Shown here: piece after piece, positions 1 through 64,000 of the stretch | How the letters are laid out: each line of letters starts with the position of its first letter | Numbering within the stretch: the stretch's first letter is position 1 | Assembly (NCBI GenBank): GCA_005885555.1 | Contig: VAWN01000023.1 | Location: 346,675-410,674 of the forward strand | Source: Actinomycetota bacterium | GTDB taxonomy: Bacteria; Actinomycetota; Actinomycetes; Mycobacteriales; Micromonosporaceae | DNA length: 64,000 bases | Direction: 5' to 3' | Made by a program: the position numbers and the translations under genes | The notes under the pieces: model-generated | Told to the model about the DNA's origin: nothing | Databases searched by the model: none | What the model saw: only the letters and a program-made list of their open reading frames with translations

Positions 1-649
1 CCGCCGGCAGGAGCGGGATCAGCCGGTTCGGCGCCACCCCGGCCAGCCGCTCGATCCAGAAGCGCTTGCCCGCCTCCGGATCCTGCTCGGCCAACCAGGC
101 CATGTAGTCGCGGAACGGCGGCGGGGCCGGCGGGGGTGGCCCACCGGCGAGCGACGCGCGGTAGTGGCCCAGCACGTCGTCCATGAAGACCGGTATCGAC
201 ATGCCGTCCATGAGCAGGTGGTGATACGTCCACACCAGACCGAAGCTGTCCGCGGAGAACCGGATGACGGTCAGCCGCTGCAGCGGTGCGACGGTCAGGT
301 CGAATCCCGCCGCGGCGTCGGCGGCGCGCAGCTCGTCGAGCCGTTGCCGCTGCTCGGTCTCGTCCAGGCCGGACCAGTCGTGTCGCGCCACCGGAAGCAC
401 CACGGTGCGGTGGACGACCTGCACCGGCTTGTCGAGCCCGTCCCAGTGGAACGAGGTGCGCAGGGCCGGATGCGCGGCGGTGGTCGCCTGCCAGGCACGC
501 ACCAGGGCGTCCGGATCGAAGTCGCCGTCGGCGCGGTACGTCTGCTGGCTCAGGTACATGTCGGCGGCGCCGTCGTAGGCGCTGTGCAGCAGCATGCCCC
601 GCTGCAGCGGCGACAGCTCGTAGATGTCCTCGACGTTCTCAGCGCCCAC
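1..649 (-). CDS. NRPS, N-terminal condensation domain (3' part beyond the window)
   Basis: Partial gene read leftward; about 216 codons are visible and the rest lies beyond position 1. The protein opens directly with a condensation (C) domain: the C1 motif region ELSPLQRGMLLHSAY is at residues 11-25, and the catalytic motif HHLLMDG is near residue 153, with His and Asp intact. C domains join the donor acyl or peptidyl chain to the acceptor aminoacyl carrier protein. The GTG start at 649 is preceded by GAGGGG; an upstream ATG at 689 in the same frame meets a stop before it. The gene begins 37 bp after the stop of the FAAL-NRPS, so it is probably the next enzyme of that operon and takes over its chain. 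An N-terminal C domain with no long docking region fits a protein that accepts from another polypeptide. Confidence 0.9.
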   Translation of the reverse strand, partial: MGAENVEDIYELSPLQRGMLLHSAYDGAADMYLSQQTYRADGDFDPDALVRAWQATTAAHPALRTSFHWDGLDKPVQVVHRTVVLPVARHDWSGLDETEQRQRLDELRAADAAAGFDLTVAPLQRLTVIRFSADSFGLVWTYHHLLMDGMSIPVFMDDVLGHYRASLAGGPPPPAPPPFRDYMAWLAEQDPEAGKRFWIERLAGVAPNRLIPLLPA

Positions 650-685
650 GGCTACCCCTCGTCCCCGCAACCATCCCCGTACCCG

Positions 686-3600
686 TCATGGCGTCAGCTC
701 GTCCAGCAGTCCCTCCAGATCCGTCATCCCGACCAGCTGGGCCTGGGCCTGCACGATCAGCTGTGCCAGCTGGCCGACCGAGGCCGACGCGAACAGGTCG
801 CGCAGGGAGATCTCCACCTGGAACACGTCCCGGACGCGAGCGCTCAGGCGGGTGGCCAGCAGCGAGAACCCGCCCAGCTCGAAGAAGCTGTCGTGGATGC
901 CGATCCGGTCGACGTCGAGCAGCTCGTGCAGGATGCCGACGAGCTGGCGCTCCATGGTGGTGCCCGGGGGCACGTAGCTGTCCAGCCGGCTGCTGGCATC
1001 GGGAAGCGGCAGCGCGCCGAGGTCGTACCCGCCGTCCGCGGTCCGGGGCAGCGCGTCGAGCACGAACAGGTGGTGCGGTAGCTGGTGGTCGGACAGCCGG
1101 TTGACCAGGTGCCGGCGGATCAGCGACGCGCCGTCGGCGGGGTCCGGCCCCGCGACGTAGGCCAGGAGCAGCGTGCGGCCGTCGGCGGTGGGCTGTTCGG
1201 TCACCAGCGCGTCGTGCACACCGGGTACGTCGCGCAGGGTACCCACCGTCTCGATCGCGACGGTGGGGTCGGTGACCGGTCCGCCGTCGGGCGCGGCCCG
1301 CCCGACGTACTCCAGCGTTCCGTCGGGCCAGCGGCGGGCCAGGTCCCCGGTGGCGCGGGTACCCGCCCACACCTGCGCGACCTCCCCGACGGCGGCGGCC
1401 CGTCCCGAGGGGTGCCGCAGCCGCAGCGGCCCGCCGGGCAGTTGCCGGCCGAGGGGAACCCGCAACGGCGCGGTGTCCGCCGTCCAGCCGTCGGGCACCG
1501 GGTAGCCGGCAAGGGGTACCCCGTCCTCGGTCACCCCGTAGAGACCGACCCAGCGGCAGGCCGGCGACCAGCGGCGCGCCAGCTCGACGTCGTGGGCGAG
1601 CAGGTCGCCGGCGTTGTCCACGAACGCGGCCCGCAGCGCCGGCAGCCGCGGCATGTCCGCGTGGCCGGACATCGCGCGCAGCAGCGGGGGATCCACGAAG
1701 ACCGCGGTGATGCCGCCCTCGTGCAACCAGTTGCCGAGGGCGGTGACGTCGGCCAGGGAAGGCGGCGGTACCAGCGACGCCCCGGCGTCGACCGCGGCGG
1801 TCGTCGCGGCCGCCACGAGCCCGGGACGCGCGGACAGGACGGCGACCCGGTCGTCGGGGGACAGGCCGAACAGCTCGCGGACCGCGCCGTCGTCCCCGAC
1901 CGGGTCCGCAGTTGCCGGGTCCGCAGCGGCCGGCGGATGGTCGGACAGCGCCCGGTCGGGCTCGGCGACGGCGGACCGCAGCAGTTCGCGGACCTGGTCG
2001 AGGAGGACGGCGACCAGCTCCCCGGGGTACCGGCCCGCGTCGTACTCCAGCTCCAGGTGCAGCTGTCCGCCGAACTCGCGGGCGGTCAGCGCCAGGTCGA
2101 ACTTGCTCGGCGGCGGCTGCGCCGGTACCAGCTCGGTGACCAGGCCGTCGAGCGACTCACGGTCGAAGACGTCGAGGACGTTCAACGCCACCTGGAAGAC
2201 CGGCGTGCGGCCGGGTACGCGCATCACCGGTAGCTGCTGGACGATCCGGTCGAACGGCGCCTCGGCGTGCTCGTACCCGTCGAGAGCCGCGGCCCGCACC
2301 TGCCCGAGGAGTTCGGCGAACGACGACTCTTCCGACACGTGGACGCGCATCGGCACGGTGTTGACGAAGAACCCGATCAGGTTCTCGGTACCCACGTCCG
2401 TCCGGCCGGTGATCGGGACGCCGACCACGACGTCGTGCTGGCCGCTCCAGCGGGCGAGCACGGTACCCAGGCCGGCCAGCAGCACCATGAACGGGGTGGC
2501 GTGGTGCGCGTGGCACAGGTCGTGCAGCCGCTGGGTGTCCGGCCGGTCGAGGACCGCGTGCAGCCGCCCGCCGGTCACCTGCTCCGTCGCCGGGCGCCAG
2601 TGGCGGGTGGGCAGGGCCAGGGCGGCCGGGGCACCGTCGAGGTGCTCGCGCCAGTACCCGACCTGCCGGGCGAGCGCGTCACCGGTCAGCCACCGGCGCT
2701 GCCACGCGGCGAAGTCGCGGTACTGCACCGGCAGCTGCGGCAGGTCCGCCCGCTCGACGTCGCCGCCGACCCGGTACAGGGCGGACAGCTCCCGCATGAA
2801 CAGGCCGGTCGACCAGTCGTCGCAGACGATGTGGTGCGCGCAGACGCTCAACAGGTGCTCGTCGTCGCCGAGCCCGATCAGCGTGCACCGGAACAGCGGT
2901 CCGTGCGCCAGGTCGAACGGCGTGTGCGCGTCCGTGGCCGCGCGGCGCAGCCCGGCCTCGAAGCGGTCGCCGGGCAGGGCCGCGAGGTCGTCGGTACCGA
3001 TGTGCCAGTCCTCGGCCAGCTCGTCGACGACCTGGACGGGCCGGCCGTCCACGGTCGGGAACCGCGTGCGCAGCGCCTCGTGCCGGAGCAGGATCGCGCG
3101 CACGCTGCGGTCCAGCGCGTCGGCGTCGAGCGGACCGGCCAGGCGCAGCAGCGCGTGGACGTTGTACGCGGCCTCGGGTCGCAGCTGGTGCTCCAGCCAG
3201 AGACGCTGCTGGTCGAACGACAGCACCGGCTCGGCGTCCGGCGGCCGGCGCCCGACGACCGGCCGCTGCGCCGGAGCCCCCTCCACCACCGCGACGGCGA
3301 GCGCGGCGACCGTCGGGTTCTCGAAGAAGAACGCCGGCGGGATGCTGACCCCCCACGTCTCCCGGACCCGGGTGATCACCTTGATCGCGGTCAGCGAGTC
3401 GCCGTCGAGTTCGAAGAAGTCGTCGTGGATGCCGATGTCGCCGCGGTCCAGGGCCACGGACCAGATCTCGGCGATGGCGCGTTCCTCCGGTGTTCGCGGG
3501 AGCACCCTCGGCGGTGGCGAGGCCTGGAACGACTGCACCATGCGTGGAACGCTAGGCAACCGCGCTGGTACCGGGAGGTCGCTGAAAGAGGGGACCCACC

Positions 3601-6600
3601 GCGGCACGGTCAATCCGCGGCGGGCACCGGGGCACCGGTCAGGTCGGCGACCAGCACGCCCGGGTCCTCGGCGACCCGGGCGAGCAACGCCGCGAACCCG
3701 TCCACGAAGCGCGCGGCGCTCTCCTCGTCCAGCGCGCCGGGGCCGTAGCGCAGCAGACCGCAGTTCGAGAGCCCGGGTGCTGCCGCCCGGCTCCAGCGCG
3801 ACGGTCTCCACATACAGCGACCCCAGCCGGCGCCGCACGCCGGGCACCCCGACGAACGCGGCGGCGGACAGGTCGTCGCCCGACGGTGACCGGTTGAACG
3901 TGAACAGCGCCTCGATCATGCGCCCCCGGTTGGCCGCCCGGTGCCGCTTCGCCAGCAGGATCATCGGGTAGTCCTGGTGCTCCAGTGCCGCGATGACGCG
4001 GGCCCGGGTGCGCAGCAGCAGTGCCCGGAACGGCTCATCGCCGGCGATCCGGTCGCGGATCATCACGGGGTTGGTGCAGCACCCCATCACCTCGGCGAAC
4101 TCTTCCCGGCTGCGGCCGGCGGCGCTGGTACCCAGAGCGAGGTCGGTCCGGCCGGTCAGCCCGTGCAGCATCGTCTGGACCGCGGCCAGCAGCAGGACGT
4201 GCAGGGTCACCTTCTCCTCCGCGGCCCGCGCGCGCAGCCGGCCGGTCGAGGCGGCGGACAGCGCGAAGCCGCGGGATCCGCCGTGCACCCCGCGGCCGGC
4301 CGGGACGACCGGCAGGCCCAGGCCGGGGACGCCGTCGCCCACCTGCTCGTCCCAGTACCTCGTCAGCGGCTGCGCGGTGACCGGGTCGTCCAGCAGGCGG
4401 CTCTGCCACACGGCCACGTCGGCGAACGTTGCGTGCGGCGCGGCCGCTCCCGGCTGCCGGCCGTCGGCGTGCGTCGCATAGGCGTCCGCGAGTTCCCGGG
4501 CCAGGACCGTCATCGACCAGAAGTCGGTGATGATGTGGTGCACCGTCAGCAGCATGACCTCGCCGTCCGGGTGCCGGTACAGGTCCAGCCTCAGCAGCGG
4601 ACCGCGATCGAGGTCGAACGGGCGGCGGGCGTCGCGGGTCAGCCGGCGGGTCAGCCGCGCGGCGTCGAGGTGGCGCACGTCGTGCTCCTCGAATGCCGCG
4701 CGCCCGGTGGGGTGGACCACCTGGACCGGTGCGCCGTCGCGCAGTGCGAACGTGGTGCGCAGGACCGGGTGGCGGGCCACCACCGTGTCGAGCGCCCGGC
4801 GCAGGGCGGCGTGGTCCACCGGGTCGAGCAGCCGCAGCGCGACGGGGACGGTGAAGGCGCTGGTACCCGGATCCAGCTGGTGCTGCAGCCACATCCACTG
4901 CTGGGCCACCGACAGCGGTGCGGTGTACTCCGTGCCCGCCGGCGCCGTACCCCTCAGCGTGGGCGGGGTGCGGCGGTCCGCGTCGCCCGGGCCGATCCGC
5001 GCGGCGAGGCGGTCGACGACCGTCGACAGGCTCGCCCCGCTCAACAACTCGGCGAGCGGCGGACCGACCCCGAGTTCGGCCTCCATGCGGCTGCGCAGCC
5101 GGGTGAGGGTGAGGGAGTCCAGGCCCGCCGCGAGCAGCGGCTGGCGCCGGTCGAGGTCGCCGGGATCCAGGCCGCCCAGCCGCGCGATCTGGTCGCGCAC
5201 GTAGCGTTCGAGCAGCGCCGGGCGCCGCGCGGGATCGGCGGCCAGTACCTCACGCGCGTCAACGGGCTCGGTGGACGCGGCCGGCCCGGCTGCCACCTCC
5301 AGCCGGCTCACCTCGGGCAGCCGGCCGGCGAGGTACAGCTGCCGGCAGCGCCACCGCTGCACCTTCCCGCTGGACGTCTTGGGTATGCCACTGGCGCGCA
5401 CCAGGACGACGGTGCGCACCTCCAGGCCCTGCTCCACCGCGACCGCCCGGCGGACCCGGGCGGCCACCCCGCCGACGTCGACGGTGTCCGCCTGCCGTCG
5501 TACCTCCAGCACGACGACCAGGTGCGCCTCGGGGCCGTCCGCATCGACCAGAAAGGCCGCCGCACCGCCCCGGCGCAGTCCCGGATCGGCCCGCTCCGCG
5601 GTGAGCTCGATGTCCTGCGGGTAGTGGTTGCGGCCACGGACGATCAGCAGGTCCTTGATCCGCCCGGTGACCACGAGGTCCCCGTCGTGCAGGAAACCGA
5701 GGTCGCCGGTACGCAGGAAGGGGCCATCGTCGCCATCGCCGGTGCGGGCGCGGAACACCTGCTCGGTCTCCGCGGGCCGGCGCCAGTAGCCCTGGGCGAC
5801 ACTGGGGCCGCCCACCCAGACCTCACCGATGCGCCCCGGCGGACAGGCGACGCGGGTCGCCGGGTCCACGATCAGGATCCGCTGGTCGGGGGTACCGCGT
5901 CCGCAGCTGGTCAGCTCGACCGCGCGACCATCGGCCGGGGCCGCCGCGACATGCTGTTCGAGCGCGAGCCGGTCGACGGCCACCGCGACGCCCCGGCGAC
6001 GCGCGCCGGAGACGATGAGTGTCGCCTCGGCCAGGCCGTAGCACGGCAGCGCGGCGTCCGGCCGGAAACCCGCGGGCGCGAAGGCGTCCGCGAACCGCCG
6101 CAGCGTCTGCGCCCGGATCGGCTCGGCGCCATTGAAGGCCACCTCCCAGGAGCTGAGGTCCAGGCGGTCGGGCGGGGCCTGCTCCGCCGCGCGGATGCAC
6201 AGCTCGTAGGCGAAGTTGGGGCCGCCGCTGACCGTGCCACGACAGCGGTCGATCGCCCGCAGCCAGCGCATCGGTTCCTCAAGGAAGTGCAGCGGCGACA
6301 TGAGCGTGACCGGACAGCCGGCGAAGAGGGGTTGGAGCAGGCCACCGACCAGACCCATGTCGTGGTACGGCGGCAGCCAGGACACTCCCCGGCTCTCTTC
6401 GGTGGTACCGAAGACCTGCTGGATGAGGTGGGAGTTGTGCAGCAGGTTGCGATGGGTGAGCACGACTCCCCGGGGTACCGACGTCGACCCCGACGTGTAC
6501 TGCAGCACCGCGACCGCGTCCGGACCGACCGCAGCCGCGGGCTCGGGCAGGCCGTCGCCGGCGTCCGGCAGGGTGTCCACCGCGAGCCAGCGCAGCGCAG

Positions 6601-7012
6601 CGACGTCGGGCGCCACGTGGCGCAGCAGGTCGAGCTGGCCGAGCAGCGGGGAGGTCGTCAACGCGATGGTCGGTCCCGCATCGCGGACCACGGCGAGCAG
6701 CCGCGGCAGGGTGCGGTCGAGGGCCGCTGGATCGGGCGGGTACACCGGGACGGCGACGACCCCGGCGGCCAGGCAGCCGAAGAAGGCGGTGACGAAGTCG
6801 AGCCCGGGCGGGAACACCAGCAGCACCCGGGTGTCCGCGACGCCGCCCGCCGCCCGCACCGCGGCCGCGACGGCACCCGCCCGGAGGTCCAGCTGCCCGT
6901 AGGTGAGCTGGACCTCCTCCGTGTCCCCGTCGACGAGGAAGGAGTACCCGATCCGGTCCGGCCGTTCCCGCGCGCGTTCCCGCAGCAGTTCGGGCACTGT
7001 CGAGGCGGTCAC
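686..7012 (-). CDS. FAAL-ACP-C / T-C-(truncated A)-T lipopeptide NRPS
   Basis: A 2108-residue open frame. Residues 1-575 are a fatty acyl-AMP ligase (TSGSTSVPRGVVLTH; SWLPPYHDMGLVGG), which activates a fatty acid as acyl-AMP. An ACP with GLDSLT follows (about 600-670), then a C domain (about 695-1070, HHIITDF). After a doubtful Arg-rich stretch (about 1070-1155) come a carrier domain (DGDSL, about 1170-1245), a C domain (about 1260-1660, HHIVCDD), an eroded adenylation region (about 1670-2010) and a last carrier (GGFSL, about 2015-2085). The A region starts near motif A4: A1-A3, including the Gly-rich loop, are absent. It keeps YGVTED and TGDLARRW, and lacks the A10 lysine (TADGGYD for the usual NGK). 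Neither extension module has a usable A domain in cis, so both need loading in trans. The gene starts 7 bp after the sulfotransferase gene and probably begins lipopeptide assembly. It may really be two genes; see 3541-3812. Confidence 0.85.
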   Translation of the reverse strand: MTASTVPELLRERARERPDRIGYSFLVDGDTEEVQLTYGQLDLRAGAVAAAVRAAGGVADTRVLLVFPPGLDFVTAFFGCLAAGVVAVPVYPPDPAALDRTLPRLLAVVRDAGPTIALTTSPLLGQLDLLRHVAPDVAALRWLAVDTLPDAGDGLPEPAAAVGPDAVAVLQYTSGSTSVPRGVVLTHRNLLHNSHLIQQVFGTTEESRGVSWLPPYHDMGLVGGLLQPLFAGCPVTLMSPLHFLEEPMRWLRAIDRCRGTVSGGPNFAYELCIRAAEQAPPDRLDLSSWEVAFNGAEPIRAQTLRRFADAFAPAGFRPDAALPCYGLAEATLIVSGARRRGVAVAVDRLALEQHVAAAPADGRAVELTSCGRGTPDQRILIVDPATRVACPPGRIGEVWVGGPSVAQGYWRRPAETEQVFRARTGDGDDGPFLRTGDLGFLHDGDLVVTGRIKDLLIVRGRNHYPQDIELTAERADPGLRRGGAAAFLVDADGPEAHLVVVLEVRRQADTVDVGGVAARVRRAVAVEQGLEVRTVVLVRASGIPKTSSGKVQRWRCRQLYLAGRLPEVSRLEVAAGPAASTEPVDAREVLAADPARRPALLERYVRDQIARLGGLDPGDLDRRQPLLAAGLDSLTLTRLRSRMEAELGVGPPLAELLSGASLSTVVDRLAARIGPGDADRRTPPTLRGTAPAGTEYTAPLSVAQQWMWLQHQLDPGTSAFTVPVALRLLDPVDHAALRRALDTVVARHPVLRTTFALRDGAPVQVVHPTGRAAFEEHDVRHLDAARLTRRLTRDARRPFDLDRGPLLRLDLYRHPDGEVMLLTVHHIITDFWSMTVLARELADAYATHADGRQPGAAAPHATFADVAVWQSRLLDDPVTAQPLTRYWDEQVGDGVPGLGLPVVPAGRGVHGGSRGFALSAASTGRLRARAAEEKVTLHVLLLAAVQTMLHGLTGRTDLALGTSAAGRSREEFAEVMGCCTNPVMIRDRIAGDEPFRALLLRTRARVIAALEHQDYPMILLAKRHRAANRGRMIEALFTFNRSPSGDDLSAAAFVGVPGVRRRLGSLYVETVALEPGGSTRALELRSAALRPRRAGRGERRALRGRVRGVARPGRRGPGRAGRRPDRCPGARRGLTVPRWVPSFSDLPVPARLPSVPRMVQSFQASPPPRVLPRTPEERAIAEIWSVALDRGDIGIHDDFFELDGDSLTAIKVITRVRETWGVSIPPAFFFENPTVAALAVAVVEGAPAQRPVVGRRPPDAEPVLSFDQQRLWLEHQLRPEAAYNVHALLRLAGPLDADALDRSVRAILLRHEALRTRFPTVDGRPVQVVDELAEDWHIGTDDLAALPGDRFEAGLRRAATDAHTPFDLAHGPLFRCTLIGLGDDEHLLSVCAHHIVCDDWSTGLFMRELSALYRVGGDVERADLPQLPVQYRDFAAWQRRWLTGDALARQVGYWREHLDGAPAALALPTRHWRPATEQVTGGRLHAVLDRPDTQRLHDLCHAHHATPFMVLLAGLGTVLARWSGQHDVVVGVPITGRTDVGTENLIGFFVNTVPMRVHVSEESSFAELLGQVRAAALDGYEHAEAPFDRIVQQLPVMRVPGRTPVFQVALNVLDVFDRESLDGLVTELVPAQPPPSKFDLALTAREFGGQLHLELEYDAGRYPGELVAVLLDQVRELLRSAVAEPDRALSDHPPAAADPATADPVGDDGAVRELFGLSPDDRVAVLSARPGLVAAATTAAVDAGASLVPPPSLADVTALGNWLHEGGITAVFVDPPLLRAMSGHADMPRLPALRAAFVDNAGDLLAHDVELARRWSPACRWVGLYGVTEDGVPLAGYPVPDGWTADTAPLRVPLGRQLPGGPLRLRHPSGRAAAVGEVAQVWAGTRATGDLARRWPDGTLEYVGRAAPDGGPVTDPTVAIETVGTLRDVPGVHDALVTEQPTADGRTLLLAYVAGPDPADGASLIRRHLVNRLSDHQLPHHLFVLDALPRTADGGYDLGALPLPDASSRLDSYVPPGTTMERQLVGILHELLDVDRIGIHDSFFELGGFSLLATRLSARVRDVFQVEISLRDLFASASVGQLAQLIVQAQAQLVGMTDLEGLLDELTP
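3541..3812 (-). other. Reading-frame discontinuity inside the FAAL-NRPS
   Basis: On the minus strand the C domain reads normally to VETVALEPGG (about 3790). The open frame then turns into about 50 Arg/Gly/Pro-rich residues typical of out-of-frame GC-rich DNA. From the same point the neighbouring frame reads like a normal C-domain end (LLRYGPGALDEESAARFVDG, then LLARVAEDPGVLVADLTG) and stops with TGA at 3612-3610. A new protein could then start at GTG 3607 or ATG 3541, just before the carrier domain. So the true layout may be FAAL-ACP-C ending at 3610 plus a separate T-C-A*-T gene. This requires a frameshift or a small deletion near 3770-3790, either real or a sequencing or assembly error. The coding style on both sides supports the switch; which explanation holds cannot be told from sequence alone. 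Confidence 0.6.
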
Positions 7013-7018
7013 CGCGGA

Positions 7019-9178
7019 TCACGCCAGGACCGGTCGCGGGGTCTCCTCCGTCTCCGGGACCGGCTCGGGCTCGGTGTCGGAGATTGCGCCGCGGCGGGTA
7101 CGCCAGACGACCAGCACGGTGGCGACGACCGTGACGATCCACAGCGGCCAACCCATCGTCACCTTGGCGATCCACAGTCCGACCCAGTTCCCGGCGAGGT
7201 ACAGGGCCATCTGGACGACGAGCTTGAGCCCGAAGTACGCCACCCACAGCCAGCCGGCCCGACGGTACGCCCGCAGCGCCGCCGGGTCGTGACGCCACTG
7301 CGCGCCACGTCCGGCGATCAGGCCGATGAGGACGCCGACGAGCGGCCACCCGACGAGGTTGCCGATCAGGAAGAGGACCGGGTAGATCAGGTTGAGGTAC
7401 AGCATCGGGGGATAGAAGGGCTGCGCCACACACCCCGTCAGGTCGACGAGCAGGATGAGCAGGGTCATCCCGGCGAGGCTGGTGCCCGCGCGGCGCAGGC
7501 CCTGGCCACGCAGGAGCCGGACGAGCGCGAGCACGACACCGAGCACCAGACCGAGTTCGAGGGCCATGAGCAGCGGCAGGCCGAACCCGCCGAAGGTGAG
7601 TACGGGCCGCAGCACGGCCTGCAGCGCGAGGACGACGCCGGGCGGGGCGGGGGTGGGGCGGCCGGCGAAGGCCTGACCGTGGGCCAGCGGGCTCCCATCG
7701 GCGCCCAGCGCCTGGACCGCCACGACCGGCGTACCGGACGGCACCGGGATCGAGGTTTCGAAGCCCTGCCGCGGGACGGCGTCTGCGATCTTGTGCAGCG
7801 AGTTGCGGTCCGGGCCGCCGAGGAGCTGCCAGCGGGCGACCTCGGTGGCGCCGTTCCAGCTGACCCGCAGGTTCGCCCCGTCGCGTACCGCGACCGGCGG
7901 ATCGAGCGGGAACCCTTGCCACGGTGACCGTTGGACGCGGTAGCTGAACTGTCCCAGGGTCATCTCCATGACCGGCTGTCCGGCCGCGTCGAACTCGGTG
8001 ACCTGCCCGGTGTCCGCCCACGACACCAGCCGGTCGCCGTTGGACAGCAGTTGGCTGTTACCCGTGTAGTTCGTGTAGAGGTCCGGCTGGTGGCGCAGCA
8101 TCGACCCGGCGGTCGCCGTCCCGGCGGCCTGGTCGAGCCGGACGGTCAGCTCCCTCGCCGGATGCGCACAGCCGGGGCCGCCGCCGCCGTTGTCGAAGAG
8201 AGTGACCGTGCTGCCGTCGTCGCTACGGGCGTCGTGCTGGTAGCAGAACCAGCCGTCGTCGGAGCCGAGCAGTTCGGCCCCGAAGCTGCCGGAGCCGTCC
8301 CGCGGGTGGCCCAGGGTCCACACCACGTGCCCGTCGGCACGCGAGATCCGGTAGACGCTCCAGGTGTTGCGGGCCGAGACCAGCAGATCGCCACCGGGCA
8401 GGAGGTCGATCGAGTTGCCGTGGAAGTAGTCGAAGGCACCCAGGGCTCCGGGGACGGGGGCCCACGACGCGGTCAGCGGCACGTGGTCCAGGGCGTGCCA
8501 CTCGAACAGGACCTTGCCGTCGTGCTGGAAGTCGACCTCCTGCACCACGTAGTCGTAGGCCACGACCGGCCGGCCGGCCGCCATCGTCAGGACGGGGGCG
8601 TAGGAACCGATCAGCGCCGTACCCGCCGGGGTGATCCGCAGCTCGTGCAGGCTCGGCTGGTAGCCGGCGTTCGACCGGATGTGGCCCACCTCGCGGTAGT
8701 GCTCGTCCAGCAGGACGAACTCCCCGCGCGTCTCCACGCCGAACACCAGCCAGGCCCCGTGGTAGTAGGCGAGCAGTTTGCGCCCGCCCACATTCAGCAC
8801 CTGGAAGTTCTGTTCGTCGCCGACGGACCTGGGCTTGGTCCAGACCACCGAGCCGTCATCGGCGTAGATCGTCGGCCCGCCCCGGCCCTGGCCGTTGGGC
8901 GCGGTGAAGAGGTACCCGGACGCCGTCAGCGCGATGTTGCCGGTCGTGCAGGCACCCACCGGGCGAAGGTCCGGCCGGGTCACATAATCGGGGGCGGCCG
9001 GCGTGCAGCTGCTGGCAGCGGGCGTGAACAACCTGGCCGGCGAGGCTGCGACCGCCGCGGCGGAGGCGGGCGCGGCGGAGGCGGACGCGGGGAGCACCAC
9101 GGAGGCGCACCCCAGGACGACCGCCGCGGCCGCGATCCGGGCCGTGACCGCCGTCGCGCGCGAGATTCTGCGACTCAT
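7019..9178 (-). CDS. Secreted/membrane arylsulfotransferase (ASST)-family protein with C-terminal membrane domain
   Basis: A 719-residue protein from ATG 9178. The N-terminus MSRRISR followed by an Ala-rich hydrophobic run is a signal peptide. Residues about 60-470 resemble the arylsulfotransferase (ASST, Arylsulfotran_2-type) fold of bacterial secreted proteins, including FHGNSIDLLPGGDLLVSARN and QHDARSDDGSTVTLFDNG. A Fn3-like or linker region follows. The last 200 residues hold four to five hydrophobic segments; the final part (GWPLVGVLIG to VTMGWPLWIV) resembles the actinobacterial DUF3159 membrane family. ASST enzymes move sulfate between phenolic compounds without PAPS, so the catalytic part would face outside. 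The gene stops 6 bp before the FAAL-NRPS start, so co-transcription is likely and it may sulfate an aromatic residue of the product. Substrate is inferred only. Start 9178 was chosen because AAGGGG lies 6-7 bp upstream; in-frame ATGs at 9214 and 9197 are possible. Confidence 0.72.
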   Translation of the reverse strand: MSRRISRATAVTARIAAAAVVLGCASVVLPASASAAPASAAAVAASPARLFTPAASSCTPAAPDYVTRPDLRPVGACTTGNIALTASGYLFTAPNGQGRGGPTIYADDGSVVWTKPRSVGDEQNFQVLNVGGRKLLAYYHGAWLVFGVETRGEFVLLDEHYREVGHIRSNAGYQPSLHELRITPAGTALIGSYAPVLTMAAGRPVVAYDYVVQEVDFQHDGKVLFEWHALDHVPLTASWAPVPGALGAFDYFHGNSIDLLPGGDLLVSARNTWSVYRISRADGHVVWTLGHPRDGSGSFGAELLGSDDGWFCYQHDARSDDGSTVTLFDNGGGGPGCAHPARELTVRLDQAAGTATAGSMLRHQPDLYTNYTGNSQLLSNGDRLVSWADTGQVTEFDAAGQPVMEMTLGQFSYRVQRSPWQGFPLDPPVAVRDGANLRVSWNGATEVARWQLLGGPDRNSLHKIADAVPRQGFETSIPVPSGTPVVAVQALGADGSPLAHGQAFAGRPTPAPPGVVLALQAVLRPVLTFGGFGLPLLMALELGLVLGVVLALVRLLRGQGLRRAGTSLAGMTLLILLVDLTGCVAQPFYPPMLYLNLIYPVLFLIGNLVGWPLVGVLIGLIAGRGAQWRHDPAALRAYRRAGWLWVAYFGLKLVVQMALYLAGNWVGLWIAKVTMGWPLWIVTVVATVLVVWRTRRGAISDTEPEPVPETEETPRPVLA

Positions 9179-9212
9179 CCATGACCCCTTCGAGTCCATG
9201 ACCCCTTCGAGC
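9179..9212. repeat. 17-bp tandem duplication containing an RBS and ATG
   Basis: Two exact adjacent copies of TCCATGACCCCTTCGAG (plus strand). On the minus strand each copy reads CTCGAAGGGGTCATGGA, that is, a Shine-Dalgarno-like AAGGGG with an ATG two bases later. Because 17 is not a multiple of three, the two ATGs lie in different frames; the copy nearest the gene places its AAGGGG at good distance from the ATG at 9178. The duplication sits directly at the start of the ASST-like gene. Confidence 0.9.
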
Positions 9213-9214
9213 AT

Positions 9215-9531
9215 CCGGATCCCGCGGGCGGGGGCAGCACCGGTACGGGCACTGGCCGGTCCCCACGGCTCGGGCTCAACCTATGGCCGGCGTGCCGCTG
9301 TGTGATGTACCTCGAAATCCTGACACCGCACGGCAGGGCGGGCCGGCCGGCGTCCGGGCACGCTAGCTCCGCGGCGCCCGGGTCGGCTGTCACATGAACC
9401 GAGGACTTCGGGTCGGTCCGTGCCCGTCAGCAGGCGGGCGTACCGCTTTCCCGTGACAGCGTGCCCGCCGCATACCGCATAGCTTGACCGCTGACGGTGT
9501 CGACGCCGGGACGCCAGGATGGTGATGGAGC
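9215..9531. promoter_or_regulatory. Divergent intergenic region between ASST/FAAL operon and C-A-T-E NRPS
   Basis: About 320 bp with no credible gene. It must hold the promoters of the leftward sulfotransferase-FAAL-NRPS operon and of the rightward NRPS at 9532. The only clear pattern is the dyad at 9388-9407, described separately. No convincing -35/-10 pair could be fixed by eye. Confidence 0.5.
9388..9407. promoter_or_regulatory. Candidate operator, TGTC-N12-GAC type
   Basis: The sequence TGTCACATGAACCGAGGACT matches the element at 47479-47498 in 16 of 20 positions, and the identity extends left through CGGC (CGGCTGTC...TGAACCGAGGAC). It lies about 125 bp upstream of the NRPS start at 9532 and about 210 bp upstream of the sulfotransferase start. 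A third similar dyad is at 25806-25825. Together they look like binding sites of a cluster regulator; the protein that binds is unknown. Confidence 0.45.
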
Positions 9532-12500
9532 ATGACCGACCTGCGCAGCCGACTTGCCGCCCTGCCCGCGGACCGGAGGGAGCTGCTCGAACAGCGGCTG
9601 GCCATGCTCCTGGCCGAGCAGGGGTCGGGCCGCCGGGAGCGGATCGCGCCGCGCGACCGGTCGCGACCCACGCCGCTGGGGCTTGCGCAGCAACGGGAGT
9701 GGGCGGTCGAACGGGTCCGCGGGGCCAACAACATCACCGGCGCGTTCCGGGTCGAGGGCGAGCTCGACCCGGACCTGCTGTCCACCCTCCTCACCGATGT
9801 GGTGCGCCGCCACGAGGTGCTGCGCTCCACCTTCGAGGTCGGCGAGGACGGTGCTCCGGTACAGGTCGTACACCCCGTCATGAAGGTACCGGTGCCGGTG
9901 CTCGACCTGGCGCACCTCGACGCTGCGCAGCAGGCGCGGGAGATTCGCCGCCACTACGCCGCGCAGGTGACCGGGAACTTCCCGCCGGAGGAGCCGTTGC
10001 GGCTGCGCCTGGTCCTGCTGCGCCTGGCCGAACAGACCCACGTCGCCCTGTTCTGCACCGACCACGCCGCGTCCGACGCATGGTCGATGTCGATCCTCGT
10101 CCGGGAGATCGCCGCGCTGCACAACCTGCACCGCAACGGCGGCACGCCGCTACCGGAGCCGGACATCCAGTTCGGTGACTTCGCCGCCTGGCAGCGCGGC
10201 CGGATGGACGAGGAGCGCATCGCGGCCGAAGTGCGGCACTGGGAGCGGACCCTCGCGGGGATCCGTGGCGGATCCGCGCTGCCCACCGACCGCCCGTACC
10301 CGGCGCGGCCGCGCTTCACCGGTGACGGGCATCGCGTGGAGCTGTCGCCCGAGCTGAGCGACGCGCTTCGCCGCCTCGGCGACCGTGAGGGCGCATCCCT
10401 GGTGATGGTGCTGCTCGCCGCGTCCGCGATTCTGCTGCGGCACTGCCTCGACGATGACGACCTCCTCGTCGGCTCCCTGGTCGCCGGGCGTACCCGGGTG
10501 GAGACCGAGCAGCTCGTCGGGTGCTTCGCCAACCCGTTGCCGCTGCGCATGCGGATCAGCGGTCAGCAGACGCTGCGCAGCGTCGTGCACCAGGCCCGGG
10601 ACACCATGGCCACCGCCCTGGACCACCAGGACGTGCCGTTCGACCGGCTCATCGAGGCGCTCGGCCTGCGCCGGGAGGCGGGGCAGACCTCGCTCGCCGG
10701 GCTCTGGATCAACGCGCTCACCGGGCCGGACATGACGCTGGAGCTGGCGGACCTGCGGATCACGCCGGAACCGGTCGAGCTGGGCATGGCCTCCGTCGAC
10801 CTGACTCTGGTGGCGATCCCCGGGCCGGACCGGCTGCACCTTGAGTGGCAGTACATGACCGAGCTGTTCGACGCGGACAGCGTGGCGCTGCTGGCCGAAC
10901 AGTTCCGCGGCGTGCTGACCCGGCTGGTGGAGGCGCCGGACAGCACGGTGGACGAGGTGGAGCTGGCGGACACGGTACCGGGAAAGGAGAGCCCGGCAGC
11001 CGGCCCGGACGCCGACCCGGGGTTCGTGGAGCTGTTCCGCAACCGGGTGGCGATGGCTCCGCACGCGCCGGCCGTCGTCTGCGACGGGGGTACCACCAGT
11101 TACGCCGAGCTGGCGCGCGACGGGGACCGGCTCGCGTACCGGCTGCGCGACGTCGGCGTCGGCGCGGGGACGCCGGTCGGCATCCTCGTGGAGCGCTCGC
11201 CGCGGCTGGCCGTGGCGATCCTCGGCGTCCTGGCCGCGGGCGGCGTCTACGTTCCGCTGGATCCGTCGTACCCGGTGGACCGGATCGCCTTCATGCTCCA
11301 CGACGCCGGTACCCGGGCGCTGGTCGCGGACGGCGACCTGGTACGGCGGCTGCGGGAGGCCGGCGCCGTCCTGCCGGAGCACGTCATCGTGGCCGACGCC
11401 GCGCAACCCAGGACCGACCGGCCCACGACCGACCGCGTGCCGCCGAAGCTGCCCGATCCCCACCCCGACTCCCTGGCTTATGTGGTCTACACGTCGGGGT
11501 CGACCGGAGAACCCAAGGGGGTCGGGATCACCCATCGTTCCCTGGTCACCTTCGCCCGGGACGTCGCCGACCGGCTCGGGCTCGGTGCCGCCGACCGGTT
11601 CCTGCAGTTCGCCTCGCCCAGCTTCGACGTCCTGGCCGAGGAGCTTTTCCCGAGCTGGCTCGCCGGCGGGGCGGTGGCGACCTCCACCGGCCACATCGTC
11701 ACCGGGCAGGTCGGGCTCCTGGAACTGGTCGAGCGCGAGCGGGTGACCGTCATCGAGCTGCCCACCGCGTACTGGCACGAGTGGGTACGGGAGCTGGACC
11801 GCCTCGGCCGTTCGCTGCCGAGCCACCTGCGACTGGTGATCATCGGTGGTGAGCGGGTCCTGCCGGACCGGCTGACCGCGTGGCGCCGGCACGGGGTACC
11901 CCTGATGCACGTGTACGGCCTGACCGAGGCCACCTGCAGCTCCACGTTCTTCCGGCTGGATCCGGCCGACCCGGTGCACGACTGGCCGAACCTGCCGATC
12001 GGCACCCCGCTGCCCTCGGCCGACCTGCGGGTGCTCAACAGCCAGTTGGGCCGCACGCCCAAGGGCGGCACCGGGGAGCTGTACATCGGCGGCATCAGCC
12101 TCGCCCGGGGGTACGTCGGCCGGCCCGGGCTGACCGCCGACCGCTTCGTGGCCGACCCCGACCCGGCCCACCCGGGCCAGCGGCTCTACCGCACCGGTGA
12201 CCTCGTCCGCCGTCGCGCGGACGGCAACCTGGAGTTCATCTCCCGGGTGGACACGCAGATCCACATCCGCGGGTTCCGGGTGGAACCGGCGGAGGTCGAG
12301 TCGGCCCTCAGCCGGCACCCGGACGTCGGGGAGTCCGTGGTGCACCTCTACGAGCCGACCGCGGCGGACCGCCGGCTCGTCGCCTATGTGGTGGCGCGGC
12401 CCGGCTCGACCGTCCGCGCCCGCGAGCTGCGCCAGTTCCTGGAGTCGCGGCTGCCGCCGTACATGGTGCCGTCCGCCTTCGTCGAGCTCGACGCGCTTCC

Positions 12501-14220
12501 GCTGTCGCCCAACGGCAAGGTCGACCGGGACCGGCTGCCCGCTCCGCCCGAGGAGCGCGGCGGCGCGGCCGAGGGTTTCGTCGCGCCCCGCTCGCCCACC
12601 GAGCAGGCGCTGGCCGACATCGTGGCGTCGATCGTCGGCGTGTCCCGGGTCGGCGTGCACGACGACTTCTTCGAGGTCGGCGGCGACTCCATCCTGGCCA
12701 TCCAGGTCGTCGCGCGGGCCCAGGAGGCCGGCCTGCAACTGACCGCATACGACCTGTTCGCGCATCCGACGGTGGCGGCCCTGGCCGAGGTCGCCACCGC
12801 CGCGGTACGGGTCGACGCCGAACAGCGGGAGGTCACCGGTCCGGTGGCCCTCGCCCCGATGCAGCAGTGGTTCTGCCAGCAGCCGCTGGCCGACTGGCGG
12901 CACTGGAACACCTCGGTCATGGTGCAGCTGCACGTGCCCGTCGCCGCGGCCGTCGTCCGGACCGGTGTCGAGCGACTGCTCGCCCACCACGACGGCCTGC
13001 GCCAGCGCTTCCTGCTGTCCGGCGCGAAGAGCCGTTCGCGGATCGCCCCGATCGGCGACCCGGTCCCGTTCGCCGAGCACGACCTGTCCGGCCTCGACGA
13101 GGCGGACCAGGACGCGCGGCTGGCCGAGCTGCTCGACGACATCCAGTCCAGCCTGGACCTCGCGGTGGGGCCGCTGGTGCGGGTCGCGCTGCTGCGGCTC
13201 GGGCCGCGCCCGGACCGTCTCGCGGTGGTGGCCCACCGGCTGGTGGCGGATGCGACGTCGATGCGCCTGATCCTGGAGGACCTGGAGACCGCGGTGGTCC
13301 AGCTGTCCGCGGGCGAGGAACTGCGGTCGCTTCCCAAGACCACGTCGTGGCAGTCCTGGTGCCGCCGGCTGAAGACCTACGCCCACAGCGACACCGTCCA
13401 GGACGAGCGGGGGTACTGGTCGCAGGTGCTGGACGGTCCCGCGGCACCGCTGCCGTACGACGTCGAGCCCGGCCCGGAGACCGACGTGGAGGCGACCACC
13501 CGCACCGTGACGGTGTCGCTGGACGGCCCGCAGACCGACGCCCTGCTGCGGACCGGCCCGCCGGCCGCGGGCGGCTCCGTCGAGGCGCCCCTGCTGGCCG
13601 CACTCGGCCGCGCCCTGAGCACCTGGAGCGGGGCGGCCAGGCACATCATCGACCTGGAACGGCAGGACCGGGATCCGCTCTTCGACGACGTCGACCTGGC
13701 GCGCACCATCGGCTGGTTCAGCGGTACCCATCCGGTCGCCCTGACGTGCGAACCCGGCAGCACCCCCGAGGCGACGCTGGCGACGGTGGCCGGCGGCCTG
13801 CGGTCGGTGCCCCGGGCGGGCATCGGGTGGCAGCTGCTGCGGCAGACCGGTGAGCTGCCGGCGGCCCCTCCCGCGAGCCTGCTGTTCACCTACCTCGGCA
13901 CCGAGTTCCGGCCCGTCACCGGTGCGTTCAGCGTGCTGGACGAGCCGGTGGGGCGCGACCGCGGCCGGTCCGCCCGCCGGCCGTACCCGATCGAGGTCGT
14001 CAGTGCTCTCATCGGTGCGCGGCTCGTCGTGCGCTGGCACTACAGCGAGACCCTGCACCGGGAGGAGACCGTGCGGGCCCTCGCCGAGCGGCACCTGGCC
14101 GAGCTGCGCGCCCTCGCCGCCCGCGACGGCAGCGTTTCCGGCGAGGCCCCGCCGCCCTCCGAGTTCCCGCTCGCCGGGTTGGACCAGGCACAGCTGTCCC
14201 GGTTGCTGAACCGGCTCTGA
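9532..14220 (+). CDS. NRPS, C-A-T-E module
   Basis: A 1562-residue single module. A short helical lead-in (residues 1-45) precedes a C domain (about 50-475) whose motif is DHAASDA: the second His and the Asp remain, while the first His and the Gly are changed. The adenylation domain (about 500-1015) has TSGSTGEPKGV, YGLTEAT, TGDLVRR and the A10 lysine in SPNGKVDRD. The carrier (about 1020-1095) has VGGDSI. The last 450 residues match an epimerization domain: the HHxxxDG equivalent is AHRLVAD, the EGHGR equivalent is ERQDRD (Glu kept), followed by RTIGWFSGTHPVAL, and the C-terminus FPLAGLDQAQL is typical. My hand alignment of the A-domain pocket gives roughly D-V-E-A-I-G-V-C-S-K, which I cannot assign to a substrate. 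It should add one residue and probably convert it to the D-form. Confidence 0.92.
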   Translation: MTDLRSRLAALPADRRELLEQRLAMLLAEQGSGRRERIAPRDRSRPTPLGLAQQREWAVERVRGANNITGAFRVEGELDPDLLSTLLTDVVRRHEVLRSTFEVGEDGAPVQVVHPVMKVPVPVLDLAHLDAAQQAREIRRHYAAQVTGNFPPEEPLRLRLVLLRLAEQTHVALFCTDHAASDAWSMSILVREIAALHNLHRNGGTPLPEPDIQFGDFAAWQRGRMDEERIAAEVRHWERTLAGIRGGSALPTDRPYPARPRFTGDGHRVELSPELSDALRRLGDREGASLVMVLLAASAILLRHCLDDDDLLVGSLVAGRTRVETEQLVGCFANPLPLRMRISGQQTLRSVVHQARDTMATALDHQDVPFDRLIEALGLRREAGQTSLAGLWINALTGPDMTLELADLRITPEPVELGMASVDLTLVAIPGPDRLHLEWQYMTELFDADSVALLAEQFRGVLTRLVEAPDSTVDEVELADTVPGKESPAAGPDADPGFVELFRNRVAMAPHAPAVVCDGGTTSYAELARDGDRLAYRLRDVGVGAGTPVGILVERSPRLAVAILGVLAAGGVYVPLDPSYPVDRIAFMLHDAGTRALVADGDLVRRLREAGAVLPEHVIVADAAQPRTDRPTTDRVPPKLPDPHPDSLAYVVYTSGSTGEPKGVGITHRSLVTFARDVADRLGLGAADRFLQFASPSFDVLAEELFPSWLAGGAVATSTGHIVTGQVGLLELVERERVTVIELPTAYWHEWVRELDRLGRSLPSHLRLVIIGGERVLPDRLTAWRRHGVPLMHVYGLTEATCSSTFFRLDPADPVHDWPNLPIGTPLPSADLRVLNSQLGRTPKGGTGELYIGGISLARGYVGRPGLTADRFVADPDPAHPGQRLYRTGDLVRRRADGNLEFISRVDTQIHIRGFRVEPAEVESALSRHPDVGESVVHLYEPTAADRRLVAYVVARPGSTVRARELRQFLESRLPPYMVPSAFVELDALPLSPNGKVDRDRLPAPPEERGGAAEGFVAPRSPTEQALADIVASIVGVSRVGVHDDFFEVGGDSILAIQVVARAQEAGLQLTAYDLFAHPTVAALAEVATAAVRVDAEQREVTGPVALAPMQQWFCQQPLADWRHWNTSVMVQLHVPVAAAVVRTGVERLLAHHDGLRQRFLLSGAKSRSRIAPIGDPVPFAEHDLSGLDEADQDARLAELLDDIQSSLDLAVGPLVRVALLRLGPRPDRLAVVAHRLVADATSMRLILEDLETAVVQLSAGEELRSLPKTTSWQSWCRRLKTYAHSDTVQDERGYWSQVLDGPAAPLPYDVEPGPETDVEATTRTVTVSLDGPQTDALLRTGPPAAGGSVEAPLLAALGRALSTWSGAARHIIDLERQDRDPLFDDVDLARTIGWFSGTHPVALTCEPGSTPEATLATVAGGLRSVPRAGIGWQLLRQTGELPAAPPASLLFTYLGTEFRPVTGAFSVLDEPVGRDRGRSARRPYPIEVVSALIGARLVVRWHYSETLHREETVRALAERHLAELRALAARDGSVSGEAPPPSEFPLAGLDQAQLSRLLNRL

Positions 14221-14262
14221 CGCCCGCGTGTCCCTGCTTCCGGGGTGGCCGGGCGGCACGGT

Positions 14263-14283
14263 CGGCTGTCCTAGAATCCGGCC
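14263..14283 (+). promoter_or_regulatory. Candidate leaderless promoter of the VOC gene
   Basis: The hexamer TAGAAT (14272-14277) fits an actinobacterial TANNNT -10 box and lies 6 bp before the ATG at 14284, with no ribosome binding site between them. This spacing is typical of leaderless transcripts that start at the A of ATG. The -10 overlaps CGGCTGTCCT, which also opens the candidate operators at 9388 and 47479. No clear -35 was seen. Confidence 0.35.
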
Positions 14284-14667
14284 ATGGCGATGCTGTGGAC
14301 ACTCGGTTGCGACGCCTCGGACCCGCACCGGCTCGCCGCCTTCTGGGCGTCGGCACTCGGCTATGTCAGCGAACCGGGATACGACGACGCCGAGGGCGCG
14401 TCGATCATCGACCCGGCCGGCAAGGGTCCGGCCATCGGCTTCCTACGGGTACCCGAAGGCAAGACCGCCAAGAACCGGATGCACATCGACATCCGGGTGG
14501 CCGGCGATCCTCCGTGGAACATGGCCGAGCGCGAGCTGTCGATCCGGTCGAAGGTCGACGAGCTGGTCACCGCCGGCGCGACCAGGGTCCGCGACGAGGC
14601 CTACGACGGGCTGCTGGACCATGTCGTGATGCTCGACCCGGAGGGCAACGAGTTCTGCGTGGCGTGA
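14284..14667 (+). CDS. VOC-superfamily (glyoxalase-like) protein
   Basis: A 127-residue protein with the layout of small actinobacterial glyoxalase-like / vicinal oxygen chelate proteins: an N-terminal DPHRLAAFWASALGY motif, central MHIDIRV, and the closing LDPEGNEFCVA. Conserved His and Glu positions could bind a metal. The family includes resistance proteins and small-molecule isomerases, but nothing here fixes the substrate. The gene begins 63 bp after the NRPS stop, on the same strand. Its start has no evident RBS, and a -10-like TAGAAT sits just upstream, so it may be made from its own leaderless message. Its last 67 bp overlap the 3' end of the oppositely oriented monooxygenase gene. 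A role in the cluster (for example self-protection) is conjecture. Confidence 0.8.
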   Translation: MAMLWTLGCDASDPHRLAAFWASALGYVSEPGYDDAEGASIIDPAGKGPAIGFLRVPEGKTAKNRMHIDIRVAGDPPWNMAERELSIRSKVDELVTAGATRVRDEAYDGLLDHVVMLDPEGNEFCVA

Positions 14668-15674
14668 CCGGCGCGGGAGCCGGCGGCCATCCGCTCCGCC
14701 TGGCGGATCGCCTCCATCGCGTGGAACGCGTCGTCCTCCACGCGGGCCTGGTTGAGGATGAGGGTGCCGACCCCCAGCTCCAGGTAGCGGGAGAGCACGG
14801 CGGCGACCTCCTGGTGGCTGCCCACGAGGTAGGGGCAGAACTCGCGGGACACCCGGAAGGGGTGCAGCCAGTACGTCTCCTGGACGGGCGGCGCGGCGCC
14901 CGACGTCTCCCAGATCTCCCGGTGCCACTGCGCGTCGTAGTGCGGCACGTGCAGGCCCCGCATCTGCTCGACCACCTCGCTCGCGGGGAACCGCCGCCGG
15001 GCCAGCTGCCAGGCCTGGCCGCTGTCGTCGCGGGCGATGATCCCCACCCGGATGCCGCAGCCGGTCAGCGGTGCGCCGGTACCGGCGTAGGTGTCCGGCT
15101 CGTGCGGGTAGAACAGGCGCACGGCACCCAGCGCCCGGGCCGTCGCCGCAGCCGCGGGTGAGGTGCCCGCGACGAACACGCCCGGGGTGAGCCCGGCCGG
15201 CAGCGGCGGGTTCAGGGTGGCCCGGTGCACCTCGAAGTACTCGGTGTGCCGGGTCATCGGTGCGTCCTGGCCCAGCAGGTCGAGCAGGATCCGCCCGTAC
15301 TCGGTGAGCCGCGCGTACCGCTGGTCGTGGTCGAGCGTGCAGCCCAGTGCCCGCAACTGCGGGCGGTAGCCGCCGGCCACCAGGTTGAGGTCCAGCCGCC
15401 GTCCGTACAGGCAGGCGAGGGTGGTGACCAGGCGGGCGGCGGTGTATGGGTGCATGTACAGCGGCTGTACCGCGACCAGCGGTACCAGCGTCGCGGTCCG
15501 TTCCAGCAGGAACTGGGCGGCCGCCCACGGATCCATGGTGTCGTTGTCGGTGAAGACCAGCAGACCCCGCATCCCGGCGGACTCCGACCAGCGGGCCACG
15601 TCGAGGATGGGCGCGACGAAGCTGTCAGGGGTGGCGCCGCGGACTGACGGATACGTGCCGTAGACCTCTAGCAA
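14601..15674 (-). CDS. LLM-class (luciferase-like) flavin-dependent monooxygenase
   Basis: A 357-residue protein of the bacterial luciferase-like TIM-barrel family, which uses reduced FMN and oxygen. Diagnostic stretches are an early SESAGMRGLLVFTDND, then ERTATLVPLVAVQP, RRLDLNLVAGGY, and a C-terminal SHQEVAAVLSRYLELGVGTLIL. Such enzymes are common in NRPS/PKS clusters, where they hydroxylate or oxidise carrier-bound intermediates; the exact step is unknown. The TTG start at 15674 has GGAGGG about 10 bp upstream. The last 23 or so residues are rich in Ser and Thr and are encoded antisense to the 3' end of the VOC gene, so the tail may be an extension after loss of an earlier stop. The gene is transcribed divergently from the regulator at 15954, across the 17-bp repeat array. 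Confidence 0.85.
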   Translation of the reverse strand: MLEVYGTYPSVRGATPDSFVAPILDVARWSESAGMRGLLVFTDNDTMDPWAAAQFLLERTATLVPLVAVQPLYMHPYTAARLVTTLACLYGRRLDLNLVAGGYRPQLRALGCTLDHDQRYARLTEYGRILLDLLGQDAPMTRHTEYFEVHRATLNPPLPAGLTPGVFVAGTSPAAAATARALGAVRLFYPHEPDTYAGTGAPLTGCGIRVGIIARDDSGQAWQLARRRFPASEVVEQMRGLHVPHYDAQWHREIWETSGAAPPVQETYWLHPFRVSREFCPYLVGSHQEVAAVLSRYLELGVGTLILNQARVEDDAFHAMEAIRQAERMAAGSRAGHATQNSLPSGSSITTWSSSPS

Positions 15675-15796
15675 CAGACGCCGTCCCTCCGTGCCCCGCC
15701 GCAGTGCCCGTCCCAGGCCAGCATGGCCCGTGGGCCTTCGCCGGACATGTCCCGGGAACGCGTCTCACCTGCGCCCGGCGGGCAGGTTCGCGCGGG

Positions 15797-15881
15797 CGTC
15801 CCGTGAACACGGGCGTCCCGGGAACACTGCCGTCCCGTCAGCACGGCCGTCCCGTCAGCACGGCCGTCCCGTGAACACGTG
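15797..15881. repeat. Five tandem 17-bp repeats (probable regulator-binding iterons)
   Basis: Five head-to-tail copies, 15797, 15814, 15831, 15848 and 15865, consensus CGTCCCGTSARCACGGS. The two middle copies are identical; the outer ones differ at 2 to 4 positions. A further half-like copy (GTCCCGGGAACGCG) lies near 15749. The array fills the 279-bp gap between the divergent monooxygenase (start 15674) and the LuxR-type regulator (start 15954), ending 73 bp before the regulator ATG. The core GTCCCGTGAAC resembles TGTCCTGTGAACC of the dyad at 47479. A cooperative binding array for a cluster regulator, possibly autoregulatory, is the simplest reading. Confidence 0.7.
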
Positions 15882-15953
15882 GCTGCCCGGCTGCGCGGGT
15901 GCGCGGATACGAATACGCCGACATGACAGCCGCCGCGCAGGGGAGGAGCGAGC

Positions 15954-16562
15954 ATGCGCCTACGGTTCGAGGTCACCGGGCCCGACAGGGTGGTCGCGGC
16001 GATTCTGGCGGCGCGGCACGACGTCGTGCTCACCCTCCCCGACGCGCGGCTGCTCGGTCGCCGGTCGGGTGTCGACGTCGCCGCGGCGGCCCGGGTCGCC
16101 CGCCGGGGCGTACCGGTGCGGGCGCTGGTGACGCACGCCGGGCGGGGCTGGTCCGCGGCCGCCGCGGACCTGGACCGACCGGGCATCGCGGTGCGCACGA
16201 CGACCGAGGTGCTGCCACGGATGAGCATCGTCGACCGGGCACTGATCGTGATCGCCAACGGCGACGCGGGGTACGACGACGGCGCGCTGATCGGCCGGAA
16301 CCAGCCCCTGGCCGCCCGGCTGCTCGGGGTGCTCGGCCCCGGGGGACCGGGCGACGACGCGACCGCCGTCCAGGACCTGCAGCCGCTGGAACGTGAGGTG
16401 CTGCGCAGCCTCACCACCGGCAGCACGGACGAGGCCGCGGCCCGCGAGCTCGGGGTCGCGGTACGCACATACCGTCGCGTGGTGGCCCGGATGATGGCGC
16501 GGCTCGGCGCGCGCAGCCGGTTCCAGGCCGGCTACCTGGCCGCGAACGGCCGGTGGATCTGA
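15954..16562 (+). CDS. LuxR-type HTH regulator (short TrmB/LuxR relative)
   Basis: A 202-residue protein. The C-terminal 65 residues form a LuxR-type helix-turn-helix (LEREVLRSLTTGSTDEAAAR, ELGVAVRTYRRVVARMMARL) ending in SRFQAGYLAANGRWI. That ending matches TRFQAGLQARTRGWL of the regulator at 54767, so the two are related. The N-terminal 130 residues resemble the phospholipase-D-like or ligand part of the TrmB/LuxR family, but the usual N-terminal TrmB winged helix is missing, and the protein is about 130 residues shorter than the other. The start ATG has a strong GGGAGGAGCG. The gene lies behind five 17-bp repeats and inside the biosynthetic cluster, so it is the best candidate pathway-specific regulator. 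Confidence 0.8.
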   Translation: MRLRFEVTGPDRVVAAILAARHDVVLTLPDARLLGRRSGVDVAAAARVARRGVPVRALVTHAGRGWSAAAADLDRPGIAVRTTTEVLPRMSIVDRALIVIANGDAGYDDGALIGRNQPLAARLLGVLGPGGPGDDATAVQDLQPLEREVLRSLTTGSTDEAAARELGVAVRTYRRVVARMMARLGARSRFQAGYLAANGRWI

Positions 16563-16571
16563 CGCGTCAGA
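16558..16571. terminator. Short perfect dyad at the 3' end of the regulator gene
   Basis: TCTGACGCGTCAGA is a perfect 14-bp palindrome spanning the stop codon of the regulator, in the 42-bp gap before the convergent C-A-T NRPS end at 16605. It has no loop and no T-run, so it could be a weak terminator element or chance. Confidence 0.25.
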
Positions 16572-16604
16572 ACGGCCGTGTACCGGTTGCGGGCGCAGGG
16601 CTGC

Positions 16605-19600
16605 TCACCGGGCCTCGATCAGGGCCGCCATGCGGCGGGGCGTCGGCGCCCGGAAGACGCTCATCAGCGTGATCGGCGCGTCCGTGAGCTTCGTGACCTC
16701 GGCGAGCAACCGCAGCGCCAGCAGCGAGTTGCCGCCGGCGAGGAAGAAGTTGGTGCTGTCGTCCACCGCGCTGCGACCGAGCAGGGCACGCCAGATCGCC
16801 ACCAACTGATCGGGAAGATCGTCCGTCGGCCCGCCCACGGCAGCGCGATCGGGGGCGGTGTCCGCGTTCTCGCCTGCCGGCCAGGCGGACAGGCCCGAGA
16901 CGTCGATCTTTCCGTTGTGCGTTGTCGGTAGCGCGTCGACGGCCACGATCCGCTCCGGCACGCTGTAGGCCGGCAGCACGGCCGATACGCGCTCCCACAC
17001 CTCCCGTACCCGGTCCCGGGGGCACTGCACGAAGGCGACCAGGTACGCCTCGGCGTCCGGCCCGTCGCCGCGTAGTTCCACCGCCGCCGCCCGGACGAGG
17101 GGATCCTGGGTCAGCACGTTCTCGATCTCCGCCAGTTCGATGCGGTGACCGCGCAGCTTCACCTGACGGTCCTGGCGACCGAACAGTTCCAGCGAGCCGT
17201 CCGCCCGCCAGCTGGCGACGTCTCCGGTGAGGTAGCTCGCCCCCAGGTCCGGATGGGTGGGGAACCGCCGGGCGGTCAGCTCGGGGCGCTGCCAGTAGCC
17301 GGCGGCGACGCCGGCACCAGCGATGCACAGCTCGCCGCGGACGAACGGCGGCAGCGGCCGGCCGCCCGGGTCCAGCACCTCCACCCGGGTGTTGGCGATC
17401 GGCCGTCCGACACCGACGTCGTCCGGTGCCGACCGGGACAGCTCGCGGGCGGTGGACCAGATCGTGGTCTCGGTCGGGCCGTAGACGTTGAACACCCGCG
17501 CCCCGGTGTCGAGCAGCTGCCCGGCCAGGGTGGGAAGCAGGGGCTCGCCGCCGCACAGCAGCGTGCGTCCCCGTAGCCGGTCCCGCGCCTGCGGGGCAAC
17601 GAGCCGCCAGGTCGTGGGCGTTGCCTGCAGCATCGTGACCGCGTACCGGTCGACCAGGTCGAGCAGCCGTGCCGGCTCGGTGCGCACCTCGTCGGGTACC
17701 ACGACGACCCGGCCGCCGACGGTGAGCGGAAGCATCAGTTCCAGCGCCGAGATGTCGAACGCGAAGGTGGTGAGCCAGGTCGTGGTGAACTCCGGACCGG
17801 CGCGGAGAAGACCGGCGAAGTGGTCCACGACGTTGGCCAGATTGCCGTGCGTGATGCTGACGCCCTTGGGCTGCCCGGTCGAGCCCGACGTGTAGATCAC
17901 ATAGGCGAGGTCGTGGAGTGCCGTCCGGTGCGCGAGCACCGCCGGCTCGGCGGAGGACACCGTGTCGCGGGGGTCGGGTGCCGCCAGTACGGTCCGGGTC
18001 GACGCAAGCTCAGCGGGCAGGCCGCCGCAGTCCACCAGGACGGGGCAGCCGAGTTCGGTCACCTGGAACCGCAGCCGCGCCAGCGGATGGCCGGGATCCA
18101 GCGGCACATATGCAGCACCGGCCGCCCAGATCCCCAGGACGGCCGCGACGGTCCGGGCGGACCGCCCCGCGGTCAGCCCGACCACGTCTCCCGGTACCAC
18201 GCCCGCGGCCACCAGCCGCGAACGCATCGCCTCGGCGGCGTGCAGGAGGCGGCCGTAGGACGTCCGGCCGTCGCGTTCGACCACCGCCACGGCCTGCGGA
18301 GCGGCGGCCGCCCGCGCGACGACCCGGTCCAGCACCGTCCCCGGCGACGGCGTCCGCGCGGTGTCGTTCGCCGCCCGCACCAAGGCCCGATCGGCCGCCG
18401 ACCGGATGTCGTACCCGGCGACGGGTAGCTCGGGGTCGGCCGCGGCGGTGGTGAGGATCACCTCCAGGCGGTCGAGGAAGGCGCGGGCGAAGTCGGCGTC
18501 GTGCGCCTCGGTGCTGTACCCGATTGTGGCGAGCAGGTCATCACCGCGCTTCTCGACGGTCAGTTCGAGATCGAACTGGCTGAAGCCGCTGTGTACCTCC
18601 TCGATCGCCACGCCGGAGTCGGTCCGGATCGCGACGCTGTCGGACAGGCGGAAGTTGAACAGGTGGCGGAAGAGCCGGGACCGCCAGGCCCCCGCGTCGG
18701 CGGCGGCGTAGGTCTCGTCGTTGTGCAGCAGGAGTTCGTACGGCACGTGCGCGTGTTCCAGGCCCCGCACCGTGGCGTCGCGGACCTCCCTCACCAGGGA
18801 CCGGAAGCTCGTCGCTGCCGTGACCGTCGCCCGGCTGGGCACGGTGGTGACGGCGGACCCCACGCTCCAGCGTTCCTGCGGGCTCCGGTTGCTGACCATG
18901 ACGCCGACGACGAGGTCCGCCGCCGCCCCGTGTCGGACCAGCGCGGCGTGGTACGCGCTCAGCAGCACGATGTGCTCCGTGGCCCGTAGCGACCGGCGGA
19001 GCGTGGCGACCGCGGACCGGGCGGCTGGAGACAGGCGGCGCACCAGGTGCTCGGCGGTCAACCGCGGCTGCGGCCCGATCTCCCGCGTGCAGTCCAGGCG
19101 CGCCCCGGACGCCTGATAGTCGCGGACATAATCGCGCCAGTACTGCACCGAGCGCGCCGCGATCGTCGTGCCGGACCGGCTGGCCTGCGGTGCCGGCAGG
19201 TCGGGGGGCAGTTGCCGGTCGGCGAACGACGCGCACGCCGCGAGCGTCTCCTCGGCGAGTACCCGCAGCGCGCTGCCGTCGGCGACGAGATGGTGGACGG
19301 CCAGGCCGATCGTCGTCGCGCCGGACGGCAGGGTGAAGACCCCGGCCCGGATCAGCGGCCCCTGCTCCAGATCGAACGGAGCCTGGACCAGGCGCCGCAG
19401 TGCCGCATCCAGCTCCTGCGGGTCCGCCACCGCTGCGGCGCAGACCGCAGGGCCGTTCCCCCCGGGCAACTGCAGGCGGTGCGGAACCGCGTCCACGACC
19501 GGAAACGCCACGCTCAGCTCGGGATGCCGGTCCACCAGCCAGGCCATGACGCGGCGGACGATCCCGGGTGCCACGACGGTGGGTACCCGTAGCGACAGCC

Positions 19601-19691
19601 CGAGGTTGGACACGCCCCGGTCCGGGGCCATCGCCTGCAACAGCCAGAGGGCCTCTTCGGCCGCAGTGAGTTCGGACGCCCTGCCGGTCAC
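16605..19691 (-). CDS. NRPS, C-A-T module (cassette 1)
   Basis: 1028 residues from GTG 19691, chosen because AGGAGG lies 9 bp upstream; the frame stays open to 19754. The C domain (about 1-430) has the full HHLVADG motif. The adenylation domain (about 440-950) has TSGSTGQPKGV, YGPTETTIW, TGDVASW and the A10 lysine in THNGKIDVS. The carrier (about 960-1028) has AGGNSLLAL. There is no thioesterase or epimerase. The hand-read pocket is about D-I-L-T-L-G-V-I-W-K, close to the pattern often assigned to glycine in actinomycetes, but not identical. The protein is a paralogue of the NRPS at 25942, with the same layout and near-identical A4-A5 region (FDISALEL, CGGEPL, YGPTETTIW). It sits divergent from the PKS at 19864 and probably supplies that PKS with an aminoacyl or acyl-aminoacyl chain. 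Confidence 0.92.
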   Translation of the reverse strand: MTGRASELTAAEEALWLLQAMAPDRGVSNLGLSLRVPTVVAPGIVRRVMAWLVDRHPELSVAFPVVDAVPHRLQLPGGNGPAVCAAAVADPQELDAALRRLVQAPFDLEQGPLIRAGVFTLPSGATTIGLAVHHLVADGSALRVLAEETLAACASFADRQLPPDLPAPQASRSGTTIAARSVQYWRDYVRDYQASGARLDCTREIGPQPRLTAEHLVRRLSPAARSAVATLRRSLRATEHIVLLSAYHAALVRHGAAADLVVGVMVSNRSPQERWSVGSAVTTVPSRATVTAATSFRSLVREVRDATVRGLEHAHVPYELLLHNDETYAAADAGAWRSRLFRHLFNFRLSDSVAIRTDSGVAIEEVHSGFSQFDLELTVEKRGDDLLATIGYSTEAHDADFARAFLDRLEVILTTAAADPELPVAGYDIRSAADRALVRAANDTARTPSPGTVLDRVVARAAAAPQAVAVVERDGRTSYGRLLHAAEAMRSRLVAAGVVPGDVVGLTAGRSARTVAAVLGIWAAGAAYVPLDPGHPLARLRFQVTELGCPVLVDCGGLPAELASTRTVLAAPDPRDTVSSAEPAVLAHRTALHDLAYVIYTSGSTGQPKGVSITHGNLANVVDHFAGLLRAGPEFTTTWLTTFAFDISALELMLPLTVGGRVVVVPDEVRTEPARLLDLVDRYAVTMLQATPTTWRLVAPQARDRLRGRTLLCGGEPLLPTLAGQLLDTGARVFNVYGPTETTIWSTARELSRSAPDDVGVGRPIANTRVEVLDPGGRPLPPFVRGELCIAGAGVAAGYWQRPELTARRFPTHPDLGASYLTGDVASWRADGSLELFGRQDRQVKLRGHRIELAEIENVLTQDPLVRAAAVELRGDGPDAEAYLVAFVQCPRDRVREVWERVSAVLPAYSVPERIVAVDALPTTHNGKIDVSGLSAWPAGENADTAPDRAAVGGPTDDLPDQLVAIWRALLGRSAVDDSTNFFLAGGNSLLALRLLAEVTKLTDAPITLMSVFRAPTPRRMAALIEAR

Positions 19692-19754
19692 CGGAAGCAC
19701 CCTCCTGTTTCCGCTAGCACCGATCACCTTCAGACAGCCGGCCGGGCCGGACAA

Positions 19755-19782
19755 GCGGGGTGGCAGCTAGCTGCCACCCCGC
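19755..19782. promoter_or_regulatory. 28-bp perfect palindrome in a divergent promoter region
   Basis: The half-site is GCGGGGTGGCAGCT and the other half is its exact reverse complement, with no spacer. It lies 64 bp from the NRPS start at 19691 and 82 bp from the PKS start at 19864. Since both genes start away from it, a terminator role is unlikely; a symmetric operator controlling both directions, or a cruciform element, fits better. Two copies of CACGATCGG follow it (19788 and 19807). Confidence 0.6.
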
Positions 19783-19863
19783 TGCCTCACGATCGGCGCG
19801 GATGCCACGATCGGACCGGCAGGGGCCGACAGGCGGGCTGGAAGCTCATCGGAAGGCCGGTAG

Positions 19864-22800
19864 ATGACGGAGCTGTTCGAGCCGATCGCGGTCATCGGCT
19901 TCGCGGCGCGGTTTCCGGGCAGCCGTGATCCGGCCGGGTTCTGGCAGAACCTCCGCGCCGGACGCGACTGCATCACCAGGCTCACCGACACCGAGCTGCT
20001 GGCCGCCGGCGAGACGCCCGAGCGCGTCGGTGACCCGTCATATGTGAAGGCGGCCGGGCTGTTGTCGGACGTCGCCGACTTCGACGCCGAATTCTTCGGC
20101 ATGAGCCCGCAGGACGCCCAGATGTGCGATCCCCAGCTGCGGATGATGCTGGAGCTGGTGCACCTGGCGGTGGAGGACGCGGGCTACTCCACCGAGGGGA
20201 TCGGCCGCGACGTCGCGGTGTTCGCGGCCTCGGGCCCGAGCCGCTACGCCACCGTGAACCTGCTGCCGCATCCGAGGCACGCCGCAGGAATGGACCTGCG
20301 CATGAGCGTGCTCAACAACGTCGACTACCTGGCCACCCTGGTCTCGTACAAGTTCGACTTCCGCGGCCCCAGCATGTCCGTGCTCAGCGCCTGCTCCAGC
20401 TCGATGTCCGCGGTACACCTGGCCTGCCAGTCGCTGCAGCTCGGCGAGTGCGACGCCGCGGTGGCGGGCGCCTGCAACGTGGAGCTGCCATACGCCCGGG
20501 GGTACCGGTGGAGCCCGGGCGACGTCCGCTCGGCCGACGGTCACTGCCGTCCCTTCGACGCCAGCGCCTCCGGCACCATCTTCACCAACGGCGGGGCCGT
20601 CCTGGTCCTCAAGCGCCTGTCCGACGCGATCGTCGACGGTGACGACGTGCGCGGGATCGTCCGTGGCATCGGGCTCACCAACGACGGGTCGGACAAGGTC
20701 AGCTTCAGCGCTCCCGGTGTGAGCGGTCAGGTGCGGGCGATCAGGGACGCGATGGCGCTGGCGGACATCGGCCCCGAGGCCGTCTCGTTCGTGGAGATGC
20801 ACGCCACCGGTACCGCGCTGGGCGACCCGGTCGAGATGGCGGCCCTGGCGCAGGCGTACCGGGAAGCCGGCGGGGACGGGCTCGCGCCCGGTTCGATCCC
20901 GGTCGGCTCGGTGAAGTCGAACATCGGGCACACGGTGGCCGCGTCCGGGATGGCGGGCCTGCTCAAGGTGCTGCTGGCGCTGCGGTACGAGGAACTGCCG
21001 CCCACGGCGAACCTCAGCCTGCTCAACCCGCGGCTGGAGCTGGGGCGCACCCCCTTCGCCGTACCCACGACGGTGCTGCCCTGGCCCCGGCGGGCCGCCG
21101 CGCCCCGGATCGCCGCGGTCACCTCGCTCGGCATCGGCGGCACCAACGCCCATCTTGTGGTGGAGGAAGGGCCCGCGCCGTGTCCGACGCCTGATGGCGG
21201 GCGCCCGCGCGTGGTCGTGTGGTCGGCCCGGGACGCGGCCACCGGGGAGGTGGTCCGCACCGGGCTGGCGGAGCACTTCGGGCGGCTCGACGACGCGCGG
21301 TCCGACGACACGCGGTTCGACGGCGCGCTGTTCGCCGACACCGTGGCCACGCTGCAGCAGGGCCGGCCGCAGCACGCATACCGCGCGGCCCTGGTGTGCC
21401 GGGGCAGTGCCGGGGCCGCCGAGGGTCTCGCGGACGGCGGGCACGTACTGCATGGCACGGCCGGGCAGCCACCGCGGATCGGGTTCGTCTTCGCTGCCGG
21501 GGTAGATGGCGCCGCCGGGGTGGACGGCGCCGCCGGGGTACCGGTGCTGCCCGATTCCGCATACGGCGTGCACCGCGTCTTCACCGAGACCGTCGACGTC
21601 TGCCTCGATGCGTTCGCCGTCGAGGGTGTCGACCTGTACCCGCAGTGGACGGGGGAGCAGCAGGCGACACATACGACCGCGCTGTTCTTCATCGCGGCCT
21701 ACGCCACCGCCACCCAACTCCTCGACTGGGGCGTCGGCCCGGCGTGCCTCGCCGGCGCCGGTGCGGGGCGGCTGGCCGCCCTGGCGGTCGCCGGAGCGCT
21801 GCCGGTCGAGGACGCCGTTCGAAGGGTGCTCCAGGAACGGTACGGCGACCTGCCGGTACCGGGACCGGCCGGCCCGCCCGTCCTGGACAGCCTCGGCACC
21901 GACGTGGACGTGGTGGTGCGGATCGGTGCCGGGGCCGCGCCGGTTCCCACGCCGGGTGCCGGCCCCGTCGTGCTGGCCACGACTGACGGTGGGGACGCGG
22001 GCGAGCGGGGGCTGCTCGGCACGCTCGCCGCGCTGTGGACGATGGGCTGCCCGATCGACTGGCGCCGCGTCTATCCGGACGAGCCCCTGCAGCGCGTACC
22101 GGCGCCCGGGTACCCGTTGCGCCGCACCCGCCACTGGCTGGAGCCCGCGGCGACCGGTGCGGATGGCAGCGACGCCGGCCCTCCGGGAACCGTTGCGGCG
22201 GGCCCGTTCCGGCTGCCCGGCTGGCGCGAGGCGGACCCTGCGGATGGCGGGAGCGTCGCCGTTGCGGCAGGTACCGTCTGCCTGGCGCTGCTCCCGGCGG
22301 ACCCGGACGCCGCCGCCGACTGCCGTGCCGTCCTCGACGTCCTTGACGTGACCGTGGCGGAGGTCGTCCCCGGCCCGGCCTTCGACTCGTCCGGCGCCGC
22401 CTTCACGGTACGGCCGGATCACCTGTCCGACGATCTGGACGCCGTGATGACGAGCCTGCTGGCCGCCGGTAGCGGTCCCGCGCTCGTGGTGCACGCCTGG
22501 GGCTACGGTCCGTCGCGGCCGGGCGCACCGGACGCCGAGCCGGACACCGCCGGGCCGGACACCGCCGAGCCGGACACCACTGAGCTGGATACCGCTGAGC
22601 TGGACACCACTGTGGTCGCACTGCTGCACCTCGTGCAGCGCGCGGCGCGGTATCCGGTCGCCGGCCGGCTGCCCACCGTCGCGGTGCTCACCAGTTCGGC
22701 CGCCGACGTCTCCGGTAGCGAAACCGTCAACCCGGCACGGGCCGCCCTCGTCGCGATGCTGCGGTCCCTCGCCCTGGAGTCGCCCGGCCAGACGTGCCGG

Positions 22801-24780
22801 CTGCTCGACCGGGGCACCGGGGTACCCGCTCACCTGGTGGCCGGGGAACTGTTCCGCCCCGCCGCCGACCCGGTGGTGGCGTTGCGCGGTCACCGCCGCT
22901 GGGTGCACGCCGAGCGGGAGTTCCGGCCGGGCCCGCCGAGCCGGCCGGTGGTACGCGACGAGGGCACCTATGTGGTGACCGGTGGGATGGGCGGCCTGGG
23001 TCAGGTGGTGGCCCGCGCACTCGCCGCCTCCGGCCGCCGGCCGCGGCTGGCTCTGCTGGGCCGGCAGGCGCGGCACGACTTCGCCGTGGTAAGGGAACTG
23101 GAGGCGCAGGGCGCCCGGGTGCTCGCCCTGCCGTGCGACGTCGCCGACGAAGCGGCGCTGGAGTCCGCACTGCAGGAGGTGACCGCAAGGTTCGGTCCGC
23201 TGGACGGGGTCTTCCATCTTGCCGGCGTGGCCGGTGAGTCCATGGTGCAGATGACCGACGACGCCGCCGTGCGGCGGGTGCTGCGGGCGAAGACGGCCGG
23301 CACGCTGGCCCTGCGCCGCTGCCTGCGGCGCCGGCCGGTCGACCGGGTCGTGTGCTTCTCCAGCCGGTCGGCGGTGACCGGGATGGTCGGCGGCGCGGAC
23401 TACGCCGCGGCGAACGCCTTCACCGACGCGGTGGCCCTGGCTACGCCGGGCTGGTTGAGCATCGACTGGCCGGCGTGGGCCGAGGTCGGGATGGCCGCCG
23501 ACGGCCGGCTGGACGCACTCGTCGAGCGGATGAGGTCACTCGCCGCAGAGCGCGCGGACGACTCCATGTGGACCGATGACGTCGTGTCCGCCGCCTCGTC
23601 CTGGGAGCTGGACGAACACCGGATCGGCGGCGTGCCGGTGCTGCCGGGCGCCGCCGTGGTGGACCTCGTCGTCCGGGCCGGGCGTGGGCGGTGCGGCGGT
23701 GCGGGTACCCGGATCGTGTTGCGGGACATGGTGTTCCAGCGCCCGCTGACCGGTGAGCAGCCGCGGCGGACCCGGGTCGTGGCGCGTGGGGAGCGCGACG
23801 GGGTCCACCGGGTCCGCGTCGTGTCCGGCCCGCCCGCGGGACATGGCCCGTGGGTCGAGCACGCCCGCTGTCTCGCCGTTGCCGACACGTGCGCCCCGCC
23901 GCCCGCCCTGGACCTGGAGTCCCTTCGCATGGGCATGACCCCGGGCCCGGCCCCGCGGCTGCGCGAGGCGCCGGGGCTCGCGCTGGGCATGCGCTGGGAC
24001 GTGGCGAGGCGGATCTGGCAGGCGCCCGGACAGGCGCTCGTCGAGCTTGAGCTCGGCGCACCGTTCACGGCGGAGACCGACGGGTACGCCCTGCATCCGG
24101 CGCTGCTGGACGTCGCCACCGGCATCCTCGGCGGCCCGGCCGCCGGGGGCTTCTTCGCGCCGTTCGTGTACCGGTCACTCGCCTGGTACCGGCCGTTGCC
24201 CGCACACTGCTGGAGCCACCTTCGGGTGCGTCACCGGTCCGAACGGTCGCTCGTCGTCGACGTGGTGATCGCCGCCGCCGACGGTCAGGTCGCGGTGGTC
24301 GTCGAGGGCCTGCGGATGCGGTGGGCGGCCCTGGCCGACTTTGCCGCGGGTCGGGTCGGCGCCGCGGGCCGGCCCACGTCGCTGGCGCCCGAGGAGGGCG
24401 TACGCCTGCTGGAGCAGCTCCTCGCCTGCGGGGCCACGGGGCAGGTGAGCGTGGTACCGGTCGCGGCGGCACCCACGACGGAGTCGCCCACGTCGGAGTC
24501 CCGCGCGTCGGAGTCCCTCGCGCCCGATCCGGCGCAGCCGCGCGCCCGGCCCGCGGGTCTCGCGCCCGGTGACCGGGTCCGCGCGATCTGGACGGAGATC
24601 CTCGGCCGCGCGGACGTCGAGCCGGACAGCGACTTCTTCGACCTCGGCGGCGACTCGCTCAGCGCGGTCGCCCTCGTCGGCCGGATCCGCGACGAGTTCG
24701 GGCTGGAACTGAGCGTGGGGGCGGTCTTCGACCACCCGACGCGGCGCGAGTTCGAGGCACTGGTCGCCGACCAGAGCTGA
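19864..24780 (+). CDS. Type I PKS, KS-AT(inactive)-KR-DH-ACP (cassette 1)
   Basis: 1638 residues. The ketosynthase (about 1-430) has an intact triad: Cys177 in SACSSS, His in HATGT (about 313) and His in NIGH (about 355). The AT region (about 535-770) is eroded: GHSxGE is replaced by GAGAGRL, so the nucleophile Ser is gone, and the second half with the HAFH-type specificity motif is missing. A structural subdomain with an acidic repeat precedes the ketoreductase (TGGMGGLG about 1038; active-site FSSRS and YAAAN present). The dehydratase has HxxxGxxxxP as HRIGGVPVLP (about 1251) and Asp in HPALLD. The ACP has LGGDSLSA (about 1597). With reduction and dehydration intact it would make an enoyl unit, if malonyl is loaded in trans. 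The KR lies before the DH, an unusual order. The ATG has GGAAGG upstream. The gene ends 9 bp from the convergent carrier gene. Confidence 0.92.
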   Translation: MTELFEPIAVIGFAARFPGSRDPAGFWQNLRAGRDCITRLTDTELLAAGETPERVGDPSYVKAAGLLSDVADFDAEFFGMSPQDAQMCDPQLRMMLELVHLAVEDAGYSTEGIGRDVAVFAASGPSRYATVNLLPHPRHAAGMDLRMSVLNNVDYLATLVSYKFDFRGPSMSVLSACSSSMSAVHLACQSLQLGECDAAVAGACNVELPYARGYRWSPGDVRSADGHCRPFDASASGTIFTNGGAVLVLKRLSDAIVDGDDVRGIVRGIGLTNDGSDKVSFSAPGVSGQVRAIRDAMALADIGPEAVSFVEMHATGTALGDPVEMAALAQAYREAGGDGLAPGSIPVGSVKSNIGHTVAASGMAGLLKVLLALRYEELPPTANLSLLNPRLELGRTPFAVPTTVLPWPRRAAAPRIAAVTSLGIGGTNAHLVVEEGPAPCPTPDGGRPRVVVWSARDAATGEVVRTGLAEHFGRLDDARSDDTRFDGALFADTVATLQQGRPQHAYRAALVCRGSAGAAEGLADGGHVLHGTAGQPPRIGFVFAAGVDGAAGVDGAAGVPVLPDSAYGVHRVFTETVDVCLDAFAVEGVDLYPQWTGEQQATHTTALFFIAAYATATQLLDWGVGPACLAGAGAGRLAALAVAGALPVEDAVRRVLQERYGDLPVPGPAGPPVLDSLGTDVDVVVRIGAGAAPVPTPGAGPVVLATTDGGDAGERGLLGTLAALWTMGCPIDWRRVYPDEPLQRVPAPGYPLRRTRHWLEPAATGADGSDAGPPGTVAAGPFRLPGWREADPADGGSVAVAAGTVCLALLPADPDAAADCRAVLDVLDVTVAEVVPGPAFDSSGAAFTVRPDHLSDDLDAVMTSLLAAGSGPALVVHAWGYGPSRPGAPDAEPDTAGPDTAEPDTTELDTAELDTTVVALLHLVQRAARYPVAGRLPTVAVLTSSAADVSGSETVNPARAALVAMLRSLALESPGQTCRLLDRGTGVPAHLVAGELFRPAADPVVALRGHRRWVHAEREFRPGPPSRPVVRDEGTYVVTGGMGGLGQVVARALAASGRRPRLALLGRQARHDFAVVRELEAQGARVLALPCDVADEAALESALQEVTARFGPLDGVFHLAGVAGESMVQMTDDAAVRRVLRAKTAGTLALRRCLRRRPVDRVVCFSSRSAVTGMVGGADYAAANAFTDAVALATPGWLSIDWPAWAEVGMAADGRLDALVERMRSLAAERADDSMWTDDVVSAASSWELDEHRIGGVPVLPGAAVVDLVVRAGRGRCGGAGTRIVLRDMVFQRPLTGEQPRRTRVVARGERDGVHRVRVVSGPPAGHGPWVEHARCLAVADTCAPPPALDLESLRMGMTPGPAPRLREAPGLALGMRWDVARRIWQAPGQALVELELGAPFTAETDGYALHPALLDVATGILGGPAAGGFFAPFVYRSLAWYRPLPAHCWSHLRVRHRSERSLVVDVVIAAADGQVAVVVEGLRMRWAALADFAAGRVGAAGRPTSLAPEEGVRLLEQLLACGATGQVSVVPVAAAPTTESPTSESRASESLAPDPAQPRARPAGLAPGDRVRAIWTEILGRADVEPDSDFFDLGGDSLSAVALVGRIRDEFGLELSVGAVFDHPTRREFEALVADQS
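21499..21534. repeat. 18-bp tandem repeat in the eroded AT region
   Basis: Two copies of GGGGTRGAYGGCGCCGCC encode GVDGAAGVDGAA, directly where the AT start motif (GQGSQ) would be expected. This supports neutral drift of that domain. Confidence 0.7.
22540..22614. repeat. 15-bp minisatellite encoding an acidic pentapeptide repeat
   Basis: Five units of 15 bp encode PDTAG, PDTAE, PDTTE, LDTAE and LDTTV inside the linker before the PKS ketoreductase. It is in frame, so it changes only linker length and charge. Confidence 0.75.
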
Positions 24781-24789
24781 GCCGGCCGG

Positions 24790-25026
24790 TCAGGCGAGCC
24801 ACGGCGGCACGGCGCCGGCCGGCGCACCCAGCGCGCGGGCCAGCTGGCGTACCGTCGGATGCCGGTACAGCTCCAGCAGCGACACCGGCAGGCCCTGCCC
24901 GCACAGGTCCACCACGATCTCGGCCAGGTTGGACGATGAGAAGCCGGCCTCGAAGAAGTTCGTGTCCAGGTCGATCTGCCGCCGGGTCAGGAAAACCCGG
25001 TGGATGTCATCGATCAGCGCGGTCAC
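24790..25026 (-). CDS. Free-standing acyl/peptidyl carrier protein (cassette 1)
   Basis: A 78-residue carrier protein. The phosphopantetheine site is the Ser in FFEAGFSSSNL (about residue 31), with the usual NFFEAG lead and PVSLLELYRHPTVRQLA helix III. The Asp normally before the Ser (GxDS) is replaced by Phe (GFSS), but the Ser is kept. The start is GTG 25026 and overlaps the thioesterase stop in a GTGA, so the two are translationally coupled. It stands tail to tail with the PKS at 24780. A discrete carrier next to a thioesterase and a C-A-T NRPS suggests a unit built off-line and passed on. Its paralogue is at 29875. Confidence 0.88.
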   Translation of the reverse strand: MTALIDDIHRVFLTRRQIDLDTNFFEAGFSSSNLAEIVVDLCGQGLPVSLLELYRHPTVRQLARALGAPAGAVPPWLA

Positions 25027-25769
25027 CGGGGCGTTCCCGTGGCCACCTCGCGCAGCACGTCGACCACGCGATCGGGAGCAGTGTCCAGGATCCAGTGGTC
25101 GCCGGGCGTCGCGACGGCGCGGAACGGCCCGGCGGTGTGCCGGGACCAGCCGTCGACGCAGTCGCGGCCGAGCATCGGGTCGGCGTCTCCGTGTACCGCG
25201 ACGACCGGGATCTGCAGCGGCGGCTCCTCGGCGAAGACGTAATCCGCCAGCAGGGCGTAGTCCGCGCGCAGGCCGGCCTCGAAGATCTCCCGGAAGTCCG
25301 GCTGCCCGGCGACCGGCGTCGGTACGCCACCGAGGGCGAGAATCTCCGGCCAGAACCGGTCCGGTTCGGCTTTGTGCAGCGTTCTCGGCGGCCGGGCGAC
25401 GTCCGGGGCCGGGTACGAGGCGACCACCAGCGCGGCGGGCAGGGATCCGCCGCGGGCGCGCAGCCGACGGGCCAGCAGGAACGCCAACAGCGCGCCGGAG
25501 CAGTACCCGAAGAGCACGGTCCGGCGGTGTGCCGGCGGGTAGCCCGCGGCCAGGCGGTCCAGTACCACGTCAAGGTCCGTGCAGGGCGGTTCCAGGAAGC
25601 GGGCCTGCCGCCCCGGGAAGTTGGCCCCCCACACCGTGACCTGCGGAGCGAGCATGTCGGCGATCGGCGCGAAGGTCGCGCAGCCGCCACCCGCGTGGGG
25701 AATGGCGGCGACGTGGACGTCGGCAGTGGTGTCGGCGGCGAGAGGGACGAACCACTCGGCGTCGGTCAC
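25023..25769 (-). CDS. Type II thioesterase, Cys nucleophile (cassette 1)
   Basis: 248 residues, alpha/beta-hydrolase type II thioesterase fold: PHAGGGCATF near the N-terminus, WGANFPGRQARF, the nucleophile elbow FGYCSGA with Cys90 where Ser is usual, Asp in GDADPML and His in PGDHWIL. Such enzymes remove wrong acyl groups from carriers, or in some pathways hand over or release intermediates. The change to Cys is shared with the thioesterases at 29090 and 46666. The GTG start at 25769 begins the conserved domain (VTDAEWFVPL); the frame is open further upstream, but that part is low-complexity. It is followed by the coupled carrier gene (GTGA overlap). Confidence 0.88.
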   Translation of the reverse strand: MTDAEWFVPLAADTTADVHVAAIPHAGGGCATFAPIADMLAPQVTVWGANFPGRQARFLEPPCTDLDVVLDRLAAGYPPAHRRTVLFGYCSGALLAFLLARRLRARGGSLPAALVVASYPAPDVARPPRTLHKAEPDRFWPEILALGGVPTPVAGQPDFREIFEAGLRADYALLADYVFAEEPPLQIPVVAVHGDADPMLGRDCVDGWSRHTAGPFRAVATPGDHWILDTAPDRVVDVLREVATGTPR

Positions 25770-25805
25770 GGCTTCGAGTGTGCGAGAGCCCGGCCGGTCC
25801 CGGCC

Positions 25806-25825
25806 TGTCACAAGAAGTGGTGACG
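25806..25825. promoter_or_regulatory. Candidate operator, TGTCAC-N8-GTGACG
   Basis: A dyad with perfect GTCAC/GTGAC arms and an 8-bp spacer, the same geometry as the elements at 9388 and 47479. It lies in the gap between the divergent thioesterase (start 25769) and the C-A-T NRPS (about 25942), so it could serve both. Confidence 0.4.
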
Positions 25826-25941
25826 CCCCATCCGGCGAAGGCGTGCGGTTGGCTGGAGGACGATGCCGCCCGGTCCGCTGACCGCTGCGGTGACCGGCTG
25901 TCCGACCGTCCGTCGTTGGGGGCCCGCATGACACGAGTCCG

Positions 25942-28900
25942 GTGGGGCTGACGGTGCCGGCCGTGACCACGACACCCGCCCCCCTCCCGGAGCCGGAGGT
26001 ACCACTTCGCCCGCTCGGCCGTCGTGAACACGCGTTCTGGATCCTGTCGCAGCTGGCTCCCGGGTCGGGCGTGTCCCACCTGACGGTCGCGTTCCGCACC
26101 GTCGGCACCCTGCGCTGGTGGCCGCTGCACGCCGCCGCCAACCACCTCCTGTACCGCCACCCCGCGCTGCGCACGCGGTACCCCCAGGAGGCCGGCGTCC
26201 CGTTGCGGCACCTGAGCGCGGCGACCGACGTCCAGCTCCTGCTCGACACCCGGGCCGTCGCGGAGCGGGACGTCGAGGCCGTCGTGGCGCAGCTCGCGCG
26301 GCACCCCTTCGACCTCGCGACCGAGCTGCCGCTGCGGGTCGCGCTGCTCGACGTCGACACCGGCGGAAGCGTCGTGGTCCTGTCGACCCACCACATCGTC
26401 AGCGACGCGGCGTCGCTGACCGTCCTGGTCCGGGAGCTTTCCGCCGGCTACGACGCGGTCGCCGCGGGGGATCCGGTACCGGCGGCGCTCGCCGACCCGC
26501 TGCCCCTTCGCGACGAACCGGAGGTACCCGCGGACGACCTGGGATTCTGGCGCGAGCAGCTGCGCGACGTCGATCCCGCGGCGATGGTGCTGAGCTGGGC
26601 GAGGCCCAGCCCGGTGAACCCGACGTTCGCCGGCGGTACGGTCACCCGGCGGCTGTCGCCGGACGCGGCGCGCGCCGTCGACGAGCTACGACGGCAGCTG
26701 CGGCTCACCGAGAACCTGGTGCTGCTCACCGGGTACCACCTCCTGCTGTTCCGGCACGGCGCCGGGCCCGACATGGTCGTCGGGGTACCGGTGACCGTGC
26801 GCAAGGACGGCGACGCGGGGATCGGTCTGGGGATCAGCACCCTGCCGCTGCGGCTGCGGGTCGACCGGGCGCTCGGCTTCCGGCAGCTCGCCCGCCAGGT
26901 GCGCGACGCCTTCCTGGCCGGGGTGATGCACTCCGGGGCTTCCGCGGAGGCCCTGCTCGCCGAACTCGGCCACCGGTCGGCGGACTGGCGGGCACCGCTG
27001 TTCCGGCACCTGTTCAACTACCGCCCCTGGGACGAGTCCGACGTGCGGATCGCCGGTGAGAAGCCGACCTTCCTCGACGTGCTGCGGGCGGAGAGCCGGC
27101 TGGACATCGAGCTGTCGGTCATCGGCGGTACCGGTCCCGGCACGCTCGTCGCGACCTACAGCGCCGAGGTCCACGACCGCGAGGACGTCGAGGCGCTGCT
27201 GGAGCGCCTGGAGCAGTTGCTGATCGAGGCCGCGGCCGACGTGGACCGGCCGGTCGGGCTGCTGTCGCTGTGCTCGGCCGCGGACCGGGCCGTCCTCGCC
27301 CGGGCCAACGACACCGCGACCGGCCCGCGCCGGGTCGGTACCGTCCCGGAGATGATCATGGCGGTCGCCCGCGCCCGACCGGACGCGGTCGCGCTGGCGG
27401 GGGAGTGCGGCAGCCTGACCTACCGCCAGCTCGTCGCGCGCGGCGGGCAGGTGGCGCGGGCCCTGGGGCGGGCCGGCGTGGGTACCGGCGACGTCGTCGG
27501 GCTGGCGCTCGGCCGCACGACCGCGATGGTCGCCTCGATGCTCGGCGTCTGGGGAGTCGGGGCCGCCTACCTTCCGCTGGATCCCGACCAGCCCCCGGAA
27601 CGCCTGCGCTATCTGGTCGAGGACGCCGGCGCGCGGGCCGTCATCGTCGGCAGCGGGGACGCCGGATGGGCGGCGGGCCGTCCGGTACTGCGGTGGCTGG
27701 ACCTGGAACCGGCGGACCGGCCGCCGGACGGGCCCCTGGCCGTGGTGCCGGACCGGGGCGCCGCGCGCGCCGACGAGGCCGCCTACGTCATCTACACGTC
27801 GGGATCCACCGGCCGGCCCAAGGGCGTGGCGGTCAGCCACGGGAGCCTGGCGAACGTGGTGCTCTCGTTCGCCGACCTGCTGGGTACGACGGAGCGGGAC
27901 CCGGTCCTGTGGTCGACGACGGTGACCTTCGACATCTCCGCGCTGGAGCTGTTCCTGCCGCTGGTGCGCGGTGGACGCGTGGTCGTCGCCGCGGAGCGGC
28001 ACGGCCTGGACGTCGTCGACCTGATCACCGGCCAGGACGTCCACGTCGTCCAGGGCACGCCCACCTTCTGGCGGGCGGTGCTCCCCGAGGCCGCCGGTGC
28101 GCTGGCCGGCCGCACCGTCCTGTGCGGCGGGGAGCCGCTGGCCGCCGAGCTCGCCAGGGACCTGAAGCGCACCGGATGCCGGCTGTTCAACGCCTACGGG
28201 CCGACCGAGACCACGATCTGGTCGACGGTCGCCGAGGTACCGGACGAGCCGGCCGGGCCGGTGTCGGTCGGCGCTCCGCTGGCGAACACGCAGGTGTTCA
28301 TCGTCGACGGCCACGGTGTGGAGCTGCCGCGCGGGATACCGGGAGAGCTGTGCATCGCCGGCGCCGGGGTGGCGATCGGCTACCTGGGCCGTCCCGACCT
28401 CACGGCGCAACGGTTCGGCACCCACCCGGCCTTCGGCCGCTTCTACCGGACCGGGGACGTGGCCCGGTGGCGCCACGACGGTGCCCTGGAACTGCTCGGC
28501 AGGCAGGACCGGCAGGTCAAGCTCCGCGGCCACCGCATCGAGCTGGGTGAGGTGGAGTCGGTGCTGCGCGAGGCCGACGGCGTGACGGACGCGGTCGCCG
28601 TCGTCACCGGCGACCGGCAGGGACAGGGGCGGTTGCACGCCTTCGTCCGGGTCGGGCCCGGCGTGGCGGTTCCGCAGCTGCCGGAGCGGTTGTGGCGGTA
28701 CCTGCGCGACCGCCTGCCCGACTACAGCCTGCCATCCGGTATCGCGGTGCTCGACGCGTTCCCGGTCACGCCCAACGGGAAGACCGACCACCGTGCCCTG
28801 GCGGAGCGGGTGGCGGCCGCGGACCACCCGGGCGTGCCGGCGCCACCCGAGGACGACGGCGACCTGACGGAGCTCACCACGGCACTGGTCGACCTGTGGC

Positions 28901-29103
28901 GGGAGGCTCTGGTCCGGCCCGGCCTCGGCGCCGACGACAACTTCTTCCTGCACGGGGGCCAGTCGCTGCTGGCTCTCGGTCTGCTGGGACGGGTGCGGGC
29001 GCTGGTGGGGCGCGAGGTACCGGTACGGGCGATCTTCGACCACCCGACGGCGCGCCAGCTGGCGCGGGCCCTGAGCGCGGGGGACCGCCATGTCGTGGCC
29101 TGA
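25942..29103 (+). CDS. NRPS, C-A-T module (cassette 2)
   Basis: Up to 1053 residues; GTG starts at 25942, 25954 and 25963 are in frame, and GGTGGGG favours 25954. The C domain (about 20-440) has THHIVSDA: His and Asp are kept and Gly is replaced by Ala. The adenylation domain (about 450-960) has TSGSTGRPKGV, YGPTETTIW, TGDVARW and the A10 lysine in TPNGKTDHR. The carrier (about 970-1045) has GGQSLLAL. The hand-read pocket is about D-I-L-T-L-G-A-I-W-K, one position from its paralogue at 16605 and close to glycine-type codes. It is the first gene of a six-gene run in which each gene overlaps or nearly touches the next (thioesterase, carrier, LanB-like, PKS, NRPS). No release domain is present. 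Confidence 0.92.
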   Translation: MGLTVPAVTTTPAPLPEPEVPLRPLGRREHAFWILSQLAPGSGVSHLTVAFRTVGTLRWWPLHAAANHLLYRHPALRTRYPQEAGVPLRHLSAATDVQLLLDTRAVAERDVEAVVAQLARHPFDLATELPLRVALLDVDTGGSVVVLSTHHIVSDAASLTVLVRELSAGYDAVAAGDPVPAALADPLPLRDEPEVPADDLGFWREQLRDVDPAAMVLSWARPSPVNPTFAGGTVTRRLSPDAARAVDELRRQLRLTENLVLLTGYHLLLFRHGAGPDMVVGVPVTVRKDGDAGIGLGISTLPLRLRVDRALGFRQLARQVRDAFLAGVMHSGASAEALLAELGHRSADWRAPLFRHLFNYRPWDESDVRIAGEKPTFLDVLRAESRLDIELSVIGGTGPGTLVATYSAEVHDREDVEALLERLEQLLIEAAADVDRPVGLLSLCSAADRAVLARANDTATGPRRVGTVPEMIMAVARARPDAVALAGECGSLTYRQLVARGGQVARALGRAGVGTGDVVGLALGRTTAMVASMLGVWGVGAAYLPLDPDQPPERLRYLVEDAGARAVIVGSGDAGWAAGRPVLRWLDLEPADRPPDGPLAVVPDRGAARADEAAYVIYTSGSTGRPKGVAVSHGSLANVVLSFADLLGTTERDPVLWSTTVTFDISALELFLPLVRGGRVVVAAERHGLDVVDLITGQDVHVVQGTPTFWRAVLPEAAGALAGRTVLCGGEPLAAELARDLKRTGCRLFNAYGPTETTIWSTVAEVPDEPAGPVSVGAPLANTQVFIVDGHGVELPRGIPGELCIAGAGVAIGYLGRPDLTAQRFGTHPAFGRFYRTGDVARWRHDGALELLGRQDRQVKLRGHRIELGEVESVLREADGVTDAVAVVTGDRQGQGRLHAFVRVGPGVAVPQLPERLWRYLRDRLPDYSLPSGIAVLDAFPVTPNGKTDHRALAERVAAADHPGVPAPPEDDGDLTELTTALVDLWREALVRPGLGADDNFFLHGGQSLLALGLLGRVRALVGREVPVRAIFDHPTARQLARALSAGDRHVVA

Positions 29104-29878
29104 CGCGCGGGGTGGCCCGGCCCGCTTCGTCGCCGTCGAGCGGCGCGTGCGGCCCTGCGCCCGGCTCTTCTTCTTCCCGCACGCCGGGGGCGGGCCCTCG
29201 GCCGGCTCGGTCCTGCGTGACCTGCTGCCGCCGCACATCGAGCCGTGGGTGGTCAGCCTGCCGGGGCGCCAGGGGCGGCAGGACGAACCCCCGGCCACCG
29301 ACCTCGACAGTGTCGTGGCCGACCTGGCCGGCGCGCTGGCCGGGTTCGAGGACCTGCCGCACGCGCTGTTCGGGTACTGTGCCGGGGCGCTGCCGGCCCT
29401 GCTGGTCGCCCGCGAAAGCCGGCCCGCCCGGCTGTTCGTCGGGTCGTTCGCCGCGCCCGACGTCGCGTCGATCCCGCGGCGGCTGCACCTGCTGCCGCAC
29501 GACGCGTTCTGGACGGCGGTCCTCGACCAGGGCGGCATACCGCCGCAGCTGGCCCGGCACGAGGAGCTGCGCGCGGTGTTCGAGCCGGTGCTGCGGCAGG
29601 ACTTCGCGCTCTACGCCGGGTACCGGCACCGCGCGGCGCCGCCGATGGACGTGCCGGTCACCGTGCTCGTCGGTCGCGACGACCCGCACCTGGGACGGGG
29701 CGCCGTGCTGGGCTGGCGCAGGCAGAGCCGGTACCCGCTGGACCTGTCCGAGCTGGCCGCCGGGCACTGGCTGCTGGAAGCGGGCGCGGGCGAGCTGGTC
29801 GCGACGATCGCGGACAGGATGGGCGCGGACCTGGACCACGGCCGCCAGCGCGCGATCGCGTCGAGGACGGGCACATGA
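29090..29878 (+). CDS. Type II thioesterase, Cys nucleophile (cassette 2)
   Basis: 262 residues. Thioesterase features are FFPHAGGG near residue 27, VSLPGRQGR, the elbow FGYCAGA with Cys97 in place of Ser, Asp in GRDDPHL and His in AAGHWLL. It starts inside the NRPS gene (14-bp overlap) and ends in ATGA with the carrier gene, so all three should be made together. It is a paralogue of the thioesterase at 25023: both share the FPGRQ/LPGRQ and APDVA-PRxLH stretches. Likely substrates are acyl chains on the neighbouring carriers. Editing, transfer and release cannot be told apart from sequence. Confidence 0.9.
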   Translation: MSWPDARGGPARFVAVERRVRPCARLFFFPHAGGGPSAGSVLRDLLPPHIEPWVVSLPGRQGRQDEPPATDLDSVVADLAGALAGFEDLPHALFGYCAGALPALLVARESRPARLFVGSFAAPDVASIPRRLHLLPHDAFWTAVLDQGGIPPQLARHEELRAVFEPVLRQDFALYAGYRHRAAPPMDVPVTVLVGRDDPHLGRGAVLGWRRQSRYPLDLSELAAGHWLLEAGAGELVATIADRMGADLDHGRQRAIASRTGT

Positions 29879-30240
29879 GCACGCCCGGGATCGTCGGGCG
29901 GTTCGCCGACGCGGTGACGCGCAAGCTCGGCCGGCAGCTCGGGCCGGACGAGAACTTCTTCGACGCGGGGCTGGACTCGGTGACCCTGGAGGCCCTGCAC
30001 GGGCAGGTGACCGTCGGCGCGGCCGGGCGGTACCCGATCACGGATCTGTTCGCCCACCCCAACCTGCGGGCGCTCGCCCGGCGCTGGAGCGACAGCGCCC
30101 GCCGCGACGACAGCACCCACCGCGACGACGGCGGGGATGCCACACCGGCGGTGACCCGGCAGCCGAGGCGTGCCTCCGCCGGCGCCGGGCAGCTCGGGCG
30201 GCGGCGCCGCGAGCTACGCAGCGGCGGTGACGGATCGTGA
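29875..30240 (+). CDS. Free-standing carrier protein with basic tail (cassette 2)
   Basis: 121 residues. The carrier core is residues 1-75, with ENFFDAGLDSVTLEALHG holding the phosphopantetheine Ser (about residue 29). The last 45 residues are disordered and rich in Arg, Ser and Gly, which may be a docking or interaction tail. It overlaps the thioesterase stop by ATGA and lies 13 bp before the LanB-like gene. The GLDS motif is canonical here, unlike GFSS in the cassette 1 carrier. It is the most likely carrier substrate for the LanB-like protein next door, by position only. Confidence 0.88.
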   Translation: MSTPGIVGRFADAVTRKLGRQLGPDENFFDAGLDSVTLEALHGQVTVGAAGRYPITDLFAHPNLRALARRWSDSARRDDSTHRDDGGDATPAVTRQPRRASAGAGQLGRRRRELRSGGDGS

Positions 30241-30253
30241 TGCGGGAGGCGAC

Positions 30254-32602
30254 ATGACCGGGCAACGCGGCCGCATGACCGGCGTCCTGTCCCGCGACGT
30301 CCGCGACGACGTCGTCCGCCTGGACGGCGGCTGGCGGCTGTGGCGGGTGGCCGCGCTGCGCAGCGCCGGACTGCCGTTCGGGGTTGTGCAGGAGCTGGCG
30401 GTACCGGCGCTCCTCGACCAACCCGCGGGATCCGACCGGGACCGGGCGATCCGCGCCGCCCGTACCGCCCAGTTCGACCGGCTGATCCGCAACGAGGTGC
30501 TGCGCGAGGCGCTGGCGTGGCAGAACCCGGCGCTGGCCGACAGCTGGCCGCGTCACTACGCCGACCGGCTCGCCGCCGGTGGCGAGCCGCACCTGGCGAA
30601 CCGCGCCTACCGGGAGGTCGTCCTGGCCCGTTACGCCCAGCGGTACTGCGCCCGGAACGAGTCCATCGGGTTCTTCGGCGCCGTCGCCTGGGCCCGGCTG
30701 GTCGACGCGGACTGCGGCCTGCGGTACAGCGGGGCCGGCGGGGTGCGCCGGCGCACCAGTTTCCTGGAGACCTGGGCGGCGGCCGCGGTGGCGCAGGCGC
30801 TGGAGCGCACCCCCGGGGTCTTCGACCTGCTGCCGGTCCGCCTGCACGCCGCCTGCAGCGTGGCCGGCGGCATGGTACGGGAACCGCGCCGTCCCCCCGT
30901 GCGGTACAGCGGGCTGGCCGGCGCCGTCCTGACCGCGGTGGACGGCGTGCGTACCGTGGGCGCCGTCCTGGCCCACGCCGCGGCGGCCACCGGCGACGAC
31001 GCCGACGAGGTCCGCGCCGAGCTGCTGCGGCTGCGCGACCGCGGGGTGCTGCGCATCGGGTTCCGCGTCCCGCACCACGAGCGGCCGGAGCTGCTGCTGC
31101 GCGGGCAGATCGAGCGGCTGCCCGATCCGTCGGTGCGCGACGGGCTGCTCGCCGCGCTCGACGGGGTGGCCGCGGCCGCCACCGCCGCGGCCGACGCCCG
31201 CGGCCCGGCGGCGGTCACCACCGCGCTCGGGGAGGTGTCGCGCAGCCTGGTTGCCGCCGGCTGCACCGCGGAGTCGACCGGGCGGCGCGCATCGCACGGC
31301 CGCACACCGGTGTACCTGGACTGCCGTCGTGACGTCGACGTGACGCTCGGGGCGGATCTCATCGACGGCCTCGCCACCCCGCTCGGGGTGCTGCTCGACA
31401 GCGCGCGTTGGCTGGCCGCCGAGGTGGCCGACGCGGTGGAGGCCGAACTGCGGCGCTCCTGGCGCTGGCTGCTGACCCGGCGCGACGAGGTGACCCTGGC
31501 CGATCTGCAGTTCGCGGCCGGCGACGTGCTGGCCACCGGTGGGCAGGCGGTTCGGGAGGTCCAGGAGGATTTGCAGCTGCGCTGGTCGGAGATCATCTCG
31601 GCCGGCGCGACGGCGCCGCTGCACCTGCGCGGGGATCGGGTACGCGCCATGGCCGACGCGTTGTTCCCCAGCCCCGGCCCGCTGCGCTGGGCGGCGAGCC
31701 GGCAGCACAGTCCGGACCTGCTGCTGGGCAGGACGGCCGACGGGGCGACCTGCTGGGTACTGGGCGAGCTGCACGTGGCGATGAACACGCTGGAGAGCCG
31801 CCTGTTCCGCACCCAGTGCGACGATCCGGCGGAGCTGGTCGAGTCGACCGCCCGCGACATGAGCCGGGGTCGGGTGGTGCCGGTGTACCCGCGGCACGCG
31901 GCCGGGGCCACCGCACGGACCAGCCCGCCGACCGCGCTCGACCCGCCGGGCCGGTACCGCTACTGGTCCTACGACGCCGACGACGGTCGCGCCGAGGGTG
32001 CGGTCAGCGTGCCGGCCACCGCGGTGACGGTGCACGAGGTGGACGGCCGGCTCATCGGCCGGGCCGAGGGGCACGGCTGGAGCGCGCCGGTGCTGGAGTT
32101 CTTCGGCGAGTTCCTCAGCGCGGTCACGGTGAACCTGTTCACGCTGCGCCCCCGGGCACCGCACCTGTACCGGGTACTGATCGACGACCTCGTCATCTGC
32201 CGGGAGAGCTGGAGCTTCCCGGCGGGCGAGGTGCCGGTACCGGTACGGCCGGGCGGGGACGCCGGGTATCAGCGTCTGCGCGACTGGGGCCGCGCCGCCG
32301 GCATGCCCCGGCACGTCTTCGTGCGCACGCCCGGGGAGCGCAAGCCGTACTACGTGGACTTCGCGGCACCGCTGCTGCTGGCCAACCTCGCCCGGGCGGT
32401 GCGCCGGGCCGCGGAGGCCGACCCGCAGGCGGTGATCGACGTGGTCGAGATGCTGCCGAGCCCCGACCAGCTGTGGCTGACCGATGCCGCCGGCCACCGG
32501 TACACCTCCGAGTTCCGCATGGTCGCCGTCGACGCGCTGGAGCCGGCGGAGGTGGTCACCACCGTGGGCGTCCCCACCGCAGAAAGCCAGGTTGCGCAAT
32601 GA
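30254..32602 (+). CDS. LanB-like lantibiotic dehydratase N-terminal (tRNA-dependent glutamylation-domain) protein
   Basis: 782 residues from ATG 30254, with GGGAGG upstream. The protein matches the N-terminal glutamylation domain of class I lanthipeptide dehydratases (LanB): RYAQRYCARNESIGFFG (about 130-146) parallels the RPTPFGLF region of LanB proteins, and the C-terminal RHVFVRTPGERKPYYVDFAA, EMLPSPDQLWL and HRYTSEFRMVAVD are typical. The separate elimination domain (SpaB_C type, about 300 residues) is absent; size and content fit split LanB glutamyl transferases and PEARL-type peptide aminoacyl-tRNA ligases. Those enzymes esterify Ser/Thr with glutamate, or extend peptide ends, using aminoacyl-tRNA. 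No precursor peptide is seen nearby; instead it is coupled to a carrier protein, and its stop overlaps the PKS start (ATGA). It may use aminoacyl-tRNA on a carrier-bound intermediate. That role is inference. Confidence 0.75.
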   Translation: MTGQRGRMTGVLSRDVRDDVVRLDGGWRLWRVAALRSAGLPFGVVQELAVPALLDQPAGSDRDRAIRAARTAQFDRLIRNEVLREALAWQNPALADSWPRHYADRLAAGGEPHLANRAYREVVLARYAQRYCARNESIGFFGAVAWARLVDADCGLRYSGAGGVRRRTSFLETWAAAAVAQALERTPGVFDLLPVRLHAACSVAGGMVREPRRPPVRYSGLAGAVLTAVDGVRTVGAVLAHAAAATGDDADEVRAELLRLRDRGVLRIGFRVPHHERPELLLRGQIERLPDPSVRDGLLAALDGVAAAATAAADARGPAAVTTALGEVSRSLVAAGCTAESTGRRASHGRTPVYLDCRRDVDVTLGADLIDGLATPLGVLLDSARWLAAEVADAVEAELRRSWRWLLTRRDEVTLADLQFAAGDVLATGGQAVREVQEDLQLRWSEIISAGATAPLHLRGDRVRAMADALFPSPGPLRWAASRQHSPDLLLGRTADGATCWVLGELHVAMNTLESRLFRTQCDDPAELVESTARDMSRGRVVPVYPRHAAGATARTSPPTALDPPGRYRYWSYDADDGRAEGAVSVPATAVTVHEVDGRLIGRAEGHGWSAPVLEFFGEFLSAVTVNLFTLRPRAPHLYRVLIDDLVICRESWSFPAGEVPVPVRPGGDAGYQRLRDWGRAAGMPRHVFVRTPGERKPYYVDFAAPLLLANLARAVRRAAEADPQAVIDVVEMLPSPDQLWLTDAAGHRYTSEFRMVAVDALEPAEVVTTVGVPTAESQVAQ

Positions 32603-35600
32603 CCAGCCTTGTTGAACCCGTGGCCATCATCGGCTTCGCCGGGAAGTTCCCCGGCGCGGGCGACTGCGCGGCCCTGTGGCGGTTGCTGTCCGAGGGACGC
32701 GAAGGGCTGCGCACCCTCACCGACGAGCAGCTCCTCGCGGCCGGCGTGTCACCCGACACCCTGGCCGCGCCGAACTACGTCCGCGTCAACGGCGACATCG
32801 ACGGGCTGGAGCTGTTCGACGCCCCGTTCTTCCGGATGACGCCGCGGGAGGCGACGATCTGCGACCCGCAGCTGCGGATCTTCCTGGAGACCGCCCACGC
32901 CGCTGTCGAGAACGCCGGCCACGACCCGACCCGGCTCAGCGACGTGGGCGTGTTCGCGGCTACCGGGCACAGCCTGTACATGGACCATCAGCTGCAGGGC
33001 ACCGCGCTGGCCGCCGGGCAGCGCGACCTGCTCGCCGGGGTCTTCAACTATCCGGACTACGTGGCGACGCTGACCTCGTACAAGCTCGACTTCACCGGTC
33101 CCAGCCTGACCGTCCTTACCGCGTGCTCCAGCTCGCTGCTGACGCTGCACCTGGCGATCCAGGCGCTCAACAACGGCGAGTGCGGCATGGCGCTCATCGG
33201 CGGTACCGAGGTCGAGACGTGGGGGCAGGGCTACTTCTGGAACAGCGGCGGCCCGCTGAGCCAGGACGGGCACTGCCGGCCATTCGACGCCCATGCGAGC
33301 GGCACGGTGTTCTCCACGGGGGTGGGCGTCGTCGTCCTCAAGCGCCTGCCGGATGCGATCCGCGACGGCGACACCGTCCACGCCGTCGTGCGCGCCACCG
33401 CGGTCAACAACGACGGCGCCGACAAGGTGGGATTCAGCGCGCCGAGCCTGTCCGGCCAGACCGCGGTGGTGGCCGAGGCGCTGGGCGTGGCCGACGTCGA
33501 GCCGGAGTCGATCGGGTACGTGGAGGCGCACGGTACCGGTACCGCGCTGGGCGACCCGATCGAGTTCGCGGCGCTCACCGAAGCGTTCCGCAGGGCGGCC
33601 GGCGGGCGGGAACTTCCGAACGGGTACTGCGGTCTCGGGTCGGTGAAAAGCAACATCGGGCACCTGGGGCATGCGGCGGGCGTGGTGTCGCTCATCAAGG
33701 TGGCGCAGTGCTTCGGCAACGACCTGCTGCCGGCGACGGTCAACCTCAAGGAGCCGAACCCGGCGCTCGCGCTGGACGGATCCCCGTTCTACCTGCTGAC
33801 CGAACCGCGTCCGTGGCCGCGCATCCCCGGCCGCCCGCGCCGGGCCGCAATCAACTCGCTCGGCTTCGGCGGTACCAACGTGCACGCCGTCCTGGAGGAG
33901 CCGCCGCTGCCCGCGGCCACCCCGGTCGCGCAACGGCCGCGGCTGGTGGTGTGGTCGGCGCGCACCGACGCCGCCGAGCGGGACTACCGCGCCGCCCTCG
34001 CCGACCACCTGCGCGAGTCCGGCGACGGGCAGTTCCCGGCGACGGTGTCCACCCTGCAGGAGGGCCGGACCCGCCACCCGGTGCGGGGGTTCGCGGTGGC
34101 GGCGTCGCGGCCCGAGGCGGTCGACGCCGTCGCGCGCGAGTCGTTCACCGCCCGCACGGTCCGCTCCGCCGGCCCGCGTCCGGTGGCGTTCCTCTTCCCG
34201 GGACAGGGCTCCCAGCACGTCGCCATGGCGGCCGGGCTGTACCGCACCGAACCGACGTTCACCGCCGAGCTGGACGCGGCACTGGACGCGCTGGCGGCGG
34301 CCGGGGCGGACGTCCGGCAGCTGTGGTCGGACGGTACCGAGGACGACCTGCTCGACACCGCGGTGGCCCAGCCGCTGCTGTTCGCCGTCGAGTACGCGCT
34401 GGCGAAGATGGTGCTGCACTGGGGCGTCACGCCGTCGGCCATGCTCGGCCACAGCGTCGGCGAGATGGTGGCGGCGGCGGTGGCGGGGATGCTTCCGCTG
34501 TCGTCGGTGGCGGCGATGGTGGCCGCCCGGGGCCGCGCCATGGCGGCGGCGCCGCCGGGAGCCATGGCCGCGGTGCGCGCCCGCGCGGCCGAACTGGGCG
34601 AGCTTCCCGCGGGCGTCACCGTGGCGGCCGAGAACGGGCCGCACCAGACCGTGGTCGCCGGTGCGGAGGAGGACCTGTCCGGATTCCTGTCGGCCCTGGC
34701 CGCGCGCGGGGTTGCGGCGGCGCGCCTGCGCACGGCGCACGCGTTCCACTCGCCATCGATGTCCGCGTCGGCGCGGGCTTTCGCGGCCGAGGTACCGCAC
34801 CTGACGGCTTCGCCGGCGACGGTACCCGTGATCTCCGCGGCCACCGCCCGTCCGCTGACCGTCGAAGAGGCCGGTACCGCCGGGTTCTGGGTGGCGCAGA
34901 TCTGCGCGCCGGTCCGGTTCGGGGCGGCGCTGGACGAGCTGCTCGGCGACGGCGACTGGCTCCTGGTCGAGGTCGGACCGGGGCGCGCGCTCACCTCGGT
35001 GCTGCGCGGCCACCCCGGCGTGACCGAGGGCCGGCACCAGGTGCTGCCGACCCTGCCGAGGCGGCGGGGACAGGTGGACGACCTGCGGTGCGTCCTGGAG
35101 GCGGCCGGCGCGTTGTGGGCGGAGGGGCACGAGCTCGACTGGGCCGCGCTGCGTCCCGGCGAACCGCTGCGCCGCACGCCCGTCCCCGGGTACCCGTACC
35201 AGCGGCGCGCCTACTGGGCCCGACCCGAGCAGGCGGAGGCCCAGCGGCCGCCGGCGCCTGCTGTGCCGGCACCGGTACCCGACGGTGCGGGCACGGCGTT
35301 CAGCGTGCTGCGCTGGGTGGAACGGCCGGCCCCGCCACCGCCCGCGGGTACCGGAACGGCGCCCGCAGCGGCGCCCGCAGCCGTCCTGCTCCCGCCGGAC
35401 CCGCAGATCGCCTTGCACCTGGTGCTGTGCCTGCAGCAGGCGGGTATGCGGATCGTGCCGCTGCGGGCCGGCGAGCGGTACTCCGACGAGGGGGCCGAGT
35501 TCGTCGTCCGCCCCGGCCGGGCCGAGGACCTGGGCCGGGCGCTGCGGACGATCGCGGCCCGGGGCGGGTCGGCCCCTCGACTGGTACACGCGTGCGGCAT

Positions 35601-37995
35601 CGGGCCGGGGCCCCATGACGTCGATCTGGTCCTGCAGAGCCTCCTCGACCTCGTCCAGCAGGGTTCCCGCGCCTGGCCGTCCGCCGTACCGGAGGTGCTG
35701 GTCCTCGCCGACCGGTCGGTCGACGTCTCCGGCGGCGAGATGGTCGACCCGGTGCGGGCCGGCCTCGGCGCACTGGCGCGTACCCTCGCGCTCGAACTCG
35801 GCGCGGGCTCCTGCCGCCTGGTGGACGTTGGTCCCCGGGTCAGCGAGCCGGAGCTGGTCGCCGAACTGCGCCGCAGCGAGCCCGAACCGGTTGTCGCCCT
35901 GCGGCGGGACCGGCGCTGGATCCCGGTGGAACGTCCGTGCCCTGTCGCGCCGGACGGGACCTCCCCGCTGCGGCGCTCCGGCGTCTACCTCATCACCGGC
36001 GGACTGGGCGGGCTGGGTCTGGAGCTGGCCAAAGGGATCGCCCGTGCGGGACTGCGTCCGCGGCTGGTCCTCCTCGGCCGCCGGGCGCCGGACCAGCCGG
36101 CGGGCCGGGACGCGCCGGCAGCGTCGGGCGACGCCGGCCACCGGGTGCGGGCCGGCCTGGCGGAGCTCGCCGCGCTGGGCGCCGAGGTGCACCCGTTCGG
36201 CGTCGACGTCGCCGACCTGCGCGCCCTGCGCCGCGTCGCCGACACCGTGACGGCGCGGGTCGGGCCGGTGAACGGCATCTTCCACCTCGCCGGGGTACCC
36301 GGTGACGGCATGCTGCTGCTGCGCGACCGGGACCGGTTCGGGGAGGTACTGCGCCCGAAGGTCGCCGGTACCCTGGCCCTGGAAGAGGTCTTCGCCGGCC
36401 GCCCGCCGCTCGACTTCTTCGTCGCCTTCTCCAGCCGGGCGGCGGTCAACGGGTTGGTCGGCAGCGGCGACTACGCCGCGGCCAACGCCTTCCTGGACGC
36501 GTTCGTCGCCACCACGTCCCTGGCGGAAGGCAGGGCGGTGAGCATCGGCTGGCCCTCCTGGAGCGAGGTGGGGATGGCCGCCCGCCCGCCTGCCGACGGC
36601 GCCCCGACCGGCGCGGCGTCCGGTGCCGGCCGCAGCTGGCAGCTGGTCCTGCGCCCCGAGTACCCCTTCCTGGACGAGCACCGGATCGACGGGACGTCGG
36701 TCCTGCCCGGTACCGGCCAGCTCGACCTGCTGGTCCGTGCCCTCACCGAGACGTTCCCGGACACTGCCGGCGCGCCCGTGCGGCTGCGCGAGGTGGTGCT
36801 GCGCCACCCGCTCGTGGTGACCGGACCGCGTCGGGTGACGATCGCGTTCGAGCCCGACGCGAACGGCTGGGCGTTCACGCTGAGCACCCAGGCCACGGAC
36901 GGCGGTGAATCCGTGGTCCACGCGACCGGGCAGGCGTCGGCGGATGCGCCACCGGCGCCCGCCGTCGACCTGGTGTCGATCCGGGAGCGGCTGACCGACC
37001 GGCGCGCCCCCGAACCGATCAACGGACCGCGCCGGCTGTTCACCTTCGGCCCGCGCTGGAACAACGCGACGGAACTGCGGCTGCCGCCCGGCGGCGGCCC
37101 GGAGAAGATGGTCTGCCTGCACCTGCCGGAACAGTTCCGGGAGGACCTGGACCGGCATCCCCTGCACCCGGCCCTGCTCGACACGGCGGTGTCCTCGGCA
37201 CGCGACCCGGAGCGCGACGGCATCCTCCTGCCGTTCATGTACCAGTCCGTGGTCGTCCACGAGCGGTTGCCCGCCACGTTCACCAGCTACATCGTCCGGC
37301 ACCCCGCGCCGGAGGGGCTGATCGTCGCCGATGTCACCCTGGTGGCGGACGACGGCCGGGTGCTGGCGGAGTTCGAGGGCTTCACGATGCGGGTGGCGCA
37401 GCGCAACTACCTGCAGGAGTCCGAGGCGGCCGCCGACCGGGCCCGGCGGGCCGACGCCGGCGACCCCGACCGGTCCGCCGACGAGGGGGTGCCGCCCGAC
37501 ATCGGGGTCCGGCTCACCCTGGAGCTGCTGGCCTCCCGGCCACCGCGCCACGTGCTCGTGCGACCCTTCCGGGCCGGCCGGCCGGTGCCGCTGCCCGCAG
37601 CGCCACGCACCGACGGCTCGTCGTCCATGGACGGCGGCTCGACGCCGGTGGCACCCGTACCGACGCGGCCGGCGGCGACGGCCGAGCAGGCCGCGGCACA
37701 CCCGGGAAGCCCGGCGGGCGCGGGAAGCCCGGCGGGCGCCACTGGAGCCGACGACGTACCGGAGCGGCTGCGCCGGTTGTGGGCCTCGGCGCTCGGGTCG
37801 GACGACATCGGCGAGGGCGAGGACTTCTTCGAGCTCGGCGGCAACTCGCTCAGTGCCATCGACCTGATGGCACGGATCCGGGCCGAGTTCGGGGTGGAGC
37901 TGAACATCGCCCTGCTCTTCGACCACTCCACGCTGGATGGCGTCACCGAGGTCGTGCGCGGCCGCCTGACCGCGGAGCACCGCCGTGGTGGCTGA
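32599..37995 (+). CDS. Type I PKS, KS-AT-KR-DH-ACP (cassette 2)
   Basis: 1798 residues from the ATG that overlaps the LanB-like stop. Ketosynthase (about 1-430): Cys in TACSSS (about 175), EAHGTGT and NIGH all present. Acyltransferase (about 530-840): GQGSQ, GHSVGEM with Ser (about 617) and HAFHS (about 713); HAFH points to malonyl-CoA. The ketoreductase (TGGLGGLG about 1132; FSSRA, YAAAN) comes before the dehydratase (HRIDGTSVLP about 1360; Asp in HPALLD). ACP: LGGNSLSA (about 1751). One round would extend by two carbons and give an alpha,beta-unsaturated acyl chain. It is the closest relative of the PKS at 19864 in the window, and its intact AT could also charge that PKS. The next NRPS starts inside its last codons. 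Confidence 0.94.
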   Translation: MTSLVEPVAIIGFAGKFPGAGDCAALWRLLSEGREGLRTLTDEQLLAAGVSPDTLAAPNYVRVNGDIDGLELFDAPFFRMTPREATICDPQLRIFLETAHAAVENAGHDPTRLSDVGVFAATGHSLYMDHQLQGTALAAGQRDLLAGVFNYPDYVATLTSYKLDFTGPSLTVLTACSSSLLTLHLAIQALNNGECGMALIGGTEVETWGQGYFWNSGGPLSQDGHCRPFDAHASGTVFSTGVGVVVLKRLPDAIRDGDTVHAVVRATAVNNDGADKVGFSAPSLSGQTAVVAEALGVADVEPESIGYVEAHGTGTALGDPIEFAALTEAFRRAAGGRELPNGYCGLGSVKSNIGHLGHAAGVVSLIKVAQCFGNDLLPATVNLKEPNPALALDGSPFYLLTEPRPWPRIPGRPRRAAINSLGFGGTNVHAVLEEPPLPAATPVAQRPRLVVWSARTDAAERDYRAALADHLRESGDGQFPATVSTLQEGRTRHPVRGFAVAASRPEAVDAVARESFTARTVRSAGPRPVAFLFPGQGSQHVAMAAGLYRTEPTFTAELDAALDALAAAGADVRQLWSDGTEDDLLDTAVAQPLLFAVEYALAKMVLHWGVTPSAMLGHSVGEMVAAAVAGMLPLSSVAAMVAARGRAMAAAPPGAMAAVRARAAELGELPAGVTVAAENGPHQTVVAGAEEDLSGFLSALAARGVAAARLRTAHAFHSPSMSASARAFAAEVPHLTASPATVPVISAATARPLTVEEAGTAGFWVAQICAPVRFGAALDELLGDGDWLLVEVGPGRALTSVLRGHPGVTEGRHQVLPTLPRRRGQVDDLRCVLEAAGALWAEGHELDWAALRPGEPLRRTPVPGYPYQRRAYWARPEQAEAQRPPAPAVPAPVPDGAGTAFSVLRWVERPAPPPPAGTGTAPAAAPAAVLLPPDPQIALHLVLCLQQAGMRIVPLRAGERYSDEGAEFVVRPGRAEDLGRALRTIAARGGSAPRLVHACGIGPGPHDVDLVLQSLLDLVQQGSRAWPSAVPEVLVLADRSVDVSGGEMVDPVRAGLGALARTLALELGAGSCRLVDVGPRVSEPELVAELRRSEPEPVVALRRDRRWIPVERPCPVAPDGTSPLRRSGVYLITGGLGGLGLELAKGIARAGLRPRLVLLGRRAPDQPAGRDAPAASGDAGHRVRAGLAELAALGAEVHPFGVDVADLRALRRVADTVTARVGPVNGIFHLAGVPGDGMLLLRDRDRFGEVLRPKVAGTLALEEVFAGRPPLDFFVAFSSRAAVNGLVGSGDYAAANAFLDAFVATTSLAEGRAVSIGWPSWSEVGMAARPPADGAPTGAASGAGRSWQLVLRPEYPFLDEHRIDGTSVLPGTGQLDLLVRALTETFPDTAGAPVRLREVVLRHPLVVTGPRRVTIAFEPDANGWAFTLSTQATDGGESVVHATGQASADAPPAPAVDLVSIRERLTDRRAPEPINGPRRLFTFGPRWNNATELRLPPGGGPEKMVCLHLPEQFREDLDRHPLHPALLDTAVSSARDPERDGILLPFMYQSVVVHERLPATFTSYIVRHPAPEGLIVADVTLVADDGRVLAEFEGFTMRVAQRNYLQESEAAADRARRADAGDPDRSADEGVPPDIGVRLTLELLASRPPRHVLVRPFRAGRPVPLPAAPRTDGSSSMDGGSTPVAPVPTRPAATAEQAAAHPGSPAGAGSPAGATGADDVPERLRRLWASALGSDDIGEGEDFFELGGNSLSAIDLMARIRAEFGVELNIALLFDHSTLDGVTEVVRGRLTAEHRRGG
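37704..37739. repeat. Exact 18-bp tandem repeat in the PKS linker
   Basis: Two identical copies of GGGAAGCCCGGCGGGCGC encode GSPAGAGSPAGA in the linker before the ACP. In frame and probably neutral. Confidence 0.85.
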
Positions 37996-40900
37996 CGACC
38001 ACGACGCTGACGACCGTCACCTGGTGCAGGCGATCTGGTCGGGTCGGCCGCCGGGGCGACCCATCCGCCGGCCGATCGACCGGCTGGTCCACGCGCGCGC
38101 CCAGCTCGACCCGGGGCTGGAAGCGGTCCGCGACGACGGCCGGTCGACCAGCTACGGCGAGCTGTCCGCCGCCGCCATCGCGCTCGCCGGTCGGCTGCAT
38201 GATCTCGGTACCGGCCCGGGCAGCGTGGTGGCCGTGCACGCCCCACCCTCCACCGGGCTGGTCGTCGGGGCGCTCGGGGTGCTGACGGCCGGAGCCGCGT
38301 ACCTGCCGCTTGATGCCGGAGATCCGCCCGAACGGCTGCGTCGGGTCGTCGAGGACGCCGGGGTGCGGGTGGTCGTGGGCGACCGCGCGGACTGGGTACC
38401 CGCCGGGACCGTGGTCGAACCCGTCCCGATCCCGGTACCGGCATCCCCGGCCCGCCTGCCCGGACCCGACCCGTACCCGGACCGGCCGGCCTACGTGATC
38501 TACACCTCGGGCTCCACCGGCCGCCCGAAAGGCGTGGTGTGCCACCACCCGGGTGTCGTCGACCTGGTGGCCGACTTCGTCGCGCGTCGCCCGCTGCCGC
38601 TGGGCAGCCGCTGTTCGATGTGGACGTCACCGGCGTTCGACGTGTCCGTCTACGAGATGTTCTCCGCGCTCCTCGGCGGGACCCTGGTGATCGTGCCCGG
38701 CGCCGTCCGCGTTGACACCGGTGCGGTGCTGGACCTGCTGGCGGCCGAGGAGGTGGCCAGCGCCTATCTGCCGCCGTTCATGCTGCCGGACCTGGCCGAC
38801 CGGGTACGCACCCGGCCCATGCCGCGGCTGCGCCGCCTGCTGGTCGGCGTCGAGCCCATCCCCGAAGGGCTGCTCCGCGACCTCGTCGCGCGGGTACCCG
38901 GGCTGCATGTGATCAACGGGTACGGCCCGACCGAGACGCACGTGTGCGCAACCGCGTACTCGCTCGACGCGTCGTACCGCGACGACGCGGTGGACCCCAA
39001 CCGGCGGACCCCCATCGGCGGGCCGCTGCGGCACACGACCGTGCACGTCCTGCGTCCGGACGGAACTCCGGTCGACGGTGGCGAGACCGGCGAGCTGTAT
39101 GTCGGCGGCGAGGGCGTCGCATACGGGTACCTCGGCGGCGTGCGGGAGACGGCGGCCCGGTTCGTGCCGGACCCGTTCGCCGGTCGGCCGGGTGCCCGCA
39201 TGTACCGGACCGGGGACCATGTCTCGCGGCTCGCCGACGGCAACCTGGTGTTCCACGGCCGCGGCGACGACCAGGTGAAGGTCAACGGCTACCGCGTCGA
39301 GCCGGCCGAGGTGGAGTCCGGTCTGACCCGGCTGCCGGCGGTGGCGAGCGCGGTCGCCCTGCTGCGTCGCTCCGCGGCGGCCACCCGGCTGGAAGCCTTC
39401 GTGACGCTGCGGCCCACGCCGGGGCGCACCGCCCCGACCGGGGCGGACCTGCGCCGGGCGCTGCAGGAGGAGCTGCCGGCGCACCTGGTGCCGGCGACCG
39501 TGCATGTGGTACCGGCACTGCCGACCACCCGCAACGGCAAGCTCGACCGGGCCGCGCTGCGCGCGATCGCGGAGTCCGGCGGGCCGCACGGGTCGGGACG
39601 CGCCCCGCGCGCGGGTACCGAGGAGCAGCTGATCCGGCTCGCGGAGCGGGTTCTGCGCACCGGGCCGGTCGAACCGGACGCCGGCTTCCTCGACTGCGGC
39701 GGTGACTCGATCGCGGCGCTGCGCCTCGCGACCCTCGTCCGACAGGAGCTGCGCCGGCCGGTGAGCATGGCCGAGGTGCTGGACTGCACGACGTTCGGCG
39801 ACCTCGCGGCGCTGCTGGAGTCGCGTGCTGGACCGGACCCGCGTGGTGCACCGGAACCGTCGGCCCCCGAGGCCGCCGCCGCGGTCGACGGGGACCTGCC
39901 GCTGACGCCGTCCCAGCACGGGCTGTGGCTGCTGCACCAGATCTACCCGGACTGCACCGCCTATCACGTCCCGGTGCTCCTGCGGCTGCGCGGCAACCTG
40001 GACCGCGCGGCCCTGTCCGGCGCGCTGCGCGACGTCCTGGTCCGCCACCCGGCGTTGCGCACGAGCTTCCCCGTCGTCGATGGCGAACCCGTGCAACGCC
40101 GGGCCCCGGCCGGGGCGGTACCCGCGTCGATGATCCGGGTACACGACGCGCCGCGGGCGGACGGACAGGAGGCGTTCCTGACCGGGCTCACCCAGCAACG
40201 GTTCGACCTCGCCGCCGGACCGCTGGTGCGTGCCGACCTCGTCCGCCATGCACCGGACGACCACCGGCTGCTGCTGGTCGTGCACCACCTCGTCACGGAC
40301 GGCTGGTCCATGGAGATCCTGCAGCGGGACCTGTGGGCCGCGTACACGGCGCGCGTCACCGGCCGCGCACCGGACTGGCCCGCCCTCGACCCGGGCGTCG
40401 TTGCGCAGCCGGCGCCGGACACCGAGGCGGCGCCGGAGGCGCTTGACTACTGGCGTCGGCAGTTCGCCGAACCGGTACCGGAGCCGGTCCTGCCGCAGCG
40501 GCGGCTGACGGTCGAGCGCACCCGGTTCCCCGGCGCTCGCTTCACGCGGCTGGTGCCCGAGTCGGTGGCACTGCGCCTGGAGCGGGTCGCGCGCCGGGAA
40601 CGGGCGTCCCTGTTCAGCGTCCTCGTCGCCGCGCTCGGGCTGGTGGTGATGCGCTACGGGGACACCGACCGGGTGGTCGTCGGGGTGCCCACCGCCGGCC
40701 GCGAGGTCGCGGGTACCGAGGACGTCGTGGGTTTCTTCAACCGGACCCTCGCGTTGTGCGTGGACCGCCGGGGCGGGCCGGGCGTGCTGGAGTACCTCCG
40801 GCGCACCCACCGCACGCTGGCGGACGCCCTGCGGCACGGTACCGTCCCGTTCGAGCAGGTGGTGGCCGCGGTCTCGCCGCCCGCGCGGAGCACCCGTGCG

Positions 40901-43099
40901 CCGCTGTTCCGGGTCTGGTGCAACCTGCTGTCGTACCCGAGGCGAGCGGTGCATGCGACCGGCCTCGCGGTCGACGCCGAAGAGCCGCCGCTGCCGGGCT
41001 CGCTCTACGACCTCTGCCTGTACGTCGATCGCCGCGACGACGGGCTGCACCTCACCGTCGTGCACGACCCCGAGGTGCTGGCCGCCGACCGGATGATCGC
41101 GTTCGGCGACCAGCTGTGTCACGTCCTCGACCAGATCGCCGCCGACCCGGACCGGCCGCTCGACCGGCTCGTCCTCGAACCGCCGGCCCCGCCGCCCCCG
41201 CCGGCCCTGCCGTCGCCGACGCCGCATGCCACGCCCGGCGACGTGGCGGCCTGGCCGGGTCCGGACGGCGGCGGTGATCGGCCGGCGATCCGCGCGGGGA
41301 GCGTTGCACTGAGCCACGCCGAGGTACGGTCGCGGGCCGGTGCCCTGGCCGGCGCGCTGACCGCCGCCGGGGTGGGGCCGGGCGACCTGGTCGCGGTGTT
41401 CACCGGACGCACGCCCGAACTCGGTGTGGCGCTACTGGGCGTGCGGCAGGCCGGCGCCGCCTTCGCCGTGCTGGATCCGAAGCATCCCGACGGGTGGCTG
41501 CGGCGGTCGGCATCCGCGGCCGCGCCCGCGTGGTGGCTCACCGGTCCGCTCGGCAGGCCGCCGCACTTCCCGGACGGGGGCGCCGGTACCCAGCTGGCCG
41601 GGGGACTGGCGTACTGGCCGCCCGACCCGGCGCTGCCGCCCTGCCGCCTGCCGCCGGAGGCGGCCTACGTCGCGTTCACCTCGGGTACCACCGGGCGGCC
41701 GCACGCCGTGCTCGGCTCGGCGGAACCCGTTCTGCGGTTCCTGCGGTGGTACCCGGAGACGTTCGCGCTCACCGCACGGGACCGCTTCGCCGTCCTCGCG
41801 GGACTGGGTCACGATCCGCTGCTGCGCGAACTCCTCCTGCCGCTGACGTTCGGGGCGACGGCCTGCCTGCCGCCGGAGGAGGTGAGCGTGGTACCCGGCC
41901 GGCTGCTGGACTGGATCAGAGCCGAACGGATCACCGTGCTGCACCTGACCCCGGCCATGGCCCGGATGCTGCGGGCCGCGGCCAGGGACGGTGACGCCGA
42001 ACTGCCGGACGTGCAGCTGCTCGCGCTGGGCGGTGCCCCGGTCACTCCGGACGTGGCCGCCGCCGCACGGTCCCTGTGCCCCGCCGCGCGACGGATCTCC
42101 CTGTACGGCACCACCGAGACGCCGCAAGGGGTCGGCCTGGTGGACCTGGCCGAGGAGCTCGACCCGCCCCCGGTCGGTACCGGCGTCTGCGGCGCCCAGC
42201 TCCTCGTCCTCGATGGGCGGATGCGCCGGGCGGCGGTCAACGAGACCGGTGAGATCGCCGTCCGCGGTACCCAGGTCGCCCTCGGGTACCTCGGCGAGCC
42301 GGAGCTGACCGGTGACCGGTTCCGGCCCGATCCCTGGGGCCTGCCGGACGTCCGGGTGTTCCGGACCGGCGACCGGGGCCGGCAGCGCCCGGACGGCGTG
42401 GTGGAGTTCCTCGGCCGGCTCGACGCGCAGCTGAGCGTCAACGGGCAGCGGGTGGAGCCGGCCGACATCGAGCACATGGCGCGCGCGTGCGCCGGTGTGC
42501 AGGAGTGCGCGGTCGTCGCCGACGCCGGCCAGGGCAGCCCGGTGCTGTTCGTCGCGCCGACGGCCGCCGAACCCGCCGAGGCGCTGCGCCAGCGGGTCGG
42601 CGCGCACCTGGGCGGAATGCTGCCGGCGGCGATGCAGCCGGCGATGGTGACCGTCGTACCACGCATCCCGTTGACGCCGAACGGGAAGGTGGACCACGCC
42701 GCGCTGGTCGCCATGGCGGCTCCCGCGGCCGGACGCAACCTGGGCGCGGACCTCCCCGATCTGGTACCCCGCCTCCTGCAGCTGTGGGGTGGCCTACTGG
42801 GGCAGGACGACCTCTCGCCCGACACGAACTTCTTCGACGCCGGCGGCACGTCGTTGACGCTGTTGCGGCTGCACGATCTGGTGCAGGCCGAACTCGGCCG
42901 GCCGGTGGAGCTGTTGACGTTCTTCCGGTTCCCCACGGTACGGCGGCTCGCCGAGGCGTTGTCCGCGCAGCCCGGACCGGCGCGGCGACCGACCGAGCCG
43001 ACGCGCCGGCCCGGCCCGGCCGACCGCCGCGAGCGACGGTTGGAGCTTCGTCGCATCGCCCGCGGTACCCATGCCGACCACGTCGGCGATGCCCGCTGA
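37985..43099 (+). CDS. NRPS, A-T-C-A-T bimodule
   Basis: 1704 residues; GTG 37985 or 37988 starts inside the PKS stop region, with GGAG upstream. It begins with an A domain (about 20-530; TSGSTGRPKGV, YGPTETHVC, TGDHVSR, TRNGKLDR), then a carrier (CGGDSI about 570), C (about 640-1060, HHLVTDG), a second A (about 1090-1570) and a carrier (AGGTSL about 1619). The second A domain is unusual: its A3 loop is TSGTTGRPHAV (Lys to His) and its A4 region reads GLGHDPLLRELL; it keeps YGTTET and NGKVD. Hand-read pocket of the first A: about D-V-Y-F-L-G-G-V-C-K, unassigned. No C domain precedes the first A, so module 1 acts as a starter or depends on a C domain in trans. The protein ends in an Arg-rich tail with no thioesterase or reductase, so the chain must pass to another protein or a discrete thioesterase. 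Confidence 0.92.
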   Translation: MVADDHDADDRHLVQAIWSGRPPGRPIRRPIDRLVHARAQLDPGLEAVRDDGRSTSYGELSAAAIALAGRLHDLGTGPGSVVAVHAPPSTGLVVGALGVLTAGAAYLPLDAGDPPERLRRVVEDAGVRVVVGDRADWVPAGTVVEPVPIPVPASPARLPGPDPYPDRPAYVIYTSGSTGRPKGVVCHHPGVVDLVADFVARRPLPLGSRCSMWTSPAFDVSVYEMFSALLGGTLVIVPGAVRVDTGAVLDLLAAEEVASAYLPPFMLPDLADRVRTRPMPRLRRLLVGVEPIPEGLLRDLVARVPGLHVINGYGPTETHVCATAYSLDASYRDDAVDPNRRTPIGGPLRHTTVHVLRPDGTPVDGGETGELYVGGEGVAYGYLGGVRETAARFVPDPFAGRPGARMYRTGDHVSRLADGNLVFHGRGDDQVKVNGYRVEPAEVESGLTRLPAVASAVALLRRSAAATRLEAFVTLRPTPGRTAPTGADLRRALQEELPAHLVPATVHVVPALPTTRNGKLDRAALRAIAESGGPHGSGRAPRAGTEEQLIRLAERVLRTGPVEPDAGFLDCGGDSIAALRLATLVRQELRRPVSMAEVLDCTTFGDLAALLESRAGPDPRGAPEPSAPEAAAAVDGDLPLTPSQHGLWLLHQIYPDCTAYHVPVLLRLRGNLDRAALSGALRDVLVRHPALRTSFPVVDGEPVQRRAPAGAVPASMIRVHDAPRADGQEAFLTGLTQQRFDLAAGPLVRADLVRHAPDDHRLLLVVHHLVTDGWSMEILQRDLWAAYTARVTGRAPDWPALDPGVVAQPAPDTEAAPEALDYWRRQFAEPVPEPVLPQRRLTVERTRFPGARFTRLVPESVALRLERVARRERASLFSVLVAALGLVVMRYGDTDRVVVGVPTAGREVAGTEDVVGFFNRTLALCVDRRGGPGVLEYLRRTHRTLADALRHGTVPFEQVVAAVSPPARSTRAPLFRVWCNLLSYPRRAVHATGLAVDAEEPPLPGSLYDLCLYVDRRDDGLHLTVVHDPEVLAADRMIAFGDQLCHVLDQIAADPDRPLDRLVLEPPAPPPPPALPSPTPHATPGDVAAWPGPDGGGDRPAIRAGSVALSHAEVRSRAGALAGALTAAGVGPGDLVAVFTGRTPELGVALLGVRQAGAAFAVLDPKHPDGWLRRSASAAAPAWWLTGPLGRPPHFPDGGAGTQLAGGLAYWPPDPALPPCRLPPEAAYVAFTSGTTGRPHAVLGSAEPVLRFLRWYPETFALTARDRFAVLAGLGHDPLLRELLLPLTFGATACLPPEEVSVVPGRLLDWIRAERITVLHLTPAMARMLRAAARDGDAELPDVQLLALGGAPVTPDVAAAARSLCPAARRISLYGTTETPQGVGLVDLAEELDPPPVGTGVCGAQLLVLDGRMRRAAVNETGEIAVRGTQVALGYLGEPELTGDRFRPDPWGLPDVRVFRTGDRGRQRPDGVVEFLGRLDAQLSVNGQRVEPADIEHMARACAGVQECAVVADAGQGSPVLFVAPTAAEPAEALRQRVGAHLGGMLPAAMQPAMVTVVPRIPLTPNGKVDHAALVAMAAPAAGRNLGADLPDLVPRLLQLWGGLLGQDDLSPDTNFFDAGGTSLTLLRLHDLVQAELGRPVELLTFFRFPTVRRLAEALSAQPGPARRPTEPTRRPGPADRRERRLELRRIARGTHADHVGDAR

Positions 43100-43289
43100 C
43101 CCGGTCCGCGCGGTCACCCCGGGCCGGCCGCGCAGGCCGCCCCGGCGATCGCCCGTTGACGCTGCTCGCTGCTCGCATGCGCGACACGCACCATACGCCT
43201 GCCGGCACGGCCACTGCTTTACGTGACACCCGTGGCGCCGGTGCATCCCCGTACCGTCTGGGCAACGCCGACACCAGGCAGGGGCGAGC

Positions 43290-44600
43290 ATGCCGACCAA
43301 CCCCGACGAGTCGTGCCACCCGGACGACGTCCTCGAGGAAGCGAGGACCGTCGACCTCACCGACCCGAAGCTGTACGGCACCGAGCGGCCGGAGCGGATC
43401 TGGCGCACGTTGCGCCGGGCGGGTGTGCCGATCCGGTCCCGCGGCATCCGTGACCACTGGGCGGTGACCCGCCACGAGCAGATCAAGCAGGTGCTCAGGC
43501 ACGGTCACCTGTTGTCGTCGGAGAAAGGCAACCATCTGGGCGAGAAGGCGACCGACATCGTGGCGAGCGCCGCGGCGGGTGGGATGTCCCTGCTCGTCAG
43601 CGACGGCCCCGGCCATGCGGAGATGCGCCGCGTGCTCGGTGCCGCGTTCACCCCGAAACTGATGCGGCGGCTCACCGACAGCACCCGGCAGCTGGCCCGG
43701 CGGCTGGTGTCGCGGGCCGCGGCCGAACCGGGCGTCGACTTCGTCGCGGCGGTGGCCGCGCCGATGCCCGCCGTGGTGATCTGCGACCTGCTCGGGGTAC
43801 CCGACAGCGACCGGGGCCACGTCGTCGCGCTCACCCAGACCGCGTTCGGCGGATCCGGGTACCGCACGTCAGGCGCGCAGATGGCCGCGCACACCGAGCT
43901 GTTCGCGTACTGCGACGCGCTGATCGCGGCCAAGCGGCGCAGGCCCGGCGACGACGTCGCCACCGTGCTCGCCGGTGCCCGGGTCGACGGCCGGCCGATG
44001 AGCCGCGCGATGGCCGTGATGAACTGCCACGACCTGATCGCCGGCGGCAACGAGACCGCCCGGCACTCGTCCAGCGCCGCCGCGCTCACCATGGTGACCG
44101 AGCCGGTGTTCTGGGCGCGGTTGCGCGGCGGGGACGCCGACCCGGACGTCGCCACCGAGGAGATCCTGCGGCGCGAGACACCGGTCAACCACATGATGCG
44201 CGTGCTCCTCGATGACCTGCACGTCGACGGCGTCACCATGCGGGCCGGCGAGTTCGTCACCCTGTGGGTGCGCTCGGCCAACCGCGACGAGGACGTGTTC
44301 GACGACCCGGACGAGCTGCGCGCCACCCGGTGGCCGAACCCGCACCTCGCCTTCGGGCAGGGCCCGCACTACTGCATCGCGGCACTGCTCGCCCGCATCG
44401 AGGTCGGGGCGGTCGTGCGGGCGCTCGCGGATCTCGTCGAGGGCGCCGAGCTCACCGGGGAACCCACCCGGCTGGAGTCGAACTTCTTCCGTGGCTACCG
44501 CTCGGTGCCGGTGTCGCTGAGCCGGCGCAGGACCAGCACCGGCGCCGGGCCGGCACCCGTCCCTGTCCATGTCGCCCAGCAAAGGAGCGTCCCGTCATGA
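43290..44600 (+). CDS. Cytochrome P450
   Basis: 436 residues. P450 signatures: I-helix AGGNET (about 250), ExxR in EEILRRE (about 290) and the heme-binding loop FGQGPHYCIAALLARIE with Cys362. The residue after CI is Ala where Gly is most common, a tolerated change. The final 20 residues after LSRRRTS are low-complexity. P450s of this type hydroxylate or couple residues on NRPS products or carriers; the site is unknown. The ATG has AGGGGCGAG upstream. The 190 bp before it, after the NRPS stop, hold no gene and no promoter I could define. The stop overlaps the sulfotransferase start (ATGA), so the two form a tailoring pair. A redox partner is not encoded nearby. Confidence 0.93.
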   Translation: MPTNPDESCHPDDVLEEARTVDLTDPKLYGTERPERIWRTLRRAGVPIRSRGIRDHWAVTRHEQIKQVLRHGHLLSSEKGNHLGEKATDIVASAAAGGMSLLVSDGPGHAEMRRVLGAAFTPKLMRRLTDSTRQLARRLVSRAAAEPGVDFVAAVAAPMPAVVICDLLGVPDSDRGHVVALTQTAFGGSGYRTSGAQMAAHTELFAYCDALIAAKRRRPGDDVATVLAGARVDGRPMSRAMAVMNCHDLIAGGNETARHSSSAAALTMVTEPVFWARLRGGDADPDVATEEILRRETPVNHMMRVLLDDLHVDGVTMRAGEFVTLWVRSANRDEDVFDDPDELRATRWPNPHLAFGQGPHYCIAALLARIEVGAVVRALADLVEGAELTGEPTRLESNFFRGYRSVPVSLSRRRTSTGAGPAPVPVHVAQQRSVPS

Positions 44601-45283
44601 AAGTAGTCGGCGTCGGGTTCGGCCGTACCGGCACCCTGTCGTTGAAAGCCGCGCTCGACCAGCTCGGCGTAGGCCCCTGCTTCCACATGTTGGACCTGAT
44701 CAACGGCCCGGACCGCGCGCGCGACCTGCCGTACTGGATCCGGATCGCCGACGGCGAGAAGGTCGACTGGGGTGCGGTCTTCGCACCGTGGCAGTCCACT
44801 GTGGACTGGCCCGCGTGCACCCTCTGGCAGGAACTGGTGGACGCGTTCCCCGCCGCGACGGTCCTTCTCAACGTGCGCGACTTCGACGACTTCTACCGCA
44901 GCTGCGAGAACACCCTGCTCGCCGTCAAGCGGGCCGCCCTCGCCGGCGAGCTGCCACCGGACGCGGCACGCATGGCGTCGCCCGAGCTGTGGCGGGTCAT
45001 CGAGAAGCTCGTCTGGCAGGGCGACTTCCGCGGCCGCTTCGAGGACCGGGACTGGGTTCGCGCGATGTACCACGACCGGATCGCGGCGATCAAGGCCTAC
45101 GTGCCGCCGGAGCGGCTCGTGGTCTGGAACCTCGGCGACGGCTGGGAGCCGATCGCCGACGCGCTCGGCGTCCCGGTACCGGACGACCCGTTCCCACACC
45201 TGCACGACACCAACGAGTTCCGCGCCGCGTGCGGGCTGCCCCCGGTACCCGCCAGGGCGTTGCCCACTCCCGTCAAGGCGTGA
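44597..45283 (+). CDS. Sulfotransferase-family protein (P-loop type)
   Basis: 228 residues. The N-terminal GFGRTGTLSLKAALDQLG is the phosphosulfate-binding loop of the sulfotransferase family common in actinomycetes; RDFDDFYRSCENTLL carries the Arg/Ser that usually contact the 3'-phosphate of PAPS. The C-terminal half (YHDRIAAIKAYVPPERLVVW, NLGDGWEPIADALGVPVP) is also typical. Reaction: transfer of sulfate from PAPS to a hydroxyl group; acceptor unknown. AAAGGAG lies upstream, and the start overlaps the P450 stop, which suggests that the P450 makes the hydroxyl that this enzyme sulfates. Together with the unrelated ASST-like gene at 7019, the cluster has two sulfate-transfer genes. Confidence 0.85.
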   Translation: MKVVGVGFGRTGTLSLKAALDQLGVGPCFHMLDLINGPDRARDLPYWIRIADGEKVDWGAVFAPWQSTVDWPACTLWQELVDAFPAATVLLNVRDFDDFYRSCENTLLAVKRAALAGELPPDAARMASPELWRVIEKLVWQGDFRGRFEDRDWVRAMYHDRIAAIKAYVPPERLVVWNLGDGWEPIADALGVPVPDDPFPHLHDTNEFRAACGLPPVPARALPTPVKA

Positions 45284-45292
45284 CCTGACGGC

Positions 45293-45329
45293 GGCGCCGT
45301 GGTGAGCGTGACCCGCTCACCGCGGCGCC
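45293..45329. terminator. Bidirectional stem-loop terminator between convergent genes
   Basis: A 16-bp stem (GGCGCCGTGGTGAGCG pairing with CGCTCACCGCGGCGCC, one G-U type pair) with a 5-nt loop. It sits directly after the sulfotransferase stop and overlaps the last codons of the convergent MFS gene. It has no T-run, as is usual in actinomycetes. Confidence 0.7.
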
Positions 45330-46669
45330 GTCGCTGTGGTGGGCACGGGAGGCGCCACCGTCTCGGGTACCGCATCCGGCAGCTCGTCTTCCAGGCCGCG
45401 CAGTCGCGGGTTCGCCGCGGCGACCGCGACCGAGAGCGCGATCAGGACGCCCATCACCATCATCAGCAGCGCGATCCCGCGGCCGGGTCCGTTGCCGACC
45501 AGCGTCGCCAGTGCCGGTGACCGGACCCGGTCGCGACCGACCAGCGGTGCGAAGACGCGGTCGACCGCCAGACCCGCCACCGTGTACGCGACGAGCTGCG
45601 GTACCTGCGACACCATGTTCACGATCGAGATGGCCCGACCCATCAGCCGTTGCTCCACCTTGGTCTGCCAGATGGTCTGGTTGGTGCTGATGGCGACGCC
45701 CAGGGCACCCATGAAGATGAAGGCCGCGACCGCTACCAGGACCACGTCCGGCCGCGCCGCGCCGAGCACCGTCGCCGCCGCCATCACCAGCGAGAATCCG
45801 AGGATGCCGCGGACCCGGCGGCGCGGGCCGCCCCGGACGCTCACCGCCACGCTGGTGACGACCATGCCGATGCCGCCCAGGGTCAGCACGGTGCCGAGCG
45901 AGCCGGGGGAGGCGAAGGAGAGGACGAGCGGGGTGATCAACAGGTCGATGAACCCGGCGCTGAAGTTCACCGAGGCGAGGAACACCAGCAGACCCAGCAG
46001 CCCGGGCCGGCCCGCGATGTAGCGCCAGCCCTCCGTGAAGTCCGCCCACAGGCGCAGTTCTCCGGTGGTTGCCGCTTCGTCGGTCGGCGGCGGCGCCGGG
46101 ATCGGTACCGCGAGCAGGGTGAGGATGGCCACCAGGAAGGAGACGAAGTCGACCAGGATGATCCCCTGGATCTGGATGGCGAGAAGTAGGAAGCCGGCGG
46201 TCACCGGCGCCAGCACCTGGCTGGCCGCCACCGCGAACATCCGCAGTCCGTTGACCCGTCCGAGCTGTTCCTTGGCCACCAGCTGGGGCGCCAGGGCGCC
46301 GAAGGCCGGTACCTCCAGCGCGGCGACCAGCGAGCTGACGGCGACGATCGGGAAGACGTGCCAGACCTGGAAGGTGTGCGTGTACAGCAGCACGGCCAGG
46401 ACCAGCGTGATGGCCATGTTGCCGGCGTTGCTCACCAGCAGGGCACGCCTGGTGCCCCACCGGTCGACCAGGGACCCGGCGAACGGGGCGGCGAGGATCG
46501 ACGGCAGCAGGCCCAGCGCGAAGATGACCCCCAGCGTGGTGGCCGAGCCGGTCAGGCGGTACACGTACACGCCCAACGCGAAGCCGCTCAGGCCCGACCC
46601 CAGCAGCGAGAGGAACTGGCCGGCCCAGACGGTCAGGTAGGCGCGCAGGCCGGAGCGGGACTCGGTCAT
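45317..46669 (-). CDS. MFS exporter
   Basis: 450 residues with about 12 hydrophobic segments and the MFS loop 2-3 motif as DRWGTRRALLVSN (about 62-75), after VYRLTGSATTLGVIFALG; the family resembles enterobactin-exporter-like or macrolide-exporter-like MFS proteins. ATG 46669 has AAGGAG upstream and overlaps the thioesterase stop (ATGA), so it is made from the aminotransferase/thioesterase transcript. Being coupled to a cluster thioesterase at the cluster edge, it probably exports the product and gives self-resistance. The C-terminus runs into the terminator stem at 45293-45329. Confidence 0.92.
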   Translation of the reverse strand: MTESRSGLRAYLTVWAGQFLSLLGSGLSGFALGVYVYRLTGSATTLGVIFALGLLPSILAAPFAGSLVDRWGTRRALLVSNAGNMAITLVLAVLLYTHTFQVWHVFPIVAVSSLVAALEVPAFGALAPQLVAKEQLGRVNGLRMFAVAASQVLAPVTAGFLLLAIQIQGIILVDFVSFLVAILTLLAVPIPAPPPTDEAATTGELRLWADFTEGWRYIAGRPGLLGLLVFLASVNFSAGFIDLLITPLVLSFASPGSLGTVLTLGGIGMVVTSVAVSVRGGPRRRVRGILGFSLVMAAATVLGAARPDVVLVAVAAFIFMGALGVAISTNQTIWQTKVEQRLMGRAISIVNMVSQVPQLVAYTVAGLAVDRVFAPLVGRDRVRSPALATLVGNGPGRGIALLMMVMGVLIALSVAVAAANPRLRGLEDELPDAVPETVAPPVPTTATAPR

Positions 46670-47406
46670 GGTCTCTCCTTCACGCCGGAGGTCAGCACGT
46701 CCAGCAGCGCGGCGGGCGCCTCGGTGAACCGGTGGTGACTGCCCTCCAGGAGCACGAAGGTCGTGTCGCCGCACTCGACCCAGCCACCCATCGTCGAGTA
46801 CGCGACCTCGGTGTCCCCGGTCCAGCCGATCGCGGTGATCGGGCAGGGCAGGCGGAACACCTCGGGCATCACATAGCGCTTGTTCGCCTCGACGTCGGCG
46901 CGCAGCACGCTCAGGTGCAGGTCGACCAGTTCGTCGGTGACGGTGCCGCCCAGCTCATGGATCAGCCGCGCCAGCTCGGCGCGCAGCTCGGCGTCGTCCA
47001 TCGACAGGTACCGGCCGGTCGGGCCGTCCTGGGGGGCGACCTCCGACGAGACGTACACCCGGGTGGGCGTGGGCAGCCCGGCGCGGGTCAGCTCAGCGCA
47101 GACCTCGTACCCGGCCAGCGCCGCCCCGCAGTGGCCGAAGAACGCGAAGGGCACGTCGAGGTACGGTTCGAGCCCGGCGACCATGGTCTTGGCCAGCTCC
47201 TGGTAGGTCTCGAAGGTGGGTTCGGCGAACCGCGTCTCGTGGCCGGGCAGCTCGACCGGGAGGAACTCGACGCCGTCGCGCTGGCGCGGCCACTGGCGGT
47301 ACAGGCTCGCCCCGCAGCCGGAGAACGGGATGAGGAAGACCCGGCCGGTGGCCGCCGGCTGCGGCGCGCGCGGCAGCCACCTGTTGCGCTGCCTCTCGTG
47401 GCGCAT
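46666..47406 (-). CDS. Thioesterase, Cys nucleophile (third copy)
   Basis: 246 residues. Features: FLIPFSGCGASLYRQW, VELPGHETRF, the nucleophile elbow FGHCGAA with Cys93 instead of Ser, and the C-terminal His in EGSHHRF. The acid is probably the Asp in GWTGDTEV. It is more distant from the thioesterases at 25023 and 29090 than those are from each other. GGAGGG lies 6 bp before ATG 47406. It is coupled by ATGA to the MFS exporter, and starts 46 bp after the aminotransferase stop. Since none of the NRPS or PKS proteins seen here ends in a TE domain, this or another discrete thioesterase may release the product; editing is the alternative. Confidence 0.88.
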   Translation of the reverse strand: MRHERQRNRWLPRAPQPAATGRVFLIPFSGCGASLYRQWPRQRDGVEFLPVELPGHETRFAEPTFETYQELAKTMVAGLEPYLDVPFAFFGHCGAALAGYEVCAELTRAGLPTPTRVYVSSEVAPQDGPTGRYLSMDDAELRAELARLIHELGGTVTDELVDLHLSVLRADVEANKRYVMPEVFRLPCPITAIGWTGDTEVAYSTMGGWVECGDTTFVLLEGSHHRFTEAPAALLDVLTSGVKERP

Positions 47407-47452
47407 GCGCGGCCCTCCATGCAGTCGCCCGACCCGCCCACGTCCCGGCAGG

Positions 47453-48652
47453 CTAACCCGATCGGCCCAGGGCGCGGCTGTCCTGTGAACCGAGGACACG
47501 CCCCGCTTCCGTCAAGCGGTCGACGAAGGTACCGACCGCCGCCCGGTCGAGGTTGCTCACGCTCACCCGCAGCATGCCCTGGTCCTCGGGCAGGAACGCG
47601 GTTCCGGGTATGAGGAGCGTGTGGTACCTGGTGACGAGGTCGCGCGCGACGTCGTCGGTCGGCCGGTCGGTGAACGGGTGGCGGATCCACCCGAAGAACC
47701 CACCGCACGACAGCAGCTCGAAGCCACCGGGCCGGCCGGCCATGGCCGCGGTGAACCATGCCCGTTGCCGGGCGATGTCGCGCGCCCGCGCGCGGCGCCA
47801 CCCGCGCGCGTGGACCAGACCCGCCCAGGCCGCTTCCTGGCCGATCCGTGGCGCGCAGACCGCCACGCAGTCCAGCAGCTTGCACACCTGCCGGTTGACC
47901 TCCGGCGAGGCCACCACGGCACCTACCCGGTACCCGGGGATCGCCAGGTCCTTGGCGAACGAGTGCAGGCTCACCAGGGTGCGGTCCCAGTGCGGATCGG
48001 CGAACAGGTGGTGGGCCGGCTCGTCGGTGCCGCGGAACGACCGGTACGTCTCGTCGACGATCAGCGCGATGTCGTGCCGCCGTGCCAGCTCCGCGAAGGC
48101 GGCGATGCCCGCGGGGTCGATCGTCACGCCGCTGGGGTTGCCCGGGGTGACCAGCACGATGGCGCGGGTACGTGGCGTGATCAGCGGCTCCGCATCGGCC
48201 GCGCGGGGCACCAGGTCGGGTCCTGGTCGCAGGTACACCGGCCGGATGCCGGTCATCCGCAGCCACATGTCGTGGTTGAAGTAGTACGGCAGCGGCACGA
48301 TCAGCTCGTCACCGGTACCGGCCAATGCCGCGGCGACCAGACTGAACGCCTGGTTGCAGCCGGCGGTGACCACGACGTTGTCCGGGGCGACCGAGCCCTG
48401 GTAGTCGCGGCTCAGCTCCGCGGCGAACGCCTCGCGCAGGTGCGGCAGGCCGGGTACCTCCGTGTAGGTACCACCGTGCCGGCCGCGGGCGATCCGGGTG
48501 ACGTGGTCGACGACCACCGGTGCGGGCGGGTACCGCGGAGCCGCCTGCGCCAGGTCGAGCAGCGCCGGATCGCCTTCGGGCGGGCTGACCAGCGCGTACG
48601 CCGTGCTGATCGGCGAGTCGATCTGGTCGAGTACCCTGCGGTTGACTCGCAC
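47453..48652 (-). CDS. PLP-dependent class I/II aminotransferase
   Basis: 399 residues. Aspartate-aminotransferase fold: VTAGCNQAFSLVAAAL, TPGNPSGVTIDP, IVDETYRSF and the PLP lysine in SLHSFAKDLAIPGYRVG; the C-terminal Arg lies in LRVSVSN. GTG 48652 is used because AAAAGGCGGA lies upstream and the family N-terminus (NRRVLDQIDSPI) begins there. It is the first gene of the leftward aminotransferase-thioesterase-MFS set, so it probably makes a non-standard amino acid or amine for the NRPS. The amino donor and substrate are unknown. Its last codons contain the dyad at 47479-47498. Confidence 0.9.
   Translation of the reverse strand: MRVNRRVLDQIDSPISTAYALVSPPEGDPALLDLAQAAPRYPPAPVVVDHVTRIARGRHGGTYTEVPGLPHLREAFAAELSRDYQGSVAPDNVVVTAGCNQAFSLVAAALAGTGDELIVPLPYYFNHDMWLRMTGIRPVYLRPGPDLVPRAADAEPLITPRTRAIVLVTPGNPSGVTIDPAGIAAFAELARRHDIALIVDETYRSFRGTDEPAHHLFADPHWDRTLVSLHSFAKDLAIPGYRVGAVVASPEVNRQVCKLLDCVAVCAPRIGQEAAWAGLVHARGWRRARARDIARQRAWFTAAMAGRPGGFELLSCGGFFGWIRHPFTDRPTDDVARDLVTRYHTLLIPGTAFLPEDQGMLRVSVSNLDRAAVGTFVDRLTEAGRVLGSQDSRALGRSG
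47479..47498. promoter_or_regulatory. Candidate operator, TGTCCT-N8-AGGACA
   Basis: TGTCCTGTGAACCGAGGACA has perfect 6-bp inverted arms and an 8-bp spacer. It lies 73 bp upstream of the thioesterase start at 47406, inside the end of the aminotransferase gene. It matches the element at 9388 in 16 of 20 positions plus the flanking CGGC. A shared operator for thioesterase-exporter and NRPS operons is likely. Confidence 0.5.
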
Positions 48653-48831
48653 GGTTCTGTCCGCCTTTTCGTCGCGCCTGCGCCAAGCCTCACGGCGGCG
48701 GTACCGCCGCGCCATCCCCGCTTCACGGGACGGGCCCCGGAACTTTCTTGAACCATTCCAGAAGCGTCCTCGTGTGAGGGATGATCCAGGCGCACCCGGC
48801 GCCGGACCGCAGTCCCCCGGGGAGAGACTCG

Positions 48832-49881
48832 ATGTTCGCTGTGACGCCGTCGAAGATCGCGCTGTCGGTCGCCGCGGTGGCCGCGTTCGGTACCGTCGCC
48901 AACGCGTGCGTCGCCATGGTTTCCCTCACGCACAGCCATCCGTCCGCGGCGGGCGCCGCGACGGCCGGCGCGAAGCCCGGCACGGCGGCCAGTGCCCGGC
49001 CCGGCACGGTGATGAACATGCCCGGTATGCAGGTGTCCAGCGCGGCAACCGGGCCCGCGGGAACTGGTGCGACGTTCCTGGTCGCGACGTTCGACGCCGG
49101 CACCGGGTCGCCCGCACACGGCGGGCAGGCGGTCGAGGTGGTACGGATCGAGGGCGACCAGGCGTCGTTCGGCGTGTGGTGGCAGGGCATCGGCGCACCG
49201 ACCGGTAACCACGTCAATGTCGGCGGGGCCGGCCACAACGGGGCGGTGCAGCTTCCGTTCTTCAGCACCCCGGTCCCGGACACCCTCGACGCGGCGGTGG
49301 GCACGTTGACGGTGTCCGACAGCAAGGTACTCGACGCGCTGAAGGTCAACCCGGCCGGTTACTACGCGAGCCTGGACACCGCGCAGTACCCGGGCGGGGC
49401 GCTGCGCGGCCAGCTCCGCCCGCTCGGCCGCCCGGTGGACCTGAGCGCGTTCCTGCACGCCGGCCCGTTGACCGCGCTGCTCGACGGTACCCAGGCGGTG
49501 CAGGTCGACGGCGGTGCGGTGATCGGCGACCGGGGCGGGCACGCCGTGTCGTTCGTCCGGGCGGGCAGGTCCACTGTGGACTTCGCGTTCACCTGGTCGG
49601 GTATCGCGACGCCGACCTACGCGCACATCCACACCGGTGGCATCGGCGCGGACGGGCCACCGGCGCTACCCCTGTTCGCCGCGCCTTCCGGGCTGCCCAG
49701 CACGTTCACCGGGGTCGCCGGTACCGTCGGCGGGCTCGACCCCGACCTGGTCCGGCAGATCGCCAGCCACCCGGCGAACTTCTACGTCAACCTGCACACC
49801 GCCGACTTCCCGGGCGGCGCGGTGCGCGGGCAGCTGTTCGACGCCGGCCACCGCGACGCCGCCCCCACGGTGACCTCCTGA
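48832..49881 (+). CDS. Secreted protein with two CHRD domains
   Basis: 349 residues from ATG 48832, with GGGGAGA upstream; an in-frame ATG at 48781 has no RBS. An N-terminal hydrophobic segment (KIALSVAAVAAFGTVANACVAM) acts as signal or anchor. Two CHRD-type beta domains follow: the first ends with YYASLDTAQYPGGALRGQL, the second with FYVNLHTADFPGGAVRGQL, the family hallmark. An NMPGMQ stretch and several His could bind metal, but this is not shown. It is read divergently from the aminotransferase, about 180 bp away, and does not obviously belong to the biosynthetic cluster. Function of bacterial CHRD proteins is poorly known. Confidence 0.85.
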   Translation: MFAVTPSKIALSVAAVAAFGTVANACVAMVSLTHSHPSAAGAATAGAKPGTAASARPGTVMNMPGMQVSSAATGPAGTGATFLVATFDAGTGSPAHGGQAVEVVRIEGDQASFGVWWQGIGAPTGNHVNVGGAGHNGAVQLPFFSTPVPDTLDAAVGTLTVSDSKVLDALKVNPAGYYASLDTAQYPGGALRGQLRPLGRPVDLSAFLHAGPLTALLDGTQAVQVDGGAVIGDRGGHAVSFVRAGRSTVDFAFTWSGIATPTYAHIHTGGIGADGPPALPLFAAPSGLPSTFTGVAGTVGGLDPDLVRQIASHPANFYVNLHTADFPGGAVRGQLFDAGHRDAAPTVTS

Positions 49882-49897
49882 CACGGTGACCTCCTGA
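49866..49897. repeat. Exact 16-bp tandem duplication across a stop codon
   Basis: Two copies of CACGGTGACCTCCTGA; the first ends in the TGA of the CHRD gene, the second ends 1 bp before the stop of the convergent membrane-protein gene. The second copy is therefore a duplicated gene end in the 16-bp gap. Confidence 0.9.
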
Positions 49898-50296
49898 TCA
49901 GCGCGGCGGTCCGGACCGGATCAGCACCACCAGGCTGGCGATCAGGACGGGCAGCACCGCGAGGTGGTAGGCGATGTCCGGCCAGTGCCCGCCGCGCGCG
50001 GTGAAGCTCAGGCCGACCAGGAAGCCGGCCGTCGCGAACCCGGTCGCCGCGAGACCGATCCCGCGCGCCCGGTCCGGGCGGCGCAGCATGACGACCGCGC
50101 TCACGACGAGGACGGCCCCGATGACCGCCTCCCCGACACCGGCGCCGTCGGGGTTGTACGGTGCGCCGCGCCCCGCGACGAGACCGGACAGGTGCAGTGC
50201 GGAGGCGACCGCCAGCGTCGCCGCGACGGCCGTCAGTACGGCTGCGACCCGGCGCACGTTCCTCGTGCCGGCCGGGATGGTGGTCATGGGGGTCAT
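49898..50296 (-). CDS. Small four-helix membrane protein, unknown function
   Basis: 132 residues (129 if ATG 50287 is used, which has GGGGGA at better distance). Four hydrophobic segments at about residues 17-40, 55-70, 80-100 and 107-126, with Arg-rich loops (LRRPDRARG) and a conserved-looking GLSFTARGGHWPDIAYH between helices 3 and 4. It resembles small DUF-type actinobacterial integral membrane proteins, but I cannot name the family. It is convergent with the CHRD gene, with a 16-bp gap. CGGCTGTCG with a downstream CGACA (50323-50347) lies just upstream and may be regulatory. Confidence 0.75.
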   Translation of the reverse strand: MTPMTTIPAGTRNVRRVAAVLTAVAATLAVASALHLSGLVAGRGAPYNPDGAGVGEAVIGAVLVVSAVVMLRRPDRARGIGLAATGFATAGFLVGLSFTARGGHWPDIAYHLAVLPVLIASLVVLIRSGPPR

Positions 50297-50390
50297 TCCC
50301 CCAGCATCGGCGCGCGCCGCCCGGCTGTCGTCCGACCGGGGGCGACAACCGGGCTACTCCCGGGGGAGTACCGGGGCCGGGCCGGGTGCG

Positions 50391-50816
50391 TCAGCCGGCG
50401 GTACCCCGGGTCCGCTCGGGTACCCACTGCAGCCACACCGCCTGCCACCGGTCGGCTCTCATCAGCTGTCCGATGGTCAGCCCGGTGATGTCGGCCAGAT
50501 CGTCAAGGTCGGTGTCCGGACCGGAGCACCGTTGCGCCCGCATGAGGATGTACGCCCAGAGTTCCTCGTCGTCGAACGGCCGGTCGCGGTACCGGTCGAC
50601 CAGCTGCTTCAGGTGACCGGGCCCGCAGGCGACCAGCCGCCGCTGGCCGTCGAGCGCCGGCCGGTACGGGTCGACCGCCGAGGAGTCGGCAACCGTCGCG
50701 TACAGTTCGCTGCCGTCCCGGATCACCGCGCCGCACAGATCGCACAGCTCGGGTTGTCCACCGGGAACGGCGCTGCCGAACGGTGGTGCTGTCGGGTGTC
50801 GTCGCCGGAACGCCAT
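50391..50816 (-). CDS. Conserved hypothetical protein with Cys motif
   Basis: 141 residues if started at ATG 50816; the frame is open upstream, but that part is low-complexity or antisense to the MFS region. It contains LCDLCGAVI (CxxC) and a later ACGPGHL, which may form a zinc site, then DRPFDDEELWAYILMRAQR and an ADITGLTIGQLMRADRWQ helix pair. This pattern is seen in actinomycete hypothetical proteins of unknown role. The RBS is weak, so the start is uncertain. It is divergent from the MFS gene at 51036. Confidence 0.65.
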   Translation of the reverse strand: MAFRRRHPTAPPFGSAVPGGQPELCDLCGAVIRDGSELYATVADSSAVDPYRPALDGQRRLVACGPGHLKQLVDRYRDRPFDDEELWAYILMRAQRCSGPDTDLDDLADITGLTIGQLMRADRWQAVWLQWVPERTRGTAG

Positions 50817-51035
50817 GTCATCCAGTTCATCGGCCCGGCCGCCCGGCCACCACGGGAGTTCTACCGAGGCCGCCACGGAAAAGTACGTAGGTACCTCGTT
50901 CGGGTACAGCTGCATCCGAATGAGCCCACAGTCGAAATGACCATACAACTGTTCGTACCCTGTCCTGGAAGGCCGGCGGCGGAGCGGGCCACGGCACCAC
51001 CGCACGGCCTCCACCTGTGGAATCGAGGTGGCTCG

Positions 51036-52718
51036 GTGGAGACGCGCCTGCGGCTGTTCATGGTCGACGAATCGGGATTGCGCCATCCGGCGTTGATGAC
51101 GGTCATGGCGATCATCGGGCTGGCGCTCAACGCCGGTGCCTGGTTCATGATCGGCGTTGTGGTGCGGCCGTTGGAGCTGGGCTCCGCCGGGGCCGCCCTG
51201 CTCCTGGCGGTGCCGGTCGCCGTCGGATCGGCCGCCCGGGTACCGGCCGGTGCGCTCACCGACCGGTACGGTGCCCGGGTCGTCATGCCGGTGGTGAGCC
51301 TGATCAGCGCCGGCTCGGTACTCGCGCTCACCTTCGTCGACTCCGGCCCCGCACTGGTCGCCGTGGCGGTCGCCCTCGGGCTGGCCGGCACGGCCTTCGC
51401 GGTGGGCGCCTCCCTGGTCGCCCGCGCGGGTAAGCCCCGGCGGCGCGGGCTGCGGCTGAGCGTGTTCGGGGCCGGAGTCATCGGCGCGGCGCCGATCCTG
51501 GGCGCGGTACCGCTGCTGGACCGTGCCGCCTGGCACGCCGTCACCGTGGGCCTGGGCGCCGTGCTCGCCGGGTACGCCGTGGTCGCCGCGCTGGTCATCC
51601 GCGACGCTCCGGCACCGGCCCATCGCGGGTCACTGCCGAGGTACACGCTCGACGTGCTGCGCCCACCGGCCACCCGGCAGTGGTGCCTGCTCTTCGCGGC
51701 GGCCTGCGGCCCACTGCTCGCCGTCGCGCTGTTCCTGTCCCGGTACCTGTACAGCACCTACCATCAGGCCCTCGGGTCGGCCGCGCTGTACGCGGCGGTG
51801 TTCGTCGGCGCCGCCGCGGTCACCCGGCCGGCGGGTGGCTGGCTCACCGCGCGGTACCGGCCGGCGCCGCTGCTGGCCGGGTGCTACCTGCTGGTCGCCG
51901 CGCTGGGCGTGCTGATCGCGTTCGAGCCGCCGCTGCCGGTGGTGATCACGGCTCTGGTCGGCGTCGCGGTGGCCGCGGGTACCGCTGCCGGCGGGCTGCT
52001 GTACGTGATCGGCCGGGCGGTACCGCCGGAGCAGACCGGCCTGGTCATCGGCGTGGTCGGTGCGGCCGGCGGGCTGAGCGGCCTGCTGATGACGGCGCTG
52101 CTCGGCGTGGTGCACGCGCTGGATGCCAGCTACACGATCGGCATCATGCTGCTGTCCGGCGTCGCCGCCGCGGCGAGCTACCTGTGCCGCCGGCATGAGT
52201 GGTTCGACGCGCTGAGCTTCCCGACGCTGCATGCCACGCCGGCCGCTCTCGCGGACGCGAAGTACACGGCGACGGGTACCACCGCGGTGACCCTGGCGGC
52301 GGCGGACACCGTGGCGCGCCCCGGCACGGTACCGGCGGTCCTGGCGGAGCTGGCCACCCGGCGCGAGCTGGTCGTCGTGTACGGCCATGACGCGCCGCCG
52401 GTGGGTTCCCTGTCGCCACTGCAACTGGTCGCCGCGATCCGCGACCGCCTGCCGCGGCACCGGGTCGCCGGGTTCGTCGTCGACGCGGGCGACCCGTCGT
52501 CCGCCGAGTACGACCTCATCGCGGACCTGCTCGCCGACGGTGGTGTCGCGGTCGCCGTGGTCGACGCCGCCGACCCCGCCCGCGCCGCCGCGGCGCTGGC
52601 CGACCGGGTCGGCGCGGACTCGGTCCTGCGGCTCGTCCTCGACCCGCGCGACGGCGTGCGCCTGGAGGCCGAATCCGGGGCCGCCGACGCCGCCCGGCGG
52701 GCGGGTGCGCTGACGTAA
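51036..52718 (+). CDS. NarK-like MFS transporter with cytoplasmic C-terminal domain
   Basis: 560 residues from GTG 51036 with GAGGTG upstream. Residues about 15-395 form 12 hydrophobic segments with the nitrate/nitrite porter-like start (MTVMAIIGLALNAGAWFMIG, then RVPAGALTDRYGARVVMPV) typical of NarK-type MFS proteins. Residues about 420-560 are soluble: ELVVVYGHDAPPVGSLSPLQ, RHRVAGFVVDAGD and a repeated VVDAADPARAA look like an alpha/beta nucleotide- or regulator-type fold that I do not recognise. NarK proteins import nitrate or export nitrite, but no nitrate genes are nearby, so the substrate is open. The preceding 220 bp (50817-51035) hold no gene. An inverted repeat follows the stop. Confidence 0.8.
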   Translation: METRLRLFMVDESGLRHPALMTVMAIIGLALNAGAWFMIGVVVRPLELGSAGAALLLAVPVAVGSAARVPAGALTDRYGARVVMPVVSLISAGSVLALTFVDSGPALVAVAVALGLAGTAFAVGASLVARAGKPRRRGLRLSVFGAGVIGAAPILGAVPLLDRAAWHAVTVGLGAVLAGYAVVAALVIRDAPAPAHRGSLPRYTLDVLRPPATRQWCLLFAAACGPLLAVALFLSRYLYSTYHQALGSAALYAAVFVGAAAVTRPAGGWLTARYRPAPLLAGCYLLVAALGVLIAFEPPLPVVITALVGVAVAAGTAAGGLLYVIGRAVPPEQTGLVIGVVGAAGGLSGLLMTALLGVVHALDASYTIGIMLLSGVAAAASYLCRRHEWFDALSFPTLHATPAALADAKYTATGTTAVTLAAADTVARPGTVPAVLAELATRRELVVVYGHDAPPVGSLSPLQLVAAIRDRLPRHRVAGFVVDAGDPSSAEYDLIADLLADGGVAVAVVDAADPARAAAALADRVGADSVLRLVLDPRDGVRLEAESGAADAARRAGALT

Positions 52719-52726
52719 ACGCGCAG

Positions 52727-52742
52727 GGGCGTATTTACGCCC
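52727..52742. promoter_or_regulatory. 16-bp inverted repeat GGGCGTATTTACGCCC
   Basis: Perfect 7-bp arms with a 2-bp centre, 9 bp after the MFS stop and 142 bp before the secreted peptidase gene. The outer GTAAACGC at 52715 also pairs with GCGTATTTAC, so alternative hairpins exist. It could be a weak terminator or an operator for the peptidase gene. Confidence 0.4.
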
Positions 52743-52884
52743 GCCACTACCATATTCCGACTCTCCTCCGCGCCGTGCGAAGATCGCCGCAGGTCGGGCC
52801 GGGTATACCCACCCAGGCGGCCCGGCCTGCTGACGCCTGCCTGCGGTTGGCGTCCTGGCGCGACTTCCCAAGAGGAGAACGCTG

Positions 52885-54714
52885 ATGAGAGTACCGTTCC
52901 CGGCGCGCGGACCCGGCCGATGGAGCCGGCTGCTGGCGAGCGCCGTCGCCGCCGTGTTGGTGATCGCCCTCCTTCCCGGCGGTACCGCATCCGCTGCGGC
53001 GCCGAGCTACCCCCACCAGAACATCAGCTGGGGGCCGTGCTGGTGGTACACGTCCGACCTCGGCGGACTCGTACCGGAGTGTGCCAGCGTGACGGTGCCC
53101 CGCGACTGGGCGAACCCGGGTGCGGGGCCGACCCTGACGATCGCGATCAGCCGTATCCGTGCGACGGATCAGGCCCGCCGCAAGGGGATCCTGTTGCTCA
53201 ACCCGGGCGGGCCGGGCGGCAGCGGTACCAGCCTGGGGTGGGAACTCAGCCTTGCGCACCCGGACGTCGCCGCCCGGTACGACCTGATCGGGATGGACCC
53301 GCGCGGCGTCGGCGACAGCACGAACCTGGAGTGCGACGCGCCGGTGGATCAGGTGAACGCCATCGTCGGCTACGACAACCGGGACCTGTCGGCGCCGGCG
53401 GTCGCCGCCCGGCAGGCGCTGGAGAAGCTGCAGGCGGACGCGTGCGCGGCGAACCCGCTCACCCGGTACATCAACACCTGGCAGACCACCCACGACATGG
53501 ACCTGATCCGGGCGCAGCTCGGCGAGGCCAAGCTGAACTACCTCGGCTACTCCTACGGCACCTGGCTGGGCGCGAAGTTCGCCGCCGTGTTCCCGGGCAC
53601 CGCTGGCAAGATCATCCTGGACTCGAACACCGGCTGGATGGACAACCTGTCGAGCACCTGGGAGGTCATGCCAGTGGCCGTCCAGCGCCGGTACGAGGAG
53701 CAGTTCCTGCCGTGGGCGGCGCGTAACCCCTTCTTCTCGCCGGTGGTGGGTACGACGCCGGTCCAGGTCAACTCCTTGTACGAGCAGGACCGGGCGGCCT
53801 ACGCCGCATTCCACCGCCGGCTGGGGGACGGCAACGACTTTGGCAACCTCATCGACGCCAACCTATTTGCGTCCATGTACAGCGAAATCGGCCTGGCGGT
53901 CGGCGCATTCGTCCTCGGCGGCGTCAAGATGTGCCTGATCGACTCGAACCCCGCGAGCAACGCCGAGTTCGAGACGTGCCTGCTGGGCTATCTCATCAAG
54001 GTGATCAACTACCTGAACGGCAGCCAGCTGGCCGCGGGGATCGGACCGGCGTTGCAGCAGGTGAGCGCCCAACTGTCCGGCCGGGCGCCGGCGACCGGGG
54101 TACCGGGCGCCCACCCGTACACCCTCGCCTCCCTCAAGGCGGCGGCGCGCACCGCGACCGGTGACACGGTACCGGTGGACGGGGTCTTCGACGCCGTGCG
54201 CTGCGGCGACGGCGGGCTGTGGCACAGCGCGAGCTGGTACGTCAACTACGCGCGCAAGTTCGGCCCGCAGTACTACCTGGGCGCCTACGCGATCAGCCAG
54301 GAGACGTGCAGCTACTGGACGCTGCCCACGCAACCGCTGCCCAACCCGGACGCGCGGGTGTCCGGGCCGATCGTCACGGTGCAGAACGAGCTCGACCCGG
54401 CCACGGCGTACGAGAACACCCCCCGTAACGTCGCGCAGTACCAGGACGCCCGGCTGATCGCGGTCGACGACGCCGGCGACCACGGCGCGTACGCCATCGG
54501 CGGCAACCCGTGTGTCGACGACGCGGTGGACGCCTACCTGAACGACGATGTCGTGCCGCCCGCCCACACCGTGTGCGGCGCGGTGCCGCTGCTGTTCGAG
54601 GACGCCGTCCACCCGGTGCCCGGACCGGTGGACGCCAAGACCCCGCCGAAGGCGGTCCACGCCGTCCTCATCGACCCGCGGATCCAGCGGATGCTGGACG
54701 AACTCATCCGGTAG
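52885..54714 (+). CDS. Secreted tripeptidyl aminopeptidase-type alpha/beta hydrolase
   Basis: 609 residues. Signal peptide (residues 1-38, Arg-rich start, LLASAVAAVLVIALLPGG, cleavage near ASA-AAP). The hydrolase core has LLLNPGGPGGSGTS (oxyanion region), IGMDPRGVGDS, and the nucleophile elbow GYSYGTWLG with Ser near residue 219. The C-terminal TAP-like part carries the Asp (QNELDPATAYE) and the His (DDAGDHGAYA). The family removes N-terminal tripeptides or cleaves esters outside the cell; Streptomyces Tap and SlpD/SlpE are the known type. GAGGAGAACGCTG lies before the ATG. It could process a secreted peptide product, but it is separated from the cluster by unrelated genes and is common in actinomycetes. 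Confidence 0.9.
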   Translation: MRVPFPARGPGRWSRLLASAVAAVLVIALLPGGTASAAAPSYPHQNISWGPCWWYTSDLGGLVPECASVTVPRDWANPGAGPTLTIAISRIRATDQARRKGILLLNPGGPGGSGTSLGWELSLAHPDVAARYDLIGMDPRGVGDSTNLECDAPVDQVNAIVGYDNRDLSAPAVAARQALEKLQADACAANPLTRYINTWQTTHDMDLIRAQLGEAKLNYLGYSYGTWLGAKFAAVFPGTAGKIILDSNTGWMDNLSSTWEVMPVAVQRRYEEQFLPWAARNPFFSPVVGTTPVQVNSLYEQDRAAYAAFHRRLGDGNDFGNLIDANLFASMYSEIGLAVGAFVLGGVKMCLIDSNPASNAEFETCLLGYLIKVINYLNGSQLAAGIGPALQQVSAQLSGRAPATGVPGAHPYTLASLKAAARTATGDTVPVDGVFDAVRCGDGGLWHSASWYVNYARKFGPQYYLGAYAISQETCSYWTLPTQPLPNPDARVSGPIVTVQNELDPATAYENTPRNVAQYQDARLIAVDDAGDHGAYAIGGNPCVDDAVDAYLNDDVVPPAHTVCGAVPLLFEDAVHPVPGPVDAKTPPKAVHAVLIDPRIQRMLDELIR

Positions 54715-54729
54715 TAGTACTCCCGTGAC

Positions 54730-54761
54730 GCGACCCTGCCGGCCATGGCCGGCAGGGTCGC
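54730..54761. terminator. 32-bp perfect palindrome, bidirectional terminator
   Basis: The half-site is GCGACCCTGCCGGCCA and the other half is its exact complement. It lies between the convergent peptidase (stop 54714) and regulator (stop 54767), filling most of the 52-bp gap. Position and strength make it a shared terminator; it lacks a T-run. Confidence 0.8.
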
Positions 54762-54766
54762 CCCGG

Positions 54767-55762
54767 TCAGAGCCAGCCGCGCGTCCTGGCCTGCAGGCCG
54801 GCCTGGAACCGGGTGTCGACGCCGAGGCGTCCCATCAACTGCTGGACGCGTTTCTGCGCGGTCCGGATGCTGATGCCCAGCCGACGCGCGATGATCTTGT
54901 CGGTCATCCCCGCCGCGAGCAGGGCCAGCAGCTGGCTCTCGGCCTCCGAGGGCAGGTCGGCACCCGGCTGCGGGTCGGTCGGGTGCAGCGGGGTGGCCAG
55001 CCGCCAGAGCGTCTCGAACATCCGCGACAGCCCGCCGAGCAGGGCCGACGGACCGACCACGAGTGCGCTGGACACGGTACGCGACTCTTCGGTCAGCACG
55101 ATCATCGCGAGCCGGTCGTCGGCGAGCAGCAGCTTGAACGGCACACCGGCCAGGATCCGGCCCTCCTCGCCGGCGGCGCGGTACCGCTCGATCTCCGCCA
55201 GCTTGCCGGGCAGGTCGAGGACGACCCGGTCGTACAGGCACCGGATACCCCCGCCGTTGCCGAGCAGCTCCAGCGCGGGCTCGTTGACCGCGCCGGCGTA
55301 TGGCGGCATGTCGATGACGTACGGCGGCATGTCGATGGCGCGCAGCTCGGTCTGTGCCGTCCGTTCGACCTGGAACGTCCGTTGCCGGACGGTCTCGGCA
55401 CCGACCACGACCTCGATCAGGTCGAGCGGGTACCGGGCGCCGCGCAGGCGGAACCGCTCGGCGAGCTGGTGCGCGGAGGCCCGGGCCCGCTGCGCCTGTT
55501 CCTCCGCCCGGCGGACCAGCTGGTCCTGGTTGGCCACCAGGGCGGCCAGACCGATGCTGGGTTCGATCGCGCAGTACCGGTCGGGCACTCCCGGCAGGCG
55601 GGTGATCAGTCCGGCCCGCTCCAGCCGGTCGAGGATCCCGGTCGCCTGGTCCCCGGTGGTGTCCGCGAGCCGGGCGAGTTCGTCGACGGTGCAGCTGGGG
55701 CTGTCGACGAGGGCGAGGTACAGCGCCTCTTCGAGAGGATCGAGGTCGAACGCTTCCAACAT
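54767..55762 (-). CDS. TrmB/LuxR-type transcriptional regulator
   Basis: 331 residues from ATG 55762 with GGGAG 7 bp upstream. N-terminal TrmB-like winged helix (LEEALYLALVDSPSCTVDEL, GDQATGILDRLERAGLI), a coiled segment (RRAEEQAQRARASAHQL), a phospholipase-D-like sensing domain (VVGAETVRQRTF, RAIDMPPYVID, RYRAAGEEGRILAGVPFKLL), and a C-terminal LuxR helix-turn-helix (LLALLAAGMTDKIIARRLG, RTAQKRVQQLMGRL) ending TRFQAGLQARTRGWL. This two-HTH family is common in actinomycetes. Its tail closely matches the short regulator at 15954, so it may also act on the biosynthetic genes. It contains an in-frame 21-bp tandem repeat at 55297-55338. Confidence 0.9.
   Translation of the reverse strand: MLEAFDLDPLEEALYLALVDSPSCTVDELARLADTTGDQATGILDRLERAGLITRLPGVPDRYCAIEPSIGLAALVANQDQLVRRAEEQAQRARASAHQLAERFRLRGARYPLDLIEVVVGAETVRQRTFQVERTAQTELRAIDMPPYVIDMPPYAGAVNEPALELLGNGGGIRCLYDRVVLDLPGKLAEIERYRAAGEEGRILAGVPFKLLLADDRLAMIVLTEESRTVSSALVVGPSALLGGLSRMFETLWRLATPLHPTDPQPGADLPSEAESQLLALLAAGMTDKIIARRLGISIRTAQKRVQQLMGRLGVDTRFQAGLQARTRGWL
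55297..55338. repeat. 21-bp tandem repeat in the regulator gene
   Basis: Two copies, 19 of 21 identical, encode IDMPPYV and IDMPPYA in the sensing domain. In frame, so it inserts seven residues next to a conserved element. Confidence 0.85.
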
Positions 55763-55939
55763 CCGTGCACTCCCGGCCTGGTGGCCGATGCCCGTGCCGG
55801 CCGCGCTCCCGCAGCCTACGCCGGGGCGGTGCCGCCGCACCCGCTTCCGGGCCGCCTGGCAGCGCAGGTGCCGCCCACCGGAGCGTCCGCGACGCGGCGG
55901 GGCTCCCGGCGCTGTCCGTCAGGAAGCCCCGGTCAGCCG

Positions 55940-56797
55940 TTAGGAAGCCCGGGTCAGTACGCCATGCGCGGTGCGGTACGCGTCCGCGACCGCTTCGCGT
56001 AGCGGCGTGTGCCGGTGCCGGTCGGAGAGGATCTCGACGCCCCACGGGCCCTGCCAGCCGGCGCTGCGCAGTGCCCGGACGAAGCCCGGCAGGTCGAACG
56101 TGCCCTCACCGCAGAGGCGCCGCCGGTGCACCGTGTCCTCGAAGAGCGTTGCGATCGGCTCGGAGTCGGCGTCGCTGAGTTCGACACCCACGATGTGACG
56201 CAGCGGTACCGCGGCGAGGTCGGCCGGCGGCGTGCCGGCCCGTTCGGTGTGCCAGACGTCGATGAGCAGACCGCCGGCCGCGGTGTCGGCGTCCTGGGTG
56301 ATCTTGAGTCCGTCGTGCACGGTCTTGATGTTCGACCAGGGCAGGAATTCCAGACCGATCCGGGTGCCCGCGTTCGCGGCCTGGGCCGCGAGGCCGGCGA
56401 ACTCGGTGACCCAGTGGTCGTGGTCCCACGGCAGGTCGGTGACGTCCGGGGCGACCTTGATGTGGTGCGCGCCCAGCGATTCGGCCGCGGTCAGGAGATC
56501 GCGGCGGACCCGGTCGGACCGCGCGCGGGCGGGGCCCGTGGTCCACCAGTCGGTCAGCAGTTCGAGCTCAAGGTCGATGATGCCGTGATCGTCGAGCAGC
56601 GTCCGCAGCCCGCGAGCGCCGTACCGGTCGAGTGCCGGCATGAGGTCGGCGTGCAGCAACCCCATACCGCTGAAGCCGGCAGCGGCTGCGGCGTCGACCC
56701 GTGCGCGGATCGGTAGCCGACTGCGCTGGTCGTCGCAGTGGGGACCCACGTCACCGGCAGTGGTCCAGCACGTCGCGAGGAGGTGTTGCTCGGCCAC
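55940..56797 (-). CDS. Sugar phosphate isomerase/epimerase (xylose-isomerase-like TIM barrel)
   Basis: 285 residues. AP-endonuclease-2-type TIM barrel: AAAAAGFSGMGLLHADL, LGAHHIKVAPDV, GTRIGLEFLPWSNIKT, GGLLIDVWHTERAG and GPWGVEILSD provide the Glu, Asp, His and Glu ligands expected for the metal site. The family includes inosose dehydratase/isomerase (IolE/IolI), hydroxypyruvate isomerase and sugar epimerases; the exact reaction is not fixed. GTG start with AGGAGCAG upstream. It lies downstream of the LacI gene on the same strand, and the nearby IolD-like gene suggests work on a cyclitol or sugar acid. The 177 bp between it and the TrmB/LuxR gene show nothing notable. Confidence 0.87.
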   Translation of the reverse strand: MAEQHLLATCWTTAGDVGPHCDDQRSRLPIRARVDAAAAAGFSGMGLLHADLMPALDRYGARGLRTLLDDHGIIDLELELLTDWWTTGPARARSDRVRRDLLTAAESLGAHHIKVAPDVTDLPWDHDHWVTEFAGLAAQAANAGTRIGLEFLPWSNIKTVHDGLKITQDADTAAGGLLIDVWHTERAGTPPADLAAVPLRHIVGVELSDADSEPIATLFEDTVHRRRLCGEGTFDLPGFVRALRSAGWQGPWGVEILSDRHRHTPLREAVADAYRTAHGVLTRAS

Positions 56798-56902
56798 GAT
56801 CTGCTCCTGTTCGGCCGGAGTGGTTGCACGCTGTGTGACGAGAACCCTACGGCCGGACCGGTACCGGTCAACCGGCCGGAGCCGTCAAAAAACCTTCAGC
56901 GC

Positions 56903-57910
56903 TCACCTGACCGGCCGGCCCGGCACGTTGTACGGAGTGATGACGTGGATGTTCGACGGCCAGGCCACGATGGGCCCGGGCAGCACCTTGTGCGCCTGCA
57001 TGATGATCTGGCAGGCGCGTCGCATGTCCTCGTTGAGGTCGTGGTGCAGCACCGCGGACAGCCGCCGGTCGCGCAGCAGGCGGGTGTTGTCGTGGTCCAG
57101 GTCGTGGCCGATGAACACCGGGCACGGACGGCCGAGGGCGTCGAACGCGGCCACGGTGGCGACGTTGCCGCCGCCGATGGAGTAGACGGCGCGGATCTGC
57201 GGGTCCTCGGTCAACGCCGCCAGGACGAGCCGGTACTGGGTGTCGTCGAGGCCGGCGCCCTCGGTGACGTCGACGAGGCGGCGGTCGGGCTGGAGCCGGG
57301 ACATGGTGTCGCGGAAGCCGATCTCGCGTTCCTCCTCGCCGCGGAAGGCGGTGCTGCTGAGGGTGACGAGCACGGCGCCGGGCCGATCGTGCAGCCACTG
57401 GCTGAGCAGGTAGGCGGCGGTGGCGCCGGCGGCGCGGTTGTCCATGCCGATGTAGGCGAGGCGGCCGCTGCCGGGGATGTCGGTGACCAGGGTGACGACC
57501 GGGATGCCGGCATCGGCGAGGCGGGCCGCCGCGGCGGCGACCTCCGGTACCGCGGGGGCCTTGAGGATCACGCCCTGTGACCGCTTGCCGGGCAGCCGGT
57601 CCAGCGTCCCCACCACCTCGGCGGTGGTACCGGTTTCGCGGAAGTGGAACCGGGCCCGGATGACCGCCGGCCGCAGGGTGGGCAGTTCCGCCTCCAGCGC
57701 CGACCGGACGGCGGTGGAGAAGCGCTCGGGCGTCTGCATCACCACGTCGACGAGGAAGTGCTGGCGGTCGAGGTCGGCGATCGCGCGGTACACCTCCCGT
57801 TCGGTGCTGGCCCGCACGTTGCCCCGCTTGTTGAGGACCCGGTCGACGGTGGCTTCGCTCAGCCCGGCCTGCACGGCGATCTCGCGGATCCGGTAGGTGT
57901 GCCGGCCCAT
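56903..57910 (-). CDS. LacI-family transcriptional repressor
   Basis: 335 residues. N-terminal LacI helix-turn-helix (RIREIAVQAGLSEATVDRVL, then NKRGNVRASTEREV) followed by a periplasmic-binding-protein-like sensor domain (GVILKAPAVPEV, PVVTLVTDIPGSGRLAYIGM, DNRAAGATAAYLL, VYSIGGGNVATV, VFIGHDLDHDN). DHDLD and DLNEDM are typical of regulators that bind polyols or cyclitols. GGAG lies 6 bp before the ATG. It is divergent from the aldehyde dehydrogenase operon and probably represses it in the absence of the substrate. The 105 bp between it and the isomerase contain an A-tract (GTCAAAAAACC), possibly an operator or promoter. Confidence 0.92.
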   Translation of the reverse strand: MGRHTYRIREIAVQAGLSEATVDRVLNKRGNVRASTEREVYRAIADLDRQHFLVDVVMQTPERFSTAVRSALEAELPTLRPAVIRARFHFRETGTTAEVVGTLDRLPGKRSQGVILKAPAVPEVAAAAARLADAGIPVVTLVTDIPGSGRLAYIGMDNRAAGATAAYLLSQWLHDRPGAVLVTLSSTAFRGEEEREIGFRDTMSRLQPDRRLVDVTEGAGLDDTQYRLVLAALTEDPQIRAVYSIGGGNVATVAAFDALGRPCPVFIGHDLDHDNTRLLRDRRLSAVLHHDLNEDMRRACQIIMQAHKVLPGPIVAWPSNIHVITPYNVPGRPVR

Positions 57911-57946
57911 CGCCGCTCCTGCTGGGTTTTTGATGGTTTCAGCTCG

Positions 57947-57974
57947 TTGACCCCGCGGTCACGGTTCGTACGCT
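57947..57974 (+). promoter_or_regulatory. Candidate promoter of the catabolic operon
   Basis: TTGACC, a 16-bp spacer, and TACGCT form a sigma-70-like pair in the 198-bp divergent region, 135 bp before the aldehyde dehydrogenase ATG. GACCCCGCGGTC within it is a dyad and may be an operator for the LacI protein. A second TTGACC lies at 57974. Confidence 0.3.
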
Positions 57975-58108
57975 TGACCGCATACCTCGATGACTACCAG
58001 AACTCCCAACGGTTTCCGAGGTCCGCCAACAACTCATCCGCGCCGACGGCGGCTGCCGCCTGCCCGCCGGCACGCGGTCCCGCGCACCCGGAACACGAAA
58101 GGATCGGC

Positions 58109-59539
58109 ATGGACGCCACCAGTATGTTGATCGGCGGCCAGTGGCGGTCGGCCATCGGCACCGGCAGGACCGAGGACGTCACGTCGCCCTACGACGGGTC
58201 GGTCGTCGGTACCGTGCCGGTCGCCGGCGTGCGCGACGTCGAGGCGGCCCTCGCGGCGGCCGAGCGCGGCGCGTCGGTCTGGCGGCGTACCCCGGCGCAC
58301 GAGCGGATGCGCGTCCTGATGCGGGCGGCCGACCTGGCCGAGCAGCGTACCGGCGAGATCGGCGCGGAGAACGGCAAGACCATCACCGAGGCCACCGCCG
58401 AGGCGGGCCGGTCGGGCGAGCTGATCCGGCTGGCGGCGTTCGAGGGTACCCAGCTGTACGGCGACTCGCTGCCGCTGGACGCCAACCCGGGCACCGGCCT
58501 GGACAAGGTCGGGTTCACGCTGCGCCAGCCGTGCGGGATCGTCGTGGCGATCACGCCGTTCAACTACCCGGCGCTGCTGGTGCTGCACAAGCTCGCCCCG
58601 GCCCTGGCGGCCGGCAACGCGGTCGTGCTCAAGCCGGCCCGTACCACGCCGTTGACGGCGCTGGCGCTCGCGGCCTGCTTCGTCGACGCCGGCCTGCCCG
58701 AGGGCGTGCTGTCCGTGCTGACCGGCCCGGGCGGCGAGCTGGGCGACGCCCTGGTGAGCGACCCGCGGGTACGGAAGGTGTCGTTCACCGGTTCGACGCG
58801 TACCGGCGAGCGGATCACCCGGATGGCCGGGGTGAAGAAGCTGTCGCTGGAACTCGGTGCGTCCTGCCCGGTGGTGGTCCTGCCCGACGCCGACCTGGAA
58901 CTGGCGGCCAGCGCGGTGGCCGTGGGCGGCTACGTGAACGCCGGCCAGGTCTGCATCTCCGTGCAGCGGGTCATCACCCACCCGGCCGTCAGCGGCGACT
59001 TCCTCGACGCCCTCGTACCCAGGGTCCAGGCGATCCGCACCGGCGACCCGTCCTCGTCGGAGACCACCATGGGCAGCCTGGTGAGCCTGGCGGAGGCCAA
59101 GCGCGTCGAGAAGTCGATCGCCGACGCGGTGGCCGGCGGCGCCCGGCTGCTGACCGGCGGCGACCGGGACGGCGCGATCGTCGCTCCCGCGGTGGTGGCC
59201 GACGTCGACCCGGCCTGCGCCCTCAGCCAGGACGAGCTGTTCGGCCCGGCCGTCGCGGTCAGCACCGCCGCCGACTGGGAGCAGGCGATCGCGCAGGCCA
59301 ACGGCACCGCCTACGGCCTGGGCGCCGGCATCTTCACCGCGGACGTGGCCGGAGCGGTCCGCGCCATGCGGGAGGTCGACGCCGGCAACATCCACATCAA
59401 CTGGACCCCGCTGTGGCGTGCCGACCTCATGCCCTACGGCGGCCTGAAGGGAAGCGGCATCGGCAAGGAAGGCCCGCGCCGGGCCGTCGCCGAGATGACC
59501 GAGGAGAAGACCGTCGTGCTGCACGGCCGGCCCTGGTAG
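58109..59539 (+). CDS. NAD(P)-dependent aldehyde dehydrogenase
   Basis: 476 residues from ATG 58109 with AAAGGA upstream. ALDH landmarks: TPFNYPALLVLHKLAPALAA, NAVVLKPARTTPL, FTGSTRTGERI, general base Glu in LELGAS, and catalytic Cys in NAGQVCISVQR; C-terminal YGGLKGSGIGKEG. Because the LELG Glu is present, it is a hydrolytic, acid-forming ALDH of the lactaldehyde/succinate-semialdehyde/GAPN type rather than a CoA-acylating methylmalonate-semialdehyde dehydrogenase. It opens the rightward catabolic operon, 11 bp before the IolD-like gene, and likely oxidises an aldehyde produced by the pathway. Confidence 0.92.
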   Translation: MDATSMLIGGQWRSAIGTGRTEDVTSPYDGSVVGTVPVAGVRDVEAALAAAERGASVWRRTPAHERMRVLMRAADLAEQRTGEIGAENGKTITEATAEAGRSGELIRLAAFEGTQLYGDSLPLDANPGTGLDKVGFTLRQPCGIVVAITPFNYPALLVLHKLAPALAAGNAVVLKPARTTPLTALALAACFVDAGLPEGVLSVLTGPGGELGDALVSDPRVRKVSFTGSTRTGERITRMAGVKKLSLELGASCPVVVLPDADLELAASAVAVGGYVNAGQVCISVQRVITHPAVSGDFLDALVPRVQAIRTGDPSSSETTMGSLVSLAEAKRVEKSIADAVAGGARLLTGGDRDGAIVAPAVVADVDPACALSQDELFGPAVAVSTAADWEQAIAQANGTAYGLGAGIFTADVAGAVRAMREVDAGNIHINWTPLWRADLMPYGGLKGSGIGKEGPRRAVAEMTEEKTVVLHGRPW

Positions 59540-59550
59540 GAGACCCACCC

Positions 59551-61443
59551 ATGAAGCTCACCGTCGCGCAGGCCCTCATCACGTACCTGTCGCAGCAGTA
59601 CTCGGTTGCCGACGGTCAGCGCCGCCGGCTCATCCCGGCCACGCTGGGCATCTTCGGCCACGGCAACGTCGCCGGCCTCGGCCAGGCACTCGACCAGCTC
59701 AGCGACGCGATGCCGTTCATCCAGGGCCGCAACGAGCAGGCCCTGGTGCACATCGCGTCCGGGTACGCCAAGGCGTCCCGCCGGCACGCCACCCTCGCGG
59801 TCACCGCCTCGATCGGCCCCGGCGCCCTGAACATGGTCACCGGCGCGGGCCTGGCCACGGTCAACCGGCTGCCGGTACTGCTGCTGCCCGGCGACGCCTA
59901 CGCCACCCGCCGCCAGGGGCCGGTGCTGCAACAGCTCCAGCACCCCACCGAGGCCGACACGTCGGTCAACGACGCATTCCGGCCGGTGTCGCGGTTCTTC
60001 GACCGGATCACCCGACCCGAGCAGCTGCTCACCGCCCTGCCCGCGGCGATGCGGGTGCTGACCGACCCGGTCGACACCGGCGCGGTGGTGATCTCGCTGC
60101 CGCAGGACGTCCAGTCGCACGCCTACGACTGGCCGGCCGCCTTCTTCGCCGAGCGCGACTGGACCATCCGCCGCCCGGCACCCGACGCGGACGAGGTCGA
60201 CGCCGTCGCCCGGCTGCTCGCCGCGGCCGAACGACCGCTCATCATCGCCGGCGGCGGGGTCATCTACTCGGGCGCCACACCGGAGCTGGAGGACCTCGCG
60301 TCGACGCTCGGGATCCCGGTCGCGGAGACGTTCGCCGGCAAGGGCGCGGTCCAGCGCAGGGACTGGTGGCAGCTCGGCGGGATCGGCCTGGAAGGCACCC
60401 CGGCCACCAACGAGCTGGCCCGCGACGCCGACCTCGTGCTCGCCGTCGGCTCCCGGCTGACCGACTTCGCCACCGCGTCGCACTCGCTGTTCCAGCACCC
60501 GGAGGTGCGGTTCGCCAGCGTCAACGTCAACGTCCACGACGCCGGCCGGCTCGGCGCCACCGGCATCGTCGCCGACGCCAAGCGCGCCCTGTCCGCACTG
60601 GCCGAGGCCGTGACGCGGCACAAGGCCGCGGACACCACGGCCTGGCAGGCGAGGGTACGGGAGGCAGCCGACCGGTGGACGCCGGTGCGCGCCGCCGCGC
60701 TGGATCTGTCCACAGTGGACGGTTACCTGACCCAGGGGCAACTCATCGGGCTGTTGCAGGAGCACGCGCGCGCCGGTGACACCATCGTCGCTGCGGCCGG
60801 CGGCCCGCCCGGTGACCTGCAGAAGGTGTGGGACGCCACCGACGGGCGGCACTGCCACCTCGAGTTCGGGTTCTCGTGCATGGGCTACGAGATCCCGGCC
60901 GGTATCGGCGTCCGGCTGGCCGACCCGGACCGTAGCCACCGGGTGGTGTCGTTCCTCGGCGACGGCACGTTCCTGATGGCACCGACCGAGCTGGTCACCG
61001 CGGCGCAGGAGGGGCTGCCGGTCACCGTCGTCATCCCGGAGAACCACGGGTACCAGGTGATCCACCGCCTGCAGATGGGCCGCAGCGGGCGGGAGTTCGG
61101 CAACGAGTTCCGGTACCGTACCGGCCCGCTGGACCTGGACTCGGCCAAGCCGGCCCGGCTGGAGGGCGGGTACCTGCGCGTCGACCTCGCGCAGGTCGCC
61201 GCCGGCCTCGGTGCGCGGGCGGTCACCGCGACGACGGCCGAGGAGGTACGCGCCGCCCTGGCCGACACCCGCGACCACGACGGCCCGGTCGTCATCGTCG
61301 TCCCGGTCGTCCCGCACGCCGACCTGCCCGGCGCCGGGGTGTGGTGGGACGTTGCCCCGGCCGAGGTGTCCGACTCGGACACGGTGACGCGGCTGCGTGC
61401 CGAGTACGAGCAGGGCCTGGCGACACAGAGGTGGTACGGATGA
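59551..61443 (+). CDS. iolD: IolD-like ThDP-dependent 3D-trihydroxycyclohexane-1,2-dione hydrolase
   Basis: 630 residues, close to the usual IolD length of about 640. Thiamine diphosphate enzyme of the acetolactate synthase superfamily: N-terminal domain with GIFGHGNVAGLGQAL and the catalytic Glu in GRNEQALVHIASGYAK, central FAD/THDP-like domain (ERPLIIAGGGVIYSGA), and the ThDP/metal motif GDGTFLMAPTEL ending PENHGYQVIHR. IolD opens the ring of trihydroxycyclohexanedione in myo-inositol breakdown. The GLGQAL-GRNEQ and LEFGFSCMGYEIPAG stretches are IolD-like. ATG 59551 has TAGGAG. The other classical inositol genes (iolB, iolC, iolG) are not recognisable in the window, so the substrate may be an inositol relative. 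Confidence 0.87.
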   Translation: MKLTVAQALITYLSQQYSVADGQRRRLIPATLGIFGHGNVAGLGQALDQLSDAMPFIQGRNEQALVHIASGYAKASRRHATLAVTASIGPGALNMVTGAGLATVNRLPVLLLPGDAYATRRQGPVLQQLQHPTEADTSVNDAFRPVSRFFDRITRPEQLLTALPAAMRVLTDPVDTGAVVISLPQDVQSHAYDWPAAFFAERDWTIRRPAPDADEVDAVARLLAAAERPLIIAGGGVIYSGATPELEDLASTLGIPVAETFAGKGAVQRRDWWQLGGIGLEGTPATNELARDADLVLAVGSRLTDFATASHSLFQHPEVRFASVNVNVHDAGRLGATGIVADAKRALSALAEAVTRHKAADTTAWQARVREAADRWTPVRAAALDLSTVDGYLTQGQLIGLLQEHARAGDTIVAAAGGPPGDLQKVWDATDGRHCHLEFGFSCMGYEIPAGIGVRLADPDRSHRVVSFLGDGTFLMAPTELVTAAQEGLPVTVVIPENHGYQVIHRLQMGRSGREFGNEFRYRTGPLDLDSAKPARLEGGYLRVDLAQVAAGLGARAVTATTAEEVRAALADTRDHDGPVVIVVPVVPHADLPGAGVWWDVAPAEVSDSDTVTRLRAEYEQGLATQRWYG

Positions 61444-62219
61444 CCTCCCCGCTGGATGGTGGCCGGCTGCGCCGCCGGGTCGCGGCCGGCGAGCTGACCG
61501 TCGGCACGTTCGTCGGCACCGCGTCGCCCGTCGTGGCCGAGGTCTGCGCCGCCGCCGGCGTCGACTGGCTGCTCCTCGACCTCGAACACGGCGCCGGCGG
61601 CGAGGAGCAGGTACGCGCGGTGGTACCGGCCGCCGCCGGGTACGGGGTGCCGACCGTGGTCCGGGTGGAGTCCGCCGCCCGCATCCGGATCGGCCGGGTC
61701 CTCGACCTCGGCGCGGCCGGGGTGATGCTGCCCCGCCTGGACTCCGCCGCCGAGGTGGAAGCGGCGGTCCGGCACCTGCGGTACCCGCCGCACGGCGACC
61801 GCGGCGTCGCCACCTACAACCGCGCCTGCCGGTTCGGCCTGGACGTCGGCGCGCTCAACCGGGCCGACGTCCTCGGCGTGGTCCAGATCGAGTCCGCCCG
61901 CGCCGTCGAGGAGGCCGACAAGATCGCCGCGATCGACGGGGTGGACGTGCTGTTCGTCGGACCGCGCGACCTCAGCCACGATCTCGGGGTACCCGGCGAC
62001 CTGACCGCGCCGACCTACCGGGCGGCCCTGGACCGGGTCCGTTCGGCCGCGCAGCAGCACGGCAAGGCGTGCGGGCTGCTGGTCACCAGCGGCGCGGCCG
62101 CCGCGCGGCTGCGCGCCGAGGGCTGGACCTTCACGGCGATCGGCTCGGACTCGACGCTGCTCGCCGGTGCGCTCGTCGCCGAACTTCACTGCTCACGATC
62201 CACCAGGAGATCCCTATGA
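61440..62219 (+). CDS. HpcH/HpaI-family aldolase
   Basis: 259 residues. Class II pyruvate-dependent aldolase barrel: DWLLLDLEHGAGG (His/Asp active site), PTVVRVESAARIRIGRVLDL, AAGVMLPRLDSAAEV, YPPHGDRGVATYNRA, and the metal ligands Glu in VQIESARAVEE and Asp in FVGPRDLSHDLG. It cleaves 2-keto-3-deoxy acids to pyruvate and an aldehyde. It overlaps the IolD-like stop by ATGA and the oxidoreductase start by ATGA. It could cleave the acid formed from the opened ring and feed the aldehyde to the dehydrogenase at 58109. Confidence 0.92.
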   Translation: MTSPLDGGRLRRRVAAGELTVGTFVGTASPVVAEVCAAAGVDWLLLDLEHGAGGEEQVRAVVPAAAGYGVPTVVRVESAARIRIGRVLDLGAAGVMLPRLDSAAEVEAAVRHLRYPPHGDRGVATYNRACRFGLDVGALNRADVLGVVQIESARAVEEADKIAAIDGVDVLFVGPRDLSHDLGVPGDLTAPTYRAALDRVRSAAQQHGKACGLLVTSGAAAARLRAEGWTFTAIGSDSTLLAGALVAELHCSRSTRRSL

Positions 62220-63394
62220 CCACGAACCGTCCCGGGGTGGGGCTCGTCAGCGTCGGCTGGATGGGCAAGCTGCACACCCGCGCCTACCAGGCCCTGCCGT
62301 CGGTGTACCCGGACCTCGGGCTACGGCCCCGGCTGGTGCACGCCGCCGACACCGCCGCCGACCGGGCCGGGTACGCCCGTGACGTGCTCGGCTATGCCCG
62401 GGCCACCACGGACTACCGGGAGGTGCTCGCCGACCCGGACGTCGACGTCGTGTCGATCTGCGCGCCGACCGGCCTGCACCACGAGATCGGCATCGCGGCC
62501 GCCGAAGCCGGCAAGCACTTCTGGATCGAGAAGCCGGTCGGCCGCGACGCCAGCGAGACCGCCGACATCGCCGCGGCTGCCGCGAAGGCCGGCGTGGTCA
62601 CCTCGATCGGGTACAACTACCGGCACGCGCCCGCCGTCGAGCACGTCCGCGAACTGGTCGCGGGCGGCCGGCTCGGCCGGATCACCAACGTACGGGCGGT
62701 GTTCTTCTCCGGGTACGCCAGCGAACCCAAGGGTGCGCTGTCCTGGCGGTTCCGCCGCGACCTCGCCGGCGCCGGCGCGCTGGGCGACCTGCTCAGTCAC
62801 GTCGTCGACCTGGTGCGGTACGTGGTCGGCCCGATCGCCGAGGTCAGCTCGCTGACCAGCACCGTGTACACCCAGCGACCGGTCCTGCCGATGGGCTCGG
62901 GTACCCACTTCGCGGTCATCGAGGACGGCGAGCTCGGCGAGGTCGAGAACGACGACTACACGGCCGCGCTGGTCCGGTTCGCCGGTGGGGCGGTCGGCAC
63001 CCTGGAAGCCTCCCGGATCATCGTCGGGCCGCAGTGCGGGCTCGGCTTCGAGATCTACGGTACCGACGGCTCCGCGGCGTGGAACTTCGAGCAGATGAAC
63101 GAGCTGCGGGTGTGCCTGGGCCGGGGCGGCCCGTACGCCGGATACACCACCGTGCTGGCCAACCAGCACTTCGGCGACTACGCCCACTTCCAGCCCGGCC
63201 CGGGCAACAGCATGGGCTACGACGACCTGAAGGTCATCGAGGCCAAGAAGTTCCTCGTCGCGGTCGCCGGCGGGGAGCGGCGCAACTCCACCATCGACGA
63301 CGCCCACCAGGTCGCCGAGGTCATCTCCGCGGCGGCCAGGTCGGCCGAGAGCGGTCGGTGGGAACGCGTGCCGGCGGTGGTCCACGGTGGATAG
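62216..63394 (+). CDS. Gfo/Idh/MocA-family oxidoreductase
   Basis: 392 residues. Rossmann start GVGLVSVGWMGKLHTRAY, then DVDVVSICAPTGLHHEIG, the family motif EKPVGRD, and a second domain with YNYRHAPAVEHVRELV, LGDLLSHVVDLVRYV (Asp/His active-site pair) and GFEIYGTDGSAAWNFE. The family oxidises inositols and sugars with NAD(P); members act as inositol 2-dehydrogenase in iol clusters. AGGAG lies before the overlapping ATG. It is a good candidate for the first oxidation of the operon substrate. Confidence 0.93.
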   Translation: MTTNRPGVGLVSVGWMGKLHTRAYQALPSVYPDLGLRPRLVHAADTAADRAGYARDVLGYARATTDYREVLADPDVDVVSICAPTGLHHEIGIAAAEAGKHFWIEKPVGRDASETADIAAAAAKAGVVTSIGYNYRHAPAVEHVRELVAGGRLGRITNVRAVFFSGYASEPKGALSWRFRRDLAGAGALGDLLSHVVDLVRYVVGPIAEVSSLTSTVYTQRPVLPMGSGTHFAVIEDGELGEVENDDYTAALVRFAGGAVGTLEASRIIVGPQCGLGFEIYGTDGSAAWNFEQMNELRVCLGRGGPYAGYTTVLANQHFGDYAHFQPGPGNSMGYDDLKVIEAKKFLVAVAGGERRNSTIDDAHQVAEVISAAARSAESGRWERVPAVVHGG

Positions 63395-64000
63395 GAACGT
63401 CGTCGTCGCGCTCGGCCCGGTCGATCCGGCGGTCGTCGAACCGATCCTCGGCGCGCACGCCACCCTCGTCACCGACCCGAAGCCGGACGACGTCGCCGCG
63501 GCGGTCGGTGCCATCGCCCGCGCCGACGCCGTCATCGACGCCGCGTTCCTCGACCGTACGCCCCGGCTGCGGGTCATCGCCCGTACCGGTGTCGGGGTGG
63601 ACCGGGTCGACGTCGAGACCGCGACGGCGCGCGGCATCCCGGTCGTCATCACCCCGGGCAGCGGCAGCCGCGCCGTCGCCGAAGGCGTGCTCGCGATGGC
63701 TCTGCACCTGGTCAAGCGGCTCGGCCCGTTGACCGCCCTGGTCCGGGAGGGCCGCTGGGCGCAGCGCGGCGGGTGGACGGTCGGCGACCTCGACGGCGCG
63801 ACGATGGGCATCGTCGGGTACGGGCGGATCGGCCGCCGGGTCGGTGAACTGGCGTCCGCGTTCGGGATGCGGGTGCTCGCCTACGACCCGTACCGCCCGC
63901 CCCCCGACGACGTGGCGTGCGCCGACCTCGGCGAGCTGGCCGCGGCCAGCGATGTGGTCACGCTGCACGTGCCCCTCACGGAGCAGACCCACCACCTGGT
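63387..64000 (+). CDS. D-2-hydroxyacid dehydrogenase (3' end beyond the window)
   Basis: About 204 codons visible, cut at the right edge. GTG 63387 overlaps the previous stop by 8 bp. Features: LRVIARTGVGVDRVDVETAT, GSRAVAEGVLAMALHLVKRL, the NAD-binding TMGIVGYGRIGRRVG and LAASDVVTLHVPL. This is the catalytic and NAD domain of the phosphoglycerate/hydroxyacid dehydrogenase family. The C-terminal catalytic His lies beyond the edge. It probably reduces or oxidises a 2-keto/2-hydroxy acid in the same pathway. Confidence 0.9.
   Translation, partial: MDRNVVVALGPVDPAVVEPILGAHATLVTDPKPDDVAAAVGAIARADAVIDAAFLDRTPRLRVIARTGVGVDRVDVETATARGIPVVITPGSGSRAVAEGVLAMALHLVKRLGPLTALVREGRWAQRGGWTVGDLDGATMGIVGYGRIGRRVGELASAFGMRVLAYDPYRPPPDDVACADLGELAAASDVVTLHVPLTEQTHHL

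What the first reader, a model, noticed from the sequence alone, without database searches (positions are those of the whole stretch)
30254..32602. LanB-like tRNA-dependent enzyme embedded in a PKS/NRPS operon
A 782-residue relative of the lanthipeptide dehydratase glutamylation domain is translationally coupled to a type I PKS (ATGA overlap) and follows a free carrier protein by 13 bp. No precursor peptide or elimination domain is visible. If it is active, an aminoacyl-tRNA-using enzyme may modify a carrier-bound or PKS intermediate, for example by esterifying a hydroxyl to help dehydration, or by adding an amino acid. I know of no well-described example of this pairing.
Basis: partly seen in the sequence, partly recalled or inferred. 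Interest (0 to 1): 0.85.

Follow-up and report, generated by a model that had tools for sequence, protein, structure and literature searches.

The report
tRNA-using amide ligase in PKS/NRPS cluster
A bacterial antibiotic-type assembly line carries an enzyme related to lantibiotic dehydratases that, by its conserved residues, most likely uses a charged tRNA to add an amino acid to a carboxyl group the assembly line leaves unused; one close precedent was published in 2024, but the partner that would create that free carboxyl group here looks different.

Summary
The gene is real: 30254-32602 encodes 782 aa with PF04738, 13 bp after a free carrier gene and in ATGA overlap with a KS-AT-KR-DH-ACP gene. 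Its AlphaFold model matches only LanB glutamylation enzymes strongly. A described precedent exists: SnaE, a PEARL-like enzyme in an NRPS-PKS cluster, adds Thr to a free carboxylate. And the residues favour ATP-dependent amide ligation over hydroxyl esterification: PEARL ATP-site residues E505 and H507 are present in 73 of 73 sequences (window protein and 72 relatives) and R755 in 68 of 68 covering it, but in 0 of 17 fused dehydratases.
New here: the window's A-T-C-A-T synthetase lacks the ureido-forming motif seen with SnaE; its second adenylation domain has an unusual D-P-R pocket. D-P-R or D-A-R pockets occur in 25 of 47 clusters chosen for LanB and in 0 of 20 LanB-free NRPS regions. From recalled signatures I infer that these domains load Glu/Asp through the side chain, leaving the alpha-carboxylate for the ligase. 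Counter-cases: 12 clusters with LanB fused behind an NRPS module, and 7 others, show neither feature. No substrate, product or added amino acid is shown.

The parts
30254..32602 (+). LanB-like / PEARL-like protein, 782 aa; R36, Y127, R130, D488, E505, H507, E753, R755 are the putative catalytic and tRNA-contact residues; winged-helix (RRE-like) part about 190-270
29875..30240 (+). free carrier protein (T domain, GLDS), 121 aa, 13 bp upstream of the LanB-like gene
32599..37995 (+). type I PKS module KS-AT-KR-DH-ACP, ATGA overlap with the LanB-like gene
37985..43099 (+). NRPS A-T-C-A-T; A1 pocket DVYYLGGVC, A2 pocket DPRHAGLQG (arginine at position 239); C motif VHHLVTDG, not the ureido motif EHHxxHDG
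41282..42688 (+). second adenylation domain with the D-P-R pocket, inferred to activate a side-chain carboxyl
25942..29103 (+). NRPS module C-A-T, pocket DILQLGAIW (Gly-like by recalled code)
29090..29878 (+). stand-alone thioesterase
19864..24780 (+). PKS module KS-KR-DH-ACP with a degenerate AT region
16605..19754 (-). second C-A-T module, pocket DILQLGVIW (Gly-like by recalled code); homologue in the G021 ortholog cluster
14601..15674 (-). luciferase-like monooxygenase, conserved in the G021 (65%) and D. roseum (54%) clusters
43290..44600 (+). cytochrome P450 downstream of the A-T-C-A-T gene

Best explanation
The protein is a PEARL-like amide ligase, not a dehydratase. Proposed pathway: (1) the A-T-C-A-T synthetase couples a first amino acid to a second, Glu- or Asp-like residue that its D-P-R adenylation domain loads through the SIDE-CHAIN carboxyl; (2) the PKS module extends that side-chain carbonyl by a ketide, which KR and DH reduce and dehydrate; (3) the alpha-carboxylate of the residue is therefore left outside thioester chemistry; (4) the LanB-like enzyme phosphorylates this orphan carboxylate with ATP in its ATP-grasp site, an aminoacyl-tRNA attacks with its amino group, and hydrolysis of the tRNA leaves a new amide-linked amino acid. 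Shown: the genes, domains, predicted fold, conserved PEARL residues and the statistical link of D-P-R/D-A-R adenylation domains with LanB genes. Inferred: side-chain activation, identity of the carboxylate, timing (on the carrier or after release), which amino acid is added.
For: Fold: all 11 Foldseek matches with E<=0.001 are LanB enzymes (MibB, MadB, TbtB, NisB, GodF), next the ATP-grasp glutathione synthetases; TbtB Z 20.6 over 640 residues. Residues: D488, E505, H507 in 73 of 73 distinct sequences and E753, R755 in 68 of 68 covering them, with the spacing inside motifs of BhaBCTrp D558/E575/H577 and E813/R815 (PMC11962472; PMC12945691); E505, H507, R755 in 0 of 17 fused dehydratases. Precedent with a like layout A-T-C-A-T / KS-AT / LanB: SnaE (PMC11212132). 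D-P-R or D-A-R pockets in 25 of 47 clusters chosen for LanB (window included) against 0 of 20 LanB-free NRPS regions, Fisher p 1.3e-5. Reciprocal: LanB within 26 kb of 12 of 16 other D-P-R domains against 1 of 13 other adenylation domains, and that one lies in a D-A-R cluster. Within one LanB clade the partner is a ureido C domain in L025 and a D-P-R domain in L103 and in G158 (L062/L205).
Against: Side-chain activation rests on pocket signatures I recall (microcystin iso-Glu and iso-MeAsp modules, ACV synthetase); my text searches found no held paper that prints them. Of 55 LanB clusters with readable adenylation domains, 19 have neither a D-P-R/D-A-R pocket nor a ureido C domain: 12 with LanB fused behind an NRPS module (11 with a Val-like pocket), 4 KS clusters and 3 two-LanB clusters. 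Three D-P-R clusters show no LanB in the 20 kb read (L202-L204). The D. roseum cluster has a PF14028 elimination-domain gene directly before its second LanB, and the window's genome has one such gene on another contig, so glutamylation and elimination in trans are not fully excluded. Clusters are related, so counts are not independent; regions are not length-matched; two of the 15 D-P-R clusters (G077, G158) count only through a stretch fetched because of its D-P-R hit. The relatives were found by peptide patterns, one of which spans E505 and H507; those were found by whole-protein similarity. No SnaE or other PEARL sequence was available to align.
Confidence: 0.55

Rival explanations
1. PEARL-like ligase acting on another carboxylate: the C-terminal carboxylate of a thioesterase-released chain (for example after one of the Gly-like modules), or a side chain. 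The D-P-R domain then activates an ordinary alpha-carboxyl, and its link with LanB reflects co-inheritance.
For: All residue and fold evidence for a PEARL holds equally. A stand-alone thioesterase and two Gly-like C-A-T modules are in the cluster. LanB-thioesterase fusions exist (L195, L196; L112). Fused C-A-T-LanB proteins need some other carboxylate.
Against: Does not explain why D-P-R/D-A-R pockets concentrate in LanB clusters and with LanBs of several clades.
Confidence: 0.25
2. Glutamyl-tRNA-dependent esterification (LanB-type) of a hydroxyl on a carrier-bound intermediate, with elimination in trans or by base, to make an alkene.
For: Closest solved folds are glutamylation domains. D. roseum cluster has a PF14028 gene next to its second LanB. 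Own genome has one PF14028 gene elsewhere.
Against: ATP-grasp residues E505, H507 and R755 kept in every relative that covers them and absent in 17 of 17 fused dehydratases. No PF14028 in the window genes scanned. The PKS modules already carry DH domains. The Val-like residue before most fused LanBs has no hydroxyl.
Confidence: 0.12
3. The protein has lost catalysis and serves only as a docking or carrier-binding factor through its RRE-like winged helix.
For: RRE-like part at about 190-270 is kept although no precursor peptide is seen.
Against: The putative catalytic residues are kept in all of 73 distinct sequences that cover them.
Confidence: 0.05

Closest known systems
SnaE of the threopeptin (sna) cluster, Stackebrandtia nassauensis (PMC11212132; text parts 1-3 of 6 read)
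   Same: LanB-like, no elimination domain, no precursor peptide, in an actinobacterial NRPS-PKS cluster with A-T-C-A-T and one KS-AT module; proposed ATP- and aa-tRNA-dependent amide formation at a carboxylate that thioester chemistry cannot reach
   Different: In sna the free carboxylate arises from a ureido-forming C domain (EHHxxHDG). The window's C motif is VHHLVTDG, its second A domain is of the D-P-R type, and its PKS modules carry KR and DH
PEARLs BhaBCTrp and TglB (PMC11962472, text parts 1-3 of 6 read; PMC12945691, passages)
   Same: Same fold family; ATP-site and CCA-contact residues at matching positions and spacing, mapped from published residue numbers
   Different: They act on a ribosomal scaffold peptide; none is seen here
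Class I LanB dehydratases NisB, MibB, MadB, and split LanB TbtB and GodF (structures)
   Same: Glutamylation-domain fold
   Different: No elimination domain in this protein; keeps E505, H507 and R755, which 17 of 17 fused dehydratases from the same bacterial family lack
Microcystin-type iso-Glu/iso-MeAsp adenylation domains and ACV synthetase module 1 (recalled signatures; delta-carboxyl activation by ACV synthetase seen in passages of PMC7147772)
   Same: Arginine at pocket position 239, by recall
   Different: No sequence comparison was made; substrate of the window's domain untested

Membership tests
Class I lanthipeptide dehydratase (LanB) | glutamylation-domain fold, PF04738 | tested here: met
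Class I lanthipeptide dehydratase (LanB) | elimination domain PF14028 fused or encoded beside it | tested here: not met
   none in P0001 or in window genes scanned; the single copy given for the genome is on another contig
Class I lanthipeptide dehydratase (LanB) | precursor peptide gene nearby | tested here: inconclusive
   LanB abuts its neighbours; the 24.7-25.96 kb gap and 43.1-43.4 kb showed no candidate; no wider small-ORF search
Class I lanthipeptide dehydratase (LanB) | Glu-tRNA-dependent Ser/Thr glutamylation | not testable with these tools
   needs biochemistry
PEARL (peptide aminoacyl-tRNA ligase) | ATP-grasp residues equivalent to BhaBCTrp D558, E575, H577, E813, R815 and R34 | tested here: met
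   D488, E505, H507, E753, R755, R36 conserved; mapping by motif and spacing to published numbers, no PEARL sequence was aligned
PEARL (peptide aminoacyl-tRNA ligase) | tRNA CCA-contact Tyr and Arg (BhaBCTrp Y205, R208) | tested here: met
   Y127 and R130, 73 of 73; mapping by motif and spacing
PEARL (peptide aminoacyl-tRNA ligase) | ribosomal scaffold peptide as substrate | tested here: inconclusive
   none seen; SnaE shows that a PEARL-like enzyme can do without
PEARL (peptide aminoacyl-tRNA ligase) | ATP- and aa-tRNA-dependent amide bond formation | not testable with these tools
   needs biochemistry
SnaE-type NRPS/PKS PEARL-like enzyme | encoded with A-T-C-A-T NRPS and a KS-AT module | tested here: met
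SnaE-type NRPS/PKS PEARL-like enzyme | ureido-forming C domain EHHxxHDG as source of the free carboxylate | tested here: not met
   window motif VHHLVTDG
Side-chain-carboxyl-activating adenylation domain | arginine at position 239 in a D-P-R or D-A-R pocket (recalled signature) | tested here: met
   A2 pocket DPRHAGLQG
Side-chain-carboxyl-activating adenylation domain | adenylation of a gamma- or beta-carboxyl | not testable with these tools
   needs ATP-PPi exchange

The most novel reading that the evidence does not exclude
LanB-like PEARLs are a general 'orphan-carboxylate' extension module of assembly lines. Whenever an assembly line leaves a carboxylate outside thioester chemistry, whether by a ureido C domain (SnaE) or, as here, by an adenylation domain that loads Glu/Asp through its side chain, a LanB-like enzyme adds an amino acid from aminoacyl-tRNA. 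The window's kind joins a polyketide chain to the side chain and a tRNA-derived residue to the alpha-carboxylate of the same amino acid.
Probability: 0.45. Interest if true: 0.78.

Novelty: new variant of a known kind. Interest (0 to 1): 0.62.

Why it matters
About two thousand NRPS/PKS clusters are said to carry such 'lantibiotic dehydratases' (PMC11212132), and I saw one characterised case. If D-P-R/D-A-R adenylation domains mark the residue whose carboxylate the LanB-like enzyme extends, many of these clusters become predictable, and the idea is testable with one adenylation assay and one gene deletion. It would describe a second way of using aminoacyl-tRNA, outside the ribosome, inside polyketide/peptide assembly lines, and a way to branch them.

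Tried and rejected
Ureido chain reversal in the window: rejected, C motif VHHLVTDG. Dehydratase reading: disfavoured by residues. Elimination partner in the cluster: none found; the own-genome PF14028 gene on C76 sits with LuxR, HlyD and ABC genes, and the genome's only PF04738 match is P0001. The 295-aa ORF 24936-25820 (+) has no Pfam match and is probably not a gene; the other strand holds a T domain and a thioesterase-like domain. Fused LanBs as a simple confirmation: 11 of the 12 without a ureido C domain follow a Val-like pocket, which does not fit a side-chain or hydroxyl substrate and is left unexplained.

Literature for the pocket signatures: and passages of PMC6562525, PMC3640908, PMC7147772, PMC13338154, PMC13126170. 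None of the passages prints the codes; PMC7147772 states delta-carboxyl adenylation in ACV synthetase, and PMC13126170 mentions two domains that tether aspartate by its side-chain carboxyl. Passages of PMC9303977 gave no residue data. In the listings (20 of 29, 30 of 148, 15 of 154 and 10 of 69 papers shown) I saw no title or abstract start on LanB-like enzymes paired with such domains; most subscription papers are not held. Direct phmmer of P0001 against PDB sequences gave only weak antibody chains; the 26-sequence profile found TbtB at E 1.6e-10. First hhalign against dehydratases failed because a wrong-frame ORF was in the set; repeated with frames fixed.

Rows dropped and corrections: of 25 PF14028 loci (L064-L088), 17 were used; L072 and seven with short or stand-alone frames were left out. 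The 75 rows held the window protein twice and one D. roseum gene twice; one search recounts on 73 distinct sequences. The carrier-adjacency count (41 of 85) used a faulty list of repeats (one unique locus dropped, some repeats kept); one search replaces it: of 64 distinct LanB genes with their N-terminal part and at least 1,000 nt upstream, 33 have a carrier domain within 700 nt upstream on the same strand. In one search, 8 clusters (L194-L201) had been fetched because of an adenylation domain, so counts are also given without them; 3 clusters had no readable adenylation domain; L094-L113 were picked largely for long LanB frames, which over-represents fusions. LanB clusters span 15-64 kb, background regions 15-20 kb, so the comparison is not length-matched. 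Genome searches scored only a few candidates per genome (5, 7), so absences are not proof. The trees are FastTree, midpoint rooted, no outgroup.
Full report
OBSERVATION. The ORF 30254-32602 (+) gives 782 residues and matches Pfam PF04738 at E 8.8e-26. It starts 13 bp after the stop of a 121-aa carrier protein and its stop overlaps the next start as ATGA. Around it, on the plus strand: KS-KR-DH-ACP (19864-24780), C-A-T (25942-29103), thioesterase (29090-29878), free carrier (29875-30240), LanB-like, KS-AT-KR-DH-ACP (32599-37995), A-T-C-A-T (37985-43099), P450 (43290-44600). It is the only PF04738 match given for its 6.7-Mb genome.

FOLD AND FAMILY. A profile of 26 sequences (the window protein and 25 relatives) reaches TbtB in the PDB at E 1.6e-10. 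The AlphaFold2 model (mean pLDDT 86.8, pTM 0.88) has 11 Foldseek hits at E<=0.001, all from MibB, MadB, TbtB, NisB and GodF; the next are glutathione synthetases, which are ATP-grasp enzymes, at E 6e-3 and above. VIA-align gives TbtB Z 20.6 over 640 residues, rmsd 4.4; ATP-grasp synthetases reach Z up to 7.5, a range that can arise without kinship. Residues about 190-270 resemble the winged-helix RRE/PqqD domains of RiPP enzymes.

CHEMISTRY FROM RESIDUES. Published work on the PEARL BhaBCTrp names D558, E575, E813 and R815 at the ATP/Mg site of a model (the TglB equivalents of D558, E813 and R815 were shown to matter by experiment), R34 near the peptide carboxylate, and Y205 and R208 at the tRNA CCA end (PMC11962472, text parts 1-3 of 6); a review adds H577 (PMC12945691, passages). 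The window protein has D488, E505, H507, E753, R755, R36, Y127 and R130, with the same spacing inside each motif. Among 73 distinct sequences (P0001 and 72 relatives) D488, E505, H507, Y127 and R130 are present in all 73, E753 and R755 in the 68 that cover them, and R36 in the 65 that cover it (which corrects two repeats). In 17 LanB dehydratases with a fused elimination domain from the same bacterial family, aligned by hhalign (probability 97.5), E505, H507 and R755 occur in none; E753 in 16 and an aspartate at 488 in 6. The protein therefore keeps an ATP site that these dehydratases lack, which favours amide ligation over esterification. Limits: the relatives were found by peptide patterns, one of which spans E505/H507 (those were not), and no PEARL sequence was available for direct alignment, so the mapping is by motif and spacing.

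PRECEDENT. Yu and van der Donk (PMC11212132, text parts 1-3 of 6) showed that SnaE, a 'lantibiotic dehydratase' in an NRPS-PKS cluster with A-T-C-A-T and KS-AT-T, is needed for adding Thr to a carboxylate left free by a ureido-forming C domain with motif EHHxxHDG. They count about two thousand NRPS/PKS clusters with such genes.

WHAT DIFFERS HERE. The C domain of the window's A-T-C-A-T has VHHLVTDG, so the ureido route is not indicated. Its second adenylation domain has the pocket DPRHAGLQG (positions 235, 236, 239, 278, 299, 301, 322, 330, 331). Arginine at 239 in a D-P-R or D-A-R pocket is, by my recall, the mark of domains that load Glu or Asp (microcystin) or aminoadipate (ACV synthetase) through the side-chain carboxyl; I could not find the signatures in a held paper. 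If so, the alpha-carboxylate stays free, which is what a PEARL needs.

TEST OF THE LINK. Of 58 LanB clusters, 55 have a readable adenylation domain: 22 have D-P-R, 11 D-A-R, 3 a ureido C domain, 19 none of these. Without the 8 clusters fetched because of an adenylation domain, D-P-R/D-A-R is present in 25 of 47, window included, against 0 of 20 NRPS regions without LanB (Fisher p 1.3e-5). Two of these 25 (G077, G158) count only through an added stretch that was fetched because of its D-P-R hit. Among the 20 LanB clusters with a KS that were not fetched for their adenylation domain, 15 have D-P-R (counted). Starting from the adenylation domain: of the 30 loci given, 17 have D-P-R; of the 16 other than the window, 12 lie within 26 kb of a LanB match, against 1 of 13 with other pockets (p 5e-4), and that one is in a cluster that also has a D-A-R domain. 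The remaining D-P-R cases: G054, G114 and one G074 cluster show a thioesterase / A-T-C-A-T / KS-AT-KR layout like that of G017 and G062, where LanB is fused to the thioesterase, but no LanB in the 20 kb read; G093 has its LanB matches on other contigs of a fragmented assembly. On a FastTree of the LanBs, D-P-R partners occur with LanBs of several separate clades, and in one clade L025 has a ureido C domain while L103 and G158 have D-P-R. Clusters are related, so these are not independent draws, and the regions are not matched in length.

WHAT DOES NOT FIT. In 14 clusters LanB is fused behind an NRPS module; 13 of the 14 pockets just before it are Val-like (DALWLGGTF or close), L104 is DAWFLGATM, and only 2 of the 14 have a ureido C domain. 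Four KS clusters (L101, L102, L105, L113) and three two-LanB clusters (L010, L011, L021) have neither partner in the stretch read. The D. roseum cluster carries a PF14028 gene before its second LanB. Two-LanB clusters carry PALP, ornithine-cyclodeaminase-like or OTCase-like genes, whose link to LanB is unclear. LanB often lies directly after a carrier domain (33 of 64 distinct genes within 700 nt, 13 of these in one ORF), but any gene behind an NRPS or PKS gene would.

MECHANISM. I commit to a PEARL-like ligase that activates a free carboxylate of the chain with ATP and condenses it with an aminoacyl-tRNA, probably the alpha-carboxylate of a side-chain-loaded Glu/Asp-like residue that the adjacent PKS extends. 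Ligase rather than dehydratase: about 0.8. The full pathway as stated: about 0.55. The amino acid added, the first residue (pocket DVYYLGGVC) and the timing are unknown. The corrections made on checking (73 for 75 sequences, 33 of 64 for 41 of 85) do not change these odds.

VERDICT. A new variant of a known kind: same enzyme class and likely chemistry as SnaE, with a different source of the free carboxylate that I did not see described in the listings. The useful result is a predictive rule that one adenylation assay can test.

Noticed in passing
19864-24780 (+): The AT region of this PKS has no GHSxG or GQGSQ motif and no Pfam AT match, while the matching gene in the G021 cluster still gives an AT hit: a decayed acyltransferase beside intact KS, KR, DH and ACP motifs.
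   Followed up: partly
24829-25706 (-): A minus-strand carrier domain and a thioesterase-like domain lie between two plus-strand synthase genes.
   Followed up: partly
14601-15674 (-): A luciferase-like monooxygenase is conserved in two related clusters that also have Gly-like C-A-T modules; by recall such pairs can turn a terminal Gly into an amide (myxothiazol type).
   Followed up: no
1-14217 and L091: A second, mostly minus-strand NRPS/PKS set with an N-terminal acyl-activating-like domain, a free C domain, an M28 peptidase and a PKS runs off the left edge; it may or may not belong to the same pathway.
   Followed up: partly
L061:4518-10784 and similar loci: C-A-T-LanB fusion proteins, mostly with a Val-like pocket, in several genomes of the family; the substrate of the LanB part is unexplained.
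   Followed up: partly
L007, L009, L010, L012: NRPS clusters with two LanB genes also carry PALP (L009, L010, L012), OTCase-like (L007, L009) or ornithine-cyclodeaminase-like (L010) genes, suggesting diaminopropionate-type building blocks.
   Followed up: no
L017:11658-14875: D. roseum cluster: an elimination-domain (PF14028) gene directly before a second LanB gene.
   Followed up: partly
G000:C76:7536-8270 (L090): The only PF14028 gene found in the genome has no LanB gene beside it; neighbours include LuxR, HlyD and ABC transporter genes.
   Followed up: partly
7019-9214 (-): One ORF joins an arylsulfotransferase-like part and a DUF3159 part.
   Followed up: no
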